Below, in pieces: positions 1-64,000 of a DNA stretch of 64,000 nt. Each line of letters begins with the position of its first letter. Positions within the stretch are counted from its first letter, which is position 1. The DNA is from Selaginella tamariscina (lineage: Eukaryota > Streptophyta > Lycopodiopsida > Selaginellales > Selaginellaceae): assembly GCA_003024785.1 (NCBI GenBank), contig PUQB01000284.1, positions 62,001 to 126,000 on the forward strand, given 5' to 3'. The translations under genes were made by a program, and so were the position numbers. The notes under the pieces are model-generated. The model made no database searches, had not been told where the DNA came from, and worked only from the letters and a program-made list of their open reading frames with translations.

Positions 1-1430
1 GTTGAAAAATTAATTTTACAACATTATATACATTAGTACACATCTATACATACACACATGTATACACAGACATACATATATTACATGTGTGAATGTGTTA
101 CATACATACGCACAATACATGGATCATACATGCGTTTAACATAATGTTTTCGATAAAGAAGCAACAAATCTCCTGAGCTGGGCATGGTGACCAACAATGA
201 TTATTCCAAATCAATTATTTATCTCGATATGCCACATAGATGGTAAGATAATATATAATAATATTAAAATTGTGTAAACACTATCAATATTAAATATATG
301 ATCACCGTCACATATCATTACTTTTAATATCTGTATAAAAAGTTTATTATTCTTATAAAAATACACAAGAAAACACGCATAAAGAATTGTTTATAGTCAA
401 GTAGTTATTAATATCAAATCATTCTAGTGATTTATAAATTAGTTTTAAAAAATTAATTTTAAAAATGCAAATTATAATTTGCTCATACATTAAAATTGTA
501 TAGAATTTTACCCTATTGTAATTTAAAATGACATAGTGTTATTAAAACATATTTTAAAGCAATTATAGCACATAAGATATATAATGTATATTACATAATC
601 TTTAAGACATAGAAAGTAAATCCATGCACATTTTAACAAATATTTAATATACATTTACTTTTGACATTAAACATAAATTTATACACTCAACTTGGTTTAG
701 AGTTTAAACCCTAAACACTAAGCCCACAATTGGAAGTTTTTAACACATGTGTTGAGTATATAAATATTTCGTGTGTGTATATGTAAACCCCATTGTAGAG
801 TGTGTGTAACAATAAATGCTTGGTTTGGGTTTAAACCGTAAACCCTAAACACAAATCTAGATGCTAGACCCCTAACATTATTTATATTATGATCCACTCA
901 TCGGCGTGTGTATGTGTGTGCATATGTGTTTCTATGGGTGCTTTTAATGCGTGTGCATGTATATGTAAATTTTTATTGTGTCTATATATGTGTACAAAAG
1001 AAACATTGAAATTAAGTGAAAATAATACTAAATTCATGCACATTTTAACAAATATTTAATATACATTTACTTTTAACCTTAAACATAAATTTATACACTC
1101 AACTTGGTTTAGAGTTTAAACCCTAAACACTAAGTCCCACAATTGAATATTTTTAACACGTGTGTTGAGTCTATAAATAGTTCGTGTGTGTATATGTAAG
1201 CCCCATTGTAGAGTGTGTGTAACGATAAATGCTTTTTGGGTTTAAACCGTAAACCCTAAACACAAAGCTAGATGCTAGACCCCTAACATTATTTATATTA
1301 TGATCCACTCATCGGCGTGTGTATGTGTGTGCATATGTGTTTCTATGGGTGCTTTTAATGTGTGCATGTATATGTAAATTTTTTAGTGTCTATATATGTA
1401 TACAAAAGAAACATTGAAATAAATTGAAAA
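1..1430. repeat. AT-rich type I element spacer with internal duplication
   Basis: Non-coding AT-rich DNA. Two successive units of about 400 bp (about 621-1010 and 1032-1420) are near copies. Each runs from a 'ccatgcacattttaacaaatatttaatatac'-like start through telomere-like 'aaaccctaaac' boxes to a GT-rich 'gtgtgtatgtgtgtgcatatg' end. The block reads the same way as 44110-45290 and 61250-61560, and opposite to 7440-7760, so it is a component of the repeated composite element and not host intergenic DNA. No ORF here is credible. Confidence 0.75.
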
Positions 1431-1439
1431 TAATAGTAA

Positions 1440-1760
1440 TATACACACAATTAATATATTTTAAATGATACGTGAAAACTTAACACACACACAGACACAC
1501 ATATGTTAAACCCTTGCATGATTGTGTGTATGTGATACACCCACACACTTACACACACAAACACAATAAACTTATTGATAATATAATGAAAGAATATTTA
1601 TTTAGGGTTAATATATATATTATTGATTCTAGAGTTTAGGGTATATTCTTAGGGTTTCAAGGCGGCGGAGGAGAGAGACAGCGAAAGATTTGAAAGCGGC
1701 AGCACCACATATTCATAGATCCATTCTCACAAGAAGGTTAAAAGGCGTGGTGTAAGAAGG
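1440..1760 (+). promoter_or_regulatory. Leader/upstream region of type I ParB-methyltransferase copy A
   Basis: Contains 'gataatataatgaaagaatat', teloboxes and a 'ggcggcggagg' stretch, in the same order as the reverse complement of 60420-60700. In the best copy that region lies between the two divergent genes, so it probably holds promoter and leader sequence. No TATA box or start site can be fixed by eye. Confidence 0.4.
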
Positions 1761-1799
1761 CACGGTGATGCAAATAGGGTTTAAAGGCGGCGGTGCAGC

Positions 1800-3690
1800 A
1801 AGGTTAAATCTCTCTCTCACACGCACACTCATGTATATACATATACATATATATATGTGTGTGCATCTGTATTATTTAATTTATTTATTTATCTCTTGCA
1901 CACACACACCCGTACATACATATACAATATCTATATATTATAATTTATTTATCTATCTCTTGCACACACACATGTATATACATTACATATATATATATGT
2001 GTGTGTGTATTTGTATACTATATTTTATTTATCTATCTCACACACACCAAAACACATGTGATTGTATATGTATAATTTATTATTTATTTATCTCTCGCAC
2101 ACACATGCACACACCTGTATATACATATACATATGTGTGTGTGTGTGTGTGTGTCTATATACTATATTTTATTTATCCATCTCTCACACACACGCACACC
2201 CTATATATACATAAACATATATATGTGTGTGTATTTGCAATTTAATTTATTTATGTATCTCTCGCACACACACACACACACATGTATATACATATATATA
2301 TGTGTGTGTATCTATAATATAATTTATTTATTTATTTCTTACACACACACAAACCATATGTGTATGTACCTGTGTATTTGTGTATATATATATTATATAA
2401 TATAATTACTTTATCTCTCTCTTGAATGTATATGTATATGTGTATTTGTATATATGTAATTTCTTTATCTCTCTCTCACACACACAATTATATGTATATA
2501 TACATGTTTATATGTATTTTATAAGTTTTTTATATTTTTTTTATTTATCACATACACATGCTTTAAATGGTGGCCACCACCTTTCTAGGAGCCCTAAAAG
2601 GAGTGGCCGGATTAATCCGGCCACCCTTCTGGTGGCGGGATTAATCCCGCCACACTCTTATATATATATATATATACACAAATATATATGTGTTTTATTG
2701 TATAATATAATATATATATATATCTCACGCACACACACTCCTGTATATACATATACATATATTTGTGTGTGTATGTATACTATCTGTATAATTTAATTTA
2801 TTTATGTATCTCTCGCATACACACACACACATGTATATACATATATATATGTGTGTGTATTTGTATAATATAATTTATTTTTTTATTTCTTACACACACA
2901 CAAACTGTATGTGTATGTACCTATGTATTTGTATATATATATAATTACTTTATCTATCTCTTGAATGTATATGTATGTATGTATTTGTATATATGTAATT
3001 TCTTTATCTCTCTCACACACAATTGTATGTATATACATGTTTATATATATTTATAAGTTTTTTGTATTTTTTTATTTATCACACACACATGCTTGAAATG
3101 GTGGCGCCACCTTTCTAGGAGCCCTAAAAGGAGTGGCCAGATTAATCCGGCCACCCTTCTGGTGGCGGGATTAATCCCGTCACCATTTCAAGGTCTCCTA
3201 GAAAGGAGTGGCCGGATTAATCTGGCCACCCTTCTGGTAACGGGATTAATCCCGCCACCATTTTTAGGAGCCCTAAAAGGAGTGGCGGGATTAATCCCGC
3301 CACCATTTCAAGGTCTCCTGGAAAGGTGGCGGGATTAATCCTGCCACCTTTTTAGGAGGCCTTAAAATGGTGGCGGGATTAATCCCGCCACACTCATTGT
3401 ATATACATATACAAATATATATGTGTGTTTAATATAAATAATATATTTATCTATTTCTCTCTCTCACACACACTCATGTATATACATATACATATATATG
3501 TGTGTGTATGTGTGTATATATGTATAATATAATTTATTTATTTATTTCTTACACACACACCTGTATTTATATGTACATGTGTATCTGTATATTATAATTC
3601 ATTTATCTCTCTCACACACACACATGTATTTATATATATGTATGTATATGTATATTATAATTTCTATATATCTTTTTCTCACACATAAAT
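1800..3690. repeat. CA/TA/TCTC compound microsatellite tract
   Basis: Repeated modules of about 80-100 bp: a 'tctctctcacacacacac' pyrimidine-purine stretch, then 'atgtatatacatatatatatgtgtgtg', then 'tttatttattt'. The modules differ in repeat number. Palindromic GC islands interrupt the tract at 2571-2655 and 3088-3396. Translations rich in His, Thr, Tyr and Ile come from the microsatellite and are not genes. The same tract type lies at 59455-60420 on the opposite strand. Confidence 0.9.
2571..3396. repeat. Type I palindrome array, copy A (two clusters)
   Basis: GC-rich islands (2571-2655 and 3088-3396) carry GGCGGGATTAATCCCGCC and one- or two-base variants such as 'ggccggattaatccggcc', about 35-45 bp apart. 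The linkers are 'ctaggagccctaaaaggagtg' or its complement, so linker plus core forms longer imperfect dyads. The clusters lie upstream of the ParB-methyltransferase remnant, as in the copy at 58-59.5 kb. Confidence 0.9.
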
Positions 3691-3696
3691 TCAAAG

Positions 3697-3780
3697 AGGC
3701 AGGGAAGCGGTGGCAGGATTAATCCTGCCACCCCTTCCCTATCTCTTAGAAATGGTGGGCGAGATTAATCCCGCCACCCT
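3697..3780. repeat. Type I palindromes next to gene remnant A
   Basis: Two diverged palindrome copies ('ggtggcaggattaatcctgccacc' class and 'ggcgagattaatcccgcc') directly abut the 5' break of the ParB-methyltransferase remnant at 3784. Confidence 0.8.
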
Positions 3781-3783
3781 GTA

Positions 3784-5180
3784 TTGAAGAAGAACATAAT
3801 GATATTATTTGGGAGATTAAGAGGTAGCTCGGTCCTAAGTTCTTTACTGATCATGTTCAATTTGCCTAGGAATCTTCGGAGGGTAGAAGAATGTGTTAGA
3901 ACACTAGAACAGTTGTAGTTGAGGCTCACGCATCTTGATTCTGACCATAAAAGAAAGTTTTATGGCGTTCTATCAACTGCACCCATGCTGCGATAAGCCA
4001 CAAGGAAATGATGCTAAATGACAGGATTTACGAGTGTAGTAGCGTTAACCCTAACTTCAACTATAGGCCACTCAACTAGGAATGTGTAGTTGATCTCATG
4101 GAGAAGATGAAGGACGACAATTCGACAAGATTGGCTTTTTAGCTATGCCGAATCTCATAACTGAGCAGTACCATAAGTTATCTGCAGAGCGGGATGCTGC
4201 AGACACCAACCACTACAATAGCAAAATATAGGAGAAGTTTAAACACAAGCGATCCATGTGAATAACTCTTGGGCAGCTATAAAGAGCTACTGCAAGGAGA
4301 AAACAAAGTGTGGAATACCAGGTAAGAAAAATTCTTAGCAGGATTTATCTTGCCAGTAAAATAATTTTTTAATTATTCCATTTGTAGAGAGCTGAAGAAA
4401 TTGCAGCAGTTGATTTTGCCTAGGTGGGCATGAAGAAAACATCTTTCATATGATGCTCCCCAAGGACAAGGTCTTTGCAAATGGGTGGGAATCATGGCAT
4501 CGTTCGCAAAAGGAATACTAAAGAAAAAACAAACACGTGAAGCCTTCGGAGAAGTCTACAAAAAAAACCTAGTAAGACGCTCAAGGCTAAGTCTGTCCAA
4601 CCTACGAAGGATGTAGACAACGACTTCAAGCTCACATGGTTGAAGCTTCTGAACAGAACTACAGTGGAGGAGATGGATGTGTTAGCTAATTTGGTGGTTG
4701 ATGGCAAACTACAATTTAACAACAGCAGCCCCACCTCTCCTTTTCATCTCAAGGCAATGGAATTAAAAACGATCAGACACTTTAAGGAGTGGTTAGAAAT
4801 ACACTGCCATAAACTGGGTTGGACCTCGACTCTAACATATGAGAAGGTCAACAAATATTTGTAGGTGACAAACGATGATATGTTTGTCCAATGGGTAAAC
4901 CAATTGGAAAATTTGGGCAAGAATCTATTGCATGTCAACGCGAGAAAGAAGAACATCACCATAACGCCTTTTCTTATGGCAGTCCTTTAATAGCGGAGAA
5001 CCGAGTTGAACACTATGAATCATGACAAGCTTTACAAGACTTTATGGGAGTAACATCACTACCTGCAGAAAACTGTTTTAACTGTTCTAAAAATCCTTCT
5101 TTAGAAAAGGCGCTAGAAGATTTGGTGAAGAAGCTTAGCTATGCAAGCATATATAGAGAAGGTATTTATTATTGAATTCT
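3784..5180 (+). pseudogene. ParB-like/DNA-methyltransferase-like gene, type I copy A (5'-truncated, broken)
   Basis: Homologous to the minus-strand gene at 55047-58119, seen by matching translations. The clearest block is 4640-4864, with shared 'NNSSPTSPFHLKAMELKT' and 'HFKEWL.IHCHKLGWTS'. The ParB-like part lies at about 4000-4320, but its core segment is deleted (jump near 4120). A splice donor GGTAAG at 4321 and acceptor TTTGTAG near 4387 flank an intron that itself carries a decayed palindrome (GGCAGGATTTATCTTGCC class). Stops and frameshifts occur at 4863, 4988 and beyond. The 5' end stops at a palindrome cluster and the 3' end jumps over the methyltransferase motif I region. Not functional. 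Confidence 0.75.
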
Positions 5181-5420
5181 TGCACACTTATCTGATATCA
5201 GAAAGTAACAGCGAAGATGAATTATTAATGAGTTATTAAAGTAATAAATAGTTGTGAATGAGTGTAACATAAGACATTTTTGTATATTTCATGTATATTT
5301 GTACATAAAATAAATTCTCAAGGACTAATGAAGCTTTTAGTTCAAACATGGGTCACACATTAACAAAGTAAATAATATATATTAGTAATTATAATGCTAG
5401 CTAACAATTATTTTACAGAT
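5181..5420 (+). repeat. Conserved spacer after ParB-methyltransferase gene (copy A)
   Basis: Segment 5262-5390 ('gtgtaacataagacatttttgtatatt' through 'gggtcacacattaacaaagtaaataatata') matches 26409-26525 and the reverse complement of 54900-55030. In the other copies it separates the ParB-methyltransferase gene from the HAD gene and ends in an AG acceptor-like 'ttttgcagatgtaat'. It is probably 3' UTR, intron or intergenic DNA between the two genes. Confidence 0.7.
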
Positions 5421-5720
5421 GTAATAAGGTGACTGGTTACTTAGATCTATATAAGCATGTGGTCGGACATAGAAGCAAGTAGTGATGTGGAAGTGCAAAC
5501 CACACACTTTGTTGGACAAAAAAACCAAAAACCTAAATCATACTTTGATTGTTACAAGGATCTTAAAAACTAATGATCGTCCTTATTACTCCAGATGTGT
5601 TATATAATCAACCTATTTGGATGGGTCGAATTATCGACATATCTGAAGTCATAACAAAAAACGTTGATAAAGTCATGATTAACAAAACTGCAAGAGAATG
5701 TATGTTTTATGAAGCTTAAA
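5421..5720 (+). pseudogene. 3' end of transposase-like gene (relic)
   Basis: Matches 50140-50700, the 3' part of the transposase-like pseudogene, with shared 'tatataagcatgtggtcg', 'cctaaatcatactttgattgttacaa' and 'atttggatgggt'. In this copy it directly follows the spacer that elsewhere leads into the HAD gene, so copy A is a recombinant of two element regions. Stops are frequent and no product is possible. Confidence 0.55.
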
Positions 5721-6259
5721 GCAATACAAATTATAAAATATCATATATTTAATATTCATAATTATTATAAACTCTTTAATAATAGTACCAAATTGTTTAC
5801 TTAACTATATAAATTTATAAAAAGATATGGAAGATTAACTATATTATTATAGGATTTTGTATATTTATATATATTATTAATAGTACAAATTTTTAATTAA
5901 TAATGTTATATTTAAATATTAATATTAATAACAACATCAATATTTATATAATGTACCTCTTATGCTCTTCCTTAATTTTTATATTAGGCCCATACAATCT
6001 TAAATATAATATATTATATAATTTAATACTTTCTACTTTTATAATGTTATTAATTTTTGTTCAATGAATGCTATAATTTATTAAAAGGTCGATTAGAAAA
6101 TAGAATATTCTAAAGAATATTCTATTTTTAAAACATTTATTCTAAAGAATATTCCTTTAATATTAGAAAATGCTAATTAAATAGCTAAAAATTCTTAATT
6201 ATTAGGAAATGGGACTATAGCCATGCCCATTTTAGTTATAACATGCATGAATCCCTAAA
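5721..6259. repeat. AT-rich 3' tail of type I element
   Basis: Very AT-rich, with clusters of 'aagaatattc' and its complement. It ends near 6245 with 'gcccattttagttataac'. A similar 'cccattttarttac' end occurs at 28080, 42005 and 51075, so it may mark an element terminus. No gene is visible. Confidence 0.5.
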
Positions 6260-6540
6260 TTTAAAATTTAAAAGAGAATGTAAGAGAGTGAATCTTTATA
6301 AATATATTTAAATTTGTTTATAATACTTACTTGCAAACAGCACTGAAGGCGCCATGCTTTCCTATAAACAATAGTGCATGCCGAGAAAGAACCAGATCTG
6401 AATTTGAGTGAGAAATTAAATGCATTTTTAAATTTACATGTCAGACCGATAATACTTATGTCAGAAATTCGAAATTTTTGAAATAACAGAAAAGAAAATT
6501 TAAGATGAGTTGAAACAAATAACCGACAGTCTGACATATG
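6260..6540 (-). pseudogene. 5' exon region of transposase-like gene, copy B (minus strand)
   Basis: Reverse complement of 62410-62770. On the minus strand an open frame from 6537 reaches '...ACTIVYRKAWRLQCCLQ' and then a strong donor, CAA|GTAAGT, at about 6330. The 62.7-kb copy has the same donor after 'CTIVYRKARCLQCCLQ'. The downstream exon is absent: the intron is cut at 6245, where the neighbouring element's end begins. Function is inferred only from continuity with the gene at 47693-50440. Confidence 0.45.
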
Positions 6541-7440
6541 TACTCACCAATTCCAATGAGTGTTTTAAAATTGCATTTAATGTTATTCAAGTGCTTCAAG
6601 CTGTTTAATATTACGGAATTTTTGTAATTATTTTACATTCTTAATATTCAAGTATATATTATTAAGTTTATATTATATATATATATACACTAATACAATA
6701 AATAAATAAATATATTATTATGTATCATTTAAAATATATTCATAGTCTGTTATTATTATTATTTTCTTAATTACTCGAGTAATTAATTTACATTTCTTAA
6801 TATTAATGGGATATTCTTTATTATTTTCTTAATATTCAAAGAATATTCCAATATTAAACCTGATTATCAAATTAAATTAGTCTTATTTTAATTATCTCAG
6901 TAATTATTCTACATTTGTATATATTAATGGGATTTCTCAATTAATTTCTTATTATTTCAAGAATATTCCTATGTTAAACCTTATTATCAATATTAAATTA
7001 ATATATATTATTAAAACTATATATGACTATATATTAGATAAAATGATGTATTATTATGTATAATTTAAAATATGTTTATAGTGTGTATATTAATATCATT
7101 TTCTTAATTACTTGAGTAATTAATCTTCTTTATATTAATGCGATATTCTTTATTATTTTCTTATTATTCCAAGAATATTTCAATATTAAACATGATTATC
7201 ATAATTAATTTAGTTAATTATTTCAGTACTTGATCTACATTTTATATATTAATGGGATTTTCTCAATTAATTTCTTATTATTTCAAGAATATTCTAATGT
7301 TAAACCTTATTATCAATATTAAATTAATACATATTATTAAAACTATATATGGCTATATATTAGATAAAATTATATATTATTATGTATAATTTAAAATATG
7401 TTCATAGTTTATTAATATTATTTTCTTAATTATTCGATGT
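6541..7440. repeat. AT-rich tandem duplication
   Basis: Two units of about 320 bp (about 6750-7060 and 7070-7400) share 'ttttcttaattactcgagtaattaa', 'atgggatattctttattattttctta' and 'gattatca...aattaatttag'. The reverse complement occurs at 61600-62300. No gene is visible. Confidence 0.75.
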
Positions 7441-8464
7441 TTGTTTTGCACACATATATAAACACAATCATAAATTTATATATACACGTGCACACACATT
7501 ATAAGCATTTACAGAGACACATATGCACACACATGCACATTGCCCTAAACCAAACTTGAGAAATTATATGTTGCTTCTTTATTGAAAAACATCATGTTCA
7601 ACGCATATATGATTTATATGTACTCAGTCTGTGTGTATGTAACACATTGAATTTACACATGTAATATATATGTATGTCTGTGTGTATACACGTGTGTATG
7701 TATATATGTGTACTAATATATGCAATGTGTACGATTTTCATTTGTTAACACTTTATCTCTTCTCTCATACATACACAGTGTCACCATGCATAATCCCTTC
7801 TCTCATACATACACACTATGCATGATCATGATCCATAATATGTAGCCTGTCTCTCTCTCATACATACACCATGCATGATCCATAATATGTACTGATGTTA
7901 CAATATTATGTAATATGTATAATATATCTGTGTATAACACTCACTCCTCTCATACATAAACACCATGCATGATCCATCCTAACCCTAAACCCTATGTAAC
8001 ACATTGAATTTACACATGTAATATAATGTATGTATGTGTGTATACACTTGTGTATGTATATGTGTGTACTAATATATGCAATGTGTATGAATTTAATTTG
8101 TTAACACTTTTTCTTCTCTCATACATACATACCATGCATGATCCATATTAATATGTACTGTCTCTCTTCTCTCAAACATACACACCATGCATGATCCATA
8201 ATATGTATTGTCACTCTTCTTTCATACATACACACTATGCATGATTCTGTACTCTGTCTCTCTAATATTAATATGTACTAATACGTATGTATGTTTATGT
8301 GTATAATATTATATGTGTATATATGTATCGCTGCACGTGAAACTTTAACACTCTCATGGACACACACATGTTAAACCCCATGATTTTTATTCTTGGGGTG
8401 TATGTGATACACCCACGCACACGCACACGCACACGCTGATAATATAATGAAAGAATATTCGTGT
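7441..8464. repeat. Type I inter-gene spacer, copy B
   Basis: Reverse complement of about 60570-61560: repeated 'catacatacacaccatgcatgatccataatatgtac' modules, 'tgttgcttctttattgaaaaacat', and CA/GT tracts. In the intact copy this lies between the divergent genes. It is cut at 8464 by the chromovirus array. The corresponding ParB-methyltransferase 3' end resumes only at 26218, so the 5' part of the gene is missing. Confidence 0.7.
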
Positions 8465-9120
8465 TGTCAAGCCACGATCCAGGAACCAGGAAGAGAACAG
8501 GATTTCAAGGACAGGAAGGCTTGACTTAGGAACAGGACCGAGAGCAGGACAGGAACTAGAAATAGGAACAGGACGGATCTAGGAGCAAGACAGGATCAGG
8601 ATAGGATCCGGAGCAAGATAGGAAAGCGCAAGACAAGATCAGGAACAAGACAGGAACAGGACAGGAACTCAGGAACTCAAGAGCAGGATGGAGAGCAAGA
8701 CAGGATCCAGGAGTGAGACAAGGAAAGAACAAGAAACAAGACAAGAACAAGACAAGACAAGATTGATCGTAGTAAGACTGGTGTTGATAGTAACTGCTTG
8801 TATAACAATTAGGTCGGAGCTTTTATGCTCACAACTCCAAGAGCTAATCTAGGCATGAGTGCTAAAAGTGGTTGCATGCATGCAAAAGTGATTGCATGCA
8901 TGCAGAGGCTAAGATGAGTCCACATGTCCCTTATCCTCTAGGCATATCCTGTGGCATATCCTGTAGGAATATCCTACAACCGAATCCTGTGTCCGGAATC
9001 CTGGTAGGAATATCCTATAGGAAAATCCTGCAACCCATGTCCTGTATCCGGAATCCTGTAGGAAAGTCCTGCAACCCATGTCCTGTATCGGAATCCTGTA
9101 TTTTGTATCGGGTCATGACA
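8465..9120 (-). repeat. LTR 1 (3' LTR of unit 1)
   Basis: 656 bp. On the minus (sense) strand it runs TGTCATGACCCG...GGCTTGACA. It is built largely of CAGGA/TCCTG repeats (8470-8760 and 8930-9110). A TATA-like ATAAAAG (8826-8820) lies about 30 nt before the predicted RNA start (8796-8799). The polypurine tract of unit 1 abuts it at 9121. Confidence 0.92.
8783..8799 (-). promoter_or_regulatory. Predicted RNA 5' end / self-primer in LTR 1
   Basis: The plus strand reads GTTGATAGTAACTGCTT, identical over 17 nt to the sense-strand sequence just inside the 5' LTR of the same unit (13984-14000, minus strand). The LTR sense RNA is therefore complementary to the primer-binding site. The segment sits about 30 nt downstream of ATAAAAG, where transcription should begin. 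Known parallel: Tf1/sushi elements prime reverse transcription with the first nucleotides of their own RNA. Confidence 0.65.
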
Positions 9121-9145
9121 GCACCTCCTCCCTAAAGACGAGTTC
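9121..9145 (-). promoter_or_regulatory. Polypurine tract, unit 1
   Basis: On the sense strand, TTTAGGGAGGAGGTGC immediately precedes the LTR start TGTCATGAC. The same tract precedes LTR 2 (14651) and LTR 3 (20375). This is the expected plus-strand primer position. Confidence 0.75.
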
Positions 9146-12100
9146 CACGAGTCTTGGGACCTGGTTTAGCAGGATAATGCCGATGGAAGGCAGCAACCTT
9201 AGAAGAAGCATGGAGTAAGTGGATGCAGTTCCAAGTGCGATCAGTAGGCAGGTACCCTTCCAATCCACCAAGTATTGGAGTTGGTGACGATGAAGACGAG
9301 AGTCAAGGATGGTTGCGACTCGTACTCAGGTTCATGTCAATGACCACAGAGGGGGGAGAAGAAAACACGACCGGGAAGAGAAGAAGGATGATACGCTCCA
9401 CAAAGAGGTGTGAAACACAGGATAAGTTTCACCATGGATGGTAAGAGTCGAAGCTACAGGATTTACCTCTGCCACGATCCTATAAGGGCCCAATCGTTGA
9501 AAATTTAACTTAGAAGAAGGCCTGTTGGTGCGAATGTGTCGACGAAGAAGCCACAACGAGATCACCAATCTTGTATGCAGGTGCCGCTGACGGTGAGCAT
9601 CAGCATGATGCTTGTACGTTCCTGCCCTGTTGAAGATGAACCTGGAGATCATCCTGTACATGCCGAAGATGCTGAAGACGATCCTGTACTGCAGGAGCGG
9701 AAGAAGGAGAAGCGGAGGAGCAAAGGCAAACTCCGCCATTGGAAGGAGGTCCAACCAGTTGTCCTGCTGGTAACTGATGAAGCAACGAGATACTGTTCTA
9801 AGGTCTGAATTGTGCGTTCGGACTGCCCATCGGTTTGTGGTGATATCCTGAAGAAAGATCCACTTTAACCTGTAGACTCCGAAGAAGCTCTCGCCAAAAA
9901 ACTTGGACATGAATTGTGCCTCGATCGAAAATAATGCTCTCAGGAAGACATGATGTCGGAACACCTCGCGGATCACCAACTCGGCAGTTGTCTGACTTGT
10001 AGCTGTCTTGTTGCAGGGTAGGAAATGAGCCTGCTTGGTGAAACGGTCAACCACCACAAGAACGCATCAAATCCACGAAAGGAGGAAGATCTGTGAGGAA
10101 ATCCATAGAAATGGATCTCAAGGAGCAGACGGAACAGGAAGACGACAAAGAAGACCAGAGGGTGCATGATAAGGCATCTTCACCTGCTAAAGTGTCACAA
10201 CTCCGTACAAACCTCTCCACAAAACCTTGCAACCCAGGCCACCAATAGTTGCGAGTCACCAACTCCACTTCTTGGCCACACCAAAATGTTCTGTAGCCGG
10301 GGTATCATGACAATCCTGTACCACGCGAGTCCTGGAAATACCAACAGGAACGTACAGGAGACCTTCCCGTACAGGAGTCCATCCTGTATGGTGAACAGGT
10401 TTGTTCTGGACGGGAACTGGAGGAAGAGGAACTTGCAACGTTAGATGAATGTGTGAGAACACATTCTTTGCCAAGTCGTCTGTAGCCAACTGCGAACGAA
10501 CGTCCTGTAGAGTGTTGAATTTGCTGGAGCCTGATGAACCTGCAGTGCCGCAAGCCGGAAACGATCAGGACCCAACAACACTTGCCTTTGACGTCAAATG
10601 CAGGATCGCCCGGCTTGGTGCAAGGTAAGAGCGCCTAGACAATGCATCCGCCTTGCCATTCCGAAAGCCGGGCATGTAGACGATGACGAAGTCAAAATGT
10701 GATAGGAACTCTGCCCACCTACCTGTCGCCGACTGAGGACCGAGCCGTTTGAAAGTACTCCAGGTTCTTGTGATCCGTAAGAACTTGTACAAGATGTGCA
10801 GCACCTTCCAGGAAATGCCGCCACTCCTCAAACGAATCCACAATGGCCTTGAGTTCCTTGTCATGAATCTCGTAGTTGATCTCCGCGAGGAACTTACGAG
10901 AGTGAAAAGCTACAGGATGAAGCAACTTGTCCTCTCCAACTTGCGATAGCACGGATCCTACTGCAAAATCCGAGGCATCTGCTTCAATGAAGAAAGGATG
11001 AGAAGGGTCAGGATGTGCTAAAATCGGAGCTGTCGTGAAAACGTCCTTGAGTGTTGTGAACGCGTGTTCCGCCTTGTCGGACCAAGAGAAAAGTCCTGTG
11101 CGCTTGGTGAGTTCTGTGAGTGGAAGTACACGCTTGGAGAAGTCCTGTATGAACCGCCTGTAGAAGTTTGCAAAGCCAAGGAAACATTGTACATCTCGTA
11201 CGACTTGGGCCTCTCCCACTCCACGATGGTCTTCACCTTGTGCATGTCCATGGAACGCCAGCAGGAGAGATGATGTAGCCCAAGAACTCCACCGAATCCC
11301 TATCAAAAAACACTTCTCCAACTTCGCGTACAGGCCATGCTCGCGAAGCCGCTCTAAAACTAGTCGTACATGCTTGTCATGTGCCGCTTGGTCCTTGGAG
11401 AAAATCAAGATGTCGTCGAGGTAGATCACCACAAACTGGTCCAGAAGTCACGGAAAATGTCGTTCACCATGTGTTGGAACACAGCTGGGGCATTGGTAAG
11501 GCCGAAAGGCATTACCGTGTACTCAAAATGTCATACCTGTTACGAAAGGCAAGTCTTCCACTCATCGCCGGGATGAATCCGTACAAGGTTGTAGGCTCCT
11601 CGTAAGTCGATCTTCGTGAACACCTTGCTCCTCGCAGCCGATCGAGAAGTTCCGGGATCAATGGCAACGGGTACCGATTCCGAATGGTGACTTAATTCAA
11701 ACCCCTGTAGTCCACAACCAAACGTAAACTCCCATCCTTCTTCTTGACAAAGAAGATAGGAGCTCCTGCAGGGACTTTGAGTGACGAATGAAGCCGGATG
11801 CCAAGTTGTCCTCGATGTACTGACGAAGAAACCTCCAACTCTGTGGTGACAATGCATAAATCGGTCCGAATGGTGGAGTCTTTCCTTCCGCAAGATCAAT
11901 AGGACAGTCGTAGGACCTGTGAACAGGAAGAATTGCAGCCTTGTGCTTGTCAAAAACGTCCTTAAGTCGTGGTACTTGGATGGTAGGAAGAAGGAGAAAG
12001 GAGAAGGAGAAGGAGAAAAAACAGAGGGAGTCGGATACAGGAAAGGTAGAAGAGGACGTAGGAGTTACTTGAAAGGCAAAAAGGTGGAAGGGAGCAGGAT

Positions 12101-12925
12101 CAGTGGCGAGTTCATGCATGGTAGTGGTAAGAACTCTGGAGAGGAGAAGGAGGGAGCTGTGACTGAAAAAGAGGAAGGATCTTGGGGGATAGAACAGAGG
12201 CAGGGTAACAGAAAGAAGCAGGATTGGAAAAAACCTGTGTGGGTGTTGATGAGTGTACAGGATTGGAAATCTTACAGGAGTCCGTGGTTGCGCAAGAGTG
12301 GAAGAAGCCTGCGAATGTGCTGACAAGGAATCAACAGGAGGTGGATCAGGAGTGGGAGAGCCTGCGGATGTGCTGAGGAGCTGACATGAGGTGAATCCTG
12401 TCGAAGAGGAGTCTTCAACACTGGTACAGGAACAGGTACGGTCAATCCTGTAGCTTGTACTGCTCAGATACTAAGGATGTATCCTGCACGCAGGAAGGTA
12501 CAGGATTGATCCTAGCTTGGAGAGGAAAACGTGAGCGTCCTAGACCTCCAGTCGATCTGCGGATTTGCAACAACGAACCATGGCATGCCCAAAATGATGG
12601 GAGTCGACCGAGTCTTGATCAAGTTGAAGGAAATTGAACAATTGAATGTGCCATACCTGCAGGAGAGAGGTTCGGTAGCATGGGTAACCGCACCAGAAGC
12701 AATTAGACGCCCATCGGCCACCTCTACAGGAACTGCACGCTTCAACTTCACCACCGAAATGCCATGTTGAGTTGCAAACGTGTCATCCATGAAGCATGCA
12801 TTTGCACCAGTGTCTAACAAGGCAAACTCCATGAGCTCTCGATTATTAAGATGAATGTGTACAGGAAACTTAAGTGATGGGATGGTATGAGCAGCACCAA
12901 TGGAGCCTGCACCTACGTCCAACTT
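9146..12925 (-). pseudogene. pol: Chromovirus pol, unit 1 (broken)
   Basis: Nearly identical to unit 2 but with many single-base indels, so the frame changes repeatedly. Recognisable in order: protease LLDTGANACFMDD (12512-12922); a proline/serine-rich linker; RT with the YLDDILIF box (11400-11432); RNase H with DHKNLEYF (about 10760); integrase with VVDRFTKQAHFLPC (about 10010-10057) and [10 protein letters not shown] (about 10250). The segment equivalent to 15295-15345 of unit 2 is deleted, removing part of the integrase after the catalytic glutamate. The chromodomain area (9146-9340) is also frameshifted. Confidence 0.85.
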
Positions 12926-12929
12926 CGCG

Positions 12930-13908
12930 GCTCCTAGACGAAGTGGACATTGGAGTTTTCCGACTGAACTTCAGCTTCAACTTCACGCGTCTTGAAGTTC
13001 CTGGCTTTAATAGGACAATTGCCACCTTGTGTCCTGCTCCACCACAATACAAGCACAGGTTCTCACTGCGACGACGTTGCTTCTCAGCAGCGGAAAGAGA
13101 GCCACGCTTGGATTTCTCAACCTCCATAGGAACTACTCCAGAAGGTGGTGCAGGAACATGTACCACAGCTGCAGGATTGGTTTGCAGGAACTGCTGACGG
13201 GATCTTTCCTTGACGACGCTCGAACAAACGGTTGTCGCAACGAACAGCTTGTTGCATGATCTCCGCTAATGTTTGGGCATCCGGTAACGTAAGGAGAAGG
13301 TCCTTCACGTCGTCCCTCAACCCAAAACGGAAGTGTTCGATCAATGCAGTCTCGTCCCATGGAATGTTCGTGCAAAGTTGCTGAAATTCGGATGCATAGA
13401 CGGAAGCTGGTCGGGATCCTTGAGTGAGCTTCCGTAACTTCGTGCATGCAGAACGGTACTTATCAGGATCTCCAAAACAGGCTTCAAAGGCAGCCACGAA
13501 ACCTTCAAAGTCTTCCATCAATGGATCGTCACGCTCCAGCAAGGGGGCAACCCAAGCCCGTGGAGATCCACTTAGTAAGGATGCCAAAAGACCCACCTTT
13601 TGAGCATCAGTCGAGTAGCGCCGTGGTTGCATTCGGATCAAGAGCCGGATCTGATTCAGGAAACCTTGGAAATCGGCACGATTGCCACTGAACTTCTCTG
13701 GCATGCTAACCTTCGGCTCCGAAGAAAAGTTTGATGAAGAGGGAACCACCGATGCTTGGGAAAGAGCCTGCGCAGCAGCCTTGGAAGATGCATCAGCAGC
13801 TGCATGTGCCGCAGTGGTGGAACCTTGCAGGTCGGTGACCACTTGGCGCAAAGTGGCCAGCTCATGAAGTAACATTGGTGCTCGCGTTGAAAGCGCTAAA
13901 ATTCAAAC
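12930..13908 (-). pseudogene. gag: Chromovirus gag, unit 1 (broken)
   Basis: The capsid-like part is open from 13875 to about 13210 (PEKFSGNRADFQGFLNQI, and AWVAPLLERDDPLMEDFEGF further on). A one-base insertion near 13207 ('ttccttgacg' against 'ttcctgacg' in unit 2) throws the C-terminal part out of frame. The CCHC zinc knuckle (CLYCGGAGH) survives in another frame near 13030-13060. The N-terminal MADFE start of unit 3 is destroyed here. Confidence 0.88.
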
Positions 13909-13983
13909 ATGATCTAGGAAATAAAAGGAGGAAAATGAAGAAAAGAATCAAGAAAAAAGATAGCTGGAAAACAGAGAACTATG

Positions 13984-14000
13984 AAGCAGTTACTATCAAC
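13984..14000 (-). promoter_or_regulatory. Primer-binding site, unit 1
   Basis: Sense strand GTTGATAGTAACTGCTT, immediately adjacent to the 5' LTR end (GGCTTGACA). It does not match the usual plant initiator-Met tRNA site (TGGTATCAGAGC). It is instead complementary to the LTR's own predicted RNA start, over 17 nt against LTR 1 and 14 nt against LTR 2. Confidence 0.65.
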
Positions 14001-14650
14001 TGTCAAGCCACGATCCAGGAACCAGGAAGAGAACAGGATTCCAAGGACAGGAAGGCTTGACTCAGGAACAGGACCGAGAGCAGGACAGGAACTAGGAATA
14101 GGAACAGGACGGATCTAGGAGCAAGACAGGATCAGGATAGGATCCGGGAGCAAGACAGGAAAGCGCAGGACAAGATCCAGGAACAAGACAGGAACAGCAG
14201 GATCAGGACAGGACAGGGAGCAGGACAGGAACAGGAGCAGACAGGAAAGGACAGACAAGACAAGAACAAGACAAGACAATTGATCGTAGTAAGACTGGTG
14301 TTGATAGTAACTGATTGTACAACAATTAGGTCGGAGCTTTTATGCTCACAACTCCAAGAGCTAATCTAGGCATGATGCTAAAAGTGGTTGCATGCATGCA
14401 AAAGTGATTGCATGCATGCAGAGGCTAAGATGAGTCCACATGTCCCTTATCCTCTAGGCATATCCTGTGGCATATCCTGTAGGAATATCCTGTAGGAATA
14501 TCCTGCAACCGAATCCTGTGTCCGGAATCCTGGTAGGAATATCCTGTAGGAAAATCCTGCAACCCATATCCTGTATCCGGAATCCTGTAGGAAAGTCCTG
14601 CAACCCATGTCCTGTATCCGGAATCCTGTATTCTGTATCGGGTCGTGACA
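14001..14650 (-). repeat. LTR 2 (shared by units 1 and 2)
   Basis: 650 bp. It serves as 5' LTR of unit 1 and 3' LTR of unit 2, and is very similar to LTR 1, with small length differences in the CAGGA-rich part. TATA-like ATAAAAG at 14343-14337; self-primer segment 14300-14313. Confidence 0.92.
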
Positions 14651-14661
14651 GCACCTCCTCC

Positions 14662-14883
14662 CTAAAGACGAGTTCCACGAGTCTTGGGACCTGGTTTAGC
14701 AGGATAATGCCGATGGAAGGCAGCAACCTTGGAAGAAGCATGGAGTAAGTTGGATGCAGGTTCCCAAGTGCGATCAGTAGGCAGGTACCCTTTCCAATCC
14801 ACCAAGTATTGGAGTTGGTGACGATGAAGACGAGAGTCAAGGATGGCTGCGACTTCGTACTCAGGTTCAGTGTCAATGACCAC
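14662..14883 (-). pseudogene. Chromodomain of unit 2 integrase
   Basis: The translation contains EYEVAAILDSRLHRHQLQYL, then VDWKGY and WEPASNL. This is the chromodomain pattern (E-Y-V-E-x-I-L...W-K-G-Y...T-W-E-P...N-L) that chromoviruses carry at the integrase C-terminus to target chromatin. A one-base indel in the preceding poly-G/C run (about 14890) puts it out of frame with the integrase ORF. In unit 3 the linker 'SSPPPPVV' joins it in frame. Confidence 0.88.
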
Positions 14884-16931
14884 AGGAGGGGAGGAGAAGA
14901 AACACGACCGGGAAGAGAAGAAGGATGATACGGCTCCAACAAAGAGGTGTGAAACACAGGATGAAGTTTCACCGTGGATGGTAACTCGAGTCGGAAAGCT
15001 ACAGGATTTACCTCCGCCACGATCCTATAAGGGCCCAATCGTTGAAAATCCAACTTAGAAGAAGGCCTGTTGGTGCGAATGTGTCGACGAAGAAGCCACA
15101 CGAGATCACCAATCTTGTATGCAGGTGCCGGCTGACGGTGAGCATCAGCATGATGCTTGTATCGTTCCTGTGCCTGTTGAAGATGAACCTGGAGATCATC
15201 CTGTACCTGCCGAAGATGCTGAAGACGATCCTGTACTGCAGGAGCGGAAGAAGGAGAAGCGGGAGGAGCAAAGTCAAAACGTGGATGGTGGCCTGTAAGA
15301 GCAAAGAAAGGGTGTCCTGTAGATGCGTGGATGGAGTTGTTGTAGGCAAACTCCGCCATTGGAAGGAGGTCCAACCAGTTGTCCTGCTGGTAACTGATGA
15401 AGCAACGAAGATACTGTTCTAAGGTCTGAATTGTGCGTTCGGACTGCCCATCGGTTTGTGGGTGATATCCTGAAGAAAGATCCGCTTTGACCTGTAGACT
15501 CCGAAGAAGCTCTCGCCAAAACTTGGACATGAATTGTGGACCTCGATCGGAAACAATGCTCTCAGGAAGACCATGATGTCGGAACACCTCGCGGATCACC
15601 AACTCGGCAGTTGTCTGACCTGTAGCTGTCTTGTTGCAGGGTAGGAAATGAGCCTGCTTGGTGAAACGGTCAACCACCACAAGAACTGCATCAAATCCAC
15701 GAGAAGGAGGAAGATCTGTGAGGAAATCCATAGAAATGGATCTCCAAGGAGCAGACGGAACAGGAAGAGGACGAAGAAGACCAGAGGGTGCATGATGAGG
15801 CATCTTCGACCTGCTACAAGTGTCACAACTCCGTACAAACCTCTCCACAAAACCTCGCAACCCAGGCCACCAATAGTTGCGAGTCACCAACTCCACTGTC
15901 TTGGCCACACCAAAATGTCCTGTAGCCGGGGTATCATGACAATCCTGTACCACACGAGTCCTGGAAATACCAACAGGAACGTACAGGAGACCTTCCCGGT
16001 ACAGGAGTCCATCCTGTATGGTGAACAGGTTGTAGTCTGGACGGGAACTGGAGGAAGAGGAACTTGCAACGTCAGGATGAATGTGTGAGAACACATTCTT
16101 TGCCAAGTCGTCTGTAGCCAACTGCGAACGGATCCTGTAGGAGTGTTGAATTTGCTGGAGCCTGATGAACCTGCAGTGCCGCAAGCCGGAAACGATCAGG
16201 ACCCAACAACACTTGCCTTTGACAGTCAAATGCAGGATCGCCCGGGCTTGGTGCAAGGTAAGAGCGCCTAGACAATGCGTCCGCCTTGCCATTCCGAAAG
16301 CCGGGCCTGTAGACGATGACGAAGTCAAAACGTGATAGGAACTCTGCCCACCTAGCCTGTCGCCGACTGAGGACCCGAGCCGTTTGAAAGTACTCCAGGT
16401 TCTTGTGATCCGTAAGAACTTGTACAGGATGTGCAGCACCTTCCAGGAAATGCCGCCACTCCTCAAACGAATCCACAATGGCCTTGAGTTCCTTGTCATG
16501 AATCTCGTAGTTGATCTCCGCCGACAGGAACTTACGAGAGTGAAAGCTACAGGATGAAGCAACTTGTCCTCTCCAACTTGCGATAGCACGGATCCTACTG
16601 CAAAATCCGAGGCATCTGCTTCAATGAAGAAAGGATGAGAAGGGTCAGGATGTGCTAAAATCGGAGCTGTCGTGAAAACGTCCTTGAGTGTTGTGAACGC
16701 GTGTTCCGCCTTGTCGGACCAAGAGAAAAGTCCTGTGCGCTTGGTGAGTTCTGTGAGTGGAAGTACACGCTTGGAGAAGTCCTGTATGAACCGCCTGTAG
16801 AAGTTTGCAAAGCCAAGGAAACATTGTACATCTCGTACCGACTTGGGCCTCTCCCACTCCACGATGGTCTTCACCTTGTGCATGTCCATGGAAACGCCAG
16901 CAGGAGAGACGATGTAGCCCAAGAACTCCAC
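14884..16931 (-). pseudogene. pol: Chromovirus pol, unit 2: RT C-terminus, RNase H, integrase
   Basis: The longest open frame in the window, starting at 16931 ([19 protein letters not shown], in the RT thumb/connection). RNase H follows: [17 protein letters not shown] (first Asp), then VAF, then a short frameshifted patch. The integrase follows: zinc-binding H...H ([10 protein letters not shown]) with CDTCSRSK, then the DDE core (ISMDFLTDLPPS; ESIVSDRGPQF; HPQTDGQSERTIQTLEQYL). The RNase H middle (TDHKNLEYF, 16072-16476) lies in another frame, so indels flank it. It would integrate new DNA copies in the nucleus if intact, but it is not. Confidence 0.9.
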
Positions 16932-18157
16932 CGAATCCCTATCGAAAAAAACTTCTCCAACTTCGCGTACAGGCCATGCTCGCGAAGCCGCTCTAAAACT
17001 AGTCGTACATGCTTGTCATGTGCCGCCTGGTCCTTGGAGAAAATCAAGATGTCGTCGAGGTAGATCACCACAAACTGGTCCAAGAAGTCACGGAAAATGT
17101 CGTTCACCATGTGTTGGAACACAGCTGGGGCATTGGTAAGGCCGAAAGGCATTACCGTGTACTCAAAATGTCCATACCTTGTACGAAAGGCAGTCTTCCA
17201 CTCATCGCCGGGACGAATCCGTACAAGGTTGTAGGCTCCTCGTAAGTCGATCTTCGTGAACACCTTTGCTCCTCGCAGCCGATCGAGAAGTTCCGGGATC
17301 AATGGCAACGGGTACCGATTCCGAATGGTGACTTGATTCAAACCCCTGTAGTCCACAACCAAACGTAAACTCCCATCCTTCTTCTTGACAAAGAAGATAG
17401 GAGCTCCTGCAGGGGACTTTGAGTGACGAATGAAGCCGGATGCCAAGTTGTCCTCGATGTACTGACGAAGAACCTCCAACTCTGTGGGTGACAATGCATA
17501 AATCGGTCCGAATGGTGGAGTCTTTCCTTCCGCAAGATCAATAGGACAGTCGTAGGACCTGTGAACAGGAAGAACTGCAGCCTTGTGCTTGTCAAAAACG
17601 TCCTTAAAGTCGTGGTACTTGGATGGTAGGGAAGAAGGAGGAGAAGGAGAAGGAGAAGGAGAAAAAACAGGGGAGTCGGATACAGGAAAGGTAGAAGAGG
17701 ACGTAGGAGTTACTTGAAAGGCAAAAAGGTGGAAGGGAGCAGGATCAGTGGCGAGTTCATGCATGGTAGTGGTAAGAACTCGGAGAGGAGAAGGAGGGAG
17801 CTGTGACTGAAAAAGAGGAAGGATCTTGGGGGATGGAACAGAAGCAGGGTAACAGAAAGAAGCAGGATTGGAAAAAACCTGTGTGGGTGTTGATGAGTGT
17901 ACAGGATTGGAAGAATCCTGTACAGGAGTCCGTGGTTGCGCAAGAGTGGAAGAAGCCTGCGAATGTGCTGACGAATCAACAGGAGGTGGATCCTGTTGAG
18001 GAGGAACCTTCGACACTGATACAGGATTGGAAGAACCCTGTACAGGACACCGCAAACTTACAGGAGTGGAGAGCCTGCGATGTGCTGAGGAACTGATATG
18101 AGGTGAATCCTGTCGAGGAGGAGTCTTCAACACTGGTACAGGAACAGGCACGGTCAA
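16871..18157 (-). pseudogene. pol: Chromovirus RT with long Pro/Ser linker, unit 2
   Basis: Open for about 430 codons. The first 180 or so residues are a proline/serine/threonine-rich linker with repeated 'SSNPV', 'SSAHS' and 'PPQQDP' units. RT follows: [11 protein letters not shown] start, [42 protein letters not shown] and the catalytic YLDDILIFS. An indel near 16930 separates it from the downstream frame. Such a long linker between protease and RT is unusual. Confidence 0.9.
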
Positions 18158-18640
18158 TCCTGTAGCTTGTACTGCCTCAGATATAAGGATGTATCCTGCA
18201 CACAGGAAGGTACAGGATTGATCCTAGCTGTTGGAGAGGAAAACGTGAGCGTCCTAGACCTCCAGTCGATCTGCGGATTTGCAACAACGAACCATGGCAT
18301 GCCCAAAATGATGGGAGTCGACCGAGTCTTGATCAAGTTGAAGGAAATTGAACAGTTGAATGTGCCATACCTGCAGGAGAGAGGTTCGGTAGCATGGGTA
18401 ACTGCAGAAGCAATCAGACGCCCATCGGCCACCTCTACAGGAACTGCACGCTTCAACTTCACCACCGAAATGCCATGTTGAGTTGCAAACGTGTCATCCA
18501 TGAAGCATGCATTTGCACCAGTGTCTAACAAGGCAAACTCCATGAGCTCTCGATTATTAAGATGAATGTGTACAGGAAACTTAAGTGATGGGATGGTATG
18601 AGCAGCACCAATGGAGCCTGCACCTACGTCCAACTTCGCG
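18154..18640 (-). pseudogene. pol: Chromovirus aspartic protease, unit 2
   Basis: Contains the retropepsin active site in FALLDTGANACFMDD, then the flap-side ILGMPWF motif. It lies in a frame different from gag: gag ends at a TAG in 'HFV*' and the protease reading starts one base back, in the same arrangement in all three units. It overlaps the RT frame by four bases, so another shift is needed there. Confidence 0.85.
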
Positions 18641-18644
18641 GCTC

Positions 18645-19621
18645 CTAGACGAAGTGGACATTGGAGTTTTCCGACTGAACTTCAGCTTCAACTTCACGCG
18701 TCTTGAAGTTCCTGGCTTTAATAGGACAATCTGCCACCTTGTGTCCTGCTCCACCACAATACAAGCACAGGTTCTCACTGCGACGACGTTGCTTCTCAGC
18801 AGCGGAAAGAGAGCCACGCTTGGATTTCTCAACCTCCATAGGAACTACTCCAGAAGGTGGTGCAGGAACATGTACCACAGCTGCAGGATTGGTTTGCAGG
18901 AACTGCTGACGGGATCTTTCCTGACGACGCTCGAACAAACGGTTGTCGCAACGAACAGCTTGTTGCATGATCTCCGCTAATGTTTGGGCATCCGGTAACG
19001 TAAGGAGAAGGTCCTTCACGTCGTCCCTCAACCCAAAACGGAAGTGTTCGATCAATGCAGTCTCGTCCCATGGAATGTTCGTGCAAAGTTGCTGAAATTC
19101 GGATGCATAGACGGAAGCTGGTCGGGATCCTTGAGTGAGCTTCCGTAACTTCGTGCATGCAGAACGGTACTTATCAGGATCTCCAAAACAGGCTTCAAAG
19201 GCAGCCACGAAACCTTCAAAGTCTTCCATCAATGGATCGTCACGCTCCAGCAAGGGGGCAACCCAAGCCCGTGGAGATCCACTTAGTAAGGATGCCAAAA
19301 GACCCACCTTTTGAGCATCAGTCGAGTAGCGCCGTGGTTGCATACGGATCAAGAGCCGGATCTGATTCAGGAAACCTTGGAAATCGGCACGATTACCACT
19401 GAACTTCTCTGGCATGCTAACCTTCGGCTCCGAAGAAAAGTTTGATGAAGAGGGAACCACCGATGCCTGGGAGAGAGCCTGCGCAGCAGCCTTGGAGGAT
19501 GCATCAGCAGCTGCATGTGCCGCAGTGGTGGAACCTTGCAGGTCGGTGACCACTTGGCGCAAAGTGGCCAGCTCATGAAGTAACATTTGGTGCTCGCGTT
19601 GAAAGCCTCAAAATCAGCCAT
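18645..19621 (-). pseudogene. gag: Chromovirus gag, unit 2
   Basis: Main frame 19586-18645, 313 aa. It has an Ala-rich N-terminus (AAHAAADASSKAAAQALSQ), a capsid-like core (PEKFSGNRADFQGFLNQI, FGLRDDVKDLLLTLPDA), a basic stretch, and one CCHC knuckle (CLYCGGAGHKVADC) near residue 285. The upstream MADFE start at 19621 is one base out of frame. This is the best preserved gag of the array. It would form the particle that packages element RNA. Confidence 0.9.
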
Positions 19622-19696
19622 GATCTAGGAAAGAAAAAGGAGGAAAATGAAGGAAAAATCAAGAAAAAGGTAGCTGGAAAACGGAGAACTATGAAG

Positions 19697-19709
19697 GTTA
19701 CTATCAAAC
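19697..19709 (-). promoter_or_regulatory. Primer-binding site, unit 2
   Basis: Sense strand GTTTGATAGTAAC next to LTR 3. It matches the unit 1 site except for an extra T and loss of the distal bases, and is still complementary to GATAGTAAC in LTR 3 (19998-20011). Confidence 0.55.
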
Positions 19710-20374
19710 TGTCAAGCCACGATCCAGGAACCAGGAAGGAGAACAGGATTCCAAGGACATGAAGGCTTGACTCAGGAACAGGACCGAGAGCAGGACAGGA
19801 ACTAGGAAAGGAACAGGACGGATCTAGGAGCAAGACAGGATCAGGATAGGATCCGGGAGCAAGACAGGAAGCAGGACAGATCCAGGAACAAACGAGCAGG
19901 ACAGGATCCAGGAGCAGGATAGGAAACAGAAGAGGAGGAGCAGACAGGAAACAAGACAAGAACAAGACAAGACAAGATTGATCGTAGTAAGACTGGTGTT
20001 GATAGTAACTGATTGTACAACAATTAGGTCGGAGCTTTTATGCTCACAACTCCAAGAGCTAATCTAGGCATGAGCAAAAGTGGTTGCATGCATGCAAAAG
20101 TGATTGCATGCATGCAGAGGCTAAGATGAGTCCACATGTCCCTTATCCTCTAGGCATATCCTGTGGCATATCCTGTAGGAATATCCTGCAACCGAATCCT
20201 GTGTCCGGAATCCTGGTAGGAATATCCTGTAGGAAAATCCTGCAACCCATATCCTGTATCCGGAATCCTGTAGGAAAGTCCTGCAACCCATGTCCTGTAT
20301 CCGGAATCCTGTAGAAAAGTTCTGCAACCCATGTCCTGTATCCGGAAACCTGTATTCTGTATCGGGTCGTGACA
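19710..20374 (-). repeat. LTR 3 (shared by units 2 and 3)
   Basis: 665 bp, same termini as LTRs 1 and 2. It has one extra 'ggaatcctgtagaaaagttctgcaacc' module near 20305-20335 and a rearranged CAGGA-rich part. Confidence 0.92.
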
Positions 20375-20385
20375 GCACCTCCTCC

Positions 20386-23300
20386 CTAAAGACGAGTTCC
20401 ACGAGTCTTGGGACCTGGTTTAGCAGGATAATGCCGATGGAAGGCAGCAACCTTGGAAGAAGCATGGAGTAAGTTGGATGCAAGTTCCCAAGTGCGATCA
20501 GTAGGCAGGTACCCTTTCCAATCCACCAAGTATTGGAGTTGGTGACGATGAAGACGAGAGTCAAGGATGGTTGCAACTTCGTACTCAGGTTCAGTGTCAA
20601 TGACCACAGGAGGGGGAGGAGAAGAAACGCGACCTGGAAGAGAAGAAGGATGATACGGCTCCAACAAAGAGGTGTGAAACACGGGATGTGGATGGTAACT
20701 CGAGTCGGAAAGCTACAGGATTTACCTCTGCCACGATCCTATAAGGGCCCAATCGTTGAAAATCCAACTTAGAAGAAGGCCTGTTGGTGCGAATGTGTCG
20801 ACGAAGAAGCCACACGAGATCACTAATCTTGTATGCAGGTGCCGGCTGACGATGAGCATCAGCATGATTCTTGTACCGTTCCTGTGCCTGCTGAAGGTGA
20901 ACTTGGAGATCATCCTGTACATGTCGAAGATGCTGAAGACGATCCTGTACTACAGGAGCGGAAGAAGGAGAAGCGGGGGGAGTGAAGTCAAAACGTGGAT
21001 GGTGGCCTGTAAGAGCAAAGAAAGGTGTCTGGCCTGTAGATGCGTGAACGGAGTTGTTGTAGGCAAACTCCGCCATTGGAAGAAGGTCCAACCAGTTGTC
21101 CTGCTGGTAACTGATGAAGCAACGAAGATACTGTTCTAAGGTCTGAATTGTGCGTTCGGACTGCCCATCGGTTTGTGGGTGATATCATGAAGAAAGATCC
21201 GCTTTAACCTGTAGACTCCGAAGAAGCTCTCGCCAAAACTTGGACATGAATTGTGGACCTCGATCGGAAACAATGCTCTCAGGAAGACCATGATGTCGGA
21301 ACACCTCACGGATCACCAACTCGGCAGTTGTCTGACCTGTAGCTGTCTTGTTGCAGGGTAGGAAATGAGCCTGCTTGGTAAAACGGTCAACCACCACAAG
21401 AACAGCATCGAATCCACGAGAAGGAGGAAGATCTGTGAGGAAATCCATAGAAATGGATTTCCAAGGAGCAGAAGGAACCGGAAGAGGACGAAGAAGACCA
21501 GAGGGTGCATGATGAGGCATCTTCGACCTGCTACAAGTGTCACAACTCCGTACAAACCTCTCCACAAAACCTCGCAACCCAGGCCACCAATAGTTGCGAG
21601 TCACCAACTCAACTGTCTTGGCCACACCAAAATGTCCTGTAGCCGGGGTATCATGACAATCATGTACCACACGAGTCCTGCAAACACCAACAGGAACGTA
21701 CAGGAGACCTTCCCGGTACAGGAGTCCATCCTGTATGGTGAACAGGTTGTAGTCTGGACGGGAACTGGAGGAAGAGGAACTTGCAACGTCAGGATGAATG
21801 TGTGAGAACACATTCTTTGCCAAGTCGTCTGTAGCCAACTGCGAACGGACGTCCTGTAGGAGTGTTGAATTTGTTGGAGCCTGATGAACCTGCAGTGCCG
21901 CAAGCTGGAATCGATCAGGACCCAACAACACTTGCCTTTGACCGTCAAATGCAGGATCGCCCGGGCTTGGTGCAAGGTAAGAGCGCCTAGACAATGCGTC
22001 CGCCTTGCCATTTCGAAAACCGGGCCTGTAGACGATGACGAAGTTAAAACGTGATAGGAACTCCGCCCACCTAGCCTGTCGCCGACTGAGAACTCGAGCC
22101 GTTTGAAAGTACTCCAGGTTCTGTGATCCGTAAGAACTTGTACAGGATGTGCAGCACCTTCCAGGAAATGCCGCCACTCCTCAAAATCCACAATGGCCTT
22201 GAGTTCCTTGTCATGAATTTCGTAATTGATCTCCGCCGACAGGAACTTTCGAGAGTGAAAAGCTACAGGATGAAGCAACTTGTCCTCTCCAACTTGCGAT
22301 AGGACGGATCCTACTGCAAAATCTGAGGCATCTGCTTCAACGAAGAAAGGACGAGAAGGATCAGGATGTGCTAAAATCGGAGCTGTCGTGAAGGTGTCCT
22401 TGAGTGTTGTGAATGCATGTTCCCTTGTCGGACCAAGAGAAAACCTCTGTGCGCTTGGTGAGTTCCGTGAGTGGAAGTACACGCTTGGAGAAGTCCTGTA
22501 TGAATCGCCTGTAGAAGTTTGCAAAGCCAAGGAAACATTGTACATCTCGTACAGACTTGGGCCTCTCCCACTCCACGATGGTCTTCACCTTGTGCATGTC
22601 CATGGAAACGCCAGCAGGAGAGACGATGTAGCCCAAGAACTCCACAGAATCCCTATCGAAAAAACACTTCTCCAACTTCGCATACAGGCCATGCTCACGA
22701 AGCCGCTGTAAACCAACCGTACATGCTTGTCATGTGCCGCCTGGTCCTTGGAGAAAATCAAAATGTCGTCGAGGTAGATCACCACAAACTGGTCCAAGAA
22801 GTCACGAAAGATGTCGTTCACCATATGTTGGAACACGGCTGGGGCATTGGTAAGGCCGAAAGGCATCACCGTGTACTCAAAGTGTCCATACCTTGTACGA
22901 AAGGCAGTCTTCCACTCATCGCCGGGACGAATCTGTACAAGGTTGTAGGCCCCTCGTAAGTCGATCTTCGTGAACACCTTTGCTCCTCGCAGCCGATCGA
23001 GAAGTTCCGGGATCAATGGCAACGGGTACCAATTCCGAATGGTAGCTTGATTCAAACCCCTATAGTCCACAACCAAACGTAAGCTCCCATCCTTCTTCTT
23101 GACAAAGAAGATAGGCGCTCCTGCAGGGGACTTTGAGTGACGAATGAAGCCGGATGCCAAGTTGTCCTCAATGTACTGGCGAAGAACCTCCAACTCTGTG
23201 GGTGACAATGCGTAAATCGGTCCGAACGGTGGAGTCTTTCCTTCCGCAAGATCAATAGGACAGTCATAGGACCTGTGAACAGGAAGAACTGTAGCCTTGT

Positions 23301-24360
23301 GCTTGTCAAAAACGTCCTGAAAGGAGTGATACTTGGATGGTAGGGAAGAAGGAGGAGAAGGAAAGAAGCAGGAGAAGGAGATTGAAAAACAGGAGAGTCA
23401 GACACAGGAAAGGTAGAAGAGGACGTAGGAGTTACTTGAAAGGCAAAAAGGTGGAAAGGAGCAGGATCAGTGGCAAGTTTATGCATGGTAGTGGTAAGAA
23501 CTCGGAGAGGAGAAGAAGGGAGCTGTGACTGAAAAAGAGGAAGGATCTTGGGGGGTGGAACAGAAACAGAGTAAGGAAAAGAGGCAGGATTGGGAAAAAT
23601 AGATGTGGATGTTGACAAGTGTACAGGATTGGAAGAATCCTGTACAGAAGTCCGTGGATGCACAGGAGTGAGGAGAGCGTGAGTGTGCTGACGAATCAAC
23701 AGGAGGTGGATCCTGTTGAGGAGGAACCTTCGACACTGATACAGGATTGGAAGAACCCTGTACAGGACACCGCAAACTTACAGGAGTGGAGAGAGCCTGC
23801 GGATGTGCTGAGGAACTGACATGAGGTGAATCCTGTCGAGCAGGAGTCTTCAACACTGACAGGAACAGGCACGGTCAATCCTGTAGCTTGTACTGCCTCA
23901 GACACCAAGGATGTATCCTGCACGCAGGAAGGTACAGGATTGATCCTGGCTACTAGAGAGGAAAACGTGAGCGTCCTAGACCTCCAGTCGATCTGCGGAT
24001 TTGCAACAACGAACCATGGCATGCCAAAAATGATGGGAGTCGACCGAGTCTTGATCAAGTTGAAGGAAATCGAACAGTTGAACGCACCATGATTGCAAGA
24101 GAGAGGTGTGGTAGCGTGGGTAACTGCGCCAGAAGCAATCAAACGACCATCGGCCACCTCTACAGGAACTGCACGCTTCAACTTCACCACCGGAATGCCA
24201 TGATGAGCTGCAAAAGTGTCATCATAAAACATGCATTTGCACCAGTGTCTAACAGGGCAAACTCCTTGAGCTCTCGATTATTGAGGCAATGTGTACAGGA
24301 AACTTGAATGATGGAATGGTATGAGCAGCACCAATGGAGCCTGCACCTACGTCCAACTTC
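20386..24360 (-). pseudogene. pol: Chromovirus pol, unit 3 (diverged, broken)
   Basis: Domains from 5' to 3' on the minus strand: protease (about 24230; the Asp-Thr-Gly site is in the frame ending at 24184), linker, RT (22585-23208, [28 protein letters not shown]), RNase H ([15 protein letters not shown], about 22300), integrase zinc and DDE core (21185-22177, then 20597-21091) and chromodomain (20386-20682, in frame with the preceding PPPPVV linker). There are many substitutions relative to units 1 and 2. A TGA at about 21189 ('gatatcatga') breaks the integrase at GYHPQ. Confidence 0.88.
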
Positions 24361-24369
24361 GCGGCTCCT

Positions 24370-25343
24370 AGACGAAGTGGACATTGAAGTTTTCTGACTG
24401 AACTTCAGCTTCGACTTCACGCGTCTTGAACGTTCTGACTTTATTAGACATTCCGCCACCTTATGTCCTGCTGCACCACAATACAAGCATAGGTTCTCAC
24501 CCTGACGACGTTGCTTCTCAGCAGTTGAAAGTGGGCCACGCTTGGATTTGTTAACCTTCATAGGAACTGCTCCAGAAGGTGTGTAGGAACATGTGCTACG
24601 ACTACAGGATTCGTTGGCAGGAACTGCTGACGGAATTTTTCCTGACGGCGCTCGAACAAACGGTTGTCGTAGCGAACGGCATGTTGCATGATCTCCGCTA
24701 ACGTTTGAGCATCCGGTAATGTAAGGAGAAGGTCCTTCACATCATCCCTCAGCCCAAAACGAAAGTGTTCGATCAACGCAGTCTCGTCCCATGGAATGTT
24801 TGTGCACAATTGCTGAAATTCGGATGCATAAACTGAAGCTGGTTTGGATCCTTGTGTGAGCCTCCGTAACTTGGTGCATGTAGAACGGTACTTATCAGGA
24901 TCTCCAAAACAGGCTTCAAAGGCAGCCACGAAACCTTCAAAGTCTTTCATCAATGGGTCGTCACGCTCCAGCAAGGGAGCAACCCAGGCTCATGGAGATC
25001 CACTTAGTAAGGATGCCAAAAGGCCAACCTTTTGTGCATCCGTCGAGTAGTGGCGTGGTTGCATGCGGATCAAGAGTCGGATCTGATTCAGGAAACCTTG
25101 GAAATCGGCACGGTTGCCACTGAACTTCTCTGGCATGCTGATCTTGGGCTCCGGAGAAAAGTTCGATGGAGAGGAAACCACCGATGCCTGAGAGAGAGCC
25201 TGCGCAGCAGCCTTGGAGGATGCATCAGCAGCTGCATGTGCCGCATGGGTGGAGCCTTGCAGATCAGTGACCACTTGGCGCAAAGTGGCCAGCTCATGAA
25301 GTAACATTTGGTGCTCGCGTTGAAAGTGCTCAAAATCAGCCAT
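24370..25343 (-). pseudogene. gag: Chromovirus gag, unit 3
   Basis: Keeps the natural start, MADFEHFQREHQMLLHEL, at 25343. A TGA at about 24990 interrupts 'LSGSP*AWVAPLLERDD' where units 1 and 2 have CGG (Arg), a CpG-to-TpG type change. The frame resumes at 24974. The zinc knuckle CLYCGAAGHKVAEC is near 24470. Confidence 0.9.
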
Positions 25344-25431
25344 GATCTTATGAAAGAAAGAAAGGAGAAAAACGAAGGAAAAGTATTAAGGAAAAAAAAG
25401 GTAGCTGGGAAACGAAAAGCTATGAAATCAG

Positions 25432-25443
25432 TTATTATCAAAC
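25432..25443 (-). promoter_or_regulatory. Primer-binding site, unit 3
   Basis: Sense strand GTTTGATAATAA next to LTR 4. LTR 4's own primer segment (25706-25715) also reads TTGATAATAA, where the other LTRs have TTGATAGTAA, so site and primer changed together. Confidence 0.6.
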
Positions 25444-26002
25444 TGTCAAGCCACGATCCAAGAAACAGGAAGTGAGTAGGATTCCAAGAGTAGGAAGACT
25501 TGACTCAGGAGCAGGATAGGAAACAAGACAGGAACTAGGAACTCAGGAACAAGACAAGACGCAGGACAGGATCCAGGAGTAGGACAGGAACAAGACTGGA
25601 TCTAGGAGCGAGATAGGAACAGGACAGGATCCAGGAGCGAGACAAGAGCAGGAGGCAAAGGAGTAAGACGAGACAAGAACAAGAATGATCGTAGAAAGAC
25701 TGGTGTTGATAATAAGTAATTGTACAACAATTAGGTCGGAGCTTTTATGCTCACAACTCCAAGTTAATCTAGTCATGAGTCTAATCTAGTCATGAGCTAA
25801 GAATAGTGTCCCTTATCCTCTAGGCATATCCTGTAGCATATCCTATAGGCATATCCTATAAGAATATCCTATAGGTATATCCTGTAGGAATATCCTGCAG
25901 GCATATCCTGTAACCTGTATCCTGTATCCGAAATCCTGCATCCTGTATCCTATATCCGGAATCCTGTATCCTACATCATGTATCCTGTATCGGGTTGTGA
26001 CA
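25444..26002 (-). repeat. LTR 4 (5' LTR of unit 3)
   Basis: 559 bp, shorter and more diverged than LTRs 1-3. The CAGGA-rich part is contracted and the TATCCTGTAGG tandem is expanded (25820-25920). Same TGTCAAGCC and TGACA ends. Confidence 0.9.
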
Positions 26003-26217
26003 TCCTGCTCCTGGATCCCGTCCTGCTCGTCTTGTTCCTGGATCCTGTCCTGCGCCTTCCTGTCTTGCTCCCGGATCCTATCCTGATCCTGTCTTGCTCC
26101 TGGATCCGTCCTGTTCCTGTTCCTAGTTCCTGTCCTGCTTTCAGTCCAGCTCTTGAGTCAAGCCTTCATGTCCTTGGAATCCTGTTCTCCTCCTGGTTCC
26201 TGGATCGTGGCTTGACA
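26003..26217 (+). repeat. Inverted LTR fragment capping the array
   Basis: Reverse complement of the first 215 or so bp of the chromovirus LTR. It ends ...TGGTTCCTGGATCGTGGCTTGACA, the mirror of the array's left end at 8465, so the whole array begins and ends with the same sequence in inverted orientation. It is most simply the end of a separate element inserted the other way. Confidence 0.88.
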
Positions 26218-26383
26218 GATATTAGACCGAAATTTATCTCGAGGAGTACAGAACATTCACACACTCCATTACCCATGGAAACATCAACAAAGATAGGAAG
26301 ATCTTGAACCATCTCACAAGCGGCTAGACCTTCTTCGCCTCACTCAGAAGGTAATAGCGAAGAAGAATTGTTAATGAGTTCTT
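26218..26383 (+). pseudogene. 3' end of ParB-methyltransferase-like gene, copy B
   Basis: Begins 'gatattagaccgaaatttatctcgaggag', matching the reverse complement of 55080-55215. There the encoded C-terminus reads ILDRKLSRGVQN...RYEDLEPSHKR...SEEELL. Everything upstream of this point is missing, replaced by the chromovirus array. The ending is rich in Ser, Glu and His, like a disordered tail. Confidence 0.75.
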
Positions 26384-26584
26384 AGAGTGACGAATAGTTG
26401 TAAATGAGTGTAACATAAGGCATTTTTGTATATTTTTTTATATTTGTACAGAAAATAAATTCTCAAGGATTAATGAAGCTTTTAGTTCAAACATGGGTCA
26501 CACATTAACAAGGTAAATAATATACCTTGATAATTTAAGGTCAGCTAATTATCATTTTGCAGATGTAATGAAACAGTTGAGAAC
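26384..26584 (+). repeat. Conserved spacer between methyltransferase and HAD genes, copy B
   Basis: Same sequence as 5262-5420 and the reverse complement of 54870-55040, ending in a pyrimidine/AG 'atcattttgcag' directly before the HAD leader. It may be an intron or an intergenic spacer. Confidence 0.65.
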
Positions 26585-27837
26585 ATGGATTTTCAGCATT
26601 GCCATGAGGTAAGAGAGGGGTTTGGCGAAATTTCTTGTGCCACATGTCAGAATGACAGAGTTCATGCAGGAAATGGATAATAATGCAGCTCAAAACATCG
26701 TTACCATGGGGGCCACTTCAGTTTTTTCATCATCATTTTATTGGCTTCAATTCCGAAATCAATTTCTTCAGCGCATGCAATATCTGAATCTTGTAAGGAT
26801 GATGTACAATTAAATGATAAGGGATAGGCAACGAATAGTGTCAACAGATAAATGTGAAAGGGAGCAAACAAGTGATTTGCAAAGTATTCAAGAGGCAACG
26901 CTATCCATGTTACTCATGGCCATATTGTGTTGTTGGATGTCAATGGTGTTCTGCTTCATCGACAAAGGCCCGAGGATAGGAAAAAAGAAATCAAACAAGG
27001 AGATTTCATTCCTTGTCATGGTAAATTTCGATATGATATTATTTTTCGTCCAGGGTTGGATCGTCTCTTTCAAAAGCTTAAGGAGATGGGTGCGCTTGTG
27101 GGGATTTGGTCATGCATGCAGATTCACAACTTAACACCGCTGTTGAATTTGCTTAAGAAACATTGTAGTGTTGCAGAAGAGGTGATTCGTAAAGATTGGA
27201 TTTTTGACCAGCGAATGTGTTATAAACCTCTCGAATTTCACAATATAAGAAAGGAAAGCAAGCCATACTTTTCAAGAATGAAAGATAATTGGGCTCATGG
27301 GGAGATCAGTCGCTTAAGGATAATGAAGAATGCACATATCTTAGTGGTAGACGACTCTCCTCAGAAGGCTATGCTCAACCAAAACATTGCTTGTATTCAT
27401 CCAATCACTTTCGATCCATATTCTGATACTGATATCATGGATGAGCTAGTGAATACTTGGATACGTGCCTCAGAAAGAAGAATCTCGAAAACTTTTGTGA
27501 GCAGTATCCACCGTATCAAACATTTCCTGAAGCTTTTCTTTCTCGTGATTTTGAATTTTATAAAATGAAGGATAGCAACCGGGCGCTTTATAATATTATT
27601 CTTAAGGAACGTCATTTTTAGATGAGCCTTTATGCAGACCTGGTCTTATTACATCTTATGTATTAACAAGGATGGCAACTCCCAATTGCATTCGTGAGAG
27701 TGTTAAGGTGGTGGCAACAACATCAAATATTGACCAAAATGATTTGATTAATCCGGAGAGTGATGATTTAGACAAAATGAGGAAGATTTCTCTGTATGTT
27801 AGGAAGAAAGTATTTATAAATAAATTAACATGTTGAT
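26585..27837 (+). pseudogene. FCP1/NIF-type HAD phosphatase-like gene, copy B
   Basis: The open core 26927-27568 holds the HAD motif I in IVLLDVNGVLL (about 26926-26960), a FRPGLDRLFQKLKEMG segment with the motif II region IWSCM, and motif III VVDDSPQKAM (about 27349-27375). In FCP1/SCP phosphatases motif I is DxDx(T/V). Here the second Asp is Asn, as in some plant HAD-like proteins, so classic acid-base catalysis is doubtful. The N-terminal frame (MTEFMQEMDNNAAQ...) and the C-terminal frames (NYLDTCLRKKN...; RPGLITSYVLTRMA...INKLTC) are separated by frame changes shared with copy C. Probable role in the element unknown. Confidence 0.75.
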
Positions 27838-28103
27838 AAGAAATGATTTCATTTGTAATTATGTTTGATAGTATTTCTTAATTATTGTAAACTATTTTTA
27901 GAATAATATGAATATTCTAAGATATTTTAGGAATATTCCTTACTAAGTAAGGTTATTGAAGGATTAATTAATTAATTAATATTTAAGGCTTAATTACATA
28001 TTAATTAAATGATTAATTAATAATTAAAACTTAAGTATTAATTAGTAATTTATTTTATATTCCCATTTTCACGTATCATGCCCACTTTAGTTACAATGTG
28101 CAT
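27838..28103 (+). repeat. AT-rich 3' end of type I copy B
   Basis: 'attaattaattaat' runs followed by 'cccattttcacgtatcatgcccactttagttacaatgtgcat', identical to 41760-42030. The match stops at 28103, taken as the element end. Confidence 0.6.
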
Positions 28104-29111
28104 ATGAATATACTTCTCCTTGTGTTATCAAAGGCTCATATTAAAATGAAAAGAGTAACCACGCTCAAAGAGTACAATATTACCAAACACATTTCTCACG
28201 GCAATCTAGCTTGCCGTAGCCTCATCTCCCATGAATCCCTTGATTTGAGGTTTTCTAAAACTAGATCAAACTACAAGGTCAACTAATTTTCCCCAGCAAA
28301 GTTCGTGTTCTTCAACATCCTCCATTTTCATTTCACATATTGCCATAGTCAATATTAATGTTATGTTATCCAACAAGTCTTATGTCAAAAAACTCAAACA
28401 AATGTGCAACATTTACTTATAATCATAGACAAAGATGTCTATTATACTCTAGTCATAGACTCTTTGAGTGTGACCAAAACAAAGGTAGGCATCCCAAAGA
28501 TCTCCACCTAGCCACAATCTATTTATGAGATGGACACTTGAGTTTTCACTTCATGAAGACATCTTGAAGATATGTGGAACTTCTAGAGAACTTTAGCCAA
28601 GAATGATGAATGATTCTAAGAAAGGCCATTGCAAACATTTTCTTAAATACAACAAACCATTTTGTCACATTAGTTGCCCCTTTTTCTGTGTTGTAAACAA
28701 CATTTCTTATCTTGTAGAATAAGTACTTTTAGAGACAAAATAAATGATGATGAGAATGTAAATGCAACCCTCGGTGCCAAGGTTTAATTGGTTGTCAACC
28801 TTAGCGCCGAGGTTGTAAAAGTTCACAACCTCGATGCTAAGGTTGTCGGTTGTGAAATGTAGAACAAAGGAGACAAACACCATACATTTAATATAGGAAC
28901 AACAAAACAAAGTCATGAAGGAAACCTCAACATCAAGGGTAGGAGGTAGAAATCCAAAATCTCAACAAAGGATTATATATGCTTAATTACCTACAATTGT
29001 TTGTCAGTGGGATAAGTTATTTCAGAATATCTTTCAGTTCAACACATGTTAATTTGGTGGCTCTGGATACACTATCTTTCATCAAGCGGGCAAATATGAT
29101 GTCCGATGTAA
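28104..29111. other. Unassigned AT-rich stretch
   Basis: I see no gene here. The only structure is the type II palindrome cluster at 28765-28860. Confidence 0.5.
28765..28860. repeat. Type II palindrome cluster 1
   Basis: Four copies of a 14-bp near-palindrome, CCTYGGYRCCRAGG-like (CCTCGGTGCCAAGG, CCTTAGCGCCGAGG, CCTCGATGCTAAGG), separated by 'tt..ttg' linkers. The same family recurs at 33800-34060, 38505-38700 and 41385. Confidence 0.75.
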
Positions 29112-29490
29112 TGTTAGGAACCAAGCTGAGAAGACATGAAACAAGCTAGATTATAGAGATTGGAATAAATAAAAGGCTTAGCTCTTAAATTGGCATTGAA
29201 TTGGAATGTTTAACCTTGATCACGTCCACACTTATATACTATAAGGGAAGCCAAATTTGGACTTGGACTATCTTTGTTTTGAAACCCTGATCTAGACTTT
29301 AGCTAAGTTTAGTGACCCTTATCCATATTGTATTCGTATCTTAGACTTGGCTAACTTTAGTGATTCTTATCCATATCTATATTTGTATCCTAGACTTGAT
29401 TAACTTTAATGACCCTTATCCATATCTATATTTGTATCCTAGACTTGATTAACTTTAATGACCCTTATCCGTATCCATATAACATAGTCA
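29112..29490 (-). repeat. 3' LTR of degenerate chromovirus
   Basis: Reverse complement of 35885-36165 in its non-repeated part ('gtggacgtgatca', 'tccaaatttggcttccctt'). It includes about three tandem copies of a 52-bp unit (29330-29475, 'gacttgattaactttaatgacccttatcc...'), making it longer than its partner. On the sense strand a purine tract AAAGAGGGGAGTGG abuts its start. Confidence 0.75.
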
Positions 29491-31965
29491 TGTCACACCA
29501 CTCCCCTCTTTCGAGAGCCAAGCTTATTTGGATACATGCGATGAAACTCGTTAAATGCATCTCGAGTGTGTTGCAAATTCGATGCAAACGTTCACTTGGA
29601 GGGTAGTCAACCTAGTCGATGAAGTAATAGAGTTGGCAGCGAAGGAACTTGGAGTCCAAGATTTTATTAATTTCATATTCCTAAGAGCTAAAGGTGATGA
29701 AGTTCAACCAGGAGCGTGTTCATATGATATGGCTTAAGAAGAGAAACATAGAATATCGAATGAATGTGCATTGAAGAAGGAAGCTCCAACCGATAGGCCA
29801 CATTGTTGATACGGATGCCAATGGAAATGGATCAAGGCGTTGATAATCAAACTTCTCACAAGGCCACGTAGTCTTGATGTTACATCGAAGAAGCCATACA
29901 TATTCACCAACCTAATAAATCGAACTACCCTTATGATACCGATCAACAGATGTATATGTTCTTGTGCCTTCATAAGATATTGGATGAAGCATAGCATGGA
30001 TAGACTAGAGACAATTAAGTTGATCTTTGACAGATAGATTTAGCGAACTCTCCAGTGTATCAAAACTCCATCGTGGATGTTGACATGTCAAGGCATAAAA
30101 GGGTGACATACTAGTTAATGCATGCTTGGAGTTGTTGTAGGAGAACTCAACTAAGGATAGTAGTGGTAACCAAGCATTTTGTTGGTAGTTGATGAAGCAC
30201 TATAAATATTGTTCAAGGGTCTGGATAGTGCATTTTGACTGACCATCAAAGTCTAAATGGTAACTCAAAGATAACGGCCTCTTGATCTTGAGTAGCTCGA
30301 GAAGTCGTTGCCAAAACTTGATAATAAATTGCGGACCATGATTGATGACAATGTTGTCAGAGAGTCCATATAGCCAAAAAACATCCTTCATAACTAAATC
30401 AACTCTCTTCATTGAAGAAAGTCTTCATACATGGCAAAAAGTGAGCCATCTTAGCAAAATGGTCCACAATGACAAAAAGGCATCAAATCCTTGAGTCAGT
30501 GGCAAATCAGTCACAAAGTTCATTGAGATGCAAGACCGAGGCATTATTGGAGTTGGAAGCGGCTAGAGGAGACGATAACAAGGAATTTTAGAGCAAGCAT
30601 AGATGTCACATGTACGAATAAACTTTTTCACCGATTGACGTAATTGGGGCCACCAATAGTTATGACTGATCAGTTTCATTGTTTTCGTAACTCAAAGTGA
30701 TCAGTAAGCAGAGTGTCATGATGAGACTGTAGCACTTGATATCAAGCATCACTAGGTGGAACATAAACCAAGTCGTTACAGAGAAGTAAACTATTGGTGA
30801 ATTGAAACAGATCATAGTTGGGTTGTGATTGTTACTTGCGAGGTGACTTAAGATATCATAAGTTAGCAAATCGAAGACAAGTTCAAAGTGGATAGTGTTA
30901 AAAAGGTCGAAGTCGAAGGGTGCAACATGAACAGTGAGTGCTTGGACATGTTCAAGATCAAGTACTACTTGCTTCTGTTAGTCAAACTCGATGTCACCAG
31001 CATGTGGTGCCAAATATGTTCATTGTAAAAGCGTGTCGAATTGAACTTGTAGAGTGCCTCGATACTTGATCTCGAAGTTGAATTGAGAGAGGATCTAATG
31101 GGTTCAACGAGCTTGACGTTGATTCAGAACTTGAGCATAAGAGAAGTAAACCAAGTTTTGATAATCAGTGAAGACAATTACCTTGTGCGAGGACCCTTCA
31201 AGAAACCTTTGTCACTCTTGGAAGCAATCCATGATAACTAAAAGTTCTTTATCATAATCTCATAATTGATCTCCACAGCCGTGACTTATGCAATTGGAAT
31301 GCTATGGGGTCTAGATCGCTATCAAAACTAAGGTAAAAGAAAACTTGAGCGTAATAAACACACTCTCAGCCTCCATGAATCACTTAAATAGAACTTCCTT
31401 CTTGGTGAGTTGATTCAATGAAAGTACAATTTTAGCGAAGTTTAATGAAGTGCTAGTAGAAATTAGCAAAGCTGAGGAAACATTGGACTTCTCAAGTTGA
31501 CTTCAGCATTTCTCACTCAAGAACTATGCACACCTTGGTCAGGTCTATGAAGATTCCAATGCATGACACACGTATCCAAAAAACTCAACATGTTCATGAT
31601 AAAACTAACTTTTTCAACTTGGTGTAGAGACCATGTTGTCGAAGTCTTTCCAGAACCTGATGGACATTGTTGATGTTCCTTATTCATCTTTAAAAAACTA
31701 AGGATGTCATCCAAGTAGATAATCATAAACTAGTCAAGAAAATATCATTGGCATATATTAAAAGATCGTAGGGGAATTGGTTAACCCAAAAGGCATTACT
31801 ATGTACTCAAAATGCCTATAGTGTGTATGGAAAGCTGTCTTTCATTTGTCATTAGAGCGAATAGGGAGCAGATTGTAGGTACTATGGAGGTCAATCTTTA
31901 TAATAAAAGTAACGGGCCTCATAAAGACGCTCAAGAATCTTTGTCCAAGGATAAAATTTTGCAGC
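29491..31965 (-). pseudogene. pol: Degenerate chromovirus pol, 3' half (RT core to chromodomain)
   Basis: Read on the minus strand from 31965: FIIKIDLHSTYN and MPFGLTN (RT), YLDDIL (31700), RNase H, integrase with NHGPQFIIKFWQRLLELLKI and DGQSKCTIQTLEQYL (30200-30412), and a chromodomain-end match ASNLQHTRDAFNEFHR (about 29560). Many stops. The N-terminal half of the same element, ending exactly where this begins, lies on the opposite strand at 36166-38130. Confidence 0.8.
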
Positions 31966-33770
31966 ACAATACCTATACAATTTCTAGCTTCTTTTCGACC
32001 AACATAATAGAATAATTGTACAACTCATCCTCTACATAGATTTTCCTCATTTTTTTCTTTGCACTTTCCTGTTCCACCTCTATTACTTGATTCACTAATT
32101 AACAACTTCCTATTTCTTGACCTTGCTCATTGACCTTTAAGCAAGCTGACTTCATTATAAAACTGTAACTCATCATTCAGCACATAGCATAGCTTTAAGT
32201 ACAAAGGCACATCTTCAATTTCTTCATTTGTGATTTTGAGGGGGAAACTTTAAGTACAGTTTTGAGTTGAAAGTAAAATTCTCTACTTGTTTGTCCATGT
32301 GCTTCTTGATCCAATTAGTTGTAAGTTTCAAAAATGTCAGGTTTACCCTACATTACTTGATGTGGTAGTTAAAAAGGCTGTCTTTATTTTTTTAGGAATA
32401 ATGAAGACCTTTGATATGTATGAATACCAATCATCCATGTGTGCCTTTTTCCTTATCTCTTTTAGGAAATTCTCCATTTCCGTGCATAGTCCCACAACGT
32501 TGATTTGGTCCTTAGCTATGTCATCAAGTCTTTCTATGCATATTCTCTTTACTTTCTAGTTCATCCACCTCACCCATTAGCCACTATTTGAAATCATTGT
32601 TGACCCTCAAAATGACATTATTCTTAAAGTTTGCAAACTGCTTCAATTAATAGCATGTTTATGATTTTCATCTTGAATTTGTGCCTTTCTGGTCCATTCG
32701 AAACAAGTTATCTTATCAATAAACTCAACACCATTCACATCATCATCAATGATGAAGAAGTATTTGCTCATTGTCATTATCCAATTGTTCCTCGCATCCA
32801 CCTTTGCCTTTTGAATGTTTGTTGGTGCATTCACATCTTCATCAATGATGAAGAAGTATTTGCCCATTATCATTATTCAATTGTTCCTTGCGTTTGCCTT
32901 TGCCTTTTGAATATTTGTTGGTGTCACCGTGCCCTTGGACACCAATGAATCAATCCTATTCTTTTCATCCTTTTGATATTTAGGCTACAATGAAAAAACA
33001 TTAACACTACTATAAGTACTAAGTTGAAGAAATCCTCAGTCGAGGCTTTCATAGGTCAATAAGTGAAAACATCTATACAACTTACCCCAAATAGTATGAA
33101 CATATGAGCTTCTTTTGGGAGTTACCAAATTGTTCAAGTGACTTTTGTTGTTCTTCATCAATTATTTTTTTATCCTCCAAGGAGATGAACTTGAGGTAGT
33201 ACTTGAAGTTTTCGTAGATTAGCCTAGATTAGGGCCTATATTAGCAGGACTATATGTAATGCATCTGTTATCTCTAACAAGTGACATTTCACGGACACAT
33301 GGAACGTTTTGTCGGAGTAGTATGGCTCCTCATTTTTAATGATTTGTAACCATTACAAGCATGATTACCATCCCATACTTCGAAAGTTCTTTATGCAAGG
33401 ACGACCAAGTTTGGTACTTACCAACACTAGTTCTTTTCTAATAATCACAACAAAAGCTTGAGCCGTGCTAATGTACCCATTTTGTCTGAATGAATTCATG
33501 AGATCATTCATATTCCTAACTAATGCATACACTTGCTCATTCGACTTGAACAATATGAGTGGAATCCATGGCAAGTTTTATCCACCCTTTCTTTCCAAAC
33601 CATCAAACAAATTGGATAGTGGGGTCCTCTCAAAATCCGCAAACAATTGAGCTTCCTCTGGAAACTTCTTCATCATGTGGAACGGGTGGATGTGGTGCAG
33701 CAAGTTGTGTTGCTAGTTGAGCACACCTTTTCACCATTTTTTCCTACAAAAATTTGTTATTTCATATGCC
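31966..33770 (-). pseudogene. ParB-like part of type II ParB-methyltransferase gene
   Basis: Degenerate minus-strand coding. A block NEQVYALVRNMNDLMNSF followed by RQNGYI (33465-33574) fits the N-terminal ParB pattern (motif-bearing helix, then 'NGY...FVV'). Segments WIMTMSKYFFIIDDDVN and WIMIMGKYFFIIDEDVN (a tandem duplication, 32725-32900) resemble the W-I...KYYIISGQHT block of the type I protein at 57000-57060. The run ends at 31966 with a charged helix (VEQESAKKKMRKIYVEDELY). Its expected methyltransferase continuation is at 38131 on the other strand. The family call is tentative. Confidence 0.45.
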
Positions 33771-33799
33771 AACTTAAGATTACAAGTTAAGAATAGGAT

Positions 33800-34060
33800 T
33801 ATAAGTTAAAAACCTCAATGCCGAGGATTTAATGCAAGTGCACTTTAGAATAACACTTTTAACACCTTGGAAACCACAAACCACGGGACCAAGGATAGGC
33901 GAAATAAACAAAGTGGAGTTTGCTATTGGCAACATCTAAAAAATTACAAACCTCGGCACTGAGGTTTGCCAATACCAAAGGTTTCCAACTCCAGCCTTAG
34001 CACCGAGGTTGCCCTATGAGAACCTCTGCGCCAAGGATTGTCTAAACATGTGTGTGTGTA
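33800..34060. repeat. Type II palindrome cluster 2
   Basis: About six copies: CCTCAATGCCGAGG, CCTCGGCACTGAGG, CCTTAGCACCGAGG, CCTCTGCGCCAAGG and looser forms. They lie upstream of the ParB-like start, equivalent in place to the type I array at 58.4-59.5 kb. Confidence 0.7.
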
Positions 34061-35160
34061 ATAGCCAGCATTTAACATGACTAAAGACAATTTTGTAAAC
34101 AAGAAAGAACATGGAGTTATATGTTCATGTATGTGTGTGTCAAATTCATTGTAGAGATACATTATATATTTATAATACACTATGCAAAAGAAAGAAACTA
34201 TAGGTATAGATGCTATACCTTGATATTCAGTCATTAAAAAATCATATATGTGTATGTACACAAAGGTTGATTTTCCACATAATCCCTCTTGGAGAGAATG
34301 AGTAAACAAATGAACAAAATTTGTGAAGAAACATGTAGAAGGAATAAGAGACAAATTGTGAATAAATAAGAGAAGAAGACAAGAAGTGCGATAGCCATAA
34401 ATAAGGGGTGCGACATGAAGAAGTGTGTTGTGAAGAATAAGAAGTGTCCCTTAAGGAAGGAGTAAATTGCCATGAAGCAGAAGGAGAATGATTACATGAA
34501 AAAGGATTAGTGAAGAAGCTTCAAACCTTGGCCAGCCCTAAAAAAAACCTAGATCTAAAAAACCCTAAAAAAAATGAAGCTTACATTCATGAACACATGT
34601 CAGATTGCATGCTGACACATGTGGTCGATGATGTCATGATTATGTAAGCACTTGGTGTCTTGTCTTTAACTATTAAAATAACAGATATATTAAGCTCTGA
34701 CATGAAACAATAATCTATGACTAATTAGTTGCAATTATTTAATATTTGCAATAAACATAATTCTTTCTTGATAATGATAGATTTACACCATTTTAATGAA
34801 AGGGTGATATTTTGGAAAATTCTGTATAGGTAATAGTCCTTTTGTATTTACTTATCATTGCATTTGTTATGGTTCATATAAGTATTTTCAATAAGAGTTC
34901 GTTTTGGCAATATGATCATGTTAAGTGAATTCTTCTTCATTTTCATAGATTTGTTTGCAAGCAAATTTCACCATTCCTAACACAACACATTACATGTAAT
35001 GCAGCATGTGAATGATGATCTTGCAAGGGTAATTCCTGTTGAGTCCAAAGTATACATTTTAAATCCATCATTGGGTGTGTGTTCTTTGTTAGATAAAATA
35101 AAGTCATTGACATGGATACCACATTAGGTGAAATAACCATCAAATACCTAAATTATTGAA
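34061..35160. other. AT-rich spacer, no gene seen
   Basis: Telobox-like 'aaaccctaaaaaaaa' at 34545-34570. It lies between the oppositely oriented ParB-like and transposase-like remnants, so it is the type II counterpart of the shared upstream region. Confidence 0.45.
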
Positions 35161-35164
35161 GGTG

Positions 35165-35884
35165 AGCATTGCATATTCCATTTTGGCACATGTTTTTGTA
35201 AAATGCTTTGTCTTCAAGAAGCATTAAGCATGAAGTCACAAGTCCATACAACAAACATTCACTATATAACCATTTGTTGGAGAATAATAAAATAGCAAGG
35301 CAGATTACTTAGCATTTATCAAAGATGTTCATGCAAAGAAGTCCCTTCTACCTACAATGGGAATGTTGTGTTTGAACTTCCACCTTTATTATGTGTAGGG
35401 TCAGAAATAGCTAATGGCATGAGGTGCAAAGATGATGATTGCGTCTAGACAAGGAGCAATGAATCATAGTGGAAGGATTTCACCAGTGTTGTTCAATTAA
35501 GTCGTTGTGGAGGACATCTAGTGTGTGTGAACCGAACATGTTCATTCTACAATCACAATCAATGATAGAGCGAATAGTTCTAGAGGTATACTTTGTAGTT
35601 GAGGTTGAGAGTGGGTCCGATACTTTGAAGAAAGGGAAGCTTTGTTACACATACTATGCTTCACAATTTGAATGCTGGAGTGCCTACGATGCCACAAAAT
35701 ATATTATGGTCTCTATAAACATTACAATGTCTTGTTTAGTTATTCATATTGGTACCCACAACACCTTGTTTCTACAGGTGTATTGGCATTGCTAGGGAAG
35801 CATTAACGAAGAAGGTAGAAGAACATGCACTCACTCCCAGAGCTTTTGCAAGTTTTATTATAATGGATGTTGCATGTGACAATC
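35165..35884 (+). pseudogene. Transposase-like gene fragment, type II
   Basis: Plus-strand coding with stops: LPTYNGNVVFELPPLLC, GMRCKDDDC, then SRCGGHLVCVNRTCSFYNHN (about 35400-35570), and later AREALTKKVEEHALTPRAF. The repeated C-x3-5-C spacings suggest zinc binding. This is the divergent partner of the ParB-like remnant. It is cut at 35884 by the chromovirus LTR. I do not recognise a named family with confidence. Confidence 0.4.
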
Positions 35885-36165
35885 TGACTATGTCACATGG
35901 ATACAAATAAGGTCATTAAAATTAGCCAAGTCCAAAATATGGATACGAATATAAATAAGGATCACTAAACTTAGCCAAAGTCCATATCAAGGTTCCAAGA
36001 CAAAGATAGTCTAAGTCCAAATTTGGCTTCCCTTATAATATATAAGTGTGGACGTGATCAGGGTTAAGCATTCTAATTTAATGATAGTTTAGGAGCTAAG
36101 CCTTTTGTCTTGTTCCGATCTTTGTAATCTAGCTTATTTTCTGTCTTTCAACTTAGTTCTTAACA
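35885..36165 (+). repeat. 5' LTR of degenerate chromovirus
   Basis: TGACTATG...TTCTTAACA, 281 bp. An inverted partner lies at 29112-29490. The two LTRs belong to one element whose halves were separated by inversion. Confidence 0.72.
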
Positions 36166-36279
36166 ATTTGAACTAGAATACTTCTTCATTCCTTGGTTTT
36201 GAGTTTTCAATTTCCTCAATATTTTTTTTTATCAATGTAGAACTCTTTATGCAATAGTTTTAGTAACCACAACTTGAGC

Positions 36280-37080
36280 ATTAATGGTTGCAACATGATC
36301 TACAGCAACAATCATCCCCATCACGGGTTTCAAAATCAAAAGTCAGCTTACCAATTCAAGGTCATAATTTTGGGTTTCATGAATTAAGTTTAGTTGGTAT
36401 TTCGGTTACACCCACACCACTACCCTATGATTATAACACAAGTGGGTCTTGTAGGCACACTCCTCACTAGTGCAGCTTTAAAATGGTTTGCACCTTTACG
36501 TGAGAAGGACTCACCACTCTTGAACTCATAGAATATGTTTTTCCAAGCCTTTGAAGCTACCTTAGACAATTTTGACCATGAGCGCATGGTGGTAATCGAG
36601 CTTTGACGATTACAACAAGGTTCTTGTGGAACATTCGAATATGCTTTTGACTTCCAATTACTTTCATGCGACATTAATTGGGATGACACTGCCCTCCGTG
36701 ATCAATTCAGAGAAGGTCGTCGTGACGATGTTAAAGATCTCCTACTCACTCTCAAAACCCCAAATTCCCTGGGTAAAGTTATTGCTCAAATAGTTCATTG
36801 TAACAATCGACTTTTTGAGCAATGTAAAGAGAAATGTTCTTGATAAGTATTTCGTACTCCAACTCCAATAGTGCAAGAGCCCGGCCACTCTATCTTCTAA
36901 CGGTGAATTAAAGCAAGTGGATACTCTTTGAGCACAAGGGCCACTGACACAAGCCAAACGACAATGACGTCTTCAAAAAAACTTGTGTTTATACTATGTT
37001 ACAAATAGACAACAATTTTGTTAGGTGCCCAAATCAACAGCAAATTCAAGCTAAGGTGGTGGATGGTTAGTTAGGAAATA
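36280..37080 (+). pseudogene. gag: Degenerate chromovirus gag
   Basis: Frames with DQFREGRRDDVKDLLLTL and CNNRLFEQCKEK (36690-36835) match the tandem chromovirus Gag block FGLRDDVKDLLLTLPDA...CDNRLFERRQ. A remnant of the zinc knuckle follows near 36985-37030. Stops and indels throughout. Confidence 0.75.
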
Positions 37081-38130
37081 AGGAGGTCCAATCTGAATAG
37101 GAGCACTCGATTGAACCACTGCAAGTCTGTTCCAAATATCTTTTCTTTGACGGTAGTTTTACATGTGATTCCAACAATGAACACCAACAAGCCCTTTCTT
37201 TGTCTAATTACTATTTTGACATCTGATAGTATTCATGTTAATGTAGTAGCTTTACTTGACAGTGGTGCAACTGACAACTTGATTAACTACCTCTTCATCC
37301 AGCAACATAATATGAAGCTTTGTCTACATTTTGATCGATCAAGTTAACGATTGCTAATGGAAGACCAATGATATCCAATGATATTATTGTAATCTTATGC
37401 TTGGTCTTCTTCAATGTCATTTCAATTCCCTTCCTTAGTTTGAGACCCTCAATTTGCAGATTGATTAGACAACTCATACTAGTTGTTTCTACTCTAGCTT
37501 CTGTTTTGTTTCTGACTCTTGACCATATCTCGCCAACTTTGGCTCATGGCAATACCTCTGCAATTTTGATTTCTGTTCCTAGTAATACTTCTACATCTCC
37601 GTCTTTGGCTCTAACTTTGACTCCAACTCTAACTCCGACACTGATTCCAACTTCGTCTTCATCTCCGATTCTGACCAAGATTCTGCCTAGCAACATCTTA
37701 CGTCTCCAATGACATCAACTCTAATTTTGATTTTGACTTCGACTCCAACGACATCTGCTTCTAGTTCCTTGTCATTTGTATACCACAAGTTTACGGATGT
37801 ATTTAACATCCGTAAATTAACAAGGTCCAAGCCAGCCGTCTTTCTGAACATTGTCCATATGACTATTCAATTAATACTATTGAAGGTTCGATATACAATC
37901 TTTCTCCACTTGAGCTTGAAGCTTTGTGGGAATACACCAACAAAACTTGGCTATCAGTTTCATTAATCATTCTAAGTCTTCAACTAGTGTCCATATCTTC
38001 TTCCATCAAGAAAAAAGATTGTTCTCTCTTATTGGTGGTCAACTATTGCAAGTTGATTAAGATTACCATTCGTAATCATTATCTTCTACCTCTTATCTCT
38101 AAGCTTTACAACACCAAATACACCCATGAT
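37081..38130 (+). pseudogene. pol: Degenerate chromovirus protease, linker and RT N-terminus
   Basis: Protease site VVALLDSGATDNLIN (37245-37290). A Thr/Ser/Pro-rich linker (37480-37740) is equivalent to that of the tandem elements. The RT start is FVYHKFTDVFNIRKL (37775), then IKKKDCSLLLVVNYCKL and IRNHYLLPLISKL (38005-38105). It breaks off where RT should continue 'LLDRLRG..'; that continuation is at 31965 on the minus strand. Confidence 0.78.
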
Positions 38131-39117
38131 GTGCTAAGTTGAAGGAAGGAGTTGAGAAGATTGTACAATTCCCACAAATTAGCATTGAACAAACATCATC
38201 ATTGCAAGGCAAGGGATATGACCTCGTACTTGAAGACTTCCCAACTGACCTTTCTCGAATTTGAACAGAGTCACACACCTATACTCATTGCATAGGTCAT
38301 TCCTCACCGGTTGTGAGGAAATTTTACACATGTAGGGTTTCATAGTGTCGATCGGACCATGCGAAATAATTAAAATATGCATCCAAAGAACTTCATCACA
38401 ATCTAGGAGATTGCTCTGGCAAACTCAAATAACCATGGTTGGGGATACAACATTGATATTAAGGTGAGTTGTTAAAAAATTAATCAAAGTCCTCAACCAT
38501 AGGAGAGCAACATAAATTCCTTGGCACCAAGGATCTTCATTCAATGTCCTCAACAATGAGGAATATGTATGTAGAAAATCCCTTGGCATCGAAGACATAG
38601 TTAACCAATCCCCGGAAGCTAAGATTTAAAAGGCATTGTCCTAGGCACAAGTACATTATAGAAGATCCTTGGTATCAAGATCTTTTATAATGTACTTGTA
38701 AACCTTTTTACTTGGGTTGTTAATCAATTCTATATTTAACATTGTCTCTCACTTTAGACTCATATGTCTATGTAGTGCATTGATTTGTGTTTAGTCATGA
38801 TGGTACGAAGGGGAGATCATAATGTATTTCCAACCCATTGGATGTACAGACAAACACACTCATTGAGAAATCAAATATAAAAAGCAAGAGATGAAAATGG
38901 CTAATAAGTGGAAATTGATATACATGGCTCTTTACCTAATGATTACATCCTAGACTTGTTCATGGGTACTAGGAAAATGTTTTCAATGGGAGCTGTAATG
39001 GGGAGGAAGGTTTTTGGAGTGGAGGTGGACCAGGTAATTTACTCACATGTGAGAGATATGGTACTAACAAACCTGCTCAAGCCATTGCATTCTAAGAAAA
39101 CTGTCATAGTTTTTATA
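38131..39117 (+). pseudogene. DNA-methyltransferase-like part of type II gene
   Basis: First exon: EKIVQFPQISIEQ..., then KGYDLVLEDFPTDL (about 38210-38255), which sits where motif IV (D-P-P-Y/W/F) would be but is degenerate. HGWGYNIDIK ends at a GTGAGT donor at 38464. After an intron with palindromes comes PNDYILDLFMGT...VMGRKVFGVEVD (38935-39035), the motif I (DxFxGxG) and motif II (E/D) layout of amino-methyltransferases. Motif IV before motif I is the permuted (beta-class) order. The Gly of motif I is replaced by Arg. Cut at 39118 by repeat R1. Confidence 0.55.
38505..38700. repeat. Type II palindromes inside the methyltransferase intron
   Basis: CCTTGGCACCAAGG (38521), CCTTGGCATCGAAG (38581), CCCCGGAAGCTAAG and CCTTGGTATCAAGA (38670), all between the donor at 38464 and the next coding block at about 38910. 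Confidence 0.65.
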
Positions 39118-40673
39118 TGACTCCCTTTACTTTAAACGTTGACTATTGTTACCTACTATACTATGTTGATGGACCCTAGATGTAGTAGAAAATAGGTCTG
39201 CTTAATGCACTTGGGTATTTCATGATGGTCCGCTAGGTATCATTAGGTATTTATAAAAAACTCTAGGCCAAGCTAGAACTTACCTTTTCAAAAATTCTCC
39301 CTTGATTTTGACGTCCCATTCAAGTTTTTTGGTTAGTGCATATGAGTTCGCATGTTAAGTAAGGTTAGAAACACCCCTAAGGTTGACCTAACCCTAGGGT
39401 TTCCCTAACCCACACCCTAAACCCTTCTCCCTGGGGTAGGAGTTAGGTTTAAGGTAAGCTCATCTCATTAACTAAGGGGTTGGCATTTTGTGCCAACCCA
39501 CTTACACATATAAGAAGACTGGGGGGGGCTCCATCACATAAATAAGGTAAGGTATATGTAGGAGAGTTCATGTGTTCATGATAGAGTTCGTTATTGCAAG
39601 CTCTAGCTTGTGTCATCAAGACACAACCCTCTGTTGTACTGCCTTAACTTCTAAACAATAGGGTTACCTACCCTTAACATTGGTGAATCCACCATGCCTG
39701 TGAGGTCTTATCGGACTGCATGTTCTAAGGATTAACAGTTGAGGCCTGTCTCCAGCCTTCTTCACATCATAAGAGTAATGCTCATAGCTAAGCAAGACAC
39801 ATTTGTGTCCTTATTTAACTATGAGCGTGGATCTTGGTTGATAGGTTTTCCTTCTTGAGCTCCTAAGGGATTGTAGAGGGGTTCTAGAGTCGGCATTGGA
39901 GCCACATTCATGGCACCTGATGCAATTCTTGAATCTAAGGGGCTATGACATTTGGGAAGCAATGTCATATGAAGATGTGACATTATGCCAGATGGCATGC
40001 AATACAACACCTAAGGTACACCTTTTGGGATTGTTTGATGGGGTTAATGCTAAGGGGTTGGATACTCTAAATCAGGTGTTAAGCCTTGGGCATTAGCTCA
40101 AGGGAGGTTAGGTCTTGTAACTAGGTGTGATATTGGCACACTTGACTAGGGGGTGTTCTCCTTAAGATCCAGGGATTGAACAACCTAAGTCATTAGTAAT
40201 AGCCCTTTCGTGAGGCACTTGTGTACTTAAGATTATCCAAACTTAACCTTGGGGAATTTGGCTAGCAAAACATTCGTGTTCGCCTATGATGCACACTCGT
40301 GTCTTCACTAAGTACTAACCCTAGGACTAAGGTATGACTTGAACACTCAAACCCTTAGGGGTTAGTCGTGGTTCAGAGCACTCTTTATCACCAAAAAGGG
40401 GTTGTACTCGGTGATTCCTTAAGGGTTAAGTCATGATGTCTTGGCTCTGTCATGGGGGTATGTGCAAGGCATGTTTCCTTAATGGAGTTGGGACATGAGT
40501 CTGTCTAGGTCTTTTAGGGCAAGACTCTAAGTCTTGTGCCTATTTGGGTATCTGAGTCAGGCTCTAGGGGTTGTCTTGGAAGACTTGGCGTTGTTCACAC
40601 AAGGTATTATGCGAATAGCTACTTGACAGCCATGTGTTGCCAAGTGTTAGCCCTCTGGGTTAAAACTTTGACA
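39118..40673. repeat. LTR-like direct repeat R1
   Basis: About 1.56 kb, TGACTCCC...ACTTTGACA. Aligns along its length with 42258-43895 (shared blocks such as 'gcacttgggtattt', 'aaacacccctaaggttgacctaaccctaggg', 'gagcccttttgtgag' and 'ggttaaaactctga'). TG/CA ends and the two-copy layout suggest LTRs, but no gag/pol lies between and no target duplication is visible. Confidence 0.6.
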
Positions 40674-41060
40674 AAAACTGTTGAACCAAAGTAAAGCCAA
40701 CCGAAAGTTCTACTACTGGCTTAAATTTTGAGGATGAAGAGGATGAAAATGATAATGAGAAAGATGATAGTGACTAAGAGGCAGAACCAAAACATTCAGA
40801 CAAACATGCACCAAAGAGGAAGTCTATACACCACAAGGACCCTAAAAACAAAGAAAATTCGTGAAACCAAGAAGTCCCCTAGAAAGAAGAAAGAAGAGTG
40901 AAAGCAAGTGAAAACACTGCTCTTCAATCTTCGGAATTGAGGAAGAGATTTCACACAAGAAGAAAGAATAAAAGTAGTTTGCAATACATTAAGTGAAGAA
41001 GTTATGTGAAGAACACAATTAACAAACCAACAACTAGATGTTGTTCTCTAAGCAAAATAA
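40674..41060 (+). pseudogene. Acidic/basic tail, probably C-terminus of type II methyltransferase gene
   Basis: Plus-strand coding LNFEDEEDENDNEKDDSD, then KHAPKRKS, a strongly acidic run followed by Lys/Arg-rich sequence (40715-40990). It begins directly after R1, whose other side holds the methyltransferase motif I block. R1 therefore seems to have split one gene. Assignment by position only. Confidence 0.4.
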
Positions 41061-41540
41061 ATAAAGGTGTATTTTTTTTGTAATCTAATGTATCTACCTC
41101 GTGTTAACGCATGCTTACAATGCACTTTCATGACGGCTTTATTTAGAAGATTTTTCAAGTGTGTTTCCAAACATCATTCTAAAACATCAATGATCAAAAC
41201 ATCAACCATCAATCCGTGATATTCCATTTCAACATGTCCTTTCACCTCATTCAAAACAACTTTTCATAAACATGGAAGTAAAGTATCCTAAACATATCAT
41301 TAACATTCCCTTGGTGTTGAGCACTTCATGAGACATAACTAAACTGCCATTTAGTGTGTGAAATTGTTCTTGAGTCTCGATCCTTGGCATCAAGGATCTG
41401 CAATGGAAATATGCAAAGAATCTTTGGTATGGAGGCGAGCAACGCGCATATGGTGGACCACACAAATTAGTCACTTTTTGGCTCAACCAACATGAAGAAT
41501 TTACATTCCTATTAGAGAGTACAAAATTAGTGGTTATTAA
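41061..41540. other. Unassigned spacer
   Basis: One type II palindrome (CCTTGGCATCAAGG at about 41386). No gene seen. Confidence 0.4.
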
Positions 41541-42030
41541 TATAGAGTCATATACTAGACCTGGTCTTATTACATCTTATATATTAACAAGGATGGCAAC
41601 TTCCAATTGCATTCGTGAGAGTGTAAGGTGGTGGCAACAACATCAAGATATTGACCAAAATGATTCGATTAATTCGGAGAGTGATGATTTAGACAAAATG
41701 AGGAGATTTCTCTGTATGGTTAGGAAGAAAGTATTTATAAATAAATTAACATGTTGATAAGGAAATGATTTCATTTGTAATTATGTTTGATAGTATTTCT
41801 TAATTATTGTAAACTATTTTTAAAATAATATGAATATTCTAAGATATTTTAGGAATATTCCTTACTAAGTAAGGTTATTGAAGGATTAATTAATTAATTA
41901 ATTAATATTTAAGGCTTAATTACATATTAATTAAATGATTAATTAATAATTAAAACTTAAGTATTAATTAGTAATTTATTTTATATTCCCATTTTCACGT
42001 ATCATGCCCACTTTAGTTACAATGTGCATT
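41541..42030 (+). pseudogene. 3' fragment of HAD gene and element end, copy D
   Basis: Near-identical to 27637-28103: coding tail RPGLITSYILTRMA...DDLDKMRR...KKVFINKLTC, then the AT-rich end. The rest of the HAD gene is absent. A one-base difference at the LDKMRR/LDKMRK junction shifts a short segment. Confidence 0.75.
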
Positions 42031-42257
42031 TAACCATTATGTTGTTTGTATTCGGTGACAGACTTTGTAAATGTGCAAAAGATTTCCAAGTGACTTCATG
42101 TCACAAGTGGTGCCTTCGGTGATTCAGTTTATGACTCAATGAACGACGGTTTTAAAGTACTTGGTTTTGCGTAATGTAAAGGGGATAATGAAAATTATGT
42201 GAATTTTAGGCTAACTTCGCATAGAGTGATATGTTAATTTTGGTTGATTTTTTCTTA
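42031..42257. other. Unassigned spacer
   Basis: No gene or repeat recognised between copy D and R2. Confidence 0.3.
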
Positions 42258-43895
42258 TGACTGCTCTTTACTTTGGACGTTGATTGTTATTACCTATCGA
42301 ACTATATTGATAAACCCTAGGTGTAGAAGAAATAGGCCTACTTAGTGCACTTGGGTATTTAGTGATGGTCCGGCCATGTGTCATTAAGTATTTATAAGAA
42401 ACTCTAGGCGAAGCTAATACTTTCATTTAAAAAACTGTTACCCTAGTTTTTTGTGTCTCGGTTAGGTTTCTCATTAGTTTTGATGAGTTTGACATGTTAA
42501 ATATGGGTAGAAACACCCCTAAGGTTGACCTAACCCTAGGGCCCCACACCTCAAACCCCTCAGGTTAGGGTTTAGGGATTTATGGGTCATTAAGTTAACT
42601 CACCAAGTATATTCCCATTGGAAATGAGATTCTATGCCAACCCACTTTACAAAACAGGCTCTATCACATATAAAATAGTGCATGTAGTGAGGGTTCCTAG
42701 GTTCATGACTAAGCTTGTTACTCTTTTACCGATGCAAGTTTTAGCTTGTGTCGTTAAGGCATAACCCTCTATTGTGCCGCCTTAATAAGAGTACGTTCCA
42801 CCTTTGGGGTAGCCTACCCTTAACGTTGACGAATCCATGCCTGGAGGTCTTGTCGAAATGCACGTTCCAAGGGGCATAGGTTGAGGCTTATTTCCAACTT
42901 CCTCCTTCATGTCAAATTAAGAGTAGCACTCACATCTATGCAAGGCACATTCGTGTCCTTATCCAACCTTGGGTATGGAATCTTAGTTGACATGGTTTCC
43001 TTTACCAAGTTCCTGAGGGTTTGCAGAAAGGGTTCTAGAGTTGGCATTTGGGAGCCATGTTCATGGCACTAAGTGTAACTCTTGAATCTAAGGGGTTATG
43101 GCATGATAGCCCACATCATGAAAAATAGATATGACACTAGGCTAGATGACACATGGTACAACACTCGAGGCACACTCTTCGAGGTTGTGTCATGGGTTTG
43201 TCGCCAAGGGGTTGGATACTCTAGTAAATAGGCATACTTGTACTCATACCATGGTGCTAAGCCTTGGGTATCAGCTCAAGGGAGGCTAGGTCTCATAACT
43301 AGGTATGCTTTTGACACACTTGGTTATGTGGTGTTCTCCTTATTTAAGGGTTGAACAACCTAATCTCATTAGTAGGAGCCCTTTTGTGAGACATTCGTAA
43401 GGTTATGTATTTAGGTTATCCAAACCTAGCCTTAGAGCAGAAACTCATGTCCGCCTACGATGCACACTTGTGTCTTTATTAAGTACTAGCCCTAGGTTTA
43501 AGGTATGACTTGGCCATTCAAACCCTTAGGGATTAGTCGTGGTTTAGGGTACTCCTTGTCACCCTGTAGGGGTTGTACTCTCGAATAAGAGTAATTCCTC
43601 AAGGATAAGTGATAATGCCTTAGCCTCGTCATGGGGGTATGTGTGGGACACATCTCCTTGGTGGGGTTAGGGCATGAGCATGTCTAGATCTCCTGGGGTA
43701 GAGTCCTAATTTAAAGTTTACTCAGGTTGTCTTATGAGGTTTGGGTTTGGGCAACATTAAGTCTCATGCCTATTTAGGCAATTGAGTCAGACTCTTAGGA
43801 TTGTCTTAAAAAGACTTAATGTTGCTCACACAAGGTGATGATGCCAAATAGCCACTTGGTAACTATGTGTTGACCTTTTGGTTAAAACTCTGATA
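42258..43895. repeat. LTR-like direct repeat R2
   Basis: About 1.64 kb, second copy of R1 in the same orientation, diverged by substitutions and small indels. A shorter related end occurs inverted near 53040-53110 ('gtcagagttttaactt'). Confidence 0.6.
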
Positions 43896-45300
43896 GTGTA
43901 TCACATACAAAAAAAAATATGGATCATGCATGGGTTTGACATATGTGTGTATGTGAGAGTTTTAAGCTATCATATACACACAATACATACATACACACAC
44001 ATATACACATAGATATATATACATAATACATATGTGAATGTGTCACGTACACACAATACATATTATAGATCATGCATGGGTTTAGCAGTGTGTGTGTGGG
44101 TGAGAGAGAGAGAGAGAGTGTTCAAAGATTAATTTGACACACATTACATACATTAGTACACATATACATACACACACATGTATACATACATACATATATA
44201 CATACATGTGTGAATGTGTCACATACACACAATACATATGGATCATACATGGGTTTAACATGATGCTTTTGAGAAAGAAGCAACAAAGCCCTTGAGCTGG
44301 GTCTGATGGCCCAATGATGATCATCCCCAATTAATCATCTATCTCGATATGCCAGATGCGCAGTATGTCAATATTATGTAAATCGATATTAAAAATGTGT
44401 GAACACTATCAACACTAGACATATGATGATTATCACATATTATTAATTGTTTGATTTATGATTTAAATCCTTTACTGTAGCCCTTAACCCTATACACAAA
44501 GCCCTACACCTGCTAGTGTATATATATGCATCATCAATAAATCATGCTTAAACCCTGGTTTAGGGTTTAAACCCAAACCAGTATTTTATTATTAAATTTT
44601 AATATCTATATAAAAAGTTTATTATTCATATAAAAATGCATAAGAAAACACGAATAAAGAATTTTTTTTAGTCAAGTAGCTATTAATAGCGCAAATCATT
44701 TAGTGATTTATAAATTATTTTTAAAAAATACAAATTATAATTTGCCCATACATTAAAATTGTTTAAATGACAAAATGATATTAAAACATATGATAATGCA
44801 ATTGTAGCACATATATATAATTTATAATGTATAATCTTTAAAACATAAAAATTAAATCCATGCACATTTGTACAAATATTTAATATATATATACTCTAGA
44901 CCCTAAACATATAGTGTGTGTGTATATATACACTGAGCTTGTTTAGAGTTTAAACCCTAAACACTAAGCCCCACAATCGGATGTTTTTAATGCGTGTGTT
45001 GTTTGCATGTGAAAGTCTATAAATGTTTTGTGTGTGTATGTAAGCCCCGATACACCCTAGCCCATAATAAATGCTTGGTTTGGGGTTTAAACCCTAAACC
45101 CTAAACACAAAGCTAGATGCTAGACCCTAAACATTATTTATATTGTGGCACACTCATGGACATGTGTTTTGTGTGTGTTTATGTGTAATGCTCTTGTGTT
45201 CATATGTGTGTATGTATATGTAAATTTTATTGTGTCTACATATGTGTGTAAAAGAAACATTGAAATAAAGTGAAATAAAAATAATATACACACTATGAAC
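43896..45300. repeat. Type I inter-gene spacer, copy E
   Basis: Matches 1-1430 and 60600-61560: CA/GT tracts, 'gagaaagaagcaacaaag', teloboxes ('aaaccctggtttagggtttaaaccc' at about 44553-44577, 'ggtttaaaccctaaaccctaaac' at 45080-45103), and AT-rich blocks. Here it leads rightward into the transposase-like gene. Confidence 0.7.
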
Positions 45301-45960
45301 ATATTTAAATGATACATATCTATTATATAGTTATATAAGCTCAGTGTATATATATACACACATATAATATGATATAGCTCAGTGTATATATATACACACA
45401 TAAATATGATATAGCTCAGTGTATATATATACACACACACTATATGTTAGGGTCTAGAGTATATATACATTTGCTTAGGGTCTTGTATTTGTATTATATA
45501 TGCATTTGCTTAGGGTCTTGTATTTGTATTATATATGCATTTGCATGCACATATATATATTTATATAAATAGAGTATATATACACACTATGAACATATTT
45601 AAATGATACATATCTATTATATAGTTATATATAGCTCAGTGTATATATATACACACATATAATATGATATAGCTCAGTGTATATATATACACACACACTA
45701 TATGTTTAGGTCTAGAGTATATATATATTAAATATTTGTACAAATGTGCATGGATTTATAACTATATATAACTATATATTATAACTATATATAACTATAT
45801 AATAGATATAATAGCTCAGATATATATCATATTATCTATTATATAGTTATATATAGTTATAATATAATTCATAATAAGGTTTAATAGTAGAATATTCTTA
45901 GAATAATAAGAAAATAATTCCATTATAAACAAATGTAGAATAATGACTTGAATTTACATT
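45300..45960. repeat. Rearranged local repeats with inverted copies
   Basis: Blocks 45285-45460 and 45575-45720 are direct duplicates ('tagctcagtgtatatatatacacacac'). Segments 45716-45760 and 45340-45460 are reverse complements of 44855-44940. Palindromic 'tatatatagttatatata' runs follow. Consistent with fold-back or template-switching rearrangement. Confidence 0.7.
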
Positions 45961-46604
45961 GGAATTGTGTACAATATTATCAAAGAGTTAGTCACTTGTG
46001 TTAACTCATCTTAAATTTCTTTATTATATTAAAATGTCAAAAATTGGAAATTCTAACATAAATATTATCAATCTGACATAAATATTGTCAATCTGACATG
46101 TAAATTTAAAAATGCTTTCAATTTCCCATTTAAATTCAATTTGTATTTCTCATAAGGGTTTCTTCATTTGTATCATTTTCTTTCTTCAGATCTTCTCTTT
46201 ACTCCCTATGCTGTTTACAAATAAGTATTATAAGGCAAATTTAAAACTACTTGTAAAGATGCATTCTTAAAATCAAAATTTAAGATTTACATAAACAAAT
46301 TTATATTCTCTCTCTAAATGCATATTACTTCTAAGATTTAGGAATTCATTAGGATTGCACTAAAATTCGTTAGGATTTATCCATTCACACATCCCCTTTA
46401 CTTAGAATTCTCAGTCAAGATCTCAGAGAGTTCTCAAATCAAGCATGAGAATCTATCCCTATACATAATTATATGTCATTGCACATGCATATAAATTAAG
46501 CACTCTTGATTCAAATTTTATTGCATCTTGCATAAATAGATATTCCATTGTGCATAAATAGATAAACAAATGTAGAATAATTACTCAAATTTTATATAAT
46601 TATA
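45961..46604 (+). pseudogene. Transposase-like 5' leader, first copy (E)
   Basis: 46000-46260 matches 62450-62760 ('aactcatcttaaatttctt', 'acatgtaaatttaaaaatgc', 'gctgtttacaaataagtattataa'). The exon is decayed. Present twice, this one and 46836-47110, on either side of a chromovirus fragment. Confidence 0.5.
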
Positions 46605-46835
46605 CAACTTGAATCCCTTTATGTGTTGTCCCCAAAAGAGATGTTCATGGAATATTTCCTTCTTGATTTCATGGATAGCACTTCGTCAAGACCTTGTAGG
46701 GATTGTGCATGCATTGGCTCCAATGACTTTTGATGATCTACACTTTGTAGCGTTTCACTCGTGCAAGTTCATGACTACGGAGATCAACTATGAAATCCAT
46801 GACAATGAATTAATTGTTAATGTTAAATGCATTAA
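46605..46835 (+). pseudogene. Chromovirus RNase H fragment
   Basis: The translation includes LHFVAFHSCKF and [16 protein letters not shown], matching the tandem elements' [26 protein letters not shown] segment. No LTRs or other domains. It is a short captured piece between two copies of the transposase leader. Confidence 0.75.
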
Positions 46836-47285
46836 ATAACTCATCTTAAATTTCTTTATCATATTAAAATGTCAGAAATTTAAAATAAGTATTGTCAGTT
46901 TGACATGTAAATTTAAAAATGCTTTTAATTTTTCATTTAAATCCAAATTTGTATTTCTCACAAAGGTTTTTCATTTGTATCATTTTCTTTCTTCAGGTCT
47001 TCTCCTTCTTGGATAGTGTTTGCATCAGAAGCGACACTAAATTAAGTGCTATCATTTACAAAAAAACATGACACCCCCTATGCTGTTTACAATTAAGTAT
47101 TATAAACAAATTTAAAATTAATAAAAACTCACTTTCTTACACTCTCTCTCAAATTGAAATTTAGGGTTTATGTAAACAAAATTATATTACTACTTCTAAG
47201 GTTTAGGAATCCATTAGGGATTTATACATCCCCTTTACTTAAAATTCTCTGTTAATCAAAATCTCAGAGAGTTCTTGATGGTTTC
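46836..47285 (+). pseudogene. Transposase-like 5' leader, second copy (E)
   Basis: Matches 62480-62780, including the exon end 'gctgtttacaa' and 'aagtattataaacaaatttaaa' after it. The donor GTAAGT has decayed to TTAAGT. Confidence 0.5.
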
Positions 47286-47570
47286 AAAGGATTAATCTTG
47301 CCACCCTTCCCCACCTTCTAGAATGGTGGGCGTGTTTAATCCTGCCACAACTCTTTGAGACGGGGAAGGGGTGGCAATTAATCCAGCTAATGCTTCCCCG
47401 CCTCCTAGAATGGTCGACATAATTAATCCCATCCATAACTCTTTGAGATGGGGAACTTGTAGCAGAATTAATTTCAGAGAGTTGTAGGCAGGATTTATCC
47501 TGCTCACCATTTTAGAAGCGGGGAAGCATTGGCATGGTTAATCCCACCACCATTTATCTTAATCAAGCAT
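47286..47570. repeat. Decayed type I palindrome array, copy E
   Basis: Aligns with 62930-63200. The palindromes are mutated ('ggattaatcttgccacc', 'gtgtttaatcctgccac', 'ggcaattaatccagc'). Same intron position as the intact array at 62870-63725, so array and gene share a long history. Confidence 0.75.
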
Positions 47571-47692
47571 GGGAATTTATCTCTATATATAATTATATGT
47601 CATTGCACATGCATATAAATTAAGCACCCTTGATTCATATTTTATTACATATTGCATAAGTAGATATTATAAATAACACAAATATTTATGTG

Positions 47693-50440
47693 CAGGTCAA
47701 TATGTTTAATATTGGAGATAAAGTATATCTTCTCTGGAACAATGAAATAATTGGCACTAGAACCAAAAGTTTGAGATGATAATGCATCATGTTATAATAT
47801 TGCCCAAGGGTCTTATGTGTACATTTAGTGAACACCATTTACAAGCATGTTGAGGTTCCTGAAATGGAATTTGAAAAGGGTTCTTCTATATTGTGGAATG
47901 TGAATGAAGTCAAGGCTGATATAAAAAATGCATAGTCACAAACAAAAATTAATACAAGTTCACAAGATGATGGCTTACATGATTCTTTCTCCATGAGACC
48001 GAGGTTGAAAGGGGCATCATCTCAATTGTCAATCCAATGAAAGCTATATTATAAAGACACTAGGGGCATACTTTGTGGGTGTAGAGTTGTGACAGAGGTT
48101 TCACCAAATGGCACATTACATCCTAGATTTCTTGTGAGGTGGCAAACATCTAAACTAAAACAGCCAGATGGTTCAACATATCCAAAGTTGAATTACAATA
48201 GTAACAACCTGGAAGGCAACCATGTTTGAAGAGGTTCCTTGCATTAGTCCTATAATAAGAAAAAGGAGATTCATGTGCTGCAAATTGACTCCAACAAGTT
48301 CTGACAAGAGGGTCAAGATGGATCCCACATCTTTGGCAAGCATTGCCAGCGTCTCCACAATTGATTGTTGTAAGAAGAAGTGTTGTCAAATGGCAAATTG
48401 GAATAAAATTACCCAATGTAGACATGTCTTTTGTAAGCTCACTCACAAGCAAAGGCATGAGTTTATATATGCTGCACTAATTGGGTGTATTGATAGAATG
48501 GCCTTGGACACAAGTTATCAAAGTTATACGGGATACTAAAGACCATGTTATACCATCGAAGGGACGAGTGGTTGAATGGAGTATGCACCTCAGCACATGG
48601 GAACACTCACTTGGTCAAAACCTTCTCTCACATTATGGCAGCCATAGAGATACTAAAGAAGTTTGTGGAGGCAAATGTAGATAGGATGCCTCACAAATGC
48701 TATATCACAAATGCAGGGTCAGGAAAAATCTCAAGGTTTTGCCTTCAAATACACTTCATTAAAGTTGTGTGAACATGTAAACAAGTGCCTCAATTTGATG
48801 GGGCTCCAAACAATTTGCACCGATACCTTCAACAACATATGGAATACTCAATTTAAGGATGTAGAGATTGCAAAACATTCTAGCTTTTCCAAGTGTGACA
48901 CTTGTATATCACTGAAGGCTACAGAGGCTTGTGCAAAAACCTTGGTGGAGATCACTGTCATTCAAAAGAAGATGGAGGCCCACATGATTGCACAACAAAC
49001 TTGCCAATCTTAGTACTATGCACACCGCATACTTTCTGTGTCATACCCATTAGAATACATGTGCTTGATTCACAACAAGATGGATCATTCAAAGATTAGC
49101 ATTCCAAAACTAGTTGTAACATTAAAGTGTTTTGGAAATGTCATGAAACTTCCGGTTTCATTGATAAACACATGGACACGATTGTGAATCATATAGACAC
49201 TTTTCACTTCCACACTCATCTAGCGACTCCAATTTCACTATTGGGTCGTTAGCCATGTGTTTTAAAAACCTTGAAGCCCACTCACAAACAAGTCCTATGG
49301 GTGATCTCAAAGTGAAGAAACAACACTTTCAACCTTTACACAATGCTCTCATGAACACGTTTGCACTTGAGGCTACTTGGGAATGTGAGAAGCACTGTCA
49401 ACATCATGCACAAAAAATAGATGGCCATGTTCTAGTTCAATAGAGAGATCTGGCTCAGATAAGGTACAAGTGTTGTTAACATCAAATAAGTTTCCTCATC
49501 ATTTGTTTTTATAAATGGACAATTGTGCAAGCAAGAACAAAAATAGGTAAATCATTTCAGTTAAGGGTTTTTTAAGTTCATACTTACTTTTATTTTCTAA
49601 ATACGTACTAGCATACTTGTTAATGTTTGTTGCCAAATGTGTGTTTAAACAATCATGCTCAGTTTCCTTATGATTGGTCACACTCGTGAGAATATTGATG
49701 CATTTTTCAGCAAGGTCTCAACTCTACAAAACGAACAAGTGCACTTACCTTACCACATATGATGGATCTTTTTGAAAATTGCATTTTAAAAAAAAATTGT
49801 GCTTTGCTTATGATTAAGGTGCCAGACTTCAAAAAGTTTCTTAAGAAGTATATCAAAGAAGGGAGCAATTCTTTAACTGATCATCTTGTGCCACTATAGT
49901 TCTTCTTCTCCACAAGAGATGGTATACCTATTATGTAATACAAGTTATGACCATCATAATAGGAATGGTTACTCAAAAAGGGCTTAATGCTCTTCAAAGG
50001 TGGATAGTATGAAAAGCCACTTCTCTTAGAATGACAACCAAACCATATTCCATTGAGTGCACAATTCAAGGAACAAAAGCTTATTATTAATGGCATCAAA
50101 AAGTATGTGACATGGTTCAAACATCAATGCCAAAGAATTTCGATAAGGCGATTGGTTACTCAATACTATATAAGCATGTGGTCGAATATTGAGAGACTGT
50201 TGTTCAAGAGTTAAAAGGGCATGTTGTCACAATTACAAAACTCTTTTTGGCCTAAAACAAGGTGGTGGGAGGAGATTGAAACCACATTAATGAATGCAGA
50301 TGACACAAACCCTACACTTTATTGGACAAAGTACTAAAAATCTAAATCATACTTTGATTGTTACAAAGATTTTCAAAAATTAATGATCGTACTCATTACT
50401 TTAGATGTGTCATATAAATAATTTATTTGGATGGGTTAAA
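47693..50440 (+). pseudogene. Transposase-like gene of type I element, copy E (broken)
   Basis: Exon opens after an AG at 47692: VNMFNIGDKVYLLWNNEIIG, then YKHVEVPEMEFEKGSSILWN. Later blocks include RDEWLNGVCTSAHGNTH (48560), FKDVEIAKHSSFSKCDTC (48855-48908), IHNKMDHSKISIPKL (about 49070-49115) and VPDFKKFLKKYIKEGSNSL (49820-49880). The K-C-D-x-C motif and the 'HDKMDHSK.xxP' block recall a widespread but poorly characterised transposase-like family of seed-free plants and animals. I call it so from memory of the pattern only. More than ten stops or shifts. Confidence 0.5.
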
Positions 50441-51110
50441 TTATCGACACACCTGAAATCATTAAAAAAAAAAAAAAAAAAACAATATGATAAAGATTGC
50501 ATGGTTCAAACCGTAAAAAAAAACAACATGAGAAAGAGAGCAAAAGGTACAATAGATACCTAAGGAAAACATGGTCTCCCAATTAAAAAGACCAGCATGC
50601 TTTATAAATGTTAAATCCATTCGATATGAGTGGATGTTAAGAAATGTTGATAAAGTCACAGAAAACAAAACTGTAAAAAAAATGCATATATTTTGAAGTT
50701 TAAAACAATTACAAAATATAGTATATTTAATATTCATAATTATATATTAAATATTAATATTTTAATAACAACATAAATAATTATATAATGTACCTCTCAT
50801 GCTCTTTAATAACTTTTATATTAGGCCCATATAATCTTTTTCAAGCTTAAAGAGTTAATAATGAAATGCATATGTGTACGTCAAACACCTTCCTAATGGC
50901 ATGTAAGTCTTCTTCTATTAAAGAGTCAATTATAAAAATAAATGTTCTAAAGAATATTTTGTCTTTAAACATACATTTTAAAGAATATTCTTTCCTTGAA
51001 TATATATTATTCTAGAGAATATTTTTTAATATTAAAAAATGTTAATTAAATAATTATTGGGACTATATACATACCCATTTTAATTACTTATAATGCCTTA
51101 GTATCATAAA
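50441..51110. repeat. AT-rich 3' tail of type I copy E
   Basis: Poly-A run at 50463-50480, then AT-rich sequence matching 5640-6245 ('aagaatatt' clusters) and the terminal 'cccattttaattacttataatg' near 51075. Confidence 0.55.
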
Positions 51111-52134
51111 ATTTATTAAATTAAACAAGTGCAAAATGTATATATACTCACCATGGTTACCTACTTTTTTTACACACATTTTTCTTTTGTGTTAAATCTG
51201 AAATACATAAAATAAATAAATTTATTAACACACATGTTAATACCTTGTTATTTTGTGACCATCTTTTCTAGTTTGTCTTGAATTAATCGCTTATTAATGC
51301 TTCTTACTAACCTACTTAAGCTTCTTAAATGCCTCTTATGATCAATCTAGTGCTATTGGAGCATGCACAACATCTGGAACATTCTCCACAAACTCCAGTG
51401 ACTCTATTTCTTACAGCTTTAGCCTTTGCTTGCCTAAGCAAGTCAAACAAGATGTATATATGTTACATATGTGTTTGTGTGTGTACATTATATAAGAATT
51501 GTGTGTCTCTCTCTCACACACATGCATGCACACATATACAAGGACACATATGTACTTGTAACCAAAAACATTGCCGATAGGCAATCCAACACTCTTGGCC
51601 ACTCTAATTTGTGAATGTTGTTTGTACTTTGCTACATACATCTTTGCAAGCGAAAATTGAAATATGAATCCAAAAAACTCGCATATTTCCTTGGGGTTTA
51701 TTGAGTGCCTACATTTAATAATGATTAATAACAATTCATATTGTGTGTGTGTGTGTGAACTTTGATAAATACTATGTTATGTTCTATACTTATTCAAATA
51801 GATCCATATGTACACATGCACACCGAACACACACACACTTGTACCAATCTAAGAAGGCTCTCAAAATCTTGTTTATATGAGAGTTATTATGCAGTTACTC
51901 TTCATGACAGAGACGCATACATGGCAATGTGTTATCCTCTTCGTGAACCACATTGACCCTCTTTTATCAATAGGAAATACATAGATTTCATAAGTAAAAC
52001 AAGTTAATATTGAAAATGATAAAGCACTTTCATATTAGATAAAACAAAGTTTAATATATTAAATACCATATCATTATGAAAACCAAAGTAGAAATGTTAA
52101 GATGCATATACAAATATTTGATAACATGTACATC

Positions 52135-52172
<38 letters not shown>

Positions 52173-53100
52173 ATATATATATATATTATTTATATATAAT
52201 GCTGCATGTTTATATGTATTATATATTCATTAATTTGACTCTTTCCATAGTTTCATATTTATTAATAAAATATTAATAATGGTTTAAAAGATTGCAACCA
52301 TATTCCAATAGATCACATTAATTGTATATATTCATATATAAGAAAAAAAATTAAAAGTACATATTTTAATTTAACAATAAATATGTCAAAATTTATAGCG
52401 GCCGGCGAACAAACCATGATTAATGTGAGTACGCAGTAAGTATTATGATAATTTTTATACTTGAGATTGTCCACGCATTGCTTCTTATTGCCTTCACACA
52501 TAAAACCGTCTTTCACACTTATAAAATGTCAATGAAATACTCATTATCTATCATTGTATATGTTATATTCTACAATTATAACATGCATTTGCCCACATGA
52601 ATTAAAATACAGAGATTTACTAGTAGATTTTGACTCCAGCGTGGGAAGGAAGAAAGAAAAGGGAGAGAGATCGATTGGACATTCTTAGAAAAAATTGCAT
52701 ATCCAAATCTTGAGCAAATTGCAGCTTTGAGCAACATTGTGCTCATGCAATGCAATCTACACCTCATATGAATTAACATTGAGTCATCACTCTCTCCACT
52801 TATAACATTACATATACATCCTTATTCATTTAATAAAACTACTCACCTATTGTATTCACAAGAAAAAATCCTTCCCATGCCTTGGTTAACCTAACCTAAA
52901 ACTTTTACACTAACATATAAATTAATAATAAAAGAAACCCTTTCAATGCACAAATACTACATACACATCTCAAAATGTGAACTCCTTGTGCGTTACAATC
53001 TAGGGAAGGATATAATAAGTCCATTATCATTTGCACAAGGTTCGTGTTTGTCAGAGTTTTAACTTGAAGTCAACAAGTGACCTTCAGAGTCATCACCCAA
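51111..53100. other. AT-rich spacer without recognisable genes
   Basis: Only simple repeats: (CA)n at 52137-52168 and a 'gtgtgtgtgtg' run at 51738. No motif-bearing ORF. Confidence 0.5.
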
Positions 53101-53104
53101 ATGT

Positions 53105-53545
53105 CACAACCTTTCCTCTCCCCTTAAGCCAACTAGGCAAAGGGCCAATTGGTATCAGAGCGGTCCAAGTTCGATTTACATCAGAGGTGAACTTGTGAAG
53201 TAAAGCTTAGGCCACTAAGGTTGGCGCACTTGTTCTTGCCTAACTAAACCCCTCGATCACATGTGTACAGCCATGCATATATGAGATCACCTTTGGCCTG
53301 ATTGACATGTGATACGATCGCACAATGTGTGGATCACCTCTAAGTTTGTGGATGAAGACATCCATTTTCTCAAATGGGTGAAGAGTGTCATAATTTTAAC
53401 ATGGTGGGTTGACTATTTGAATAAAGATTATAGAATATGTGGGCAAAAGACCCAAGCAAACCCGGGTTATCATGACTTGGGGCCCTCTCATAAACACCAA
53501 TTGGCCCTTTGCCTAGTTGGCTTAAGAGGAGAGGAAAAGGTTATG
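53105..53545. repeat. Long inverted repeat with initiator-Met tRNA-like site
   Basis: Arms 53107-53152 and 53499-53545 are near-perfect reverse complements of about 46 bp ('ccttaagccaactaggcaaa' core) around a 350-bp loop. TGGTATCAGAGC at 53150-53161, the classic initiator-Met tRNA primer-binding site of LTR elements, overlaps the left arm. Probably the remnant of a different LTR element. Confidence 0.65.
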
Positions 53546-53656
53546 ATAGTGTTTTTCAAATATCCATTAGATTTGTTAATGCCAATTTGGTTACTAAGAC
53601 AAATTAAACTAAGACTTGAATTTTCATGTAGTAGAGAGCCTTTTGACACCCAATAG
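53309..53656 (+). other. Open frame of 115 codons, doubtful
   Basis: Open but without recognisable motifs. It spans the right arm of the inverted repeat, so part of its sequence is explained by that structure. Might be a gag fragment of the element whose primer site is at 53150. Confidence 0.2.
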
Positions 53657-53805
53657 TCCATACTATAATTGGTGTTAGTAGATCACAAGAAGTTATTCAA
53701 GTAATTATATAGCATAATTAGAGGCTAAACCAATTCTTTGACATTGGGTTGTCTTATTGGGGAAGAAAGCAACAACACTATCATTATAAATCATGCATAA
53801 AGGCT

Positions 53806-54850
53806 CATCTAAAAATGACGTTCCTTAAGAATAATATTATAAAGCGCCCGGTTGCTATCCTTCATTTTATAAAATTCAAAATCACGAGAAAGAAAAGCTT
53901 CAGGAAATGTTTGATACGGTGGATACTGCTCACAAAAATTTTCGAGATTCTTCTTTCTGAGGCACGTATCCAAGTAATTCACTAGCTCATCCATATATCG
54001 TATCAGAATATGGATCGAAAGTGATTGGATGAATACAAGCAATGTTTTGGTTGAGCATAGCCTTCTGAGGAGAGTCGTCTACTACTAAGATATGTGCATT
54101 CTTCATTATCCTTAAGCGACTGATCTCCCCATGAGTCCCAATTATTCTTTCATTCTTGAAGAAGTATGGCTTGCTTTCCTTTCTTATATTGTGAAATTCG
54201 AGAGGTTTATAACATATTCGCTGGTCCAATCTTTACGAATCACCTCTTCTGCAACACTACAATGTTTCTTAAGCAAATTCAACAGCGGTGTTAAGTTATG
54301 AATCTGCATGCATGACCAAATCCCCACAAGCGCACCCATCTCCTTAAGCTTTTGAAAGAGACGATCCAACCCTGGACGAAAAATAATATCATATCGAAAT
54401 TTACCATGACAAGGAATGAAATCTCCTTGTTTGATTTCTTTTTTCCTATCCTCGGGCCTTTGTCGATGAAGCAGAACACCATTGACATCCAACAACACAA
54501 TATGGCCATGAGTAACATGGATAGCGTTGCCTCTTGAATACTTTGCAAATCACTTGTTTGCTCCCTTTCACATTTATCCGTTGCACTATCTCGTTGCCTA
54601 TCCCTTCATCATTTAATTGTACATCATCCTTACAAGATTCAGATATTGCATGCGCTGAAGAAATTGATTTCGGAACTGAAGCCAATAAAAATGATGATGA
54701 AAAAACTGAAGTGGCCCCCATGGTAACGATGTTTTGAGCTGCATTATTATCCATTTCCTGCATGAACTCTGTCATTCTGACATGTGGCACAAGAAATTGT
54801 CGCCAAACCCCTCTCTTACCTCATGCCAATGCTGAAAATCCATGTTCTCA
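53806..54850 (-). pseudogene. FCP1/NIF-type HAD phosphatase-like gene, copy C
   Basis: Minus-strand copy nearly identical to 26585-27621. N-terminal frame MTEFMQEMDNNAAQNIV with a Ser-rich stretch (54446-54790). HAD core with LLDVNGVLLHRQRPEDRKKE (54184-54498). HILVVDDSPQKAM motif III in the next frame (53987-54229). C-terminal FCEQYPPYQTFPEAFLSRDF (53809-54042). Copies B and C share the frame change before motif I. Copy C has further one-base losses near 54200 and 54000. Follows the ParB-methyltransferase gene by about 200 bp on the same strand. Confidence 0.78.
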
Positions 54851-55046
54851 ATGTTTCATTACATCTGCAAAATGATAATTAGCTGACCTTAAAATTATCA
54901 AGGTATATTATTTACCTTGTTAATGTGTGACCCATGTTTGAACTAAAAGCTTCATTAATCCTTGAGAATTTATTTTCTGTACAAATATAAACGAAATATA
55001 CAAAAATGCCTTATGTTACACTCATTTACAACTATTCGTCACTCTA
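54851..55046 (-). repeat. Conserved spacer between methyltransferase and HAD genes, copy C
   Basis: Reverse complement of 26384-26584. It keeps an AG-ending pyrimidine stretch beside the HAD leader. Confidence 0.65.
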
Positions 55047-58000
55047 AGAACTCATTAACAATTCTTCTTCGCTATTACCTTCTGAGTGAGGCGAAGAAGG
55101 TCTAAGCCGCTTGTGAGATGGTTCAAGATCTTCGTATCTTCTATTGATGTTTCCATGGGTAATGGAGTGTGCAATGTTCTGTACTCCTCGAGATAACTTC
55201 CGGTCTAATATCTGATTGAAGTTCGTCCTCAGACTCCGACATTGAACCAGATTCGTCTTCAGAGCTATCGCACTTATCGGAGGGAACTTTCTCAAATACT
55301 CCTTATGGATTCGTTGGGGTAGTCAGTTGAGAACCTATCTATCCACTTGTTCAGGTCCTCAACCATGGTCTTATCCTTTTCAACGGCAAAACACATGTAT
55401 CCGAAGGTAACACTCCTTCAAGACGGACCCCCTAGTGCAGTAGTCAAAAACCCACGCATCACTGTGAGGACCCCTGATCAAGTTGACGATGCTCCGTGCC
55501 GCTTGACTTGTATGTTTGGATAACGTACATTGCCGAATACGTCACTCTCAGCTATCGGTGTATCGGATGGAGGTTCAGGGCCGTTGGAGTGCAAACAGAT
55601 GCCTGGCCAGTCATTTGGAAGTTTGAAATTGTTTGGCGCATTCCTAACAACCAACAACCGAATCAATGCACTTCGGATCAGCATCATTCATATAAAATCC
55701 TGTCCAACGATGTTTATTCCTCTTGGCAAAGGCGAAGGCAAAGGTATCGGTGACATGAGCAAGAATCAAGAAATAAATACCTGAAAACGTAGATATCAGT
55801 CAAGAGTGCAAGTATGAATTCAATAATAAATACCTTCTTTGTACATGCTTGCACGGCTAAGTTTCTCCACCAAATCCTCTAGTGTCCTGTCTGTCGAAGG
55901 ATTTTTTGACACCCGCCGATCCATCACGAACAATTGAAACGGTTTCCTACAAGCAGTGATGGTACCCCATAAAGTCTCCGAATCCAACAACAAACATCTG
56001 TAGGGCTTGTCGTGATTCGTAGCATCCTCCTTTATAAGGTTCAACTCGGTTCTCCGCTGCTGAAGGACTGCCATAAGAGAAGGCGTCATCGCAATGTTCT
56101 CTTTTTTGGCGTTGGCGTGCAATAGATTCTTGCCCAGATCTTCCGATTGATTCACCCATTCGACAAGCATATCATCATTTGTCACATGCAAATATTTGCT
56201 GACCTCTTCGTATGTTGAAGCCGAGGTCCAACCCAGTTTGTGGCAGTGTATTCCCAACCACTCCTTGAAGTGCCTGACCGTCTTCAACTCCATTGCCTTG
56301 AGATGAAAAGGAGAGGTGGGGCTGCTGTTGTTAATCTGTAATTTGCCATCAATCACCAAATCAGCCAAGACTTCCATCTCCTCCATCGTTGTTCCATTTA
56401 AAGGCTTCAACCATGTGAGCTTGAAATCGTTGTCTACATCCTTTATAGATTGAACAGACTTAGCCTTCGGCGTCTTACTGGGTTTCTTTGCAGACTTCTC
56501 TCCCTTCACTTGTCTGCTTCTTCTTCAGTGTTCCTTTTGCAAAGGATTCCATAATCCCCAACCATTTGCAAAGATCCTATCCTCGGGACAAGAAATCAAC
56601 ATCATCAAAAAGGATGTTTCCTTCCCGCCCACCTGGGCAAAATCAACTGCTACAATTTCTTCAACTCTCTGAAAAAAAAAGATTAATATACCGGCGAGAT
56701 AAATCCCGCCCAAACAATTTGCTTACCCGGTAGTCCGCAGATTGTGTATTCCCTGCGGTAGCTCTTTGTGGTCGCTGAAGAGATTCCCACACGGCTCGCG
56801 TGTGTTTGAACTTCTCCCATATTTTGCTGTTGTAGTGGTTGGTGTCTGCAGCGTCCCATTCCGCCGATAACTTATGGTACTGCTCGATTGTGAGATTCGG
56901 CTTCGCTAAAAACGCCGATCTTTTCGTCAGCTTCTCACGGGTATGCTCGGAAAGTTTTGTTGCCATCGTTCCTTTGTTGTGTTCGTCGAGAAGTCGTTGG
57001 GCTGCCGTTATTGTGTGCTGGCCACTAATGATGTAGTACTTATGATTTTTATTCTCCGTCTGAACCTTCCTCATTTGTTCTGTTGTGATCCACACTTTGT
57101 CAGCGCCTTTGTTTCTCTCGTAGTATGCGCACAAAACAGCATTATGTGGAACGGTGTAAGAATTGTCGTCCTTCATCTTCTCCATGAGCTCAGCTACACG
57201 TTCCTGGTTGAGTGGCCTGTAATTGAAGTTTGGGTTGACGCTGCAATACTTAACCCTACACTCGTAAATCCTATCATCCAACATCATTTCCTTGTGGCTT
57301 ATTGCAGCATGGGATGCCACAGGTGCAGCTGACAAAACGATGAGATTTTCTTCTACGATCCGAATCAACATGTGTGATCCCCGATTGATGCTGTTCTAAT
57401 GTTCTCGGCACACTCTTCCAGCTCCCGAAATTTTCTAAGCAAATTGAACGTGATCTGTAAAGAACCTGAGACCAAGCCACCCTCTCAATCTCCTTATGAT
57501 GTCGCTGTGTTCTTCTTCAATGTGAAGAGGGACGATTGCTCCACTTGTGGATTTTCTGTATTGTGAAGCAATATCTCTGAGAATACACCTACTCGATGAG
57601 TCTGAAGATCTTCGAAGTAGACATCCAGTTGGATCCCCTCCATAGATGGGCTTTCGTTGAGTTGAAGAAGAACTCCACGGTCAACATCATTAGTGAACAC
57701 GTGAACGTCATTATCCACAAGTCGACAAACCACCCGAAATTAATGTTGTAACTGGCGACCTCTGGATCCGAGAACGTGACATTGGATGGAACAAGGCATA
57801 TGTGTCGAGCATCGTTCAATCTGGGTTCAGCATGCTTTCGGATGCTTGACTAGCACACCCACTTTCCATTGTTTTGCTTGTCCATGCGATGTGACAGAGG
57901 TTAGTTTGACAGCAACCATGGTTGTTCCAATGCGCTTCCCGTTTAGTTTGAAATATGGCCAAGTTGATTCCAGAATCCCCCTGCCCATCTCTTCTCCTGC

Positions 58001-58119
58001 TCTCGTCTTTAATGTCACCTCAATTCCACATCTGAATACAAAAATGATTAGTTCAAGCACATATCCGAGTATAACAGATTTTATTTTAATTCTTACCCAG
58101 AATTTGACGACGACTCCAT
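55047..58119 (-). pseudogene. ParB-like/DNA-methyltransferase-like gene, type I copy C (fullest copy)
   Basis: Starts ATG at 58119-58117 (MESSSNS). Exons are separated by short introns with GT/AG ends at 58032-58096, 56669-56726 and 55781-55833. Order: an N-terminal region of unknown fold (about 57500-58031, two frameshifts); a ParB-like domain (NYRPLNQERVAELMEKM, then HKYYIISGQHTITAAQ; 56990-57230); VEEIVAVDFAQVGGKETSF (56600-56668); a central part to 55834 with LLLDSETLWGTI at the motif IV position; then FDYCTRGSVLKECYLRIHV and FAVEKDKTMVEDL (55330-55470), which fit motifs I and II. IV before I is the permuted class order. The catalytic D-P-P-Y/W and F-x-G-x-G are not intact. C-terminal tail Ser/Glu-rich. 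Confidence 0.6.
56693..56710. repeat. Palindrome variant inside a 58-bp intron
   Basis: GGCGAGATAAATCCCGCC lies within the intron 56669-56726. It is the array palindrome with two changes. The homologous intron of copy A (4322-4387) has a decayed version in the same place. Confidence 0.75.
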
Positions 58120-58263
58120 ACTAATGACTCGATCTCCTTGTTTAATTAAATCGTCCTTCTGCAAAATAATACACTATGAATACAAATCATATAAAAACGC
58201 ACACACACTTGTATAAACCCGAATATACAAAAATAATACACAGAGAGAAGTGGACGGAATTAA

Positions 58264-58346
58264 CTGTCCAAAGCTCACATTTGTGCTAGTGCAAAAGAAA
58301 GATAACATTTCGTTTTAGAACCACCACAAATGTGAGCTCTGGACAG
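58264..58346. repeat. Inverted repeat upstream of ParB-methyltransferase start
   Basis: Arms 58264-58285 and 58325-58346 are reverse complements at 21 of 22 positions (core 'ctcacatttgtg') with a 39-bp loop. It lies 145-230 bp upstream of the ATG at 58119. Could form a hairpin or be a dyad operator. Confidence 0.75.
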
Positions 58347-58435
58347 TTTTACATAGATTCCTAGCTTTTACTCGAAATATTATGATAAGATGATAAAAGT
58401 AAATAAAATGAGATATGCAACTTATATATACTAAT

Positions 58436-59456
58436 ACACATATATATTCACATGGAAGGTGCGGCGGGATTAATCTCGCCACCCCTTCAATGCCTCCTGA
58501 AAGAGTGGGCGGGATTAATCTCGCCACCTTTCTGGAGGCCTTGAACGGGAGTGCGGAATTAATCTTGCCACCCTTCTCGGTCTCAGAGAGAACTTGGCAG
58601 GATTTATTTGGCACACCCCTTCAGTGACTCCAGAAAGGAGGCGGGATTAATCTCGCCCACCATGTAAGGGATGGTGAAATGAATCTTGCCACCCTTCCCA
58701 GTCCTCCATTGGTATGTTGTAAACCTTCTACGTCTCAGACAGAAACGTTTGGGATTGGTCCGACTCACCAATGGAGAAAAAAGGAAGGGTGGCGGGATTC
58801 ATCCCTCCAACAGGCATTGAAGGCTCGGCGGGATTAATCCCGCCCCAGGCCCTTCAGGCAGGCCTTGCGGCGGATTAATCCCGCCCGTTCCCGCACGGAA
58901 TGCGGCGCGGATTAATCCCCGCCCAGGCCCTTCACTCAGGCCTAGGCGGGGATTAATCCCGCCGGACGCCAATGCCCTGCGAATCGGGGGATTAATCCCC
59001 GCCTAGGCCCTTTAGGCAGGCCTTTGGCGGCGAAAATCCCGCCCGATTCCGCGCAGGCATGTGTACACTGCAGGATTAATCTCGCCGCCTAGGCCCTTCA
59101 CTCGAGCCCTAGGCGGCGGGATTAATCCCGCCGGATGCCAATGCCCTGTGCGGAATCTGGTGGAATTAATCCCGCCACCTAGGCCCTTCAGACAGGCCAA
59201 TGGCGGCGGGATAAATCCCGCCGGATTCCGCGCAAGGCATGCATAGGCGGCAAGGATTAATCCCGCTGCTCATGAGGCTAACCGAATAACTTGCCTAAAA
59301 TGGCGGCGGGATTAATCCCGCCACTCATGAGGCAACCGAATAGCCTGCCTGAAAGGCGGCGGGATTAATCCCGCTACCGAGGGTCTAACCATATAGCGGC
59401 GGGATTAATCCCGCCGCCGAGGGGCTAACCATATAGCGGCAGAATTAATCCCGCCA

Positions 59457-59460
<4 letters not shown>
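58436..59460. repeat. Type I palindrome array upstream of copy C
   Basis: About 20 copies of GGCGGGATTAATCCCGCC and variants over 1 kb, spaced about 40-50 bp. Linkers include 'ctaggcccttcaggcaggcc' and its inverse, themselves near-palindromic. Perfect copies include those at about 58826, 59118, 59302 and 59397. Confidence 0.92.
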
Positions 59461-59510
<50 letters not shown>

Positions 59511-60420
59511 GTATATGTGTGTGTAGGAGAGTGCGTGTGTGTGCCAGAGATAGACAAATCAAATAAAATTATACTAATACACACACATATGTATATGTAT
59601 ATTGTATGTGTGTGCTAAATAAATTAAATTATACAGATACACACACACACATATATATGTATATGTATATTGTATGTGGTGTGCTAAATAAATTAAATTA
59701 TACAGATACACACACACACACATATATATGTATATGTATAGGTATATTTATGTATATGTATATGTATATACAGGAGTGTGTGGGTGTGTGCAAGAGATAA
59801 ATAAATAAATAAATTATACAGATACTGGTACACATAATATATGTATGTGTATATGTACATAGGTATATATATATATGTGTGGTGTGTGTGTGTGTGTGTG
59901 TATCGTGTGTATGTGTGTGTGAAATAAATAAAATCATACAAATAAACAAACACACACACACACATATATATACAGGAGTGTGTGTGTGTGTGTGCGAGAG
60001 ATACAATTAACAAATCAATAAAATTATACAAATACACACACACACACATATATATATATATCTGTGTGTGGTGTGTGTGTGTGTGTGTGTGTATAGGGGT
60101 GTGCGTGTGTGTGCGAGAAATAGATAAATAAATAGAATTATACAGGAGTGTGCGTGCGTGTGCAAGAGATAGAATTAATAAATTAATATAATTATACATA
60201 TACACAAACACAAACACACACACACACACACACACATATGTGTGTGTGTGTGTGTATATGTATACGAGTGTGCGTGTGTGTGAGAGAGATAGAGATCTAA
60301 ATTATATTATTAAGATACACACACATATAAATATATATGTGAATAAAATAAATAAATAAACTCAGGAGTGTGCATGTGAGAGAGAGATCTCACTTGTGTG
60401 AGAGAGAGAAGGAGATTTCA
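59455..60420. repeat. CA/GT and TA compound microsatellite tract, copy C
   Basis: Modules of 'cacacacacac', 'atatatatgtatatgtat', 'gtgtgtgtgtg' and 'agataaataaataaattatacag', the reverse-strand counterpart of 1800-3690. Long Thr/His/Tyr-rich translations are artefacts. Confidence 0.9.
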
Positions 60421-60600
60421 CAGCCGCCGCCTCTGCCGCCTTACTTCTTAAAACCCTAGGAATATACCAAAACCCTAAAAGGAATAGAATATATATTAAC
60501 CCTAATCAAATATTCTTTCTAAGAATATACTTAAACCCTAAAAAGAATAAACTATAGATTCGCCCTAAACGAATATTCTTTCATTATATTATCAGCGTGT
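60420..60600. promoter_or_regulatory. Probable shared upstream region of divergent type I genes
   Basis: 'ccgccgcctctgccgcc' followed by three telobox repeats ('aaaccctaggaatata', 'aaaccctaaaaggaat', 'aaccctaatcaaat'). Conserved at 1600-1690 on the other strand. Teloboxes are known promoter motifs in plants. Use as a promoter is inferred from its position between diverging genes. Confidence 0.4.
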
Positions 60601-61560
60601 ACGTGTGCGTGGGTGTATCACATACACCCCAAGAATAAAAATCATGCAGGGGTTTAACATGTGTGTGTCCATGAGAGTGTTAAAGTTTCACGTGCAGCGA
60701 TACATATATACATACATAGTATTATACACATAGACATACATACATATTAGTACATATTAATATTAAAGAGATAGAGTACAGGATCATGCATGGTGTGTAT
60801 GTATGAGAGAAGAGTGACAATACATATTATGGATCATGCATGGTGTGTATGTATGAGAGAAGAGAAAGAGTGTTAACAAATTAAATTCATACACATTGCA
60901 TATATTAGTACACACATATACATACACACGTGTATACACACATACATACATACATATTACATGTGTAAATTCAATGTGTTACATAGGGTTTAGGGTTTAG
61001 GGTTTAGGGTTAGGATGGATCATGCATGGTGTTTATGTATGAGAAGAGTGAGTGTTATACACAGATATACATTATACATATTACATAACATTGTAACATC
61101 AGTACATATTATGGATCATGCATGGTGTGTATGTATGAGAGAAGAGACAGGCTACATATTATGGATCATGATCATGCATGGTGTGTATGTATTAGAGAAG
61201 GGATTATGCATGGTGACACTGTGTATGTATGAGAGAAGAGATAAAGTGTTAACAAATGAAAATCGTACACATTGCATATATTAGTACACATATATACATA
61301 CACACGTGTATACACACAGACATACATATATATTACATGTGTAAATTCAATGTGTTACATACATACAATTAAGTACATATATATCATACATGCATTGAAC
61401 ATGATGTTTTCAATAAAGAAGCAACATATAATTTCTCAAGTTTGGTTTAGGACAATGTGCATGTGTGTGCATATGTGTCTCTGTAAATGCTTCTAATGTG
61501 TGTGCACGTGTATATATAAATTTATGATTGTGTTTATATATGTGTGCAAAACACACATCA
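60600..61560. repeat. Type I inter-gene spacer, copy C
   Basis: Tandem modules 'tatggatcatgcatggtgtgtatgtatgagagaagag', repeated at least five times with variation, then GT/CA tracts. Reverse complement of 7440-8464. Confidence 0.8.
60984..61014. repeat. Interstitial telomere-like repeat
   Basis: Four consecutive TTTAGGG-type units ('tagggtttagggtttaggg...'), the plant telomere repeat. At 7977-7995 the corresponding site has about two units. Confidence 0.85.
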
Positions 61561-62409
61561 AATAATTAAGAAAATAATATTAATAAACTATGAACATATT
61601 TTAAATTTACATAATAATATATGATTTTATCTAATATATAGCCATATATAGTTTTAATAAATATATTAATTTAATATTGATAATAAGGTTTAACATTAGA
61701 ATATTCTTGAAATAATAAGAAATTAATTGAGAAAATCCCATTAATATATACAAATGTAGATCAAGTACTGAAATAATTAACTAAATTAATTATGATAATC
61801 ATGCTTAATATTGAAATATTCTTGGAATAATAAGAAAATAATAAAGAATATCCCATTAATATAAAGAAGATTAATTACTCAAGTAATTAAGAAAATGATA
61901 TTAATATACACACTATGAACATATTTTAAATTATACATAATAATATATCATTTTATCTAATATATAGTCATATATAGTTTTAATAATATATATTAATTTA
62001 ATATTGATAATAAGGTTTAACATAGGAATATTCTTGAAATAATAAGAAATTAATTGAGAAAATCCCATTAATATATACAAATTAGAATAATTACTGAGAT
62101 AATTAAGAATAAGACTAATTTAATTATGATAATCAGGTTTAATATTGAAATATCTTTGAATATTAAGAAAATAATAAAGAATATCCCATTAATATTAGGA
62201 AATGTAAATTAATTACTCGAGTAATTAAGAAAATAATAATAATAAACAGACTATGAATATATTTTAAATGATACATAATAATATATCAATTTATTTATTG
62301 TATTAGTGTATATATATATATATATAATATAAACTTAATAATAAATATTGAATATTAAGAATGTAAATAATTACAAAAATTTCGTAATATTAAATAGCTT
62401 GAAGCACTT
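61561..62409. repeat. AT-rich tandem duplication, copy C
   Basis: Reverse complement of 6541-7440, units of about 320 bp. No gene visible. Confidence 0.75.
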
Positions 62410-62710
62410 GAATGACATTAAATGTAATTTTAAAACACTCATTGGAATTGGAGAGTATATATGTAGACTGTCGGTTATTTGTTTCAACTCATCTTAAATT
62501 TCTTTTCTGTTACCGACATGTAAATTTGAAAATGCATTTAATTTCCCACTCAAATTCAGATCTGGTTCTTTCTCCGCAAGGGTTTCTTCATTTCTTTATT
62601 TTTCACTCTTCAGATTTTCTTTTTTCTTCTTAGTGATAGCTCAGAGCGACATTAAATTGGGTGCACTATTGTTTATAGGAAAGCACGGTGCCTTCAGTGC
62701 TGTTTACAAG
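62410..62710 (+). CDS. 5' exon region of transposase-like gene, copy C
   Basis: Runs to '...CTIVYRKARCLQCCLQ' and a consensus donor CAA|GTAAGT at about 62709. The same exon appears, decayed, at 46200, 47080 and (inverted) 6330. The start codon is not certain: an in-frame ATG as in the 6537 copy is not obvious here. It would splice across the palindrome array to 63867. Confidence 0.4.
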
Positions 62711-62869
62711 TAAGTATTATAAACAAATTTAAATATATTTATAAAGATTCACTCTCTTACATTCTCTCTTAAATTTTAGAATTTAGGGATTTAGGAATGC
62801 ATTAGGATTACAATATATGCTATTAGGGATTTATCCCGTTTAAATATACTTTTAACTTAATATTCTCGG

Positions 62870-63725
62870 TTAGCGGGGCGGCGGGATTAATCCGGCCATT
62901 TTTTTTGCCCTTTCGAAGAGGTGGCGGGATTAATCCCGCCACCATCTCTTTGATACTATGACAGAATTAGTCCGGGCAATGCTTCTCCGCCTCTTAAAAA
63001 GAGCGGCGGGATTAATCCCGCCGATAACTTCTCAATTAATAAAGAGTTACTTGAATTTATTAAAAGAGTTTTACGGGATTAATCTCGCCAACCATTTTAG
63101 GAGGCAGAGAAGGGGTGGCGGGATTAATCTCGCCACCACTTTCCTGTTTTAAATATTTGTGGGCAGGATTCATCCCGAATCTCTTTGAAATCATAGTTTC
63201 GGAGAGAGTTGTGCGGGATTAATCCGCCGCTTATTCCCCGTCGTCAGAGTTGTGGGCGGGATTAATCCCGCCGCCTATTCTCCATCGTCAGTGTTGTGGG
63301 GGGATTAATCCCGCTCTATTCTCGTCGTCAGTGTTGTGGGCGGGATTAATCCCGCCCCTCTTCCTGTCGGAGGATGCGGCGGGATTAATCCCGCGGACTT
63401 CCTCTCGGAGGAGTCCCGGGGATTAATCCCGCCGCTCCTCCGACGAGGAAGTCCGCGGCGGGATTAATCCCGCCGCTTCCTTGTCGGAGGGAGCGGCGGG
63501 ATTAATCCCGCCGACTCCTCCGAGGGAGATCGGCGGGATTAATCCCGCCGACTTCCTCGAGAGGGAATCGGCGGCGGGATTAATCCCGCCGACTCTCCGA
63601 TGGGGTAGAGTCGCGGCGGGATTAATCCCGCCGACTCTCTCCGAAGGGGTAGAGTCGGCGGCGGGATTAATCCCGCCGACGTTCCTCGTCGGAGGGAGTC
63701 GCGGGCGGGATTAATCCCGCCCATC
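62870..63725. repeat. Type I palindrome array inside transposase-like intron, copy C
   Basis: About 19 copies in 855 bp, at least ten of them perfect GGCGGGATTAATCCCGCC. In the second half the linkers ('gactcctccgaggga', 'gactctccgatggggtagagtc') extend the dyads. Local GC content is far above the surrounding AT-rich DNA. Flanked by the donor at 62709 and the acceptor at 63866. Confidence 0.92.
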
Positions 63726-63866
63726 AGTTGTATTAATAAAGCATGAGATATTATCTTTATACATAATTATGTATTATTGCACATGCATATTATTAAGCAA
63801 CGCAGTTATGATTTCTTAGAAATATTGCATAAACAGATATCATAAATAACACAATTATTTATGTGC

Positions 63867-64000
63867 AGGACAATATATTATAATACTGGAGATAAAGTAT
63901 GTCTTCTTCGGAACAACGAGATAGTTGGCACTGGAACTGTGGAAGTTCGAGATGATAATGCATCATGTCACAATATTGCCCAAGGATCTTGTGTGTACGT
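63867..64000 (+). CDS. Second exon of transposase-like gene, copy C (runs off window)
   Basis: After 'tttatgtgcag' the sequence encodes YNTGDKVCLLRNNEIVGTG, then TVEVRDDNASCHNIAQG, homologous to 47693-47830 (NIGDKVYLLWNNEIIG). One extra base near 63875 shifts the frame relative to the copy E start. The better-preserved downstream part may lie beyond the window. Confidence 0.55.

Follow-up and report, generated by a model that had tools for sequence, protein, structure and literature searches.

Introduction

The closest described system is Sola1-1_Ec32 of Ectocarpus, a giant DNA transposon of 21.5 kb in which the gene for a 1,104-aa protein with a ParB-like and a methyltransferase part lies on the strand opposite the transposase (PMC12477816). 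Similar ParB-methyltransferase proteins are, as cited in that article, found in giant EnSpm elements of red algae which carry accessory genes. The accessory proteins have been proposed to bind the transposon that encodes them and to modify it, and the accessible text names no recognition site for them (PMC12477816). The layout with a ParB-methyltransferase gene on the opposite strand is thus already known from Sola1-1.

Results

The window, i.e. the whole 64-kb stretch of Selaginella tamariscina DNA that was analysed, was mapped by self-comparison and by blastn with a complete copy of the element, C904 (Table 1). The region under study is part of a very abundant mobile DNA element of about 15 kb. 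In the 300.7-Mb genome, the homology edges were identical in five of six fetched loci while the flanks differed; the element has a length of approximately 14.9 kb and terminal inverted repeats (TIRs) of roughly 26 bp at both ends. Allowing at most one mismatch, 1,293 left ends were detected genome-wide, compared to none with the reversed control. These ends and the common edges supported the claim of the first-pass annotation that the sequence is a mobile, amplifying unit. Target-site duplications, for which it had proposed a test at the boundaries, comprise 4 bp and were exact in 7 of 12 copies, slipped by one nucleotide in three and absent in two. The element consequently possesses the TIRs and the target duplication of fixed length by which DDE-type TIR transposons are recognised, as well as the duplication length expected of the Sola1 superfamily. 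A 4-bp duplication is a Sola1 trait, and Ginger or Chapaev are also compatible with it. The element is probably a giant cut-and-paste DNA transposon that is Sola1-like and was recently active.

The genes of the element were also found together, as had been claimed. Manual sampling of 20 left ends showed 13 with the complete 1.2-kb accessory-gene piece where it was expected (94.8-99.9% identity), one with a partial piece, three with another part of the element and three with nothing. Since copies elsewhere in the genome carry the divergent genes between inverted repeats, the composite unit is real. Within the window, four places had been described as one recurring arrangement. One element is indeed common to all of them, but they are unequal and only that at 53.8-64 kb is nearly complete. 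This main copy runs from element coordinate ~14426 back to ~3500, is broken at 53794 and has its left terminus beyond the window (L027:3494); its central repeat-rich part showed only ~68% identity to C904 by blastn. The place at 26.2-28.1 kb contains merely the HAD end and the right terminus, that at 1-8.4 kb is a rearranged patchwork. The possibility that an inversion connects 41557-42028 with the break at 53794 was abandoned, since the two flanks do not pair up as a duplication. The family includes nearly identical copies, and one TTTAGGG-type run was noted in the sequence.

Table 1. Features of the element family located in the 64-kb window
Feature	Position	Strand	Evidence
Old palindrome array (2605-3775), followed by a decayed accessory gene (3783-5425)	2605..5425	+	C904 mapping, site search
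Left end of a copy, left TIR at 6248	5466..6248	-	90% to C904
Internal region, rearranged copy	6250..8462	+	88% over 1.3 kb, rest ~68% to C904
Right terminal part of a further copy, with HAD gene (ORF 26876-27568) and right TIR	26216..28102	+	95.4% to C904; NIF E=2.5e-11
Right-end fragment with right TIR	41557..42028	+	95.8% to C904
Old half: transposase gene (47479-50759) and degraded left end	43896..51087	-	80.9% to C904 over 3.4 kb, 68-80% elsewhere
Main copy, subfamily B, nearly complete	53794..64000	-	C904 blastn, 93.5% over 5.4 kb, 92.2% over 6.3 kb
FCP1/NIF-like HAD gene, frame broken	53862..54549	-	NIF E=1.4e-7 for 54184-54549; tblastn pieces
Accessory exon 3, broken by stops and shifts	55310..55778	-	tblastn of C627 exon 3
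Accessory exon 2	55835..56668	-	tblastn, 89% amino-acid identity to C627
Single palindrome (2 mismatches), accessory intron 1-2	56693..56710	.	Site search
Accessory exon 1, with ISGQHT motif	56727..58030	-	tblastn
Palindrome array, accessory-gene side	58463..59455	.	13 sites with <=2 mismatches, 0 in 100 shuffles
Palindrome array, transposase side	62880..63721	.	15 sites with <=2 mismatches, 11 exact
First coding exon, DUF7869 transposase-like gene	63870..64000	+	Start context as in the 1,023-aa reading of C904

The divergent transposase-like gene of the first-pass annotation was recovered. In C904 it can be read without interruption in two exons (1,023 aa), and this reading matches DUF7869 (Pfam PF25273; E=9.1e-47), an entry to which Pfam assigns no function and whose name was not found in the literature searched. 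DDE-type TIR transposons encode a transposase with an RNase-H fold and an acidic triad, for which the product of this gene, with its strong DUF7869 match, is the candidate. In the main copy the gene leaves the window into L027, whose ORFs match the transposase. The HAD gene likewise proved to be FCP1-like, matching Pfam NIF (PF03031) with E=2.5e-11 and 44 bits against a cut-off of 21.8. HAD phosphatases of the NIF/FCP1 type have the catalytic motif DxDx(T/V). Wherever tblastn aligned the stretch in frame, the first catalytic motif reads DVNGV instead, with Asn replacing the expected second Asp. Judging from this replacement, the HAD protein may serve for binding and not as a phosphatase.

The accessory gene, divergent from the transposase gene, encodes 902 aa in several exons and is uninterrupted in copy C627. 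Introns, which the first-pass annotation had suggested, are predicted from the reading frame and GT-AG borders. In the main copy, exon 1 is open from 56727 to 57395 and broken further upstream. A genome search with 56661-57395 yielded 5,305 candidates, of which 150 were scored; all 150 had E<=2.3e-140 and 141 were free of stops. Between the subfamilies, purifying selection acts on the first long exon (dN/dS 0.15-0.26); exon 2 gave a dN/dS of 0.14 versus subfamily A, and the putatively methyltransferase-like exon 3 is less constrained (0.25-0.40). The N-termini of the transposase and the accessory protein have a 37-aa module in common (E=5e-5, 0 of 2000 shuffles), which was the sole significant match among six segment pairs compared.

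Proteins of the ParB/GmrSD superfamily possess a GxxR/DGQHR-type box followed by a helix. The accessory protein contains a motif resembling that of the ParB superfamily, ISGQHT (YYIISGQHTITAA), and YYIISGQHTITAAQRL is invariant across 15 aligned copies. The first-pass annotation had assigned the protein to the ParB and methyltransferase families and had made this identity depend on profile searches. By HMMER, neither ParB (PF02195) nor the N6_N4 methyltransferase (PF01555) was matched in Pfam, PHROGs or NCBIfam, so that the assignment in this form was not upheld. None of the 14 aligned exon-3 pieces had a Pfam match. Methyltransferases of the N6_N4 type show DPPY/SPPY and FxGxG motifs; these were not recognisable in the accessory protein, where their likely counterparts read LLLDSETLWG and FDYCTRGSV. 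Below the threshold, GmrSD_N (E=0.036, 1 of 15 copies) was accompanied by unrelated families that scored as strongly, Rhomboid_N (0.018, 5 of 15) and PH_BUD3_C (0.029, 4 of 15); all three were judged to be chance matches, as was a PADLOC 'gop' hit (E=0.004, one of four queries). No relative was found among ~5.8 billion proteins with two queries, the first of which was limited to proteins near the fragment's length, nor in phages by tblastn; a related locus was not confirmed in viral contigs, a sequence search of the PDB gave nothing meaningful, and no helix-turn-helix profile was matched. Two AlphaFold models with pLDDT values of 30 and 35 were unusable; ISGQHT lies between a strand and a helix in a model whose low confidence makes it unsuitable as a test. 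The motif thus weakly suggests a ParB-like protein, and it is uncertain that the C-terminal part is methyltransferase-like.

The palindrome array was not named in the first-pass annotation. The 18-bp palindrome GGCGGGATTAATCCCGCC occurs 27,128 times exactly in the genome (reversed control 0) and forms two clusters in each complete copy, adjoining the first coding exons of the transposase and accessory genes. In C627 the arrays are internal, one at ~3.8-4.5 kb and the other at ~8.2-9.7 kb as measured from the left end, and a palindrome is present in the same accessory intron 1-2 (site 19647) as in the main copy. Five copies harbor 18 to 48 sites, the lowest number belonging to a locus in which 5,000 bases are masked, and at least 40 sites were counted in four of the five. 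In both window arrays (39 sites, <=5 mismatches) the core carries 1.57 bits, the flanks 0.15; in both subfamilies the core is conserved and the spacers are near random. The CpG content of the spacers, a possible trace of methylation, was ambiguous. Through these arrays, the element may recognise DNA as its own.

Discussion

The reading that we prefer, with a probability of roughly 0.45, is that of a Sola1-like giant transposon with a DUF7869 transposase, whose accessory protein recognises the element's own palindromes and marks or regulates the element. The DUF7869 protein would act as transposase on the ~26-bp TIRs and leave the 4-bp duplications, while the 902-aa protein would recognise the GGCGGGATTAATCCCGCC arrays. 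Such recognition could mark or regulate the element that encodes the protein, and the common N-terminal module may couple the accessory protein to the transposase.

It is quite conceivable that the 902-aa protein is instead an orphan transposon protein, neither ParB nor methyltransferase, in which ISGQHT is coincidental. The negative profile libraries, the failure to find a homologue in the protein and phage searches and the unrelated families among the weak Pfam matches would all be expected in this case. On the other hand, the published element of the same layout does carry a ParB-like and methyltransferase protein, as far as it is described in the accessible text of PMC12477816.

Somewhat doubtful is the assumption that the palindrome is bound by the transposase or by a host factor and that the accessory protein is otherwise employed. 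En/Spm elements provide the precedent with their subterminal binding sites, both genes have an array beside their first coding exon, and one 164-aa transposase ORF gave a weak TNP1/En-Spm match (E=0.05). When the full 1,023-aa reading was scanned, however, this match did not appear at E<=1, and the C627 arrays are not subterminal. A more elaborate version of self-recognition, a self-marking transposon, appears unlikely. Here, a ParB-like protein would behave as ParB does at parS and clamp on, or spread from, ~40-50 palindromes that form an internal, centromere-like array. An altered methyltransferase fold would be the effector, and the resulting chemical or structural label on the element's DNA would let the transposase or the silencing machinery distinguish its copies.

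That the arrays are passive, satellite-like repeats, expanded within the transposon and lacking a binding protein, is improbable. Tandem expansion is evident from the varying number of units (18 to 48), and paired arm positions had changed together 15 times, without excess over the ~15 expected under independence. By contrast, conservation is confined to the palindrome in both subfamilies, both of which also kept the lone site in the same intron, and symmetry was retained in 12 of the 15 double arm changes, although transition bias could lift the chance rate of such changes above one third. An integrated virus, e.g. a polinton-like virus, would fit the TIRs, the several genes and the length of ~15 kb, but is extremely improbable, since 21 ORF and gene queries against Pfam gave only NIF and DUF7869 above the cut-off, with no capsid, polymerase or integrase, and the target duplications measure 4 bp.

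The palindrome is a concrete candidate recognition site, a single sequence repeated tens of times per element and 27,128 times exactly in one genome. Next to it lies an accessory gene on which purifying selection acts, and the family includes copies that are almost identical.

EnSpm elements generate 3-bp duplications and have CACTA ends. The red-algal elements of this type differ therein from the Selaginella element with its 4-bp duplications and ATGCA ends. Bacterial parS comprises 16 bp and is usually present at few sites, whereas the 18-bp palindrome reaches at least 40 sites in four of five copies and no ParA was seen; what resembles the ParB-parS system is the presence of clustered palindromes and a ParB-like protein, at the motif level only, on the same mobile DNA. 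For Sola1-1_Ec32, palindromes are not mentioned in the main text of PMC12477816, nor is a HAD gene in its accessible text. In layout, Sola1-1_Ec32 (21.5 kb) and the Selaginella element (~14.9 kb) are similar in that the transposase gene and the accessory gene lie on opposite strands.

Boundaries, mobility and copy number

The element was established as a mobile unit. The window corresponds to C598:62001-126000. Within the genome (300.7 Mb, 1,391 contigs), six 30-kb loci around near-identical copies were fetched, two of them with masked bases. In five loci, homology to the copy on contig C627 started and stopped at the same two points; the sixth copy (contig C391) was collinear in part only and its right end was altered. 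Three copies measured from edge to edge had lengths of 14,916, 14,896 and 15,061 bp. The termini are inverted repeats, the left one reading TGCAAGTTGTAACTAAAATGGGCATGG and the right one the complement of CATGCCCACTTTAGTTACAACGTGCA. The first-pass annotation had proposed inspecting the boundaries for target-site duplications. With ends defined as ATGCA...TGCAT, the four flanking bases matched on both sides in 7 of 12 copies, three more agreed with a slip of one nucleotide, by reading of the flanks, and two disagreed.

At up to one mismatch, the left end occurred 1,293 times genome-wide, its reversed control not at all. For linkage, 20 left ends were hand-picked from 100 listed (contigs C1 to C113), a non-random sample mostly from larger contigs. 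At the expected distance, 13 of these had the accessory-gene piece in full length (1.2 kb, 94.8-99.9% identity), one had 131 bp of it, three had a different part of the element and the last three had nothing. Since the accessory-gene piece lies at the expected distance from most of the sampled ends, the genes co-occur, as had been supposed. The near-identity of the copies suggests that the element moved recently. By extrapolation, several hundred near-complete copies may make up about 4% of the genome.

Copies within the window

Four places had been described as sharing one arrangement, with HAD and ParB-methyltransferase genes opposite a transposase-like gene. Self-comparison bore out the shared sequence and the four places are related, but mapping of a complete copy identified only one of them as nearly whole (Table). 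A right-end fragment starts at element coordinate 14426, exactly where the main copy stops (53794); the flanks of the two showed no common duplication. Between two element pieces lies a retrotransposon-like block with a repeat period of about 5.5-5.7 kb. In self-comparison its unit pairs were mostly 84-97% identical, one partial pair 69%, and from its open reading frames the block is probably of the Ty3/gypsy type.

Table. Positions of features in the window and in two fetched loci (L010, L032)
Feature	Position	Basis or detail
Rearranged patchwork	1-8.4 kb	complete-copy mapping
Retrotransposon-like block	8465-26216	
Units of this block	near 8465, 14001, 19710, 25444	self-comparison
HAD end and right terminus	26.2-28.1 kb	complete-copy mapping
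Open reading frame matching NIF	26876-27568	E=2.5e-11
Tandem repeat outside element-matching stretches	29292-29480	49-bp unit, about 3.9 units
Right-end fragment	41557-42028	
Old transposase half	43.9-51.1 kb	complete-copy mapping
Nearly whole copy	53.8-64 kb	complete-copy mapping
Long CA/TG and TA microsatellite stretch	59460-60310	between two palindrome arrays
TTTAGGG-type run	60984-61011	four units, a hint of a plant-type host
37-aa module comparison, accessory	L010:8314-9630	
37-aa module comparison, transposase	L032:29-2068	

Coding capacity

The transposase-like gene lies on the strand opposite the accessory and HAD genes. In the copy on contig C904, two exons give a single uninterrupted reading of 1,023 aa, for which DUF7869 was the sole match at E<=1 (E=9.1e-47). 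The literature searched revealed no mention of this name; from the gene's place and motifs such as MDNCAGENKNR and GHTHEDID, DUF7869 may be an RNase-H-type transposase. The first exon is open in C904 (660 aa) and in L032 (a frame of 680 aa), and broken or shorter in four other copies (C627, C529, C391, C449).

The HAD assignment was confirmed by the NIF match. Because its first motif reads DVNGV wherever the stretch aligned in frame, classic phosphatase chemistry of this protein is doubtful. In several copies the HAD frames are disrupted.

For the accessory protein, C627 provides a continuous reading of 881 residues in three exons separated by GT-AG introns; with its donor shifted one base by hand, a short initial exon contributes another 21 residues, for a total of 902 aa. 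The protein carries YYIISGQHTITAAQRL. The proposed identity as ParB and DNA methyltransferase gained no support from profile searches, which matched neither. Among 15 accessory copies, weak Pfam matches were Rhomboid_N (5, best 0.018), PH_BUD3_C (4, 0.029), GmrSD_N (1, 0.036) and DUF6942 (1, 0.35). They do not decide on ParB, since GmrSD_N alone is known to be related to ParB-type domains. On one possible reading, exon 3 and the last part of exon 2 would follow a permuted methyltransferase pattern, in which the expected catalytic motifs are lacking.

Between subfamily A (C627 type) and subfamily B (main copy of the window), dN/dS was 0.15-0.26 for exon 1 (six comparisons), 0.14-0.18 for exon 2 (four) and 0.25-0.40 for exon 3 (four). 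Within subfamily A it was 0.26-0.62 for exon 1 (six) and 0.09 for exon 3 (one), and exon 2 showed zero differences in two comparisons. Stop codons and columns in stretches below 60% identity were removed, and many values derive from few changes. A 244-aa segment was free of stops in 141 of 150 genome matches (the best 150 of 5,305 candidates). The N-termini of the accessory and transposase proteins share a 37-aa module (E=5e-5 in a single comparison; none of 2000 shuffles as good), suggesting a possible exchange or duplication within the element. Five other segment pairs were non-significant.

Palindrome array

The array unit GGCGGGATTAATCCCGCC is a perfect palindrome. At up to four mismatches, five copies contained 42, 44, 45, 48 and 18 palindromes, the last in a locus with 5,000 masked bases. 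The rest of the same loci contained 0, 12, 0, 0 and 0, the 12 lying in C529, a locus with further element pieces, and shuffled sequences contained none. The window has 38 sites at up to two mismatches versus none in 100 shuffles. Genome-wide, 27,128 exact palindromes and no reversed control were detected; among the 100 matches listed, all on contig C1, several clusters are paired at a distance of about 3-4 kb, which resembles the layout within the element.

Each complete copy has two clusters, one adjoining the first coding exon of the transposase gene and the other upstream of that of the accessory gene, and a lone palindrome occupies the same intron in both subfamilies. The microsatellite stretch of the window also occurs, in diverged form, centrally in C904. 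Sites in C627 are spaced by 42-48 bp in 27 of 40 listed intervals. When three subfamily-A copies were aligned on the site, information content was about 1.2-2.0 bits at each of the 18 core positions and did not exceed about 0.6 in the flanks; in the window (39 sites) the means are 1.57 bits (core) versus 0.15 (flanks). Among 62 distinct variants, both paired positions were changed 15 times, where independence expects about 15, and symmetry was kept in 12 of these 15. Judged from core conservation alone, the palindromes are candidate binding sites. The most economical guess for their putative binder is the element's own ParB-like protein; marking by methylation is a weaker guess still.

Relationship to known elements

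Four-base duplications are a feature of Sola elements and also of Ginger and Chapaev. The element is therefore likened to Sola1 and not classed as one: it may work like a giant Sola1 element. Among the matches listed in the literature search, the Ectocarpus paper (PMC12477816) alone was relevant; the term 'Palindrom' is absent from its main text. For cases in green and red algae, that paper refers to a review from 2011 and to a genome paper on red algae (PMC12477816). As described there, the Ectocarpus Sola1 element of 21.5 kb carries on the opposite strand a gene for a 1,104-aa ParB-like plus methyltransferase protein, and its authors suggest that proteins of this kind could bind the transposon encoding them and modify it (PMC12477816).
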